DNA of 34,035 nt, taken from IMG/VR virus record IMGVR_UViG_3300028840_002446, positions 1-34,035 of that record; one strand, 5' to 3'. Source of the stretch: a virus. The position numbers and the translations under genes are program-made. Shown piece after piece: positions 1-34,035 of the stretch. The notes under the pieces are model-generated. The model had not been told where the DNA came from, made no database searches, and was given only the letters and a program-made list of their open reading frames with translations. How positions within the stretch are numbered: position 1 is the first letter of the stretch; every line of letters starts with the position of its first letter.

Positions 1-116
1 TTGAATTGGTCGTTAACTTCGACGTCTAACATTTTTGTGATATCGTCTGCTATCATACTTGGGTATTCGATACCGTTTTCTTGGCAAAAATCTCTAACCT
101 TTTCGTAAGTATACAT
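1..116 (-). CDS. Small leftward protein, 3' end cut by window edge
   Basis: The reading frame begins at the ATG whose complement is 114-116 and stays open to the window edge, giving at least 38 residues (begins MYTYEKVRDFCQENG). An AGGGAG ribosome-binding site lies about 7 bases upstream of the ATG, which supports the start. The product is acidic and soluble, with no recognisable domain. It is the most downstream visible gene of a leftward cluster of three. Function unknown; such small leftward genes are typical of phage early regions (inference). Confidence 0.55.
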   Translation of the reverse strand, partial: MYTYEKVRDFCQENGIEYPSMIADDITKMLDVEVNDQF

Positions 117-146
117 TTTAAGCTCCCTTTGTGTTATGGTTTTTTA

Positions 147-311
147 TTAGTAATAAAGCCTTTGAGTAAGTTCGATTTCTATGTTTTTAAAAAGGTCATA
201 TTCGGCTGCGGGCTCAATTTCAGTTCCGCGGTAATATTCAATCATTTCATTTTTAACAACTTGAATCACTTCATCGACAATAATTTTGACTAATTTTGCT
301 TTTAAATTCAT
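147..311 (-). CDS. 54-residue leftward protein of unknown function
   Basis: ATG at 311-309 (complement) is preceded by a perfect AGGAGG ribosome-binding site at a good distance, and the frame ends at TAA (147-149). The product starts MNLKAKLVKIIVDEV and is mostly charged and helical, with no cysteines, signal peptide or membrane segment. The strong binding site and the even spacing to its neighbours make it a convincing gene despite its size. It sits about 30 bases before the start of the next leftward gene. I recognise no family. Confidence 0.65.
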   Translation of the reverse strand: MNLKAKLVKIIVDEVIQVVKNEMIEYYRGTEIEPAAEYDLFKNIEIELTQRLYY

Positions 312-355
312 TTTTCAAGCCTCCTATTTATAGTGTTATTGTTTAGCATTCCAGC

Positions 356-381
356 AAGCCCTACCATTGCTGATAGGGCTT
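356..381. repeat. 8-bp perfect inverted repeat between leftward genes
   Basis: AAGCCCTA (356-363) and TAGGGCTT (374-381) form a perfect 8-bp stem with a 10-base loop, directly after the stop of the leftward gene at 390-590. No T-run follows on the leftward strand, so it is more likely an mRNA-stabilising or attenuating hairpin than a classic intrinsic terminator. Confidence 0.4.
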
Positions 382-389
382 ACAAGGCG

Positions 390-581
390 CTAAATTTCAT
401 CTGAGCACCAAACAACTTCATCTGATGCGTAAAATGTATCTAAATCGTATTCATAACAAACATGGTAATTATTACCTGGGATGTCGTATTCATCTCTTGA
501 GAACACAATAAATGTTGTTTCAGGGTAATTACCTTTTGAAAGTCGGATAGCCTTTTTGATTGCCTGATTTAATGATTTCAT
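390..581 (-). CDS. Small leftward phage protein, about 63 residues
   Basis: First gene of the leftward cluster. The frame is open from an ATG at 590, but there the AAGG motif directly abuts the start codon. The in-frame ATG at 581 (MKSLNQAIKKAIRL) has AAGGAT at a normal distance, so I prefer it; the longer form adds only three residues. A helical N-terminus (AIKKAIRLSK) is followed by beta-like segments (TTFIVFSRDEY, YHVCYEYDLDTFYA). It resembles small phage proteins with a D-L-D-T-F-(Y/F)-A motif near the C-terminus, which I recognise only by pattern. Function unknown. Probably transcribed away from the control region at 591-1029. Confidence 0.6.
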   Translation of the reverse strand: MKSLNQAIKKAIRLSKGNYPETTFIVFSRDEYDIPGNNYHVCYEYDLDTFYASDEVVWCSDEI

Positions 582-733
582 TCGTTTCATCCTTTGTTTG
601 ATTGTTTATTGTTACCCTTATATACAAGCAACAACTATACCATTATTAATATTATTATTATGATAATACATAACCAGCTGATATGGCATACAATAAAAAC
701 ATTATCATACATAAAGTTTACATAATAAATCGC

Positions 734-852
734 GTATCTAATCGTATCAATTGGATACTTTTTACCCTATGATAAAATGCACAAATGACAATATCTGCAA
801 TGATATCAATAGCAATTAGGGGTATCCGCATACTTTTTACCCAACTGGATAC
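734..852. promoter_or_regulatory. Cluster of GATAC/GTATC boxes, putative operator array
   Basis: GTATC occurs at 734-738, 744-748 and 822-826, and its complement GATAC at 754-758 and 848-852. The first three start exactly 10 bases apart, about one helical turn, so a protein could occupy one DNA face. Two boxes extend to GGATAC-N4-TACCC (753-767 and 847-861). The last two boxes lie just upstream of the promoter candidate at 871. The repressor or activator is not in this window. Confidence 0.4.
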
Positions 853-870
853 AAAATACCCACTTTTCGC

Positions 871-900
871 TTGACTTTAATAAACAAATGTGTATATCAT
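871..900 (+). promoter_or_regulatory. Sigma70-like rightward promoter candidate
   Basis: TTGACT (871-876; 5 of 6 to consensus) and TATCAT (895-900; 5 of 6) are separated by 18 bases. It points toward the genes starting at 1030 and 1202 and has a GGATAC box immediately upstream, consistent with regulated transcription of the packaging genes. Confidence 0.45.
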
Positions 901-1029
901 CTGTACGGCAGAGGTAAATCAACACTAATGCAATGATAATCACAACTGGATGGGCATCCGGTAAGGTGATAATAAACAAGGGTTTATGCTCTGCCAATTT
1001 ATCATCCGTTAAAATGGATATTTAACCAA

Positions 1030-1209
1030 ATGGACTGCCGATCTTGCGAGCATTACGAGCTTTATGTCCAACTTCATATTCCAGTGGTGCCTGATACGGT
1101 TGATATACCATGTTTGGACTGCAACCGTTTTGGCAACCTCAAACAAGATAGATTTCAGTGTATTGATTATACCCAACTGTCAGATCCAACTGTAATCGAT
1201 TATGTCTAA
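1030..1209 (+). CDS. 59-residue zinc-ribbon protein
   Basis: ATG at 1030 opens a 59-residue frame ending with TAA at 1207-1209. Cysteines form two CxxC pairs, C3-x2-C6 and C28-x2-C31, plus C44, the layout of a small zinc ribbon. The start has no clear ribosome-binding site. The frame is also open upstream to 976 but offers no better start. Its end overlaps the start of the small terminase candidate by 8 bases, suggesting translational coupling. Function unknown; it may bind DNA, RNA or a protein partner (inference). It is one of at least eight CxxC-pair domains in the window. Confidence 0.55.
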   Translation: MDCRSCEHYELYVQLHIPVVPDTVDIPCLDCNRFGNLKQDRFQCIDYTQLSDPTVIDYV

Positions 1210-1738
1210 TAATCTACCAGCAACCAAGCTCATTGATAAATCACTCAATCATGGCAATTCAGATGAGCGTGAAGAGAAATTTATAGAACTGCTATCGGTC
1301 TATAAGGATGAACGCGAAGCTGCCCGTCAAGCAGGTTATAGCGACCAGTACGCTCGCAATATAAGACACAACAAACTTAAATCAGAACGCTTTCTCAAAA
1401 AGGTCAAGAAAGCCTACAGCGGCAACACTATTCTTGCATTACCCAAATTGTTTCAAGTAGAATCATCCACCATTAACTTATCAATTGACCTTATTAATGA
1501 CCTTAAACAAGCCTTAGAGAACGAATCAGACTTTGATTCTAAGGCTGATAAGATTAACAAGGCTTTTGGTATTCTAGCTAAAACCGAACGCACACGCAGC
1601 GAACATAAACGTGTGGCCGGCGTGTTGCAGGATGAGCAGACTTCACCTAAGGCCATGATACCAATAGCTAACGTGCAAAATCTCTTGATCCAGGTGCATA
1701 ACACTGCGGATTCAGGCAATAAGGGGCATATAGATTGA
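1202..1738 (+). CDS. Putative terminase small subunit
   Basis: 178-residue protein with an N-terminal helix-turn-helix-like segment at about residues 24-60 (KFIELLSVYKDEREAARQAG, then YSDQYARNI). This matches the pattern of phage small terminase subunits, where a helix is followed by an xxAAxxAGYS motif. The middle (about 80-140) is predicted helical, fitting the oligomerisation core. Small terminases bind packaging sites and present DNA to the large subunit, whose gene begins 976 bases downstream. The start lacks a Shine-Dalgarno sequence but overlaps the previous gene by 8 bases. It could instead be another phage DNA-binding protein, but position favours small terminase. Confidence 0.6.
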   Translation: MSNNLPATKLIDKSLNHGNSDEREEKFIELLSVYKDEREAARQAGYSDQYARNIRHNKLKSERFLKKVKKAYSGNTILALPKLFQVESSTINLSIDLINDLKQALENESDFDSKADKINKAFGILAKTERTRSEHKRVAGVLQDEQTSPKAMIPIANVQNLLIQVHNTADSGNKGHID

Positions 1739-1892
1739 TGGTATTCGCAACCACATGCTTCTACTATTATTCTATTCTACTAAGATTATAAGTGCCTGTA
1801 ATGAAACTAAATAATACAACGTCCATAAGATATATTATGTAAACTTTCCACTATGTGGAACAACCTCGATTAATAAGGTTCCAGGCCAGATA

Positions 1893-1919
1893 GGGGTGGG
1901 GGGGTGCAGGGCGAGGGGG
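1893..1919 (+). other. G-quadruplex-forming motif
   Basis: Four G-runs on the plus strand (4, 7, 3 and 5 Gs) are separated by loops of 1, 4 and 3 bases, fitting the standard G3+N1-7 rule. The surroundings are not G-rich, so the cluster stands out. It lies in the non-coding stretch after the small terminase gene. Confidence 0.5.
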
Positions 1920-2121
1920 TGGCCTTGATGGTTACCTACACCCGCTCACATTTTTTAGAGTAAAAACCCATAATCGCCTCTAATCTGGATCGTAAATGAT
2001 ATTTGGTAGTTACGTTGGTACCGGTCGGCTGGAGAAATGAGACTTAATGGTGTAAGTAGCTGAAATTATTGAAAGCCAAAAATCGGAGTAAATTGGAGTA
2101 AACAGAAGGAAGGGGGTGGTA

Positions 2122-2199
2122 ATGGTGGTGGTACGATCATTGATGGTGATGGTGACGCTATGTTTATCGTGCCAGATTATTCAGGCATATAAGGGTTGA
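2122..2199 (+). CDS. Possible 25-residue hydrophobic peptide
   Basis: ATG at 2122 is preceded by a very strong purine-rich ribosome-binding site (AAGGAAGGGGG, 2107-2116). The 25-residue product (MVVVRSLMVMVTLCLSCQII to about residue 20) is hydrophobic and could insert in a membrane. The overlapping plus-one frame also reads like protein, and the sequence is repetitive (GGTGGT, GATGGT), so this may be a chance frame after a real binding site. Kept at low confidence. Confidence 0.22.
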   Translation: MVVVRSLMVMVTLCLSCQIIQAYKG

Positions 2200-2211
2200 A
2201 GGGTGGGCAAT

Positions 2212-2268
2212 ATGGGATGTAGCAGGAAAAAGAGGGGCAAATCCAAGAAGGGTGGCAAGAAGAAATGA
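2212..2268 (+). CDS. 18-residue lysine/arginine-rich peptide
   Basis: ATG at 2212 follows a GAAGGG ribosome-binding site, and the frame (MGCSRKKRGKSKKGGKKK) ends with TGA at 2266-2268. The TGA overlaps the ATG of the next gene as ATGA, the usual sign of coupled translation. Nine of its eighteen residues are lysine or arginine pairs or singles, so it would be strongly basic and could bind nucleic acid. A second lysine-rich small peptide is encoded just downstream at 2455. No family recognised; a pure leader-peptide role (coupling only) is an alternative. Confidence 0.4.
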   Translation: MGCSRKKRGKSKKGGKKK

Positions 2269-2462
2269 GTGATTGGACGATTGGTGAGATAAAGGAGAAC
2301 ATTTTAGATTTACGTCAGCGTGTGGCGGTTGTGTCTGATCGTGTTGATTCTGACAGTGGTGAGGTTTTAAGGGAGATTAATAAGGTTCGCAAGAGTGTCA
2401 AGGATTTAAAGAAGACGATCAGTTTATTTTTAAACACGCTTGAGGAGCGTATTGATGAGTGA
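2265..2462 (+). CDS. 65-residue coiled-coil protein
   Basis: ATG at 2265 overlaps the TGA of the basic peptide upstream (ATGA). The product is highly charged with heptad-like spacing of hydrophobic residues across most of its length (ENILDLRQRVAVVSDRV; VRKSVKDLKKTISLF), predicting a coiled coil. There is no signal peptide or membrane segment. It sits between two lysine-rich peptides in a three-gene coupled mini-operon upstream of the terminase. Function unknown; a small oligomeric packaging or virion accessory protein is possible. Confidence 0.55.
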   Translation: MSDWTIGEIKENILDLRQRVAVVSDRVDSDSGEVLREINKVRKSVKDLKKTISLFLNTLEERIDE

Positions 2463-2559
2463 CAAGAAGAAGAATCCGATGGCGATACCGAAGGGGATGA
2501 TGAGCACGGTAACGCATGGTGAGCAGAAACCGAAGAAGAAGAAGAAGACCAAGAAGTAG
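2455..2559 (+). CDS. 34-residue lysine-rich peptide
   Basis: ATG at 2455 lies inside the last codons of the coiled-coil gene (8-base overlap, ATGAGTGA), with GAGGAG at a good distance as ribosome-binding site. The product begins MSDKKKNPMAIPKGMMSTV and ends in a run of lysines (KPKKKKKTKK). Both this and the peptide at 2212 end in basic tails, suggesting a shared nucleic-acid-binding role. It is the last gene before the terminator-like hairpin at 2602. No family recognised. Confidence 0.45.
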   Translation: MSDKKKNPMAIPKGMMSTVTHGEQKPKKKKKTKK

Positions 2560-2601
2560 GGTTTGTTGCGGGGTTTTGTGCCTCCTTTACCCCGCTTTTA
2601 T

Positions 2602-2643
2602 AGAGCCGGTGCAGCGGCTGCAAACGTTGTACTGGCTCTTTTT
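2602..2643 (+). terminator. Intrinsic terminator-like hairpin upstream of large terminase
   Basis: AGAGCCGGT (2602-2610) pairs with ACTGGCTCT (2631-2639) in a 9-bp stem with one G-T pair, followed by a T-run (2639-2643). The loop contains a smaller perfect hairpin, GCAGC-G-GCTGC (2611-2621). It would end transcripts of the small-peptide operon, or act as an attenuator before the large terminase gene. Confidence 0.55.
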
Positions 2644-2654
2644 AGTTTGGGGTC

Positions 2655-2699
2655 CGGTGCCGGAGGTGCTTTTTAGCACATCCCCCTTCGCCGGCACCG
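2655..2699 (+). other. Nested hairpin just upstream of large terminase start
   Basis: CGGTGCCGG (2655-2663) and CCGGCACCG (2691-2699) form a perfect 9-bp GC-rich stem. Inside it, GTGCT-TTTT-AGCAC (2666-2679) forms a second hairpin. The structure ends 15 bases before the terminase ATG, which has no Shine-Dalgarno sequence (2700-2714 is pyrimidine-rich). It may control terminase expression, or it may be a DNA-level site; neither is shown. Confidence 0.5.
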
Positions 2700-2714
2700 C
2701 TACCCCATCTTATT

Positions 2715-4385
2715 ATGGATGACAAGATACCAAAGAGTTGGTTGCCGTTATTGCAATGGCACCAGATTTACCATTACCCGAAGCAGCTTGATTTTGTAAG
2801 TGCGATCAAGGATTTCTGGGAGATTGTATTTTTAGCTGGAAACGGTACTGGCAAGAGCCATATATTTTATTGGTCTTTGGCTGCGTTGGCGTTGGGTGTG
2901 CATCCGTTTCAGAAAAGGGGGATGTTCGATGCACAGCCTCCGTTGAGAATAAAGGTTTTAATAAATGATTTTGAGCATGGGTATGGCAAGATTTTTACAG
3001 ATACCTGTTTGCGTGAGCAGTACGTGGCTGGGTTGTACGAGGTTTGGGATGGTGATGTCAGGAAGGTGTGGTTTGGGTCTGAGAATGAGGCGTTAAAGTA
3101 CGTTGAGGACGAGCAGGGCCTTGAGTTAAAGATCAAATTCAGGGAGCCGGAGGTCTTGGGTCCGATTTTATCAGAGGACTCTTTTATGGTCACGCGGTTT
3201 CCGTCGCGAGACAACAAGACGTTGGGGTTTTTTAATGGTTCTGAGTTTTTCTTTCAGACACCTGAGCAAAAGAAAAAACAGCATTCAGGAGCCAACTTCG
3301 ACGTACTTGGGTGCGACGAGGAACAGCCTGAACCGATCTACGACGAGTCCAAGCGTGGTTTGCGAACCGCGAAAGGTGGAGGCCGGATATTACATGCCTT
3401 TACGCCTCCGTTTGAGGAAGAAACCAAGCATAGGGGGCCAAGCTGGACGAAATTCAAGCTAATTGACCCGTGGGAGCGTGGTGAGGACGAGGATGTGACG
3501 GTAATTCGGGCTGCGATGTTTGAAAACCCTGCGATTTCGGACGAATTTATACGCAAATTTTCCAAAGGAAAGACCGAGGAGCAGATAAAAATTCAGGTGT
3601 ATGGTGGGTATCCGACCTGGGGTGAGATGATTCACCCTGATTTTGACGATAATATCTGGAACCCGCAGTTAAAGACCGGCCATCTGTTAAAACATAACAT
3701 CGACATCCCCTGGGGTGATCCTGATGTGTTATTTGAAATGGCGGTTGATTGGCATCCGTCGAAGCCAGCGGGTGTTATTTGGACGTTCACGTATTTAACG
3801 GGTCCGAACAAGGGGGATGTGGTTGTATTTGACGAGATTTCGCCTCAAGAGGGCAAGGGGATGACGATTTCGGCGGTTTCTCAAGCGATACGGGAGCATG
3901 AGGGTTGGAGAAACTTAAAAATCCGCAGGTGGGGCGATCCGAAGCTAAAAGACAAAAATAACATGCTGATTTCCGGGTATAGCGCATGGCAGGAGTTTCG
4001 TCATTGCGGGATACGGCTAATCGAGGGCAATAATAGAAACCCAGAAGCGACAATCAGCATAGTAAACGACTATTTCCAGGGTAAGGGCAAGCACAAGATC
4101 GATCACCCGCGGGTGTTTATCGCTGAAACGTGCAGAACACTCAGGCACAACCTGAGAAACCATTACTGGTTGCGTAAGGGTGATTCGACGCCGGTGCCGG
4201 ACCCGAAGTTTTCCGATTATTGCGTTAATCTTAGGTATATACTTGGGCCAAAGTCGAGCAAGATTAAAAAGAATCTTGATAAAAAGCGCGAAAATCCGTG
4301 GCCGCTGGTCAGTTACGAAGGGTATATGCGTAATCGTAAGACGGATTTAACGGGGTTGTCCCGATATGTGAGAAAAACATTTTAG
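2715..4385 (+). CDS. terL: Terminase large subunit (packaging ATPase/nuclease)
   Basis: 556-residue phage DNA-packaging motor. The Walker A motif is GNGTGKS at residues 42-48, Walker B with the catalytic acidic pair is FDVLGCDEE at 195-203, and a coupling motif follows at ILHAFTP (about 225-231). The C-terminal RNase H-like nuclease is marked by D345 in MAVDWH, D373 in VVVFDE and D501 in SDYCVN. It cuts and pumps genomic DNA into the procapsid through the portal encoded at 5373. Length is normal for large terminases. The ATG at 2715 fits because Walker A starts 41 residues in, as usual, though no ribosome-binding site precedes it; the nested hairpin at 2655-2699 lies just upstream. Confidence 0.92.
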   Translation: MDDKIPKSWLPLLQWHQIYHYPKQLDFVSAIKDFWEIVFLAGNGTGKSHIFYWSLAALALGVHPFQKRGMFDAQPPLRIKVLINDFEHGYGKIFTDTCLREQYVAGLYEVWDGDVRKVWFGSENEALKYVEDEQGLELKIKFREPEVLGPILSEDSFMVTRFPSRDNKTLGFFNGSEFFFQTPEQKKKQHSGANFDVLGCDEEQPEPIYDESKRGLRTAKGGGRILHAFTPPFEEETKHRGPSWTKFKLIDPWERGEDEDVTVIRAAMFENPAISDEFIRKFSKGKTEEQIKIQVYGGYPTWGEMIHPDFDDNIWNPQLKTGHLLKHNIDIPWGDPDVLFEMAVDWHPSKPAGVIWTFTYLTGPNKGDVVVFDEISPQEGKGMTISAVSQAIREHEGWRNLKIRRWGDPKLKDKNNMLISGYSAWQEFRHCGIRLIEGNNRNPEATISIVNDYFQGKGKHKIDHPRVFIAETCRTLRHNLRNHYWLRKGDSTPVPDPKFSDYCVNLRYILGPKSSKIKKNLDKKRENPWPLVSYEGYMRNRKTDLTGLSRYVRKTF

Positions 4386-4398
4386 AAAGGAAGGGAAA

Positions 4399-4839
4399 AT
4401 GATTAGAACGCGTAAAACCTGGGGCGAAAAGGCAAATATTTTTCAAAACGATACGTGTGAGGTCAGTGTTTTATATCTTGAAAAGATGAAACGTTGTTCC
4501 TGGCACTATCACAATGCGAAATACAATCTTTTTTATGTTTTAAAGGGCAAGCTGGTCATAAAACTTGAGGACGGGGAAACTGAGGTCTTGCTGGGTCAGA
4601 TATTTACAACCTCCCCTGGTGAATATCACGAATTTCAAACACGGGATTTGGACACGATATGTATTGAAGTGATGTTTGTGCAATACGATGACATGGATAT
4701 TATCAGGGACGTTATTGGTGGGGATATTGAAAAACAAGCTGATTTGGATTACCACAAAGTGTGTGATAACTGTGATTCGGCTTTTATATCAAAAGACGTA
4801 AACGTAATGACCTGCCCGAAGTGCATTAAGGGGGAATAA
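4399..4839 (+). CDS. Cupin protein with C-terminal zinc ribbon
   Basis: 146-residue protein with a strong ribosome-binding site (AAGGAAGG). Residues about 20-95 form a cupin barrel: motif 1 has H36-x-H38 followed by FYVLKGKLVIKLEDG, and motif 2 is PGEYHEF with H77. The usual motif-1 glutamate is replaced by asparagine (N43), so metal binding may be altered. Residues 120-144 add a zinc ribbon with C122-x2-C125 and C139-x2-C142. Small cupins occur in phage structural regions next to sugar-related genes, but the substrate here is unknown. It is inserted between terminase and portal, as a cargo gene. Confidence 0.75.
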   Translation: MIRTRKTWGEKANIFQNDTCEVSVLYLEKMKRCSWHYHNAKYNLFYVLKGKLVIKLEDGETEVLLGQIFTTSPGEYHEFQTRDLDTICIEVMFVQYDDMDIIRDVIGGDIEKQADLDYHKVCDNCDSAFISKDVNVMTCPKCIKGE

Positions 4840-4840
4840 A

Positions 4841-5152
4841 ATGCCATTAGATTTAAGGTGCGAACGATGCAACGGCCACATTGTGACAGTTAGTTATTCA
4901 AAGATACGGGATTATGTTCAGGAAAACGGTGAGGTTTGTAAATCCTGTTTGGATATGGAAGTTAAATTAAAATCTTTCTTTGAAAAAAAGAAACAATCAT
5001 ATATAAGGCGGCTTGACAGTGTTGAAAAACAAGCCCTTGACGATCTTAAACACGAAATAGCGAGGCTTTCTGGTGGCGCTGACAATAACGAAGGGCGGCA
5101 ACAGTTACAGGGCAACGGGAACCACAGCGGCATCACAGAAGATAACGGATGA
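4841..5152 (+). CDS. Zinc-ribbon plus helical protein
   Basis: 103-residue product starting one base after the cupin gene's stop. C7-x2-C10 and C33-x2-C36 make a zinc ribbon; residues about 38-78 are a charged helix (FFEKKKQSYIRRLDSVEKQA). The last 26 codons overlap the next gene (5073) out of phase, and that tail (rich in N, G and Q) looks like read-through rather than selected protein. A lost stop codon is a plausible history. Function unknown; a DNA- or protein-binding adaptor is a guess. Confidence 0.6.
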   Translation: MPLDLRCERCNGHIVTVSYSKIRDYVQENGEVCKSCLDMEVKLKSFFEKKKQSYIRRLDSVEKQALDDLKHEIARLSGGADNNEGRQQLQGNGNHSGITEDNG

Positions 5153-5369
5153 TTTAGTTTTTGTCCGGTCTGTTTATTGGCAAAAACCATCCGATGCCGC
5201 GCATTTGGTTAATCTCACAGATAAAGATGGCAGTCCGATGATATCAATGACGGGTTCGGTTGACGGGGCTGCTGCCGGACAATCGCAACAATGGAGCATC
5301 GAGGGTGTATATAGCGGTGTATATTGTGATGATATGGACTCTGGCACTCTTTATATTTACACGCGGTGA
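5073..5369 (+). CDS. Small beta-rich virion-type protein (paralogue of 21655)
   Basis: 98-residue product starting with GTG at 5073, with GAGG upstream. It shares its plan with the 91-residue product at 21655: short N-terminal strand, a W/P-containing middle (SVYWQKPSD versus MRWTPTT), a D-x-x-G turn, and nearly the same C-terminus (DSGTLYIYTR versus DNGTLYIYL). Both look like single beta-sandwich domains. It precedes the portal by a few bases. A virion decoration or fibre-accessory role is inferred from position and composition only. The first 80 bases overlap the previous gene; this frame reads as the genuine protein. Confidence 0.65.
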   Translation: MALTITKGGNSYRATGTTAASQKITDDLVFVRSVYWQKPSDAAHLVNLTDKDGSPMISMTGSVDGAAAGQSQQWSIEGVYSGVYCDDMDSGTLYIYTR

Positions 5370-5372
5370 CAA

Positions 5373-7283
5373 ATGAACAAAAATGAAAAGACAGCGTTCA
5401 ATCATTTCATAAAGGCGTACAAGCATCAGTATGATCTAAACGATTATGCAAGAAGCAACTATGACGAAGACCTTGAGTATTACATAAATTACCGTCAAAG
5501 AGAAGACTATCCACTGGCGTATGATATGTTTTTTCCGTTGCTGTTGCCGAGAATTCAGACGATGCTGGCCAGGATGTTGGGGCAGTTATACCAATCGGGA
5601 AACACTGATTTGGTTGCGGTACGGCCGCGCAAGCGAACTGACGTTGATCGTGCGCCACGGGTTCAGGGGTTGCTAAATTACCAGCTTGAGACCTTAAACG
5701 ACCTTGATATGCAGGGTGGAAGTTTTCTGTTCCACCTTCAATGGATGCTAAACGCATTGTCGTGGGGCAAGGGGATTGCAAAGGTTTATTGGAAAAAGGA
5801 AGAACGCATCGCCCCAATGCGTATTCAAATCCCGATGCTTCAGTTTGCGCCCAATGGTCAACCAGTTGGGTACGATATGAGCGACATGATGGTTGAGGCT
5901 CCCCAGATTGTTTATGATGCGCCATACGCGGAAGTGATGCACAACAAACTGTTTGTTCCGCACCCGTATTACCAGAGCATCCAGAAAATGCCGTTTGTGT
6001 TTTGCGTGTATCGCCGGTCAGTTGATTATTTAAGGGACATGCAAAAGAAGGGGATTTACAAGAATCTAAAAGAGATTGGTTGGAGTTCAAATAAGGGAAA
6101 CACGACATCCGGGGCGTCTGCTGCCGACGATAGCGGTGAGGCGTTTGCAAAATCGGTTGGTTTAGAAGGTGTTTTAGAAACCAGTTTGTTTGAATCCGGG
6201 AACTTTGCTCCCGAAGTGGATGTGGTTGAGGGATACGGAAAATATATATTTCCTGGTGATGACACGCCATATGAGGTTGGATCGGGCGTAAAGATTAAGG
6301 GCAAGCAAAGTGAGGCGATTGTCCACATTGGCAACTATAAGACAATTTTAAGTATCCAGAAAAACTCTTACGGGTTCAGACCGTTTTTCGACATCGGGTG
6401 CTATCGTCACCCGGAGTTGTATTGGGATCTTGGCATTATCCGGCTCGGCAAGGCGATTCAGGAGCAATACAACACGTTGGCAAACACTCGCTATCAGGGT
6501 GCAATTCAGCAAATCGCCCCAATGCTTCAGGTGCGGCAAGATTCAGACATACCACCAGAGGCCTTAATATGGAAGCCGTTTGGCATTGTGCCAGTTGAAG
6601 AAATGGATATGGATGTAAAGCCGCTTGTCGTTCCTGATGTGTACGGCGAAACCTTCAGGGAGCAGGAAGAATTCTTTAAGTCCGTCATAGAAGACACAAC
6701 CGGGATGTATCGGTACAACATGGGCGAAACTCCGTCCAGGCAAGAACATGTCGGAACAATGTATTCGCTTCAGCAAATGGGCGAATCACGGATGAAACTT
6801 ATATTGATGGGAATGGATTTTATGGGGTTTCAGCCGATGCTCAAATATATGATGCTGCTAAATACGTGGCATCTTCCCTCAAATTTTGAGTCACGGATAC
6901 GAACCCAAAGGGGTGACGATTTCACCCCTCTTTTTGCGGGGGATATTCATGCTGATTACGATTTTACAGCGCGATACACGGCAATGGAACCGGCGCTTGG
7001 CAAGCAGTTCAGGGCGCAGAATTTAATTCAGTTTTATCAACTGTGGGCAGAGTCGCCGTTTTTACAGCACCATGAGTTTATGAAAGCCATTATGCAGATG
7101 CTTGATTTCCACGATTCCGATAGGTTCTTAAAATCACCGGAGCAGGTCGCGCAGGAGATGCAGATGCAGATGCAAAAAACCGCACAAATGGAGGTTGCTT
7201 CCGCGGCATTGCAGGATCAACTGTCAGCGAAACAATCTGAACGTGAGTTGACAAGAGATGTCGTGAAAGGGCTTTTGAAATGA
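5373..7283 (+). CDS. Portal protein
   Basis: 636-residue protein directly after the small beta protein. The sequence has the character of podovirus-type portals: an N-terminal helical region with the segment YPLAYDMFFPLLLPRIQTML, a central mixed region with KGIAKVYWKK, and a helical C-terminus (about 440-636) ending in a Gln/Met-rich stem and barrel-like tail (AQEMQMQMQKTAQME). Portals form the dodecameric vertex ring through which terminase pumps DNA and to which the adaptor (14062) binds. Length and its place between terminase and capsid fit. No single catalytic motif exists for portals, so this rests on overall pattern and synteny. Confidence 0.8.
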   Translation: MNKNEKTAFNHFIKAYKHQYDLNDYARSNYDEDLEYYINYRQREDYPLAYDMFFPLLLPRIQTMLARMLGQLYQSGNTDLVAVRPRKRTDVDRAPRVQGLLNYQLETLNDLDMQGGSFLFHLQWMLNALSWGKGIAKVYWKKEERIAPMRIQIPMLQFAPNGQPVGYDMSDMMVEAPQIVYDAPYAEVMHNKLFVPHPYYQSIQKMPFVFCVYRRSVDYLRDMQKKGIYKNLKEIGWSSNKGNTTSGASAADDSGEAFAKSVGLEGVLETSLFESGNFAPEVDVVEGYGKYIFPGDDTPYEVGSGVKIKGKQSEAIVHIGNYKTILSIQKNSYGFRPFFDIGCYRHPELYWDLGIIRLGKAIQEQYNTLANTRYQGAIQQIAPMLQVRQDSDIPPEALIWKPFGIVPVEEMDMDVKPLVVPDVYGETFREQEEFFKSVIEDTTGMYRYNMGETPSRQEHVGTMYSLQQMGESRMKLILMGMDFMGFQPMLKYMMLLNTWHLPSNFESRIRTQRGDDFTPLFAGDIHADYDFTARYTAMEPALGKQFRAQNLIQFYQLWAESPFLQHHEFMKAIMQMLDFHDSDRFLKSPEQVAQEMQMQMQKTAQMEVASAALQDQLSAKQSERELTRDVVKGLLK

Positions 7284-7633
7284 TAAAAGGTGTTTTGCGT
7301 AAAATATCCGAAGGTCTTTTAAATACCGAAGAAGGAAACCGTATAGCTGTAAATTACCTTGATATGCAAAAGCATCTTGGGTGGAAGGCTCACCAAGGCA
7401 TATTGGTGCAACTTGGAAACTCAATAACCGAATACATGCTAAGTGAGAAATTCACGAAGCTCGATATACATGAGAAAGACGCTCAACAGCGGAGTTTTTA
7501 CATTACAAAGGAAATAATTGACTTTTTACTAAACCCGATGAAGGGCGCAAATCGTTACGCTAAAATAGCGCAGCACAATAAAAAGATGGGAGCGACTAAT
7601 AAGGAGCGACCGAAAGGAGTAGGAAATGGATGA
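7280..7633 (+). CDS. Unknown protein between portal and scaffold
   Basis: 117 residues, starting inside the portal stop (ATGA) and ending 8 bases into the next gene, so translation is coupled to both. The protein is mostly helical and basic toward the end (RYAKIAQHNKKMGATNKERP), with no cysteine pairs, signal peptide or membrane segment. Position suggests a head-assembly accessory protein, but I recognise no family. Confidence 0.6.
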   Translation: MIKGVLRKISEGLLNTEEGNRIAVNYLDMQKHLGWKAHQGILVQLGNSITEYMLSEKFTKLDIHEKDAQQRSFYITKEIIDFLLNPMKGANRYAKIAQHNKKMGATNKERPKGVGNG

Positions 7634-8378
7634 AAAACCCACAATTGAGGAACCGAAAGAGGAACCGAAAAAAGAGGTATCGGCAGAGGATCAGGCAAAG
7701 GCAATCTTGGACGAACTCGGCAATCTTGGAATTGACTCACCGGAGAAGATTCACAACATGGCAAAGGCGTCCAGCGAGGCCGGCAACTTGGCAAGAATGT
7801 TGGGAGAAGTCCGACAGCAAAACGATGAAATGAGGCGTCAGATACAGAATCTAAGCACAACCCCGCAGCATCACGACAACGATGAATATGGTGGCGAATC
7901 CATAGACATCCGGGGAGTGATCAGAAACGAACTGCGCGGGTTTTATCAGGATGAGATCATAAAGCCCCAGGCGGAAATGACCAATCGGGTCTATGGGGAG
8001 CTGTCTGCGATTCAGGGCGACGAGGATTATCATCTTGTGAAAGATATGTGGGATGAGCATTGGCAAAACCCGTCAACTCAACACCGGGTGCAAACCAATC
8101 AGACATCCCCCAAGAGGGAATACGATAATCTGGTAAAGACATATTTCCGTCAGAGCTTTAGAAAAACCTATGACGCCTTAAAGGGTGTGGTTGAAACCAA
8201 AGCCAAACCGCCCCACATGGAAAGTGGGGATCAAAGCCATGTTGTAATGCCGACATCAGACGATGAAACAAGGGATAAAGTTAAAAAAGTCGTTAAAAAC
8301 AGTACGGGGTCGGACTCAGATATAGAAGCTCTTGTAAAAGCGATGCTGCCCCCGGACGATTCCATATTTAAGAGGTAA
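7626..8378 (+). CDS. Putative scaffolding protein
   Basis: 250-residue hydrophilic protein immediately before the major capsid gene. The N-terminus is rich in E, K and P (EEPKEEPKKEVSAEDQA), the middle is predicted coiled coil (about 50-80, GEVRQQNDEMRRQIQNL), and the C-terminus is helical and charged with KKVVKN. This composition and gene position are typical for phage scaffolds, which line the procapsid interior and leave before packaging. A good ribosome-binding site (AAAGGAG) precedes the ATG. No protease motif is visible, so scaffold removal without self-cleavage is assumed. Confidence 0.65.
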   Translation: MDEKPTIEEPKEEPKKEVSAEDQAKAILDELGNLGIDSPEKIHNMAKASSEAGNLARMLGEVRQQNDEMRRQIQNLSTTPQHHDNDEYGGESIDIRGVIRNELRGFYQDEIIKPQAEMTNRVYGELSAIQGDEDYHLVKDMWDEHWQNPSTQHRVQTNQTSPKREYDNLVKTYFRQSFRKTYDALKGVVETKAKPPHMESGDQSHVVMPTSDDETRDKVKKVVKNSTGSDSDIEALVKAMLPPDDSIFKR

Positions 8379-8383
8379 CGAAA

Positions 8384-9571
8384 ATGGCAGTAGGCGAACA
8401 TGCAATAGTGAGTGGCTCTTATAGCACTCCTGCAATTGTGTCAAATACCAATGTCCGCGATGTGTCCGATATGTTGGATTTTTGGGCGCATAAGTGGACT
8501 CCAGTTTTAAACCGTATATCCTGGGGCGAAGAATCCGGAGGGTTGAACATTGAATGGATTTCCGAACACCTGGGGTATCATTACGTGGTTGCAAGTGCCG
8601 ATCTGGGTTCAGCTTCGGTGCTGTTTACGGTTGTCAGTTATGACGGTGTAAACGCTTCGACCACCCTGATTAAGCAACTGCAAGCGGGAACGCTGCTGTA
8701 TGCGTATGCGTCAGGTTCAAATACCGACGATATGTTTGCGGTGGTTGTAACCGTTGGATCGGCTTCGGCAAGATCGGTGAAAATCAGTTACATTGCCGCA
8801 GCCGGTGATCCGATAAGCGCGGGAACCAAGATGTTTATCCTGGGTCACTACGCAAACGAAGGTTCCGACCCCTTCCCGGATACTTCGCGGCCGCGATCCG
8901 TTATTACGAACAACTTCTCCATCTTGCGAGAAGATGTCAAAATCACCGGATCAATGGCGGCAACGGATATGTATGCCGTTGACAACGAGCCGAGGCATCA
9001 GATTGCGATGCGGTTGCTTGCGATGCAGTTAAACCGTGAGCGGTCCATGATGATGTCAAAGTCACAGTCAAGGACCTCAACTGTTGCGTCTTTGACGAAA
9101 GGGTTTTATGACTTCCTTGACGATTACACATCGTCTGCGTGGGTGGACAACTCAACCACTGTGCTAAAAGAGTCAACCTTTAACGACCTGATCAGCGAGA
9201 TCTGGGACCAGGGCGGAAGCCCGAATCTGTTCTGCGGTCATAAGGACCAGATTCGCAAGTTCACGCAGTGGGATCAGTCGAGGGTGAGAACCACGCCTGA
9301 TTCGAGGATGTCCGGTCACTATGTGACTCGATACCTTACCGATATCGGAGAGGAGATTGAGCTTTTGCCGCTAAGAAAGTGGCCGGTCAATGTTGCTTTC
9401 GTGCTTTCAACCGATAAAATTAAACTTCGCGCAAAGAAAGGGCGCAAATTGATTTTGGAAAAACTTGCCAAGGTTGGCGATTATGAGCGTTGGCAGATGC
9501 TTTCCGAATATTCGGTTGAAATGAAAGGATACGACAAGGGATATCACGGTATGTTTAACCAGTTAACCTAA
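8384..9571 (+). CDS. Major capsid protein, SU10/DUF5309-like HK97 fold
   Basis: 395-residue protein with GAGGT upstream of the ATG. The N-terminus (VRDVSDMLDFWAHKWTPVLN, then RISWGEESG) and the central segment TNNFSILREDVKITGSM followed by DNEPRHQIAMRLLAMQLNRE match the pattern of DUF5309 capsids known from SU10-like short-tailed phages. The C-terminal part (LRAKKGRKLILEKLAKVGDY) also fits, with typical capsid P- and A-domain character. A beta-rich insertion of about 100 residues (roughly 75-165) lies between the N-arm and the central helix and may be surface-exposed. The gene is followed by a GC hairpin. Confidence 0.85.
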   Translation: MAVGEHAIVSGSYSTPAIVSNTNVRDVSDMLDFWAHKWTPVLNRISWGEESGGLNIEWISEHLGYHYVVASADLGSASVLFTVVSYDGVNASTTLIKQLQAGTLLYAYASGSNTDDMFAVVVTVGSASARSVKISYIAAAGDPISAGTKMFILGHYANEGSDPFPDTSRPRSVITNNFSILREDVKITGSMAATDMYAVDNEPRHQIAMRLLAMQLNRERSMMMSKSQSRTSTVASLTKGFYDFLDDYTSSAWVDNSTTVLKESTFNDLISEIWDQGGSPNLFCGHKDQIRKFTQWDQSRVRTTPDSRMSGHYVTRYLTDIGEEIELLPLRKWPVNVAFVLSTDKIKLRAKKGRKLILEKLAKVGDYERWQMLSEYSVEMKGYDKGYHGMFNQLT

Positions 9572-9579
9572 CCTTAACC

Positions 9580-9599
9580 GGGGCGGGTAAAACCGCCCC
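9580..9599 (+). terminator. GC hairpin after capsid gene
   Basis: GGGGCGG (9580-9586) and CCGCCCC (9593-9599) form a perfect 7-bp stem with a 6-base loop, just after the capsid stop. No T-run follows, so partial termination or 3'-end protection of the abundant capsid mRNA is more likely than full termination. Confidence 0.5.
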
Positions 9600-9612
9600 A
9601 CCATTAAACTGA

Positions 9613-10869
9613 ATGTCAGACCATAAACAGGACATAAAATACGAAGATTACATTGACAGCCCGTTGCTTCAAAGTATATTCCCCGAACCGATTTATAACT
9701 ATATGCACCTTTCTGGGGAGCGTACAGCGGAGATGTTGGGTGATACGTGGAATAAGAATATCACCAAAAATACCGAACGATTGTTCGGAAAACACAGGAC
9801 TGTTGGTGAGGATCTTTTAGGTTATGCCCGCAACAAGGCGGTTATTATTGTCGGGGCGGGTCCGTCATTTAACAAGAATAAAGATATTTTAAAAGCGATA
9901 TATGAATACAACCTGACATTTGCTCCGACTCAGGAACCGTTTGTAATTATTGCATCAAACCACCAGCTAAAACCGCTGTTGGAAATGGGAATACACCCGC
10001 ACCTGACATTTGTTGTGGACGGCGGCAACCATTTCAGAGATCACTTTATAAACCTGAAAACTGACATGAAGTGTGTGATGGTTGCGAACCTGGCTTGTGA
10101 TCACAAAATGCTGAAAAGGTGGGATCGTGACGGTCATTTGATTAGTTTTTTTATGGGTGATTCTGAAAAAAACAGAGAGTATTGCAAGGATACTTTAAAT
10201 GTTGATCCAGATAAAGTTTGCTGTTTTACCGGTGGGAATGTTCTTAATTGTGGATTTGCAGTCGCAATGCGCTTTTTGCATTCCCATTTCATTATTGTCT
10301 TAGGAAACGACTTGAGCTTTCCGATGGCAGAAGACATTGATGAACGCCGGAAGGGTTTTTACGCAGACGGAGATTACAAGACTCAGGACGGGAAAAAAGA
10401 CGAAGCCAAAAACGAAATTGCATGGATGGCATACGAGCATGAGGGAAGAAGCACCATAGAGCCGTCATTGCAGTTGATTAATTATAATAAAGTACTGACA
10501 TCAAGACAACTTTTAATTTACAAAGCCTGGATTGAAATGCACGTTGCAAAATGGTCACAGGTTGAGAACCTGAGGTTCAGGTATTACAACTGTTCCGAGG
10601 GTGGGATTTGTGGCGTTCTAGCGTTAAACCATGATAAGAAATTCATGGAATCAAAAGAAAACTGGACGCTTATGGACGAGATTGCGCCCGGTCGATGGTT
10701 TACAAAGCCGTTAGTTGACGCATTTCAAGACTTTATGGAGATAAAACAATGCCTAACCCCAACGGTAATCCCCGGAAGTGCCGGGAATGTGGTCAACTTG
10801 CAAGCAAAGACGGATATTGTAAAAGGTGTCGCCCAGGTTGGGCAAAACAGAATAATCACCAGCTTATGA
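9613..10869 (+). CDS. DUF115/MptE-like protein
   Basis: 418-residue protein. A Rossmann-type core begins with AVIIVGAGPSFNKNKDIL (GAGPS at 81-85), continues with SNHQLKPLLEMGIHPHL then VVDGG, and includes GGNVLNCGFAVAMRF (207-221) and FIIVLGNDLSF (226-236). This is the pattern of the DUF115 family, related to archaeal 6-hydroxymethylpterin pyrophosphokinase MptE and found in bacterial Maf proteins linked to flagellin sugar modification. Substrate here is unknown. The start has no clear Shine-Dalgarno sequence. The last 40 codons overlap the next gene out of phase and look like read-through. It opens the cargo block between capsid and adaptor. Confidence 0.75.
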   Translation: MSDHKQDIKYEDYIDSPLLQSIFPEPIYNYMHLSGERTAEMLGDTWNKNITKNTERLFGKHRTVGEDLLGYARNKAVIIVGAGPSFNKNKDILKAIYEYNLTFAPTQEPFVIIASNHQLKPLLEMGIHPHLTFVVDGGNHFRDHFINLKTDMKCVMVANLACDHKMLKRWDRDGHLISFFMGDSEKNREYCKDTLNVDPDKVCCFTGGNVLNCGFAVAMRFLHSHFIIVLGNDLSFPMAEDIDERRKGFYADGDYKTQDGKKDEAKNEIAWMAYEHEGRSTIEPSLQLINYNKVLTSRQLLIYKAWIEMHVAKWSQVENLRFRYYNCSEGGICGVLALNHDKKFMESKENWTLMDEIAPGRWFTKPLVDAFQDFMEIKQCLTPTVIPGSAGNVVNLQAKTDIVKGVAQVGQNRIITSL

Positions 10870-10967
10870 GGGATAATTACAAGGAATACACATTTGCGGG
10901 TAGACGAACTGGTGAGAAGTTTGAAATTATCCGCGACAAGTACCCGATTGAAAAAGAAGGGTATTAG
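10749..10967 (+). CDS. 72-residue zinc-ribbon protein
   Basis: ATG at 10749 follows GGAGAT at a proper distance. Cysteines C11-x2-C14 and C24-x2-C27 form a compact zinc ribbon (KCRECGQLASKDGYCKRC), then a basic and aromatic tail. The first 121 bases lie inside the DUF115 gene in another frame; the clear metal-binding pattern shows this frame is real. Function unknown. Confidence 0.65.
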   Translation: MPNPNGNPRKCRECGQLASKDGYCKRCRPGWAKQNNHQLMRDNYKEYTFAGRRTGEKFEIIRDKYPIEKEGY

Positions 10968-10981
10968 AAGGGAGAGGGGAA

Positions 10982-11167
10982 ATGAAAGACGGTCAGTGTC
11001 TAAAGTGCAAGGCTCCGCTTTTAATCGACACGATGAGAATGAGGCCGCTGTGCAGCGATTGTGAAAGGGAGATAAACGAAAAGATCACAAAGAGTATGAA
11101 AGAAAGAGGCAAGCCGGTCAAGGGTAAAAGTTTGGTGTTTCCCAAAAAGCCTAAAAATGAAGATTGA
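10982..11167 (+). CDS. 61-residue zinc-ribbon protein
   Basis: ATG at 10982 is preceded by a strong AGGGAGAGGGG ribosome-binding site. C6-x2-C9 and C24-x2-C27 form a zinc ribbon, followed by a helix and a lysine-rich tail (GKSLVFPKKPKNED). It is the second zinc ribbon in a row and overlaps the sulfotransferase start by 11 bases. It may bind nucleic acid or a partner enzyme; nothing shows which. Confidence 0.65.
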   Translation: MKDGQCLKCKAPLLIDTMRMRPLCSDCEREINEKITKSMKERGKPVKGKSLVFPKKPKNED

Positions 11168-11825
11168 TTGCACGTTCATAGTCGGACCGCCCAGAACCGG
11201 GACCAGCGTTCTTACGATGTGCCTTAAAAATAGTGGGATGAAAATAGGCACCCGGATGCTTGGTCACAAGTACAAGTCTCAGGACATACCGTTTCGGGCT
11301 AGCAATCGTGAAATCAAAACCCTTTTAATCAAACAACTATTAAAGTCTAAAAACGACATAAAAAAGCCGGTTGTGATTGGGGAAAGGATTTCACAGAAAG
11401 TTGACAAGGTTTGGGAATACATAATTCTTTATCAAATAGACGCTTTAAAAGACCCTTTGTTTTATGAGATTTTCGGGGTGTACTGGAATGTCAGCCCGAT
11501 ATTTAGAAAGCAAAAGTTCATTTGGACGCATCGAGATCCACTGGAAGCCGCAAAGTCGGCGGTGAGGCTAAAGCAACTCAAAAACGTTCCGGAGGGTCCG
11601 CTAACCGAATACACGGTTCAGGCAAGGCTAAAGAAAATAGATGGATATAATCAGGTCCACGAACATTATTTTCCCAAGTGTGATGGAATAAACGTGCATT
11701 TTGAACAGCTTTTAAGCGATCCTGATAAAATCGGTTTGGAGTTGTCTGACTTTCTTGGGCGCGAAATTGATATGAGCGAGGTTAATCCGAAAGAAACCTA
11801 TAAAGTAGCAAAGACACCGCAATGA
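11157..11825 (+). CDS. Sulfotransferase-family protein
   Basis: 222 residues. The N-terminal P-loop VGPPRTGTSVL (residues 9-19) matches the 5'-phosphosulfate-binding loop of PAPS-dependent sulfotransferases. The segment FIWTHRDPLEAAKSAVRL (121-138), with R126, D127, P128 and S134, matches the 3'-phosphate-binding motif. These enzymes move sulfate from PAPS to sugars, proteins or small molecules. The protein is short compared with most family members (about 250-300). It starts within the previous zinc-ribbon gene and its TGA overlaps the radical SAM start (ATGA), so the two are coupled. Substrate unknown; a glycan or virion protein is a possibility. Confidence 0.78.
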   Translation: MKIDCTFIVGPPRTGTSVLTMCLKNSGMKIGTRMLGHKYKSQDIPFRASNREIKTLLIKQLLKSKNDIKKPVVIGERISQKVDKVWEYIILYQIDALKDPLFYEIFGVYWNVSPIFRKQKFIWTHRDPLEAAKSAVRLKQLKNVPEGPLTEYTVQARLKKIDGYNQVHEHYFPKCDGINVHFEQLLSDPDKIGLELSDFLGREIDMSEVNPKETYKVAKTPQ

Positions 11826-12787
11826 AGTTAATAAATCCAGAAGTGCGAATTGAAAATTGCAGTTTATGCAACAGCAAATGCACTATTTGTCCACGGGAGA
11901 AAATGACCCGCAGAAAGATGATCATGGACAATGATCATTTTAAATACCTTGTGGATCAGGCGCGGTCACTTGGGGCAAAGACAATATCAGTTTTCGGGTA
12001 CGGGGAGCCGTTAATTGACTTAGGAATTGTCGAAAAGGTTCGCTATTGCAACGAGCTTGATTTAAAGACGTTTATAACCACCAACGCATCCTTGTTGGAT
12101 GTGAACATGACAAGTGCGTTGATTAAGGCGGGATTGCATCATGTTCGATTTTCAGTACACGGAACGGGCAAGCAGTATGAAAAGGTTCATCGGGGTCTGA
12201 ATTACGACAAGGTAATGCGTAATATAATGAATTTTAAGTCTATTGCCCGTGGACGGTGCAAACTATCGGTTTCGGTAATTCCGATGGGCGGCGAGGATAT
12301 CCAAACGCTAAAGAAACTTTACAAAGGATTTGACCTTGAAGTGTGGTCGCCGCACAACTGGACTGACGGTAGGCAGTATCGGAAATTGACTAAAAACAGA
12401 AAAAAAACGTGCGGCAGACCAATGAACGGACCAATTCAGATATTGGCCGATGGTCAGATGGTTGTCTGTTGTTTTGATTTCGACGGGAAACTGGTGGTCG
12501 GTGATACCCGTAAAAGCACCATTGAGGAAATATTAAAGTGTGGCGTATACAATAAGATACGTCATTTGCATGAAATTGGTGATCTTGGGGGGTTGTTGTG
12601 CAATACGTGTGATCAATTAAACATCGGAGACAACCCCCTGTTATATTCAACCATAGACCCTTCCTGTCAAGCGGGAAGGACCAGTTCAACTAAATTTAAC
12701 TTGGAGGAAAAAAATGACGTACACGCCGGTAAGAAAAGAGACAATGCCGATTCCTGTGGAGCCGGGAGTTCTGAGTGTTTATGTTAA
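11822..12787 (+). CDS. Radical SAM protein with SPASM-like C-terminus
   Basis: 321 residues. The iron-sulfur motif C16-x3-C20-x2-C23 (CNSKCTIC) binds the cluster that splits S-adenosylmethionine; FGYGEPL (58-64) is the GGEP-like motif. The C-terminal region has C197 (CGRP), C216-C217 in QMVVCCFDFDG and C260-x2-C263 (CNTC), as in SPASM domains that hold further clusters. Relatives modify peptides, sugars or small molecules. It is coupled to the sulfotransferase by ATGA. The last 24 codons overlap the next gene out of phase and look like read-through, so the working protein probably needs only about 270-297 residues. Confidence 0.85.
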   Translation: MKLINPEVRIENCSLCNSKCTICPREKMTRRKMIMDNDHFKYLVDQARSLGAKTISVFGYGEPLIDLGIVEKVRYCNELDLKTFITTNASLLDVNMTSALIKAGLHHVRFSVHGTGKQYEKVHRGLNYDKVMRNIMNFKSIARGRCKLSVSVIPMGGEDIQTLKKLYKGFDLEVWSPHNWTDGRQYRKLTKNRKKTCGRPMNGPIQILADGQMVVCCFDFDGKLVVGDTRKSTIEEILKCGVYNKIRHLHEIGDLGGLLCNTCDQLNIGDNPLLYSTIDPSCQAGRTSSTKFNLEEKNDVHAGKKRDNADSCGAGSSECLC

Positions 12788-13139
12788 AAACGCTGCGACC
12801 GCCACGGACACGCCAGTATATGTGCCGTGGAAAAACTGTCAGTTAAGCTATGCCTATTCGATTTGTGTGGATGCTTGTTCGGCAACTAGCGCGGCAACCA
12901 CAATCAACCTTGAGCTAAACGCTGCGAGTGGCACCGTAATGCAGGGAATAACCGTGGCGGCTGGTGCAACTTCCGTTGGAACGGTTGACGAAGCAACTGT
13001 GTCAAATCAGGCTGCATGCGAAAACCTGTCAAGCGACGATGCTGCCAGGGATGTGGTAAATGTGACAATTGACGGGCCGACAGATGCCGATGGGGCTTTT
13101 ATGGTTTATATGTATTTTGAGTCCTATTATGGTGAATAA
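12714..13139 (+). CDS. Small beta-rich virion-type protein
   Basis: 141 residues with a strong GGAGG ribosome-binding site upstream of ATG 12714. The composition (A, T, V, S rich with alternating strands: TTINLELNAASGTVMQGITV) and the acidic end resemble small phage decoration or head-fibre proteins. Its first 74 bases overlap the radical SAM gene, but the binding site and sensible N-terminus support this start. It could be the target of the neighbouring modification enzymes; this is speculation from position alone. Confidence 0.6.
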   Translation: MTYTPVRKETMPIPVEPGVLSVYVKNAATATDTPVYVPWKNCQLSYAYSICVDACSATSAATTINLELNAASGTVMQGITVAAGATSVGTVDEATVSNQAACENLSSDDAARDVVNVTIDGPTDADGAFMVYMYFESYYGE

Positions 13140-13169
13140 TTGACCTTAAAAAAAGGAAGGGGAAAACCT

Positions 13170-14096
13170 ATGAAACTTGCATTGATCGGAAAAGGCAAGG
13201 GCAAAGAGGATGCGCCATTTAAGGGAAACGGTGTTGTGACCTGGGGTGTTAATGATATTGTCGGGCATCGAGATGTTGATGTATGCTTTTTTATGGATCG
13301 GCACCTAATGAGCGGCACTCAAATGGAAGAACTGGTGGTAAGGTCGGTCGAAAAGACCGGAACGCCAGTATATTGCATTGAGCATTATGATGACATTCCG
13401 TCAAGTATATCTTATCCCAGAGATGAGATATTTCAGGTTTTCGGTACTGATTATTTTGCAGATTCTTTTTGTTACATGCTTGCGCTGGCAATTTACAAAG
13501 GTTTCAAGGAATTGGACATATATGGGTTTAATTACGCTTTCGGTGAAAAGTATATCGAAGAAAAGCCAGCGGTGTCCATGTGGCTTGGTATGGCATTGGG
13601 ATCAGGATGCACACTGAGTTTTTGGGGAGAATATTGTGATTTATTTAAAACCAAAGACAACAAGGTGTATTCATATCTTGATATCCAGAGTTTTCCAAGA
13701 CAAGGTATTAAAATAAAAGGATTTAAACCGAGCAAAAAAACCTATAAGTTTAGTGTTAATGACCGCTTTACGATTCTTGGTATGTTGCCTTTATCCGGCA
13801 ACTATAATGAAATGAAGTTCACACAAAAGTTTCACGAATTTTTGTCGTTTACAATGGAAGAAAATAAAAAGCTGAATATTCGTGGGATTGAGGATAAAAA
13901 AGATTCTGCTCCGAAAATAATCTGGGATGAAACAGATATACCGGATAGAGAGATTGATCTTGATTCATCCGAAGTGGCGATGCTTTCAACGTGGTTTTAT
14001 GGATTAGAGCAACGGGGTGGTTTAACACTAAAAAACTTAAAACTATTTGAGAGGTTTTGCAGTGGCAGAGATATCAACAACCTGGGCGCAGCGTGA
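13170..14096 (+). CDS. Second DUF115-like Rossmann protein
   Basis: I choose ATG 13170 (MKLALIGKGKGKEDAPF) because GGAAGGGG lies at the right distance; the frame is open 30 bases further but only with TTG. The 308-residue product has an N-terminal nucleotide-binding-like strand-loop (LALIGKGKGK), then VVTWGVNDIV, CFFMDRHL and a helix-strand unit KGFKELDIYGFNYAFG followed by EEKPAVSMWLGMALGSGC. This resembles phage-borne Rossmann proteins related to DUF115 with the pattern WGVND. It may work with the DUF115 protein at 9613. The last 35 bases overlap the adaptor gene. Enzymatic activity unproven. Confidence 0.6.
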   Translation: MKLALIGKGKGKEDAPFKGNGVVTWGVNDIVGHRDVDVCFFMDRHLMSGTQMEELVVRSVEKTGTPVYCIEHYDDIPSSISYPRDEIFQVFGTDYFADSFCYMLALAIYKGFKELDIYGFNYAFGEKYIEEKPAVSMWLGMALGSGCTLSFWGEYCDLFKTKDNKVYSYLDIQSFPRQGIKIKGFKPSKKTYKFSVNDRFTILGMLPLSGNYNEMKFTQKFHEFLSFTMEENKKLNIRGIEDKKDSAPKIIWDETDIPDREIDLDSSEVAMLSTWFYGLEQRGGLTLKNLKLFERFCSGRDINNLGAA

Positions 14097-14778
14097 TTAT
14101 GTTGCGTTTCTAACCGGAACGCTGTCAACAATATCGTCGTGCATAGATTTTGTGCAGGGCGATATCCATCGGGGAACTTTAAGTTCTTCAACAAATCCCA
14201 CCCTAACAAGGGTAACTGAATTTCTGACCCATGCAAAACAAAAGTTAGCGGCTAAGTATGGGTTTTCCTGGCGGCGAAAGTACGTGTATGCCACGACATC
14301 GGCCGGTAACTGGCAGCTTGCATTACCGGCCGATTATGGTGGTGGTGTCGTAACGGTAAGAGATGTCACGGATAACTCAGGCGACAAACTTGGTTATATC
14401 CCAAACGCCACGTTTGATTCAATGCACCCGAACCCATCCGGCGCAAGCAGCGGAGAGCCAGAGGAATATACAATAAAAGACCGCGAGTTGTGGCTTTCCA
14501 GACCTGCGGACGGTTCATACACACTGGAACTTGAATACCCGCGAGTGGGGGATGACTCCACCACAACCGATGTTTCGTGGTTGCCGCAGATAGCAAGGTT
14601 TCAAATTTGCAATTATGCGATTTATCGTTCATTTCTGTTGCTTCAACAGTGGGACGCCGCGCAAGCGTACAAGGCTGAATGGATGGAAGACATCTATGAC
14701 GCGAAAAAGACTGGCGGCCGTCAGAAATGGGCAGAAATGGGATATCGCGCAGTAAACTGGCAGTATAAAAGAATATGA
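14062..14778 (+). CDS. Head-tail adaptor protein (SU10-type)
   Basis: Start GTG 14062 (then AEISTTWAQRD) is chosen because AGAGG lies 7 bases upstream; an upstream TTG at 14047 lacks such a site. The 238-residue protein has an N-terminal helical bundle (VTEFLTHAKQKLAAKYGF), a beta-rich middle with WQLALPADYGG, and a helical C-terminus (IARFQICNYAIYRSFLLLQQ). This is the layout of phage adaptor proteins that sit below the portal. It overlaps the next gene by 4 bases. In SU10-like phages the adaptor and nozzle are adjacent, as here. Confidence 0.68.
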   Translation: MAEISTTWAQRDYVAFLTGTLSTISSCIDFVQGDIHRGTLSSSTNPTLTRVTEFLTHAKQKLAAKYGFSWRRKYVYATTSAGNWQLALPADYGGGVVTVRDVTDNSGDKLGYIPNATFDSMHPNPSGASSGEPEEYTIKDRELWLSRPADGSYTLELEYPRVGDDSTTTDVSWLPQIARFQICNYAIYRSFLLLQQWDAAQAYKAEWMEDIYDAKKTGGRQKWAEMGYRAVNWQYKRI

Positions 14779-16367
14779 GAGACTTTACTATATTTCCGGT
14801 TTTAGGACTGAGAACAAACGTTCCCTATACCGATCCCTCTTTATTTGTTTCGGTTGGTGATTCAGCGGCAATGACACATTGTGTTGATTGTAGGAATATA
14901 GATTTTACCAGAATAAGAAATGCGTGTTCAAAAAGCGAGGGTCGGGCAGAGTGGTCGAATTCAGCTGTTGGAACTCCTTCCTATTGTCTTGGAATATTTG
15001 AATTATACGACGGCACAAACCGTGTTGTCTGGATGGCATATGACGGAGATATGTATCGGTTTGATTCCGCAAGAGACCCAGGGGAGATAGCGGATGCCGG
15101 GGCGACTGCGTTTGCATCAGACCAGGGGGATTTGTATTCGTTTATTCGATATGGAAACCACATGGTGTTTTCAGACTACGGGGAACACACACCGTATTGT
15201 TCGGATTTTAATGATGCTAACCTTGTTAAATTAATTTCAGGAGGAACGGAGTTCAAGTTTCGTTATCTTGGAAGTTTTGCAAGGCGCATAATCGGTATGT
15301 ATTCGGATCAGTCAAACGGAAATATCGAAATAAGATGGTCCAACGCAAACCCAACACCAAACACGGATTGTGAATTTGCCGCAGCAAATCAACTTTATGT
15401 TCCCAATGATGACCCGATAACGGGCGGCAGCAAGATGGGAACGAACGCCTTTTTTGTATATTGCGAAAATTCAATCAATAGGCTGGATTACTATACGAAT
15501 TATGCAACGCCGTTTGGGTTTACAACCACAGTTGACGGCCAGGGGTTTGTAAACCACCACAGCATAATTAATGAAAACGGTCTTAATTATGGGTATAACA
15601 CAAACTACGGATTTTGTGCCTATGATGGCGGCAGGGCGTTAATTCCAATAGGAACAGAGATTGAAAACTGGACAAAAAGTATTCGCTATCAGTATGCTAA
15701 TTTAATCGTGGGAGCCTCGCTACCGTATGCCAATTCCCTGATTTGGACAGTCCCTTTAGAGGGATCGTCCATACCAAATGCCCTGTTGATATATGATTAT
15801 GTAGAAAGAAAGTGGACAAGAAGGGATTTTGAGGCGACATATATTTCCCGATTTATAAATGCAACCAATGTAACGTGGACGAAGTTGACCACCGAAATGG
15901 GATATACGACTTGGGAAAGTCTGGGAGCATTAAGGTGGGCTGATTTAATTGATGAAACGCCGACTATTGGGTGTTCTTCTACTGATGGAAAGTTATATTC
16001 TTTAACCTCTGAATCTGATGCTGGAAGCGATTATGACGGGTACAGGGTTGAACCTGCGTTGAGTTTTGGGGGATTTAACACGTATTCGATTTTATCCGAG
16101 ATATGGTTTTCAATTGTTTATGGGTCGTCATTTAATCTGTATGTTTATTATCGTGGTGCAGACACGGAAATAGAACTGCGAACGGCAAAATGGATAGCAT
16201 TGGAAGAAGTTTCCTTTAATTCCCCTAAAGACGCTGTGTGCAGACTAAACAATAGCGATTTAACGGCAAAAAGGCTGCATCAGATAAAATGGGGAACTGA
16301 TGCGGAAAATGAACAGTTTGTTGTAAATCAAATTAAGTTTTATTATGATTTTGCAGGTCGGTATTAA
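14775..16367 (+). CDS. Tail nozzle-like beta-propeller protein
   Basis: 530 residues, starting inside the adaptor stop (ATGA). Repeated short beta units with aromatic/aspartate turns (VVWMAYDGDMYRFD; YGNHMVFSDYG; NALLIYDYVERKWTRRDF) indicate a propeller, as in gp10/nozzle proteins of short-tailed phages, which form the tube tip under the adaptor. Length and synteny fit. It has no signal peptide. Residues 400-530 are less repetitive and may form the tip or fibre-binding domain. Family assignment rests on fold pattern and order, not on a unique motif. Confidence 0.68.
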   Translation: MRDFTIFPVLGLRTNVPYTDPSLFVSVGDSAAMTHCVDCRNIDFTRIRNACSKSEGRAEWSNSAVGTPSYCLGIFELYDGTNRVVWMAYDGDMYRFDSARDPGEIADAGATAFASDQGDLYSFIRYGNHMVFSDYGEHTPYCSDFNDANLVKLISGGTEFKFRYLGSFARRIIGMYSDQSNGNIEIRWSNANPTPNTDCEFAAANQLYVPNDDPITGGSKMGTNAFFVYCENSINRLDYYTNYATPFGFTTTVDGQGFVNHHSIINENGLNYGYNTNYGFCAYDGGRALIPIGTEIENWTKSIRYQYANLIVGASLPYANSLIWTVPLEGSSIPNALLIYDYVERKWTRRDFEATYISRFINATNVTWTKLTTEMGYTTWESLGALRWADLIDETPTIGCSSTDGKLYSLTSESDAGSDYDGYRVEPALSFGGFNTYSILSEIWFSIVYGSSFNLYVYYRGADTEIELRTAKWIALEEVSFNSPKDAVCRLNNSDLTAKRLHQIKWGTDAENEQFVVNQIKFYYDFAGRY

Positions 16368-16711
16368 TGTTTATTCATCCACCCGAAAACACTGATGACA
16401 TAAACGTATTATTGAATTGGTGCAATCAACTTCAAAGAAAGTTGATTGAAGATGATTTAAAGGGGTCGGCAACCTGGGATGCTGGCAGCATTGCAGATGG
16501 CGCAGAAGAAGCATCCACAGTAACGGTAACGGGGGCCGAGGTTGGAGATTATGCGATAGCATCACTTAGTATAGATATCAGTGACTTGGTATTGGACGCA
16601 CAGGTAACGGCGGCGAATACCGTGACTTGTGTTTTAGCGAACAATACGGGCGGTGCCGTAGATTTAGCATCGGCAACCGTATATGTGAGAGTATTTAGGA
16701 GAACAACTTAA
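16367..16711 (+). CDS. Small fibre/decoration-like protein
   Basis: 114 residues; the ATG overlaps the nozzle stop (TAATG). After a helical N-terminus (about 1-35) comes a beta-sandwich-like domain (EEASTVTVTGAEVGDYAIAS; ANTVTCVLANNTGGAVDLAS). That pattern (VTVTGA...GD, then AANTV...LANNTGxAVDLAS) recurs in many phage fibre and decoration proteins. Likely on the virion surface or tail. The stop also overlaps the next start (TAATG). Confidence 0.6.
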   Translation: MFIHPPENTDDINVLLNWCNQLQRKLIEDDLKGSATWDAGSIADGAEEASTVTVTGAEVGDYAIASLSIDISDLVLDAQVTAANTVTCVLANNTGGAVDLASATVYVRVFRRTT

Positions 16712-17577
16712 TGGCAGACCAACACAATGATAACATCCCGGCAGTTGGTAATCTGATAGCAAACGACATACCGGACATCAAGGAAAACTTGGAGTGGCAC
16801 AAGGATCTTTTGCAAATGCTTGTTGGCTGGAAAGCTTCTAGTATCGCAACGGTTGGGCCGGTTCCGCGCCGGTCGGCATTTGCATATTCAGATGCCGACA
16901 CGCTTAACATAGGTGGCGGTTCATATTTTCACGATGGAACAACAAGGCAGGTTGTGTTTTGGGACACGACACTGACATTTGATCTTGGGTCCGGTGGAGA
17001 CAACGCCGACAGTGATGATCTGGGGGCAGATGAATGGCATTATATTTATATAGACGATTCTGCCGTTGTTACAAACGATGACAGTGAGCTTGATGCCACA
17101 TGCTTTTTAAATGATACAACGGCACCTCAATATACTCAAGCAAAGCACGGTTGGTATAATGGGTCAGACAGGTGTATATTTGCGGTATTAACCAATGACT
17201 CGAATGAAATAAAAGAGTTTATATATGAAGACCGGCTTGTTTTATTCGCAGATCAAGTTTCGGATCGTGCGGTTGCAGATTTAGATGATACCTTTACCAC
17301 CTGCCAGCTTACAATTCCAGGCTTTGCAACTAGGGCTATGGTGACGTTTTTATTTAGGTACGTTGACGGGAACTCTGATTTTTATTGGAGAACGAACGGA
17401 CAGACCGGATCAACTGGTCATTTGGTCGGTCAAAATACATCAACAGAGGTAAATATGGTTCAGACACAAACCGTTATTACTGATGCAACTCAATACATAC
17501 AAATAAAAAATAGTGCGTCAAACGGAAATACTGTGGGAGTTTTGACAGACGGTTGGTATCTCCCGGTAGGAATGTAA
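16711..17577 (+). CDS. Tail fibre or tail-associated structural protein
   Basis: 288 residues. A helical N-terminus (about 1-45, NDIPDIKENLEWHKDLLQML) is followed by a beta-rich body with an HDGTTRQVVFW segment and LGADEWHYIYIDDSAVV, patterns I associate with phage virion proteins. No signal peptide. It is coupled to the previous small fibre-like gene. Receptor binding is possible, but the short length and location before the ejection proteins also fit a minor tail component. Confidence 0.55.
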   Translation: MADQHNDNIPAVGNLIANDIPDIKENLEWHKDLLQMLVGWKASSIATVGPVPRRSAFAYSDADTLNIGGGSYFHDGTTRQVVFWDTTLTFDLGSGGDNADSDDLGADEWHYIYIDDSAVVTNDDSELDATCFLNDTTAPQYTQAKHGWYNGSDRCIFAVLTNDSNEIKEFIYEDRLVLFADQVSDRAVADLDDTFTTCQLTIPGFATRAMVTFLFRYVDGNSDFYWRTNGQTGSTGHLVGQNTSTEVNMVQTQTVITDATQYIQIKNSASNGNTVGVLTDGWYLPVGM

Positions 17578-17578
17578 A

Positions 17579-17794
17579 ATGAGTCAAGCATATAAGTGTG
17601 ATTTATGTGGCGATTGCGTTGACAGTTCAGACAACGCACAACAAGAGCGTGAGGTTTCAAGGCATCCGAAAAAAATAAGTGGAACAATGACAGACATTTA
17701 TATCAAGATGGGTGCCGATGTCGCACATGTTTGCGACAACTGTTTTGAGCTTGTAAAGGAAGCAGCAAAAGAATGGGTAAATCAACACCTTTAG
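17579..17794 (+). CDS. 71-residue zinc-ribbon protein
   Basis: ATG lies one base after the previous stop. C7, C10 and C13, with C52-x2-C55, give a treble-clef or zinc-ribbon arrangement (KCDLCGDC ... VCDNC), followed by a helix (ELVKEAAKEWVNQ). Function unknown. It shares the two-CxxC plan of the ribbons at 4841, 10749 and 10982 but has a longer spacer. Confidence 0.65.
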   Translation: MSQAYKCDLCGDCVDSSDNAQQEREVSRHPKKISGTMTDIYIKMGADVAHVCDNCFELVKEAAKEWVNQHL

Positions 17795-17806
17795 AAAGGA
17801 AGGGAA

Positions 17807-18259
17807 ATGGAAGCGTTAAGAATAACAAATCCAAATTGGTTGGGGGTTTTAGGTCCACAGATTAAGACGTTTGAGGAGAAAATAAGTTTACCGACAATAA
17901 CATATGAAACGCTTTTTACGTATTTTTCAAGAACAATTCAATTTGGTGGTGACAGCACGGAGTTTTGGGTTGTCATGGATGGGGATGAAAACCTGGCTTT
18001 CGCGCATTGGTTTGTGTGTGGGCTACCACACAGGGGGGTGGTGTTTTGTGATTTTATATATTCTTGGAATCGAATGCGAGAGCCGGTTGAAATGTTGTTA
18101 GACGGGTTTATTGAGTTTGGAAAAAAGCATCGTGCGCCGATTTACAAGGGAACGGCGCTTAATGAATCGGTCTTCAGGGTTTTTAGAAAGGCGGCATCTA
18201 AAAGGGGCATTGAGTTAAATAAAACCAAATTAATTGATTTTATAGGGAGAAAAAAATGA
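17807..18259 (+). CDS. Possible GNAT-like acetyltransferase
   Basis: 150 residues with a strong AAGGAAGGG site. The middle, STEFWVVMDGDENLAFAHWF followed by a strand VVFCDFIYSW and a helix (MREPVEMLLDGFIEFGKK), then a final YKGTALNESVFRVFRKA helix, resembles the beta-bulge-helix order of GNAT acyltransferases. The classic acetyl-CoA loop (Q/RxxGxG/A) is not evident, so it may be a degenerate or structural member. It lies between a zinc ribbon and the internal proteins, and overlaps the next start by ATGA. Confidence 0.4.
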   Translation: MEALRITNPNWLGVLGPQIKTFEEKISLPTITYETLFTYFSRTIQFGGDSTEFWVVMDGDENLAFAHWFVCGLPHRGVVFCDFIYSWNRMREPVEMLLDGFIEFGKKHRAPIYKGTALNESVFRVFRKAASKRGIELNKTKLIDFIGRKK

Positions 18260-18987
18260 GCAGTGGCGGCATGGATCGCGCACCGGGGCAACAGTTGTTA
18301 AAGCAAAAACTTGGTCCTGTTATAAGGCGTGTTGGGTTGTATGGTGAAGATTTGGGACAACAGCCGTATCTTGGTGTTCCACAAATGGGCGGTCAACTTA
18401 GCGGCATCCCGATGTACGATGTTCCACAGTTTAACATACCACAACCTACAAGCGGATGGTTTGATTCTATGTCGCCCGAGATAAAGCAAGGACTTTATGA
18501 GCCGTACAATGAGTCTGGGCGTCAAATGCTTGAGCTTATGGGGTCCAGGGGCCAGGTTGGTTCGGGATCGAGCGGGTACACGGGCGCGGCAGGAGTTGCG
18601 CTTGGTGAGCTTGGAAGTCGTGCCGGCAGGGATGTCGGTATGAACGCATGGAATATGATGGCACCAAATGAAATGATGGCAAATCAAGCGATGTGGGGGG
18701 CTGAGTTGGCAAGAAATCAAACGGGATACAATGCCGCGACACAAGAAGCCATGATGGATTATGGCGGTCAAATGGAGGCGTGGAGGATGCCGTTTAGTAT
18801 GGCAAGCCAATTGTATCCAGCCAGCATTCCGGGTGGTCAAGCATCAACAGGATCACCGATAGGAAACGCTTTGTCTGGCGGTTTGATGGGTGGCGTCGCT
18901 GGGTCTATGATACCCGCATCAATGGGGTTGGGTGGTTGGGGATTGGTTGGTGGTGCCGCTTTGGGAGCATTGGGGGGGGTATTTTAG
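18256..18987 (+). CDS. Internal virion/DNA-ejection protein candidate 1
   Basis: 243 residues, rich in G, M, Q and A. The C-terminus (about 200-243) is a Gly-Ala hydrophobic stretch (GGLMGGVAGSMIPASMGLGG) able to insert into membranes. This matches the general character of P22/SU10-type ejection proteins, which leave the virion and form a channel through the host envelope. It starts in the previous stop (ATGA) and is first of three consecutive genes with this character. Function inferred from composition and order. Confidence 0.55.
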   Translation: MSSGGMDRAPGQQLLKQKLGPVIRRVGLYGEDLGQQPYLGVPQMGGQLSGIPMYDVPQFNIPQPTSGWFDSMSPEIKQGLYEPYNESGRQMLELMGSRGQVGSGSSGYTGAAGVALGELGSRAGRDVGMNAWNMMAPNEMMANQAMWGAELARNQTGYNAATQEAMMDYGGQMEAWRMPFSMASQLYPASIPGGQASTGSPIGNALSGGLMGGVAGSMIPASMGLGGWGLVGGAALGALGGVF

Positions 18988-18996
18988 GAGGATCAT

Positions 18997-20148
18997 ATGC
19001 AATTTAATCGTGGTGATTTAAGACCCCAGATGTTTAGTCTTTTAAACAATCTTGTTCTGATGAAAATCGGTCAGAATTTTCAGGCAAAGCAAGCTGAGAT
19101 TGAGCGAGAAGAACGCGAACAAAGAGAGGTTCGTGGGTATAAGGCCGCTGGGTATCGGGAGTCAGAGGCTCATAAGCCAGATATTGATGTCGGTGGCAAA
19201 GGGTTAATGGCCCCTAAAACCGTTATTGATTATAAGGATTTTGGAAACGGTAATATTGTTCCGATTATTTCACAACAGCGGTATGGGGAACAAGAAACAA
19301 TTCCACAGAAGTTGGGGTCTGCAATAAAAGGGCCATCATTACAGAAAAAAACAAATTACTTTATTGGTCGAGATGAAAAAACATACGGGCAAGACTATAA
19401 TTATAATCCAAGCACCGGCAAGTTGGAACCACTTGGGAAGCCATATCTTTCTAAAGCCCCTGGATCAACAACGGTAAATATTCATAACAACCCGACACAA
19501 GTACTGCAAAAGAAAGCTGCCGAATATATTGGAAAGGGACTTGGAGAATCAATAAACAAAAGGTATTCGGCAGGAGAAGAAGCCAGAAACCAAAACTATC
19601 AACTTGGCATGGTAAAGGTTGCTTTATCTGAGGGGGCAAGAACTGGTTTAGGCGAAGAAAGTTTATTAAATTTAAGAAGTTTTGGTCAAACGCTTGGGAT
19701 TGGGGATGCTGATTTGAGTGGTCAGGAATTGATTAGAAAGATTTCTAACGAGATGGCCCTTCGACTTAGAAACCCTGAAAGCGGTCTTGGTTTAACTGGA
19801 AATACCTCAAACAAGGATTTGCAGTTTTTAAAGGACTCTGTTGTTGGGTTGGCGCGAACGGAGCGCGGTAATTTGAAAATAATTGATTCAATGGAAAAGA
19901 TGAACAATTTAAAAATCGCCATTGCCAAAGAACAAAACAGAATTTTGATGAAAAACAAAGGCATCCCACCAATTGATTTGAATGATAAGTTAATGAAATT
20001 TGTTGATAATTACAAGTTTTTTACACCAAAAGAAAGGATGATGTTAAAAAATCTTTCAAAACCAATAAAAAGAATAAGAACGCATAAAAACGGCAGACAA
20101 GTCATAGAATTTGAAGACGGGACATTTGAATATGCAAGTGACAATTAA
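18997..20148 (+). CDS. Internal virion/DNA-ejection protein candidate 2
   Basis: 383 residues with AGGAGG upstream. The N-terminal half has a charged helix (FQAKQAEIEREEREQREVRG); the C-terminal half (about 190-345) is helical with LQFLKDSVVGLARTERGNLK, a pattern seen in large phage internal proteins. No signal peptide. Its last bases overlap the start of the next gene by 17 bases. Likely packaged inside the head and ejected with DNA; this is inferred from order and helical character. Confidence 0.55.
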   Translation: MQFNRGDLRPQMFSLLNNLVLMKIGQNFQAKQAEIEREEREQREVRGYKAAGYRESEAHKPDIDVGGKGLMAPKTVIDYKDFGNGNIVPIISQQRYGEQETIPQKLGSAIKGPSLQKKTNYFIGRDEKTYGQDYNYNPSTGKLEPLGKPYLSKAPGSTTVNIHNNPTQVLQKKAAEYIGKGLGESINKRYSAGEEARNQNYQLGMVKVALSEGARTGLGEESLLNLRSFGQTLGIGDADLSGQELIRKISNEMALRLRNPESGLGLTGNTSNKDLQFLKDSVVGLARTERGNLKIIDSMEKMNNLKIAIAKEQNRILMKNKGIPPIDLNDKLMKFVDNYKFFTPKERMMLKNLSKPIKRIRTHKNGRQVIEFEDGTFEYASDN

Positions 20149-21652
20149 AGAAAGTGACTTACTTCCTGCGGGTGGGAAAATAAAAGAATCTGACTTGGTT
20201 TCCACAAAAAAGTGGGAGTCTGATTATACATCAATGTATAAAACGTTTAGGAATGTTGGTAAGGTTTATCCTGCATTTGAAACAGTGGCAAATTTAGCGA
20301 CCTCATCTTTCGCAACACCCATATCTGGATTAATAGGATTGGCATCTATGGCCCCACGACAGCCATATCAACTTGAAATGATGCCTAATATACAAAAAGA
20401 ACGTGGTGAAGGAAGGACTTTTGACGAGTCTATACATCAAGCCGGTAAGATAATCGAGGCAGTTCAAAAATTCTTGATTTATGATCCCAAAACACCTGAA
20501 GGTCAGGAGTTAACTCAGACAACAACCTATCCGTTACAAAAACTAGCTGGTGCTGCCGACAGTGTCGCCAATAAATTTGACAGTCCAGTAGCCGGGACGA
20601 TTGCCGGAACGGCCGTAGAAGCAGCACCTATGTTATTTGGAATAAGAAAGGGTAGGAATATTCCTAAAAAACACAAACTTGCCGTTGAGCGAGGTATAAA
20701 CAAAGGCGTTAGGCCAAGTGTTGTAAAAAAAGAAATGTGGCAGCAGAGAGAAAAGTATATGAAAAATGCGAGGTCTGCTGTTGATGATATTGTTAAAAAT
20801 AAGGGGAATTTAGAACTTGTTGACCGAGAAGGAAATATCCGAAGGGGCAAGCTCCCGCAAACGCTTGAAGAGTTTTCACAAGCAATTGAACAAACAAAAA
20901 GAGACATATTTGAACAATACGATTCTTTGGCGAAGCAGACACAAAAGCCGATTAATTTGGGTCCGATAATAGAAGATTTAAAATTAATTACAAATGATAG
21001 GGTTTTACAGTCAATATCTCCCGAAACAGTTAAGTATGCACAATCCAGAATTAAAGCTCTTTCTGACCCGATTATTGGACCGGATGGCAAGCCAACTGGA
21101 TCTCTAAAAGCAAAAGAATTTTCAGCAACCGACATGCAAAAAATGATACAGCTTTTAAACCAATCTGAAAAGGCTGCATATATGAACCCGGTTCCTGAAA
21201 TGCTTGGCAGGGCGAGTGTTGATGTTCCAATCGCAAATAACCTAAGAGCGGCATTAGATGCCGCAATAGAAAAGGCAACTGGCGTTGAGTATCAACCGCT
21301 TAAAAATCGTTATGGCGCATTAAGGATGTTGGAAACCGATGTAACAAAAAGGGCAATCGTTGACGCGAGAAAAAACATAAAGGGATTAATAGATTTCTCT
21401 GATATGTTTTCTTCCCATCAACTTGTCTATGGTGTTTTTGCCGGACAATTACCATCTGCTGCGGCCGGAACATTTGTTAAAGGATTGTCAAGCACTTATA
21501 AATGGATAAATGACCCGAATAGAATTGTAAAAAAAATGTTTAAAAAAACCGAAAAAATAAATAAAAAGTACAGAAGCGGTGTTCCGGTAAGACTAAAAAT
21601 AGGCACGGGTGCATCAGCTATAACTGCAACTTTACCCGACAAGGAGCAATAA
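20132..21652 (+). CDS. Internal virion/DNA-ejection protein candidate 3
   Basis: I choose ATG 20132 (MQVTIKESDLLPAGGK) over the upstream TTG; the 506-residue product opens with a repeated KESDL motif (IKESDLLPAGGKIKESDLVS). Residues about 40-80 and 150-180 hold hydrophobic, Ala/Gly-rich segments (ATPISGLIGLASM; SPVAGTIAGTAVEAAPMLFG), and the centre is long helices. The C-terminus is basic (KKMFKKTEKINKKYRSG). This fits an ejection protein that interacts with membranes and DNA. No lysozyme or peptidase catalytic motif is seen. Confidence 0.55.
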   Translation: MQVTIKESDLLPAGGKIKESDLVSTKKWESDYTSMYKTFRNVGKVYPAFETVANLATSSFATPISGLIGLASMAPRQPYQLEMMPNIQKERGEGRTFDESIHQAGKIIEAVQKFLIYDPKTPEGQELTQTTTYPLQKLAGAADSVANKFDSPVAGTIAGTAVEAAPMLFGIRKGRNIPKKHKLAVERGINKGVRPSVVKKEMWQQREKYMKNARSAVDDIVKNKGNLELVDREGNIRRGKLPQTLEEFSQAIEQTKRDIFEQYDSLAKQTQKPINLGPIIEDLKLITNDRVLQSISPETVKYAQSRIKALSDPIIGPDGKPTGSLKAKEFSATDMQKMIQLLNQSEKAAYMNPVPEMLGRASVDVPIANNLRAALDAAIEKATGVEYQPLKNRYGALRMLETDVTKRAIVDARKNIKGLIDFSDMFSSHQLVYGVFAGQLPSAAAGTFVKGLSSTYKWINDPNRIVKKMFKKTEKINKKYRSGVPVRLKIGTGASAITATLPDKEQ

Positions 21653-21654
21653 AA

Positions 21655-21930
21655 ATGGCAAACAACTTAACCGGAAATCCACTAGTGATAGACACGGCGG
21701 CAACAATTACGACCTATCCCACAAAGGTCAAATTTATGAGATGGACCCCAACAACTACAGGTGATGATTTACTCGTTGTGGACAATGCCGGAAATACAAT
21801 CTGGACATATAAGGCGTTGGCGGCAGATGCGAATCAGGGGATTACATTTGACCTCACACTGGATGGCGCAGTGTGTAATGGTATCGTTGTGTCAACAATA
21901 GATAACGGCACCTTATATATTTATCTTTAA
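21655..21930 (+). CDS. Small beta-rich protein, paralogue of the one at 5073
   Basis: 91 residues, 2 bases after the previous stop with AAGGAG upstream. It shares its C-terminus (DNGTLYIYL) and domain order with the 98-residue protein before the portal. Both have a single beta-sandwich character with no cysteine pairs or signal peptide. Placed just before the giant fibre gene, it may be a fibre adaptor, a virion decoration or a chaperone; the duplicate placement at both ends of the structural block suggests a repeated role in the virion. Confidence 0.6.
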   Translation: MANNLTGNPLVIDTAATITTYPTKVKFMRWTPTTTGDDLLVVDNAGNTIWTYKALAADANQGITFDLTLDGAVCNGIVVSTIDNGTLYIYL

Positions 21931-21955
21931 TCAAAAAAACAGACTGACAGGATTC

Positions 21956-24900
21956 ATGATGAAACGACTATTTTTAGTATTTTTAATTATTCTTTTCGCG
22001 GTGACAAATGTTTATAGTCACGGGATTGGACCCGGCCTTGTAAACGTGACGGAAGCAGATGGTTCACCGGATGAATGGGTAAAGGCTATTAAATTCACAA
22101 ATGGCACCGTATCTGTGTCAAACAGTGTGGCAACGGTGACAATTGCCGGTGTTTCCCCTGGGTCCGGGTCGATGACAACGGTTAAGGAGGGAGATACGGG
22201 TGTTGGCGATAGCGATATTGTTACCCTTGATTTTCAGACCGGGTTTTCACTTGTTGAAAGCCCTGATACGGAAGTCAACATCAGCCTTGATGTCACACCC
22301 AACGCTGGAAACGCAACACTTGTGGTTGAGGAAGATTCCATACAAGTCAAGTATGACACCACCCTTACAGAAGGGGCCAGCGGGTTGGGGGTCAAGGATG
22401 ATGGACTGACGGTATCTAAGTTTGGTGATGAGGATTGGGGTGATGTCAGCGTGTCTTCAAACTCAGTCACATTAGATGCTGATGTGGTAGCCGCTGCGGA
22501 AATGGCCGATGCGGATCATGGCATGGTAAGTTGGTCAAGTGGGGCCGCAACCGTTGAGGATTTTGCTTTAAATGCTGCCGCCGATGCCGGGGATCAGGAC
22601 ATTACATCGGTTGACAAGTTGGAAGGATACGATACGGCGGTTTACATCGATCTTGGGGGAGACACACTCGCTGAGATTGTTGCCGATGGCAGGGTTGACG
22701 TTACTGCTCCGAATATCAGGATAGAAGTTGATGCGGATGCTTACTTAAACATTGCCACGGCAGACGGTGGGGCTACAACGATCAGCCAGACATCAGATGG
22801 AACCGATCAGATTATATTGGGAGATGGCTCTGACCGTGTGGATGTGGCGTCTGACACATGGGATGTTACAAACGGCGCGATTTCAAATGTCGCAGGGCTG
22901 ACATTAACCACTGGGAATAATTTTACTATCGGGTCAACCCAATGGAATAGCGGTGACGATATAGACGGAACAAAGGTTGCCGATGCCGACTTGGGAGATA
23001 TTAGCGCAGCCTCCGGTTCGTTTACGCTTGATGACGATGTGGTTGCGGCGGCTGAAATGGCTGACGCAGATCACGGGATGATTTCGTGGACAACGGGTGT
23101 TGCCACTGTTGAAGACTTTGCATTAAACACCGTTGCTGACGCCGGGGATGAAGACATAACCAGCATTGATAAGTTAGAAGGAATTGACACGGCGGTTTAT
23201 ATTGACATGGGTACGGATGGGTATGTTGACTTGGAGGCCGATACCGGGATTCGGTTCAATGGTCCGCTTATCTTTGCCAATGAGGGTGAGCTTGATTTAC
23301 CTTCATCAGATGCCGATCCTGACACAACGGGAGAGCTCCGACACGATTCGACTGTTGCGGGGTTGGAGACCGGCGCACTTGCTTGGTATGACGGCGATGA
23401 AATAAGGTATATAGTCGATTTGGATGCGTTGCCATCAGATGACGATTATGTTGTAACTTATGATGCTGATGCTGATAAATTTTATATGAACTCAGCCGGT
23501 GCCGGTGATGTGACTGGTGTTGGTGATTGTGCTACTGGGGCTTGCCTTGATGGGTCTTCGGACGGTGGGCAAACTATTAGCCTGTATGACGGAGATAGTC
23601 ACAAGTTAACGATAGACGCTGCCGACTTAACCGCAGACGCCACTTTGGTCTTAGGGTCCGATACAAACAACATTACCGTAGTAAACGGTACGGCATCAAT
23701 CGATATCGCGGCGGGTGCTACGTTAAATATAGATACCGGGCTTCAAACCACAACCAATGCCGGTACGCTCGCGTTTTCGGCAGCTTCAAAAACTCTTACC
23801 ATAGAAGACGATTCAAATATAGATCAAGATTTATCTTCCGATGCCTCCCCGACTTTTGCGGGGCTGGATCTGACAGAAGGAAATATCACGAATGGCGGCA
23901 GTATCGCAATTGACGCGATTACCGCTGATGGCACCAACGTTCTTTTTGGAACGGGCGCGGCTACTCAGTTGCAGTTCAGGGATACGGCGCTTTATATCGC
24001 ATCTATTGCAGACGGATATTTAGACTTAGAGGCCGATACGGGTATCAGGTTTAATGGTCCGGTTGTGTTTGCCAACGAGGGTGAAATTAATCTCCCATCT
24101 AGTGATGCAACGCCCGATACTACCGGAGAGTTGAGGCATGATTCCACAGTTACCGGGTTAGCCACGGGTGCCTTGGTCTGGTATGATGGCGATGAAGCAA
24201 GGTATCTGGTTGATTTGGACGTGTTACCGTCCGATGATGATTACGTTGTTACCTATGACGCCGACAATGACGTGTTTTATATGTCCGGTGCTGGCACAGG
24301 TGACGTAACTGGTGTTGGTAACTGTGCCGATGGCGCTTGCCTTGACGGATCATCTGATGGTGGAACGACTATCAGCCTATACGATGGCGATTCTCACAAG
24401 CTCACCATAGACGCTGCCGACCTGACGGCTGATGCGACAATAGTACTTGGATCAGACACCAACAACTTAACGATGACAAACGGCACAGCAACGGTGGATC
24501 TTGCCGCCGGGGTTGACCTGAATCTTGATGTGGACTTCACGGCTGATGGACAAAAAACCACCATTACCGGAGCAGGTCAGGCAAACACGATAACCTTAAA
24601 TGAAAGCTTTACCATTGGCAACGGAACGGACATCACCATTACCGGGGCGGGTCAGGCGAACACCATTACCCTGAACGAAGGCTTGACTATCGGTGACGGA
24701 AATACCGGGACGATAACATTTTCAGCGGCATCAAAAACACTGACGGTTGGAAATGACGTTACGCTTAATCAGGACTTGCAAACAACAGACTCCCCGACCT
24801 TTGCCGCCATCGATACAGGGGAGGGGTCAACCGAAGTCTTTGCAATGGATCAGGACGTACAGACAACGGATTCCCCGACATTCGCCACGGTAACGGCCAG

Positions 24901-27856
24901 TACGGGGTTTGCTCTTGGGGATGGTAATTATATCGGTGTAACCTCAAATGAAAGAATCACCTTCGCCACGGCCGGGACGATTGCGTTGCTTGGTGGTAAT
25001 GTCGAGGTCGGCGCAACCTCTGCCGATGACACACAACCCCATCTTGCGATTATAGGCGATGCTGACTCTGATGCCGCAGGGGATACCGATGAAACCTTTA
25101 AGATAGATTTAACGGCCAATGCCACCCCCACTTCTGCATTATGGGAAATAACCTCAACCCAGAGTGCGGGATACACGTTTGATAAAGAAGTAACCTTTAA
25201 AAACAACGCTGCCGCCGCCACCTTTGGCGCTGTAGCCACAAACGCCGATGTAGTGCTGGCGTTTGACGCGGTAACTGCACAGGGATCTCTGACGTACATG
25301 GAAGACGAGGATAGGTTCGATTTTGACAATGACGTTGCCTTGTTATCTGATTCTGCCGTGTTGAAATTCGGGGCTGATGCTGATGTCACATTGACTCACG
25401 TTGCGGATACCGCATTGTCTTTGAACCTTGATTTAAGAATGCCCGACGAACAAGGCACGGTGTTCGGGTCGAGCCAAGATGTCACGATTGAATGGGGCGA
25501 CCTTGCTTCTGTTGACGATGTTGATAATTCATTGACCGGCGATGGGTTGTTGATATCGGGTGCTTTAGACGGATCGGATATCAAGATTGTATTTGAAAAT
25601 ACCGATTCCGGGGATGGTGTGGATCTATATGTAAAAGATATTCATTACAGCGGCACAATCACCGATCACGGCACAGGTGATGCCTATATAGAGTTAAGAA
25701 ATAACACCGGCGGGTATACCGCTACAAGTGGATACGCGATGTATGTGGATGCCGGAACTTGGAAAATGTATGATGGAACTGAGCAGGAGGTCGTGTTTGA
25801 GGGAACATCACCCACTTGGACAGGGGCAACCCACGATTTTACAGGGATTACCGGAAATTTGGTCCTGCCAGATAATGCACCGTCTGCATCTGGTGGGATT
25901 GCTTTAGTCACGGGAAATGAGCTTCAATGGCATGATGGAACAAAGGTTGTTACTATCGACACCACCGACACCACCGACAATTATGTGTTAAAGTACGACA
26001 ACGCAACGGCGACATTCAGCCTTGAAGCCGATGCAACTGGTGGGACGCCGGCGTGGGATGATATCACCGATTCAACGGGCGCGATGGCAGTTGAAAGCGC
26101 AAGTGGTGGGGAAATCACAACCTTTACCCAAAGTGCCGACAATACCGAATGGCTGTTTGATTTCACAGGAGCTTTTACCACAGCGGCATCACCGGATTTG
26201 TTTAAAATAATTCAGCAAACCGGCAACACTGAAGCTGTTGATCTGGTGGTTATCCAGGCGGCAGACACCGATGTAACCCCACTGAGAATCAGCCATAACG
26301 GTGAGGATATAACCTTTAAGTACTCTGCCGGTAATGAAATGACAATCGGATCGGGAACCAGTGTTGATACGATTGTGTTTTCTTCGATTGGGATTGAAGT
26401 GGTTGGATTAACAGCTACCGGCGCAACTGCTCTTTCGGAAGATGTCAGTATCAGTTTGGACGCTGCCGATGAAGAAATTTCAATTGCCCAATCAAATGCC
26501 GCTGGAACTGAGGATGTCGGTTTAATTAAAATAAACGATGATAGGACAGGGGCTACGGCGACCGAACAAAGCGAAGCAACCATTTGGATTGATGCCGAAG
26601 GGGTTTACGCAATTTCAATTGTAGATGGGTCGTTATCTGTTGAGGGTGATATCGTTCCTGCCGCAACCGATGGGGCATCACTGGGAACAGATGCGCTTGA
26701 TTTTTCAGACTTGTTTTTGGCTTCCGGTGGGGTGATTAACCTTGCAAGTGGTGATGTGACAATAACCCATGCAGCAAACACACTGGCTTTTGCCGGAGCC
26801 ACATCTTCATACACATTTGATGATGCGGTTGATATAACCGGCAGTGATGGGTTGATACTTGAAAATGATGAAACCATAACCAACTCCGTTGACGGAACTG
26901 TTTTGATAAACGGCAATTTAAAAATTGGTGCAGGTGGCGCGGTTGACCATACCATAGTGGTAGACGCCTCAGCCAATGACGGCACGATCACATGGGACGA
27001 AGACCCCGGCGAGTGGGATTTTGCGGCGGCGATTAATTCAAGTGCGGCGATAACCGGAACCGCAATTACAGGCTCAAGTGTAACCGATGGCACCGTGACA
27101 CTGGTTGGTGATGGAACCATAACGGGTGTTAGCGTTGGTGGGTTGCCGGATAATATCGTGGATAATGGCATGATGGCAGATAATGCGATTGACTCTGCTG
27201 AAATTACTGCTGGTGCCATAGATCTGGCACACTTGGCGGCTGGCATTAAGTCGGGCGATGACGCCACGGTAATAACCGGAACGGCTGGAACAAGCGGTTA
27301 CGCTGCCGCGTGGAATGCGGATGGCGATCTTGTTGATGGCATCAATCCGGCGACTAAACTGGATACCGCGAGTCCAAGTATGACAGGGGAAATGACTATT
27401 GGCGATCCGGGTGGGATAAAGTTAACCGACGATAACTATATTGAACTTGATGCAACTGCTGATGGAATGGACGATGACGAGTATAACGGCATTGTAATTG
27501 GTGGTAAAAACTGCGGCGAAGGTCTAACACAGTGGGATACCGTTAGGATTGCCGATGACGCCGATCCGTGGCATCAAGCTGATGCGAATGCCGCTGGTGA
27601 GTTTCCTGCACATGGGTTGTCGGTTGCAGCTTGTACCGATACCAATGAGGCGATTATTTTGGTTCGTGGGATTGTCCGCAACGAAGGTTGGACCGGCCTT
27701 ACTATTGGCGGTGCGGTGTATTTGTCGGAAACTGCCGGAGGTATAACCCAAACCGCACCCTCTGATTCTGGTGATGCGGTTCAGATAGTCGGATGGGCAT
27801 TGTCCGATTCAGAAATATACTTTGACTTTTCCAGACCGTATCTTGAGGTTGAATAA
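21956..27856 (+). CDS. 1966-residue long tail fibre with Sec signal peptide
   Basis: The largest gene. The N-terminus has a lysine/arginine pair, a hydrophobic core (LFLVFLIILFAV) and a cleavage-like site VYS before HGIGPG, a Sec signal peptide, which is unusual for a virion protein. The rest is Asp-, Gly-, Thr- and Ala-rich beta repeats. Two copies of a ~173-residue unit (from GYVDLEADTGIRF and GYLDLEADTGIRF) lie at 23216 and 24011, and a ~60-residue unit (VVAAAEMADADHG) occurs twice before them. A short TITGAGQANTITLNE unit also repeats. The C-terminal ~140 residues differ: GAVYLSETAGGITQTAPSDS then FDFSRPYLEVE, resembling a terminal beta domain of phage fibres. It probably trimerises; receptor unknown. 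Confidence 0.72.
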   Translation: MMKRLFLVFLIILFAVTNVYSHGIGPGLVNVTEADGSPDEWVKAIKFTNGTVSVSNSVATVTIAGVSPGSGSMTTVKEGDTGVGDSDIVTLDFQTGFSLVESPDTEVNISLDVTPNAGNATLVVEEDSIQVKYDTTLTEGASGLGVKDDGLTVSKFGDEDWGDVSVSSNSVTLDADVVAAAEMADADHGMVSWSSGAATVEDFALNAAADAGDQDITSVDKLEGYDTAVYIDLGGDTLAEIVADGRVDVTAPNIRIEVDADAYLNIATADGGATTISQTSDGTDQIILGDGSDRVDVASDTWDVTNGAISNVAGLTLTTGNNFTIGSTQWNSGDDIDGTKVADADLGDISAASGSFTLDDDVVAAAEMADADHGMISWTTGVATVEDFALNTVADAGDEDITSIDKLEGIDTAVYIDMGTDGYVDLEADTGIRFNGPLIFANEGELDLPSSDADPDTTGELRHDSTVAGLETGALAWYDGDEIRYIVDLDALPSDDDYVVTYDADADKFYMNSAGAGDVTGVGDCATGACLDGSSDGGQTISLYDGDSHKLTIDAADLTADATLVLGSDTNNITVVNGTASIDIAAGATLNIDTGLQTTTNAGTLAFSAASKTLTIEDDSNIDQDLSSDASPTFAGLDLTEGNITNGGSIAIDAITADGTNVLFGTGAATQLQFRDTALYIASIADGYLDLEADTGIRFNGPVVFANEGEINLPSSDATPDTTGELRHDSTVTGLATGALVWYDGDEARYLVDLDVLPSDDDYVVTYDADNDVFYMSGAGTGDVTGVGNCADGACLDGSSDGGTTISLYDGDSHKLTIDAADLTADATIVLGSDTNNLTMTNGTATVDLAAGVDLNLDVDFTADGQKTTITGAGQANTITLNESFTIGNGTDITITGAGQANTITLNEGLTIGDGNTGTITFSAASKTLTVGNDVTLNQDLQTTDSPTFAAIDTGEGSTEVFAMDQDVQTTDSPTFATVTASTGFALGDGNYIGVTSNERITFATAGTIALLGGNVEVGATSADDTQPHLAIIGDADSDAAGDTDETFKIDLTANATPTSALWEITSTQSAGYTFDKEVTFKNNAAAATFGAVATNADVVLAFDAVTAQGSLTYMEDEDRFDFDNDVALLSDSAVLKFGADADVTLTHVADTALSLNLDLRMPDEQGTVFGSSQDVTIEWGDLASVDDVDNSLTGDGLLISGALDGSDIKIVFENTDSGDGVDLYVKDIHYSGTITDHGTGDAYIELRNNTGGYTATSGYAMYVDAGTWKMYDGTEQEVVFEGTSPTWTGATHDFTGITGNLVLPDNAPSASGGIALVTGNELQWHDGTKVVTIDTTDTTDNYVLKYDNATATFSLEADATGGTPAWDDITDSTGAMAVESASGGEITTFTQSADNTEWLFDFTGAFTTAASPDLFKIIQQTGNTEAVDLVVIQAADTDVTPLRISHNGEDITFKYSAGNEMTIGSGTSVDTIVFSSIGIEVVGLTATGATALSEDVSISLDAADEEISIAQSNAAGTEDVGLIKINDDRTGATATEQSEATIWIDAEGVYAISIVDGSLSVEGDIVPAATDGASLGTDALDFSDLFLASGGVINLASGDVTITHAANTLAFAGATSSYTFDDAVDITGSDGLILENDETITNSVDGTVLINGNLKIGAGGAVDHTIVVDASANDGTITWDEDPGEWDFAAAINSSAAITGTAITGSSVTDGTVTLVGDGTITGVSVGGLPDNIVDNGMMADNAIDSAEITAGAIDLAHLAAGIKSGDDATVITGTAGTSGYAAAWNADGDLVDGINPATKLDTASPSMTGEMTIGDPGGIKLTDDNYIELDATADGMDDDEYNGIVIGGKNCGEGLTQWDTVRIADDADPWHQADANAAGEFPAHGLSVAACTDTNEAIILVRGIVRNEGWTGLTIGGAVYLSETAGGITQTAPSDSGDAVQIVGWALSDSEIYFDFSRPYLEVE
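23216..24530 (+). repeat. Direct duplication (~519 bp units) inside the fibre gene
   Basis: Units at about 23216-23735 and 24011-24530 encode nearly the same ~173-residue segment, with identical blocks such as PDTTGELRHDST, SDDDYVVTYDAD and ISLYDGDSHKLTIDAADLTA. Codons differ at many third positions, so the duplication is not recent or has been kept by protein-level selection. Unit offset is 795 bases. Confidence 0.75.
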
Positions 27857-28632
27857 TGAAAAAACTTTTACTTCTATTATTAATATTGCCGAGCCTTGCC
27901 TTTGGTGCAATGGATACGTTTGAGGGTTCGGCTGTTACGACATCAACAACTATCGAGGGTTCATCAGGAATAGACACAGTTGATGGAGGTACGGTAACTG
28001 GTGGTGTCGCATGTTCCGATCCAGAGGGAGATCAGGTAACGGAAGGTTTTGAAACGCCTGGTTATGAATTGACATCTCCATGTGGTGCTAGTCCATGCTG
28101 GGATGAAACTGGAAGCCCGACAGCAAACTACACATTATCTTCATTAAGTGGCGGCTCTGGTGCTGATGAGAATTGTGATTATGGCCTTCAAGCGGTTGGT
28201 ACTGGAGCCGATACGCATACCACCGTTACGATAGGATCTGGATTAAGTGAGTTCTGGATAAAATTCTCATATTATTTAGACAGTTTTTCATTTACCAGTG
28301 GCACGACTATCACTATTTATAATAGCGGGATTGCGAGTATAAGACTATATAATGATGGAGGCACTCCACAGCTTTATGCGAGAGCGGCAGGAGATGGAAG
28401 CAAGTATACCATTGCCCTTGATACATGGTATTATATAGAATTTCATGTGGTTAATAATGACACCGGAGATATTACTATTGGAACATCTTATGGTGGAACT
28501 GAAATTGCAAACGCAGGAACATTCACAGGTTATGACAATGGCGCACAAACCACATTCTCTATCGGAAATCTGAGTATAAAAACCGCAACTATGGTATTTG
28601 GATACTTTACGCTTGATGATGACTCTTTTTAA
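27856..28632 (+). CDS. Secreted beta-sandwich protein
   Basis: 258 residues; the ATG overlaps the fibre stop (TAATG) with GAGG upstream. A clear signal peptide (MKKLLLLLLILPSLAFG, cleavage AFG before A) leads to a short linker and a concanavalin/LamG-like jelly roll (SEFWIKFSYYLDSF; DTWYYIEFHVVNNDTGDI). Such domains bind carbohydrate. It lacks the C-terminal SGGGI motif of the next three proteins. Likely virion-associated or exported carbohydrate binder; location after export unknown. Confidence 0.65.
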   Translation: MKKLLLLLLILPSLAFGAMDTFEGSAVTTSTTIEGSSGIDTVDGGTVTGGVACSDPEGDQVTEGFETPGYELTSPCGASPCWDETGSPTANYTLSSLSGGSGADENCDYGLQAVGTGADTHTTVTIGSGLSEFWIKFSYYLDSFSFTSGTTITIYNSGIASIRLYNDGGTPQLYARAAGDGSKYTIALDTWYYIEFHVVNNDTGDITIGTSYGGTEIANAGTFTGYDNGAQTTFSIGNLSIKTATMVFGYFTLDDDSF

Positions 28633-30445
28633 AATATTAAAAATATATCTTTTAATTATTATTTTTATAATGCCGCTTTCTGCGTTTGCCGAAACTTACT
28701 ACGTTAAAAATGACGGTAACGATAATTTAGCTGGAACTACGGACGCAACTGCGTGGGCAACGATAGGCAAGGTCAATAGTTCGGTTTCCGCTACCGGCGA
28801 TGACGTTTATTTTAAGTGCGGTGATACGTGGACAGGAACAAGGCTGTATGTCGATTGGTATGGGACCTCAGGAAATCGGGCAATCATCGGCGCATATTAT
28901 GGTGACGGCACAATCGGCGTCAGTGGTAATAAACCAATAATCGATGGTGATAATTCCGCACCGAGTACTTACACAGATGGATTGATATATGTCGTTGGTG
29001 GTCCATATGTAACGGTTGAGAACATAAAAATAATTAATTCTGCCGGTCATGGCTTGAGGTTTCACACGAATACGGACTATGGCTATGCCGACAATGTTGA
29101 CGCACAGGATATAGACAATGCCGGTATTATGTGGTGGTACTCAGACAATGGAAAGGCAACAGACTGCACTATCACGCTGGCGGCAATGGCATATCATAGG
29201 GGTGAGATAGGCGATTGGCCTGCATGTTTGATGGCCGCTTATTCCCAGAACGCCGAGTTTCAAAACTGCAAGGTTTATAATGTTCACGGTGAGGGTATCG
29301 GGTTGTATAAAAATTCTCATGGCGGGTTGGTGGAAAAATGCCTTGTCTACAATGCCGAAAAGGTAGGCATATACATAGAGGGTTCTCACGACTGCATTAT
29401 TCGGCATAATCTAGTTTATGGCACTACCGACACGACCTATCACCGATATACAAACCCTCCACAATCCGGTGCTGCGATATGGCAGGGTGACGAGGGTTGG
29501 GTGCCGTATACGTCTTATAATAATAAAATTTATGGAAATCTGGTTGCCTACACTGCCTATGGGTTTGTCGGTGCTTCTGAGGGGTACGGCCTGACAAACG
29601 TGGAGGTTTATAATAACACCTTCATAGGCTGTGACGCTACGTTTTGGATCAGCGCGAGTATCTTTTCAAACTCTGCTTATAGAAATAATATATCATGGCC
29701 CAGAAGTGGCGCAAACTACGGACACTATCGAGGTACAAGCGATACACTGTCTTTAGTGTGGAGTAATAACAACTGGTCAACTTCTGTCAGTGGAGACAGA
29801 TCCGGTACGGGAGATGTTATCGGCGTTCCGAGCCTTTCAAAGACAACCGGATGGGATACGCTGACCGCAGGGAGTTTAGACGGTACACAGTTTGCGCTGC
29901 AAGGTGGTGCGGATAATATCGACGCTGGCTATAATGTCGGGTCGAGCAGCATTTACGATCAGACACCAAATGTCGATGAATCAGATTGGACTGCAACGCC
30001 AATATCGGTTGCCTTGGAGGATCAGGACGGACATGGCGATAGTTGGGAAATAGGTGGAGATGTTTATACAACAACCGGCAACCCACCGCCAGAAGTCGAA
30101 AGCGTCACAATATCATCCAGCGGAACAGAGGTTGTTGTGGATTTTGATCAGACAGTTCTTGCCCCTGGGGGTGACGGCTCAACATGGGCGCTGGTGATGG
30201 ACATGGATGGTGCAGTGTCGTTCTCATCTCCGTCAATTGATGGCGATGAAATAACCTATACCCTTTCCAGAACGGTTTGGCGGCAGGAAACATTTGTGAG
30301 TCTATCCTATACTCAAGGTACGATTCAAGAAGTTGGCGGCACGTTGCTTGAAGCGATACCGAGTTACAGCGGAACCTTTACAAACTCATCATTAGACGTG
30401 TATGGAAAAGCCTCCGGGGTTTCCGGTGGTGGTATAAGCCGATGA
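28616..30445 (+). CDS. Secreted parallel beta-helix protein with C-terminal SGGGISR
   Basis: I place the start at ATG 28616 (or 28619); an upstream in-frame start at 28598 would add only six residues. The 609-residue product has a signal peptide ending MPLSAFA before ETYYV. Residues about 25-420 carry repeated short strands with N/G turns (GLVEKCLVYNAEKVGIYIEG; NNKIYGNLVAYTAYG), a right-handed parallel beta-helix as in polysaccharide lyases and tailspikes. About 480-590 is an Ig-like domain (PEVESVTISSSGTEVVVDFD). It ends SGGGISR, shared with the next two proteins. The start overlaps the previous gene by 17 bases. Likely polysaccharide-binding or -cleaving; no catalytic residues assigned. Confidence 0.72.
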   Translation: MMTLFKILKIYLLIIIFIMPLSAFAETYYVKNDGNDNLAGTTDATAWATIGKVNSSVSATGDDVYFKCGDTWTGTRLYVDWYGTSGNRAIIGAYYGDGTIGVSGNKPIIDGDNSAPSTYTDGLIYVVGGPYVTVENIKIINSAGHGLRFHTNTDYGYADNVDAQDIDNAGIMWWYSDNGKATDCTITLAAMAYHRGEIGDWPACLMAAYSQNAEFQNCKVYNVHGEGIGLYKNSHGGLVEKCLVYNAEKVGIYIEGSHDCIIRHNLVYGTTDTTYHRYTNPPQSGAAIWQGDEGWVPYTSYNNKIYGNLVAYTAYGFVGASEGYGLTNVEVYNNTFIGCDATFWISASIFSNSAYRNNISWPRSGANYGHYRGTSDTLSLVWSNNNWSTSVSGDRSGTGDVIGVPSLSKTTGWDTLTAGSLDGTQFALQGGADNIDAGYNVGSSSIYDQTPNVDESDWTATPISVALEDQDGHGDSWEIGGDVYTTTGNPPPEVESVTISSSGTEVVVDFDQTVLAPGGDGSTWALVMDMDGAVSFSSPSIDGDEITYTLSRTVWRQETFVSLSYTQGTIQEVGGTLLEAIPSYSGTFTNSSLDVYGKASGVSGGGISR

Positions 30446-31455
30446 TTATCCGCAAGTTGTCTATTATTATTTTATTGTTGATTTGGACAACGGCGTACTG
30501 TGAGACAACGCCTATACCGGAGCAATCTGATTGGTCGGACGGTGGGGTGGCGCTCAACAACGGTGGTTCTGGTGCGTGGGATTACTGGCTGCAAGGTGCC
30601 GTTAGCCCCTGTGGTGTTCTGAAAATAGACGGCACTTATTTTCTGTACTATATCGGCGCATCCGGTGGCAGGGACGAATCACCGAGCGATCCGGCTTATC
30701 GAAAACTTGGTGTGGCAACATCCTCAGACGGCCTTGACTACACGGCCTATGGCTCAAACCCAATTATCACCTACAATCCCCGTGGCGTAAACTATGACGA
30801 AGAGGGAATATTCTCCTGTGCTGTTTATAATGACGGCGGCACTATCCTTCTTTATTACGGCGCAATGTACGAATACACGGCTGGCAGCGTCCACACAAGC
30901 ATCAGAAAGCGCGAATCAAGCGATGGGTACACGTTTACGGGGGATACGGAGGTTTTAGCGTATAACTCCGGTTGCTCTGGCTGTGGCGATGAGATATTCC
31001 CAACTGGTGTATTTAAATCAGGATCGACGTATTACCTCTATTATATGACGGACGGCTGGGACTTGAGAATGGCAACAATGACGGATGCTGATACGGTATC
31101 AACTACCGAAGCAATTATTACAACGGGCGATTCGGTACGTGGAATGGACGGAGTGATAGTTCGCCCCGATGGTGAGGTGATTATAGCAGTCGGCAGATAT
31201 GATGGTTCTGATGTCAATATCCAACTTCGCGCAGATACCGAGTCTGACCCAAACGACTTCGACACTTTATTGGAAACCTGGGACTTTTTCCCGGCGTATC
31301 AAGAGTATGCTGTGTATTTAGACACGGATGTCGGCAAGTGGTTTATCTATCTAACCAATTATAACAACGATACGATAAGAGTGTTTTCAGCCGATGGCCC
31401 GACAGACGGTACGGCAACAACCGGGATGTCCGGTGGAGGTATCGGAAGAAATTGA
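30442..31455 (+). CDS. Secreted glycosidase-like five-bladed propeller with SGGGIGRN end
   Basis: 337 residues, coupled by ATGA. An N-terminal signal peptide (MIIRKLSIIILLLIWTTAYC) is followed by blades with the recurring pattern of GH43/GH32-type and related propellers: SPCGVLKIDGTYFLYYIGA, FSCAVYNDGGTILLYYGAMY, GVFKSGSTYYLYYMTDGWD and VRPDGEVIIAVGRYDGSD. Acidic residues at blade starts (DEEGIF, GDEIFP, MDG) could be catalytic or metal-binding. GH43-like enzymes cut arabinan, xylan or similar glycans. The C-terminal SGGGIGRN matches the neighbours' tails. Enzyme activity is inference; the fold call is moderately secure. Confidence 0.65.
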   Translation: MIIRKLSIIILLLIWTTAYCETTPIPEQSDWSDGGVALNNGGSGAWDYWLQGAVSPCGVLKIDGTYFLYYIGASGGRDESPSDPAYRKLGVATSSDGLDYTAYGSNPIITYNPRGVNYDEEGIFSCAVYNDGGTILLYYGAMYEYTAGSVHTSIRKRESSDGYTFTGDTEVLAYNSGCSGCGDEIFPTGVFKSGSTYYLYYMTDGWDLRMATMTDADTVSTTEAIITTGDSVRGMDGVIVRPDGEVIIAVGRYDGSDVNIQLRADTESDPNDFDTLLETWDFFPAYQEYAVYLDTDVGKWFIYLTNYNNDTIRVFSADGPTDGTATTGMSGGGIGRN

Positions 31456-32909
31456 AAAAGTTCGTATTCATAATTATTGCGTTACTTTTTGCGTGGACGG
31501 CAGAAGCGGCAACGCTGTATGTCGATGACGCTGGTACCGATTCGGGCAATTGCCAGACTGAAGGCTCTCCGTGTAAGGAAATAAACTACGCAATAGGCCA
31601 GGCGTCAAACGGCGATACCATAGAAATTATGCCGGGTTCATATCCGATTACCAGTGAAAGCGGCAACAGGGTTGTTATCAATAAGGACGTGACGGTAACA
31701 GCCTACGACACCGATAACCGCCCGACAATAAACGGTAACGGCACGCAGACTTATGGCATCCAGATAACTGCAAGCAACGCCACCTTGTCCTATGTGATCA
31801 TGGACATGAATGACCGTGATGATAGTTGGAATCATGAAAACATCAGAATAGAGGCAGAGGGTGTTACCCTTGACAATGTTGATACCCACAGTGGTCACGT
31901 TGGCGTTTACATACTGGGTGGCAGGAATGTCACAATCAGTAATTGTAAATCATATAACCACGGCTCAACGGGTGAGAACCCTGAAAGCGGTCACGGGTTC
32001 GCCTATTATCAAAAAGGTAACTCAAGTTTAAATCCAACAAGCTGGTCAGATAAAACTTATTTCTACAATTCCGAAGGATACGAAACCGGCGAAGATTTTT
32101 ATCAATGCAAGTCTCAGGAATCGGCAAACCCTCCGAGTAATTGGGTGCAGTACGTTGAATTTGACAGTATCAGCGCCTATGACAACGAGGAAGACGGCTT
32201 TGATTTTAAGGGGTGCCGGTATATTAGAATACACGACTCTGAGATATACGATAATGCCGGTGACGGAATTGTTACGCACACATCAACCTCAAGCCCACAA
32301 TCGGATAATGTTGAAGTATATAGAAATAAAATATACGGCAACGGCTGGTGGGGGGTTTATGTTACGGATGATTGCGACAATTGGGAAATCTATTCAAACC
32401 TGATTTACAACAATGCGAATAGCTCATCATACGAGACATATAACACCTATGGATTACAGGTTAAAGAAAATACTCAGGTTTTGCACAATACTATATATGG
32501 AAACGGAACATACGCGAGTGCTAAAAACCACGGCGGGTTGAGGACATCAGGAACCCCGACTGTTCAAAATAATATTCTCTATAACAACGGAACCACCCAC
32601 GGCAACATCTATGTCAGTTCAACCGGCACGATCAGCTACAACTACGTCTATCCAACATCCCCTGGAATAACCGGCAGTAACGCGATTACGTCATCCGATC
32701 CGGGGTTGACCAACCCAAGTGGATATGACTTCACCATCTCGTCAACCGGATCGGTGGTTTATCAAGCAGGAACAGATTTGAGTATTACAACCGATTACGC
32801 CGGAAATTCTTTTCATGCGACTACCCCAAGTGTCGGGGCATACGAATATGAAACCCTACCCACAACGGAATATCCCGGTAGCTTTAGCGGTGGGGGTATA
32901 TCAAGGTAA
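31452..32909 (+). CDS. Secreted parallel beta-helix protein with C-terminal SGGGISR
   Basis: 485 residues, starting with TTG at 31452 that overlaps the previous TGA (TTGA); GGAAG lies upstream. Signal peptide MKKFVFIIIALLFAWTAEA, then ATLYVDDAGTDSG and GSPCKEINYAIGQASNGDTI, the usual entry to a right-handed beta-helix (DUF1565-like). Many N/G-turn strands follow (IRIHDSEIYDNAGDGIV; NVEVYRNKIYGNGWWGVYV), plus LQVKENTQVLHNTIYGNG. It ends with GAYEYE, a common beta-helix end, then a 20-residue tail finishing SGGGISR. Function probably polysaccharide interaction. No second domain. Confidence 0.72.
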   Translation: MKKFVFIIIALLFAWTAEAATLYVDDAGTDSGNCQTEGSPCKEINYAIGQASNGDTIEIMPGSYPITSESGNRVVINKDVTVTAYDTDNRPTINGNGTQTYGIQITASNATLSYVIMDMNDRDDSWNHENIRIEAEGVTLDNVDTHSGHVGVYILGGRNVTISNCKSYNHGSTGENPESGHGFAYYQKGNSSLNPTSWSDKTYFYNSEGYETGEDFYQCKSQESANPPSNWVQYVEFDSISAYDNEEDGFDFKGCRYIRIHDSEIYDNAGDGIVTHTSTSSPQSDNVEVYRNKIYGNGWWGVYVTDDCDNWEIYSNLIYNNANSSSYETYNTYGLQVKENTQVLHNTIYGNGTYASAKNHGGLRTSGTPTVQNNILYNNGTTHGNIYVSSTGTISYNYVYPTSPGITGSNAITSSDPGLTNPSGYDFTISSTGSVVYQAGTDLSITTDYAGNSFHATTPSVGAYEYETLPTTEYPGSFSGGGISR

Positions 32910-32922
32910 TGGAATAATAGCG

Positions 32923-33090
32923 ATGGACAATGAATTTAATTTTGAACTGTGCCAGGAACGTCATGAACGCATTGGCAGGAGATTAGAGAAATTGGAAAAC
33001 AGATTTTTAACTTTAATTTCGGGAATCGCACTCACACTGATTACCGTTGTCGTGAACCTAATAATACTAATTAAATTTTTGCCAGGTTAG
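32923..33090 (+). CDS. XhlA-like membrane protein (possible holin accessory)
   Basis: 55 residues from ATG 32923 (GGA upstream); the frame is open further left but without a better start. A charged coiled-coil helix (CQERHERIGRRLEKLENRF) is followed by one hydrophobic segment (about 31-53, ISGIALTLITVVVNLIILI). This is the layout of haemolysin XhlA-type proteins, which often accompany holins. First of a group of small, membrane-type genes that may be the lysis module, although no endolysin is visible here. Confidence 0.5.
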   Translation: MDNEFNFELCQERHERIGRRLEKLENRFLTLISGIALTLITVVVNLIILIKFLPG

Positions 33091-33092
33091 AC

Positions 33093-33281
33093 GTGCCAGA
33101 CCCAGAATTAGTTTACGAGAGTGAGGTTTATGCTTTACAATGCTATTCTTTTATAAAAAAATGTAAACTCAAGGGTTGTCCTGCCCGCCCTATTTTTGAA
33201 ACTATCATAATTTTATATGAAGAAACGCAACGGTTAAAAGAACAACTCAAATACGAAAGGGAATTTCCGAATGAAAGTTAA
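33093..33281 (+). CDS. 62-residue unknown protein
   Basis: GTG start at 33093, 2 bases after the previous stop, with CAGG upstream. It carries a cysteine cluster (CYSFIKKCKLKGCPARP) and a charged helix (LYEETQRLKEQLKYEREF). No membrane segment. The stop overlaps the next gene by 11 bases. No family recognised. Confidence 0.5.
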   Translation: MPDPELVYESEVYALQCYSFIKKCKLKGCPARPIFETIIILYEETQRLKEQLKYEREFPNES

Positions 33282-33435
33282 ATTAAAATGGTGGCAATAT
33301 TTTGGCGTGGGTTCATTCATTGCTGGCTGGATTGGTCGGGCTTGCATGGATGGTGTAATTAAACGTGCCGAGGTTGAGGAATTACTGGAAGGTATCCTTG
33401 ACATGCTTGGCATAGAAGAAATTAAAATTGAATGA
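33271..33435 (+). CDS. 54-residue possible membrane protein
   Basis: ATG 33271 has AAGGGA upstream. The product (MKVKLKWWQYFGVGSFIAGW at the start) has an aromatic, weakly hydrophobic N-terminal segment that may be membrane-associated, then an acidic helix (RAEVEELLEGILDML). The stop overlaps the next ATG (ATGA). Placement among small membrane genes suggests a lysis-region role; unproven. Confidence 0.5.
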   Translation: MKVKLKWWQYFGVGSFIAGWIGRACMDGVIKRAEVEELLEGILDMLGIEEIKIE

Positions 33436-33569
33436 GATCAATCCTAATCATAATCGGCAGGGGGTTAATCCTTGCCGTGTTATACACGCTTTATTATTCG
33501 CTGATTGTTATCAGGAAGGTGTTCTATGGGGACAGACCTCCAATTAGAATATCAATGCCCAAGCTGTAA
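33432..33569 (+). CDS. 45-residue single-pass membrane peptide
   Basis: ATG 33432 overlaps the previous TGA (ATGA). The N-terminal two-thirds is hydrophobic (RSILIIIGRGLILAVLYTLY then YSLIVI), predicting one membrane helix with a basic C-terminal tail (RKVFYGDRPP). The final 44 bases overlap the next gene in another frame. A small holin, anti-holin or spanin component is possible but not shown. Confidence 0.45.
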   Translation: MRSILIIIGRGLILAVLYTLYYSLIVIRKVFYGDRPPIRISMPKL

Positions 33570-33813
33570 AGAAAAGCACGATTTTGCGTGGATGGGCAGG
33601 CGATATCATTATGTGAATGAAGACGGTGAGATTTCGACTCCGCAGCAAATGGAGCCAGAGGTTGAAAGGGCAAAGAAACGATTGCTGATTGCGACCATTA
33701 CCCGTGACCCTGAACGAATTGACGATGCGCTGGAAGAACTGGTGATGGTTGGTGTTCGGTTGTGTTTAGCAAGAATCATTGAGGATGATAAAATTGTCTG
33801 CACTTGTGAATAA
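33526..33813 (+). CDS. Zinc-ribbon and helical protein
   Basis: ATG 33526 is chosen because AGGAAGG lies 6 bases upstream; the longer frame from TTG 33505 has no such site. The 95-residue product has C11-x2-C14 (QCPSCKEKHDF) near the start and C92-x-C94 at the very end, possibly forming one zinc site, joined by helices (RAKKRLLIATITRDPERIDD). It overlaps the membrane peptide gene. Its stop codon lies inside the terminator hairpin. Function unknown. Confidence 0.55.
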   Translation: MGTDLQLEYQCPSCKEKHDFAWMGRRYHYVNEDGEISTPQQMEPEVERAKKRLLIATITRDPERIDDALEELVMVGVRLCLARIIEDDKIVCTCE

Positions 33814-33828
33814 GTGCAGACATTTTGT
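33796..33828 (+). terminator. Intrinsic terminator at end of late operon
   Basis: GTCTGCACTT (33796-33805) and AAGTGCAGAC (33812-33821) form a perfect 10-bp stem with a 6-base loop, followed by ATTTTGT. The stem includes the end of the coding sequence and the TAA stop. It probably ends the long late transcript. Confidence 0.7.
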
Positions 33829-33849
33829 ACAATAATGCGCAATGGTCAA

Positions 33850-33872
33850 ACGGGAGCGCCAGAGAGTCCCGT
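33850..33872. repeat. 6-bp inverted repeat upstream of last gene
   Basis: ACGGGA (33850-33855) and TCCCGT (33867-33872) are separated by 11 bases, about one helical turn and a half between centres. No T-run follows. It may be an operator for the next gene, or chance. Confidence 0.3.
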
Positions 33873-33892
33873 AACCCGCACCATAATATAAA

Positions 33893-34035
33893 ATGACCTC
33901 AAAAAGCGGTAGATACCGCATTAAACACAAATCGTTGGGGTTGTGTGTTGAGTGTGGCAGCGAGGCCGAGGTTGGGTTTGTTCGGTGCCGTGGCTGCATA
34001 GAAAAGCACAGAATACGTGACAGGCGTTACGCTTT
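33893..34035 (+). CDS. Zinc-ribbon protein, 3' end cut by window edge
   Basis: ATG 33893 opens a frame that runs off the window (at least 47 residues). C18-x2-C21 and C32-x2-C35 form a zinc ribbon (CVECGSEAEVGFVRCRGC), followed by a basic segment (IEKHRIRDRRYA). This pattern is common in small phage DNA-binding or HNH-type proteins; too little is visible to decide. No strong ribosome-binding site precedes it. It follows the late terminator, so it starts a new transcription unit. Confidence 0.55.
   Translation, partial: MTSKSGRYRIKHKSLGLCVECGSEAEVGFVRCRGCIEKHRIRDRRYA

Follow-up and report, generated by a model that had tools for sequence, protein, structure and literature searches.

Why would a phage place export signals at the start of five consecutive late genes, between its virion genes and its lysis genes? 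An earlier note on this DNA had reported such a run, and we addressed the question in the window, i.e., the whole 34,035-base stretch that was analyzed (IMG/VR virus record IMGVR_UViG_3300028840_002446, positions 1 to 34,035). The order of the virion genes (terminase-like at 2715, portal at 5373, major head protein at 8384, adaptor at 14047, and structural protein at 14775) suggests a podovirus-like virion, and since the adaptor is of the SU10 type (PF24175), the tail is presumably short. MptE-like, sulfotransferase, and radical SAM-SPASM genes were observed amid the head genes (9613-12787). When the major capsid protein (MCP) was compared with viral contigs, the sole close relative belonged to a sibling contig, and a search for the host by terminase alignment in genome contigs returned 43 pattern matches, none of them a relative.

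The five genes occupy 21956-32909 (Table 1). All four junctions between them overlap, so the cassette is probably one transcript with coupled translation. The five reading frames were found where the earlier note had placed them, although the third gene, which it started at 28616, could equally well start at 28619; both codons lie inside a longer ORF from 28598. Its statement that the run comes right after the ejection proteins needs a minor correction: a 91-aa gene without a signal intervenes. The longer ORF of the small membrane protein that likely opens the lysis region matched no family in Pfam or PHROGs. On the 3' side of the lysis region, we observed a stem-loop of 12 pairs that has T-runs on each strand (33795-33822) and is likely a bidirectional terminator.

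TABLE 1 Cassette genes, their C-terminal tags, and the flanking genes in the window
Feature	Position	Strand	Basis or detail
91-aa protein without signal, between ejection-type gene and cassette	21655..21930	+	Sequence, signal rule
1,966-aa fiber-like protein	21956..27856	+	Signal peptide codons 21956-22018, MMKRLFLVFLIILFAVTNVYS
Fiber C-terminal domain, residues 1820-1966	27413..27853	+	Homologous to tail, neck, and capsid fiber proteins
258-aa protein, signal 27856-27906	27856..28632	+	Signal rule; first 53 residues resemble G016 counterpart
Right-handed beta-helix protein, signal 28619-28690	28619..30445	+	PF13229, E=1.3e-22
Tag SGGGISR, end of 28619 protein	30422..30442	+	Codons TCC GGT GGT GGT ATA AGC CGA
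337-aa protein, signal 30442-30501	30442..31455	+	Signal rule
Tag SGGGIGRN, end of 30442 protein	31429..31452	+	Codons TCC GGT GGA GGT ATC GGA AGA AAT
Beta-helix surface-type protein, signal 31452-31508	31452..32909	+	PF13229, E=2e-13; TTG start overlaps preceding stop
Tag SGGGISR, end of 31452 protein	32886..32906	+	Codons AGC GGT GGG GGT ATA TCA AGG
Small membrane protein, likely start of lysis region	32923..33090	+	Sequence; XhlA-like by eye only

Signal peptides were called with a home-made rule, other than SignalP, that requires a net charge of at least +1 upstream of the core, a window of 8 uncharged residues whose mean Kyte-Doolittle value is at least 2.0, and small residues at -1 and -3. 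In a calibration set of 91 proteins from E. coli K-12, the rule passed 12/12 periplasmic or outer membrane proteins, 7 of 20 inner membrane proteins, and 1 of the 59 remaining ones. By this rule, all five cassette genes encode a Sec-type signal peptide with a basic start, a hydrophobic core, and small residues at -3 and -1, as the earlier note had proposed; their scores are 5.98-6.84, relative to 4.50-5.66 for the 12 exported E. coli proteins. The predicted cleavage sites are VYS/HGI, AFG/AMD, AFA/ETY, AYC/ETT (or TTA/YCE), and AEA/ATL.

The run stands out both within the window and against other viral loci. None of the other window genes of at least 100 aa passes the rule (5 of 28 do), and the six passes among the 40 ORFs of at least 50 aa are the cassette genes plus ORF 32815, whose long start, from which the rule is passed, is probably not used. 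The chance that five passes among 28 genes would form one run is 2.4e-4. Across 92 viral loci (after loci of <5 kb and nine near-duplicates were dropped), 52 of 1,105 genes pass (4.7%); at this rate, a run of five has a probability of ~6e-6, a generous figure in that genes are treated as independent. Runs of at least three passes occurred in only two of the 92 loci, L104 and L111, with L131 being undercounted because of the choice of starts.

The hydrophobic cores span 8 to 14 residues, which is short for membrane anchors, and a lipobox with a Cys at +1 is absent from all five N termini (30442 has TAYC, with its Cys at -1 and no lipobox). The earlier note had offered three roles, namely, surface-glycan enzymes, virion parts assembled outside the inner membrane, and membrane-held proteins; given the short cores and the cleavage sites, we set aside membrane-held virion parts as the main reading. 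It is very probable that the five genes form a single cassette, expressed late and with coupled translation, the products of which would be translocated by Sec and trimmed by signal peptidase. Sec export is the simplest account of the five intact signals and of the recurrence of such signals in other phages. It is improbable that the N-terminal stretches are instead anchors, or relics of capture from bacterial secreted proteins. Beta-helix proteins of the cassette kind are common among secreted bacterial proteins, and a leptospiral surface family was matched weakly, far below its cutoff; relics would be expected to decay, however, whereas all five signals are intact from the basic start through the short core to the cleavage site. 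Moreover, the fiber is of phage type, and the signals recur in unrelated phages.

The first product, 21956, is the most readily classified. Its C-terminal domain matches 11 phage records at 31 to 42%, in features named tail, neck, or capsid fiber or hypothetical protein, and this homology supports a tail fiber ancestry; when searched by sequence against the PDB, the domain gave one chance-level match only (E=0.91). Although the neck fiber of Anabaena phage A-1(L), an Immutovirus tail fiber, and orf32 of Sulfitobacter EE36phi1 have a homologous C-terminal domain (34 to 42%), the N termini of these relatives (three inspected) lack a signal peptide, unlike that of the window fiber. The sibling contig, G001, matches the window throughout 297-19568 (100% identity) and is unchanged over the displayed part of the alignment up to the fiber gene. 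The 21-residue fiber signal is identical in G001, and the first difference comes directly after VYS. When window positions 21956-22234 were set against L014, siblings identical over most of the shared contig were seen to diverge in the fiber gene directly after the signal, as if the mature fiber undergoes rapid exchange.

The remaining products are harder to name. PHROGs, Pfam, and NCBIfam gave no confident family name for 27856 or 30442, and structure prediction for 30442 and 27856 reached pLDDT values of 39 and 37, which denote very low confidence. A sub-threshold likeness of 30442 to five-bladed-propeller glycosidases or phosphorylases was detected (E=0.0047, far below the family cutoff). 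No match was found among 50,697 phage records for the 28619 protein (as ORF 28598), 30442, or 31452, or for the third-gene protein of G016 and two cassette proteins of G019 (two phages described below); the PDB yielded nothing by sequence for 28598, 30442, and 31452, and no relatives of 31452 were found in viral contigs. The beta-helix and glycosidase-like folds predicted here fit work on glycans. In this respect, 28619 and 31452 resemble depolymerase tailspikes, which share the right-handed beta-helix and likely glycan substrates. Those tailspikes dock by their N terminus and lack a signal, whereas the window proteins carry a signal at the N terminus and their shared element is C-terminal; no virion-docking family was matched in Pfam or PHROGs at the N termini of the cassette proteins, which are signal peptides.

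We next consider the distribution of such cassettes. A search with the fiber domain found 21 loci, and a DNA pattern found 16 viral stretches and one bacterial contig, with some contigs in both; the combined set comprised 32 loci with 23 distinct fiber ends. A candidate labeled as a Microcystis phage (H1) was excluded as a bacterial contig, and L010 (MW495066.1), a record named Microcystis phage MaAM05, encodes tRNA ligases, lepA, and ftsH and looks bacterial with phage genes. Three fibers in the combined set bear a signal (L104, L131, and L145), giving 4 of 24 with the window included; the other 20 have the domain without a signal.

L104 (G016; 82.6 kb) is a siphovirus, as judged by its tape measure and gpJ-like proteins, and is unrelated to the window phage. 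Its fiber domain is 78% identical to that of the window over 147 aa. The fiber, a small protein, and a third protein all have signals, as does the product of the gene before the fiber; the start of the small protein resembles 27856 (49% over residues 1 to 53, E=1.2e-5), and the third protein has sub-threshold Ig-like matches. After the siphovirus lysis genes, glycosyltransferase-like and methyltransferase-like genes were noted by eye from translations (L104:13480-17875). L131 (G019; 23.6 kb) is a distant podovirus that shares with the window the MCP family phrog_1328 and phrog_3287. A fiber, a small protein, and a 752-aa protein, all signal bearing, are found at the corresponding position, upstream of a small membrane protein. 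The signals of the fiber and the small protein start from ATG codons inside longer ORFs, where the ribosome sites are weak. A prophage-like contig from a bacterium, L145, encodes one signal-bearing protein of this fiber type. Thus, in both G016 and G019, genes with signals in the order fiber, small protein, and surface-type protein precede the lysis genes. Together with the gene overlaps, this recurrence supports the earlier note's proposal of an organized cassette, whose export is predicted from the signals.

On a fiber-domain tree of 23 rows (L114 was left out), the signal trait requires 3 changes, at least 2 of which are forced by well-supported branches, implying that signals were gained or lost repeatedly. 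The signal label was not significantly clustered on the tree (87 of 500 shuffles gave as low a value), and the branch leading to L145 is long. Genes with signal peptides were not clearly commoner downstream of fibers (7 of 77 at +1 to +4) than upstream (2 of 70 at -1 to -4).

The G016 cassette directly follows the gene for the gpJ-like tip protein, an arrangement that recalls Lom of lambda: in a lambda genome, lom, which has a signal, lies between the tail spike and tail fiber regions (PMC12309495). The window genes could by analogy be lysogenic conversion (moron) genes, i.e., surface proteins expressed by a prophage and unrelated to virion formation, but we consider this improbable. Lom is a single beta-barrel, whereas the window encodes five soluble-looking proteins, one of them a fiber in first position, and their genes form a single overlapping series of late type; furthermore, no integrase or repressor was noticed in a general inspection of the window.

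A different parallel is offered by G017 (portal phrog_6547), in which a signal-less fiber and a LamG gene are followed shortly by two signal-peptide proteins with domains of the type IX secretion system (T9SS). These two proteins match PF18962 above the Pfam cutoff (L111:10766-15122, equivalent to G017:14135-18491), and a third protein in the same stretch resembles an outer membrane barrel by eye. Proteins sorted by the T9SS are destined for the surface of the host, so by analogy G017 would be a case of phage proteins meant for that surface in the same gene neighborhood. Cargo of this system (Por_Secre_tail) resembles the window proteins in combining a signal peptide with a C-terminal element, of which G017 supplies two phage-encoded cases. 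In contrast, the window element is seven to eight residues long, relative to ~75 residues for the T9SS domain, and none of the five cassette proteins matches PF18962. In L105, a signal-peptide protein with repetitive fiber-like sequence was observed ~4 kb after that contig's fiber gene (13198-14157).

The short C-terminal element is a new observation, absent from the earlier note: three cassette proteins end in a shared tag (Table 1). Since the codons differ among the three, the likeness is one of peptide rather than of DNA. The third protein of the G016 cassette has a similar end, GVSGLGIRTGGD. Within the last 18 residues, SGxGI occurs in 4 of the 1,840 distinct ORFs surveyed, namely, the three window proteins and the G016 protein; the motif was chosen with the tag already in view. 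The tag is absent from the G019 cassette, and a search of viral contigs for the tag followed by an ATG found 2 stretches, both unrelated by their ORFs. The tag probably serves as a shared end for docking or sorting, and we propose that it sits at the C terminus because the signal occupies the N terminus.

Such a tag bears on the possibility that the cassette encodes the virion's own fibers and spikes, which would be exported, acquire their fold and disulfide bonds in the periplasm, and be added via the tag to cytoplasm-assembled particles at lysis. The relatives without a cassette are informative here. G015 is closer to the window than G016 or G019 (terminase 37%, portal 50%, and further syntenic genes up to 18256), and it retains the MptE-like (29%) and radical SAM (57%) genes of the head region. 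It nonetheless lacks the cassette: after the 18256 counterpart come two more ORFs in virion position, one small ORF, and an amidase, with no signal-bearing gene between virion genes and amidase. Its fiber-like genes sit instead in the interval from terminase to portal. The signal rule passes one of these (L102:7222), but the score is low (4.28) and the N terminus unconvincing, and we take this pass to be a false positive. G004 (54 to 56% in terminase, portal, and head protein), which ends before the cassette region, encodes a 903-aa LamG protein without a signal between terminase and portal. Whereas this interval in G004 and G015 thus holds LamG or repeat-rich fiber-like genes without convincing signals, that of the window contains no fiber-like gene, and the cassette may therefore hold the phage's only fibers.

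The apparent lack of other fibers favors virion parts, as do the C-terminal domain, which is that of virion fibers, and the tag, which is common to proteins of different folds. The cysteine content counts toward the exported-module reading favored below and is suggestive only: the cassette proteins except the fiber have 21 Cys in 1,608 mature residues (1.3%), relative to 30 in 4,383 (0.68%) across 13 further proteins of the virion or of packaging, and a Cys pair in the fiber domain is common to the window and G016 and absent as a pair from 22 other aligned domains. Both features fit an oxidizing compartment, although the enrichment is modest and the pair rests on two related sequences. Against the virion reading, G019 lacks the tag, another window gene, e.g., 16711, could encode the receptor-binding protein, and we know of no tailed phage that exports fibers and fits them at lysis. 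On balance, we regard virion fibers supplied from the periplasm as less likely than not, but as the main rival of the reading favored below. A virion assembled from two compartments, in which Sec-routed fibers and spikes would fold in the periplasm and dock by the tag at lysis and the module would have moved between podoviruses and siphoviruses, strikes us as slightly more doubtful.

Phage late proteins that use the host Sec system have precedents in the exported endolysins fOg44 Lys44, P1 Lyz, and phage 21 R21 (PMC6116005), but these are single lysis enzymes, with no fiber and no cassette. Other reports describe phage diversity-generating retroelement (DGR) target proteins without detectable signal peptides (PMC6199706), 0 to 2 signal peptides per genome in five rumen phages (PMC5723332), and three Bacillus phage GH32 enzymes without a signal peptide (PMC4595243). 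The titles and opening lines of abstracts in the open-licence literature yielded no description of a signal-bearing fiber cassette.

Taken together, the best explanation overall, which we judge to have about an even chance of being correct, is that the cassette is an exchangeable Sec-exported module that would work on envelope or extracellular glycans of the infected cell. The module would consist of a long fiber, a small fiber-associated protein, and then putative glycan-binding or glycan-cleaving proteins, inserted between the virion and lysis genes. Its products would cross the inner membrane via the host Sec translocon and lose their signals to signal peptidase. That they then act on the cell's envelope and extracellular glycans is a proposal in which our confidence falls just short of even; both the enzyme-like folds and the example of G017 favor it, and against it, most fibers with this domain bear no signal, and the fibers would need to cross the outer membrane before lysis. 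By trimming polysaccharide and occupying receptors, the exported proteins would, we propose, let progeny escape the dying cell and its neighbors.

The C-terminal tag provides a handle for finding further cassettes. In textbooks, tailed phages are assembled in the cytoplasm; export signals on a module that recurs and can be exchanged would mean either that the cell surface is prepared before lysis or that the virion is partly finished outside the cytoplasm.

Follow-up and report, generated by a model that had tools for sequence, protein, structure and literature searches.

A short peptide shared by the C-termini of three adjacent exported phage proteins overlies Shine-Dalgarno-like sites

Results

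Exported proteins in the tail region of an environmental phage

The DNA analysed here, referred to as the window, is an IMG/VR virus record of 34,035 bases from an environmental phage of which little is known. It encodes a distant large terminase and a major head protein, as well as a portal and an adaptor protein matching PF23899 and PF24175 (SU10-type), respectively; the likeness to SU10-like podoviruses lies in these two family matches, and the two kinds of phage are very distant from each other. Among phage records the portal matched only one, from a Microcystis phage, with 20% identity, and the only near relative found (L002/G001, 99–100% identical) ends at about window position 22,300, before the tails described below. 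Between the head and tail genes (11157–12787) the phage encodes a sulfotransferase (PF13469) and a radical SAM/SPASM protein (PF04055, PF13186).

From position 21956 to 32909, five consecutive genes on the plus strand code for proteins with Sec-type signal peptides, as judged by eye. The first two, which served as internal controls, encode a tail-fibre-like repeat protein of 1966 amino acids ending in LEVE (21956–27856) and a protein of 258 residues that lacks the tail and ends in DDDSF (27856–28632). Protein 1 (28616–30445) consists of a Sec signal peptide, a right-handed parallel beta-helix (Pfam Beta_helix, 1.2e-22), a C-terminal beta domain, a linker of about 12 residues and the terminal sequence SGGGISR. 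Protein 2 (30442–31455) has a signal peptide, a mostly beta domain (possibly a five-bladed propeller), a linker and the end SGGGIGRN, and protein 3 (31452–32909) has a signal peptide and a beta-helix (Pfam Beta_helix, 2e-13) that ends in VGAYEY and is followed by a linker and tail that together span about 19 residues and again end in SGGGISR. By eye, the signal peptides of all three proteins were clear. The beta-helices named in a reading made from the sequence only were borne out by the Pfam matches, whereas its propeller assignment for protein 2 was weakly supported by sub-threshold NCBIfam matches to GH130-like and GH32-like propellers (0.0047 and 0.21) and by a single-sequence model of low confidence (pLDDT 39), which, past a helical signal peptide, consisted mainly of beta structure. 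The exported proteins had no matches in PHROGs, and a PDB sequence search with proteins 1 and 2 returned none. When proteins 1–3 were compared with 50,697 phage records by tblastn, no match was obtained at 1e-5, and for protein 1 at E values up to 1 there were only four matches, weak and partial; aligning the three proteins together yielded poor search patterns.

Tail fibres of tailed phages are normally assembled within the cell, so that export signals on the products of a tail-region operon call for an explanation. The exported proteins of this operon are probably a run of Sec-exported, glycan-binding or glycan-cutting proteins in the tail-fibre region.

Three proteins with the same C-terminal peptide

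Tail 1 (30422–30445, plus strand; TCC GGT GGT GGT ATA AGC CGA TGA) encodes SGGGISR and a stop codon that overlaps the next ATG at 30442, tail 2 (31429–31455, plus strand; TCC GGT GGA GGT ATC GGA AGA AAT TGA) encodes SGGGIGRN and a stop codon that overlaps the next TTG at 31452, and tail 3 (32886–32909, plus strand; AGC GGT GGG GGT ATA TCA AGG TAA) encodes SGGGISR and a stop codon. The consensus is [VMF]-S-G-G-G-I-[SG]-R, with V, M or F as the preceding residue. Each tail follows a folded domain of its own, and the linkers before the tails are unlike each other while the ends are alike. The additional Asn of tail 2 indicates that the motif need not form the exact C-terminus.

The observation of the sequence-only reading that the three proteins share a tail was upheld, and the likeness is not random: when the last 10 residues of 35 window genes were compared, the trio had 6–7 in common and the next best pair 4. 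In the window proteins SGGG was found in these tails only, and SGGS in one place. A set of 1079 ORFs of at least 100 amino acids, picked mechanically from 121 viral loci and the window, contained few other pairs with six or more residues in common. These pairs, in L068, L013 and L110, look like paralogues rich in glycine or like homologous neighbours, as judged from the sequences of the first two loci. Chance is an extremely improbable source of the likeness, given that the three genes are adjacent, that none of 100 shuffles gave a tail match and that the probability calculated from composition is about 1e-8 even if GGG is granted; in its favour is a single SGGGIGR-stop pattern on the antisense strand (25109–25132, minus strand), which lies inside the 1966-residue gene and is itself most likely fortuitous.

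Residues are conserved while codons diverge

Tails 1 and 3 encode the same seven residues with 8 of 21 nucleotides different, an outcome seen 1–2 times in 400,000 random draws in a test that treats sites as independent and draws on few codons. The same holds for the two related tests: when only the codons for S, I, S and R are counted, 7 of 12 nucleotides differ between these tails while the residues are the same (P = 3.2e-5 if unconstrained), and composition gives P = 1.9e-6 for all three tails agreeing at S and R and having a small residue between them. The codon pairs of tails 1 and 3 are TCC/AGC and AGC/TCA for the two serines and CGA/AGG for arginine. Since Ser and Arg are kept through different codons, selection probably acts on the peptide itself, as had been proposed from the codon divergence, and selection on the protein is probably the better reading of the shared tail. 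On the sequence evidence, the tails would be either old copies held by residue selection or separate origins under such selection.

Of six tests for likeness of the flanking DNA, four were not notable. Between tails 1 and 2 a weak likeness reaches about 25 nt upstream (p = 0.005, one of the six tests), and these two tails may share about nine further upstream residues. Together with a local alignment of junctions 1 and 2 that spans linker to signal peptide, this could point to a repeated junction for domain swaps by recombination, made up of linker end, tail, stop/start and signal peptide, in which the tail would be a remnant. We regard this as unlikely: the downstream likeness of tails 1 and 2 is at chance level (p = 0.7), the only other low value being that for the downstream flanks of tails 2 and 3 (p = 0.045), the DNA of the signal peptides is no more alike than that of other pairs, and there are the 8 differences in 21 nucleotides between tails 1 and 3.

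Occurrence of exported proteins and of the tail elsewhere

A beta-helix scan yielded three loci (L104, L112 and L118). The first of these, in a related phage (G591), encodes an exported beta-helix protein that is the one good homologue of protein 1 (35% over residues 4–533, about 530 residues); it lacks the tail and ends in RQINGGP, the codons of which carry GGAGG before an overlapping start. The gene before this homologue is small, and its end, KLYLYILLP, resembles by eye the GTLYIYL of the window gene at 21655. The related phages G588–G590 encode a homologue of the window gene at 18997, and their tail genes are followed by a single long gene whose product has a signal peptide and an arginine-rich end. 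Long exported proteins with arginine-rich ends were read in G588 and G590 (L172, 10844–14422, GTRTPR, and L176, 5834–10510, PRNPRN). G595 and G596 encode at least two exported proteins near the tail genes, with ends that are not alike. Exported proteins beside tail genes were thus seen in L104, G588–G590, G595 and G596; export signals recur in phage tail loci, and the shared peptide does not. Two exported beta-helix proteins of unrelated phages (L178, 7338–8978, and L179, 7594–9444) end in RKRVLIR and SYVLIRK, possibly a second short C-terminal likeness.

A search for C-terminal GGGISR or SGGGIxR, which the sequence-only reading had put forward as a check, revealed no other convincing secreted protein among 2.9 million viral contigs within the codon sets scanned. 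The motif scans with three codon sets gave 18, 16 and 63 stretches (97 in total), nearly all of them very short or antisense frames; Ser AGY before GGG was covered only by the GGG-I-AGY-AGR scan, and the matches L071 and L083 were not followed. L071 (minus strand) is the longest scan match, an open frame of 970 codons ending in LSGGGICR that may be a long antisense frame. A GGGISR match where L017 begins was rejected, as the main frame there differs.

With one codon subset, about 85,000 genomes or species gave 22 single matches, two of which look like real gene ends: a secreted gammaproteobacterial protein (L134, 3699–4472) that ends in SSSGGGISR, with a Shine-Dalgarno run and an ATGA overlap to the next gene, and a haloarchaeal protein resembling sugar kinases (L135). 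Each is alone in its own genome, save for one GGGITR match in that of L135. A wide form of the motif, applied to 581 genomes of two phyla, gave at most two matches per genome and a total close to that of the reversed control. No cluster of tail-bearing proteins was found in the bacterial genomes examined, which did not include that of the host and were scanned with part of the codons; a literature search for GGGISR returned nothing.

Taken together, and within the codons covered, the viral and genome scans are evidence against a widespread tag or a host sorting signal. A tag of general use or a host sorting signal was not supported, given the lack of a convincing secreted viral match or a bacterial cluster in the sets scanned and the homologue of protein 1 without the tail; as far as seen, a tag would appear to be confined to this phage. 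C-terminal sorting signals occur in bacteria, and all three proteins bear signal peptides, as would suit a host sorting or anchoring signal borrowed by the phage. We nevertheless consider such borrowing very unlikely, because the ends contain no hydrophobic helix or known sorting motif, the linkers are polar, no NCBIfam sorting model matched at E values up to 1, and the genome counts given above are low within the codons covered.

The glycine codons overlap probable ribosome-binding sites

All three tails contain the run GGTGGNGGTAT. In tail 1 the Shine-Dalgarno-like run CGGTGGTGGTA (30424–30434, plus strand) lies 7 nt before the ATG at 30442 and has a duplex energy with the 16S 3' end (anti-Shine-Dalgarno RNA) of -11.4 kcal/mol, in tail 2 the Shine-Dalgarno site TGGAGGTA (31434–31441, plus strand) lies 10 nt before the TTG at 31452 (-10.7 kcal/mol), and tail 3 contains the Shine-Dalgarno-like TGGGGGTA (32891–32898, plus strand, -9.8 kcal/mol). 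The run in tail 1 is the strongest upstream site of the window, and all three are among the strongest. Stop and start codons overlap as ATGA at 30442 and TTGA at 31452. Tail 3 ends in an overlapping TAATG, the ATG of which, at 32909, opens only ATG-GAA-TAA; the next real gene starts at 32923, 13 nt past the stop codon and not about 30 bases away as had been stated. This gene (32923–33090, plus strand) encodes 55 amino acids with one hydrophobic stretch, holin-like by eye, and its own Shine-Dalgarno site is weak.

The strong Shine-Dalgarno-like runs indicate that ribosome binding accounts at least in part for the glycines, and GGT is used for the first and third Gly in six of six cases, compared with a GGT usage of 31% of Gly codons. 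This overlap accounts for GGG and not for S, [S/G] or R. The sequence-only reading had cautioned that the glycine codons of the first two genes may serve as ribosome-binding sites; it had understated the extent of the overlap, as all three tails, tail 3 included, pair strongly.

The tail could thus be a by-product of translational coupling, in which selection on the ribosome site fixes GGTGGNGGTAT, and hence GGGI, the remainder stems from common ancestry of the gene ends or from chance, and the peptide has no function. We consider this a serious alternative, although not a probable one. All tails carry strong sites at a useful spacing with the GGT preference noted above, the gammaproteobacterial SSSGGGISR shows the same arrangement, the NGGP of the protein 1 homologue likewise encodes a site before an overlapping start, and there is ample precedent for coupling between genes that overlap (PMC6728339). 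What it leaves unexplained is that the same Ser and Arg are drawn from different codon families, and tail 3 serves no real gene. Moreover, coupled junctions elsewhere do not give rise to GGG tails: the junction before 27856 has a different Shine-Dalgarno site, TGAGGTT, which encodes LEVE, that before 28616 has no good site, and GGG within the last nine residues was present in only 2 of 228 coupled viral genes. A coupling site is therefore not enough to make the tail.

Discussion

Of the explanations weighed, the most likely one, ahead of a coupling by-product, is that the tail serves exported proteins as a short C-terminal peptide for docking or recognition, specific to this lineage and overlapping a coupling site; we favour it tentatively, at somewhat less than an even chance. 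One short peptide would be carried by the last three exported proteins, each joined to it by a flexible linker of its own, and would most likely bind one common partner outside the cytoplasm, be it part of the virion or a component of the cell surface, and in this way bring different domains to the same place. The Gly codons would at the same time act as the Shine-Dalgarno site that couples translation of the next gene, which would give the 3' end of the gene two jobs. Counting for a docking peptide are the conservation of residues while codons diverge and the agreement of the ends while the linkers differ; counting against it, only three copies are known, all from one phage, and the protein 1 homologue as well as G595 and G596 are without the shared tail. 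A more specific version, in which the peptide attaches exported glycan-active proteins to released virions or to the surface of the infected cell while its codons couple translation, is doubtful. If it is a real tag, the shared end peptide would offer a testable handle on where the exported proteins go and what they bind, and a short stretch may be read at two levels, as ribosome site and as peptide.

The tail resembles the targeting (cargo-loading) peptides of encapsulins, for example GGDLGIRK and GSLGIGSLR (PMC10960027), in being a short conserved peptide, usually C-terminal in encapsulin cargo, on otherwise different proteins, and in being rich in Gly, Ile and Arg, a likeness of sequence that appears superficial. 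Encapsulin cargo is cytosolic and docks inside an HK97-fold shell, whereas the window proteins carry Sec signal peptides, as judged by eye; because these export signals do not agree with a cytosolic cargo, the resemblance is only an analogy. The ATGA and TTGA overlaps at 30442 and 31452, each with a strong site in the last codons of the upstream gene, fit the known pattern in which a Shine-Dalgarno site inside one gene couples its translation to that of an overlapping neighbour (PMC6728339). Overlap and site were found for tails 1 and 2, and coupling does not account for the whole peptide: ordinary cases lack conserved flanking Ser and Arg, and the overlapping ATG of tail 3 opens no gene. The glycine-rich phage proteins of L013 and L068 are also encoded by neighbouring genes with like C-termini (a GIVIVRY-like end), but the likeness in L068 runs over whole paralogous proteins and the L013 ends seem homologous and rich in glycine, whereas the three proteins of the window are unlike each other and have only the last seven residues in common.
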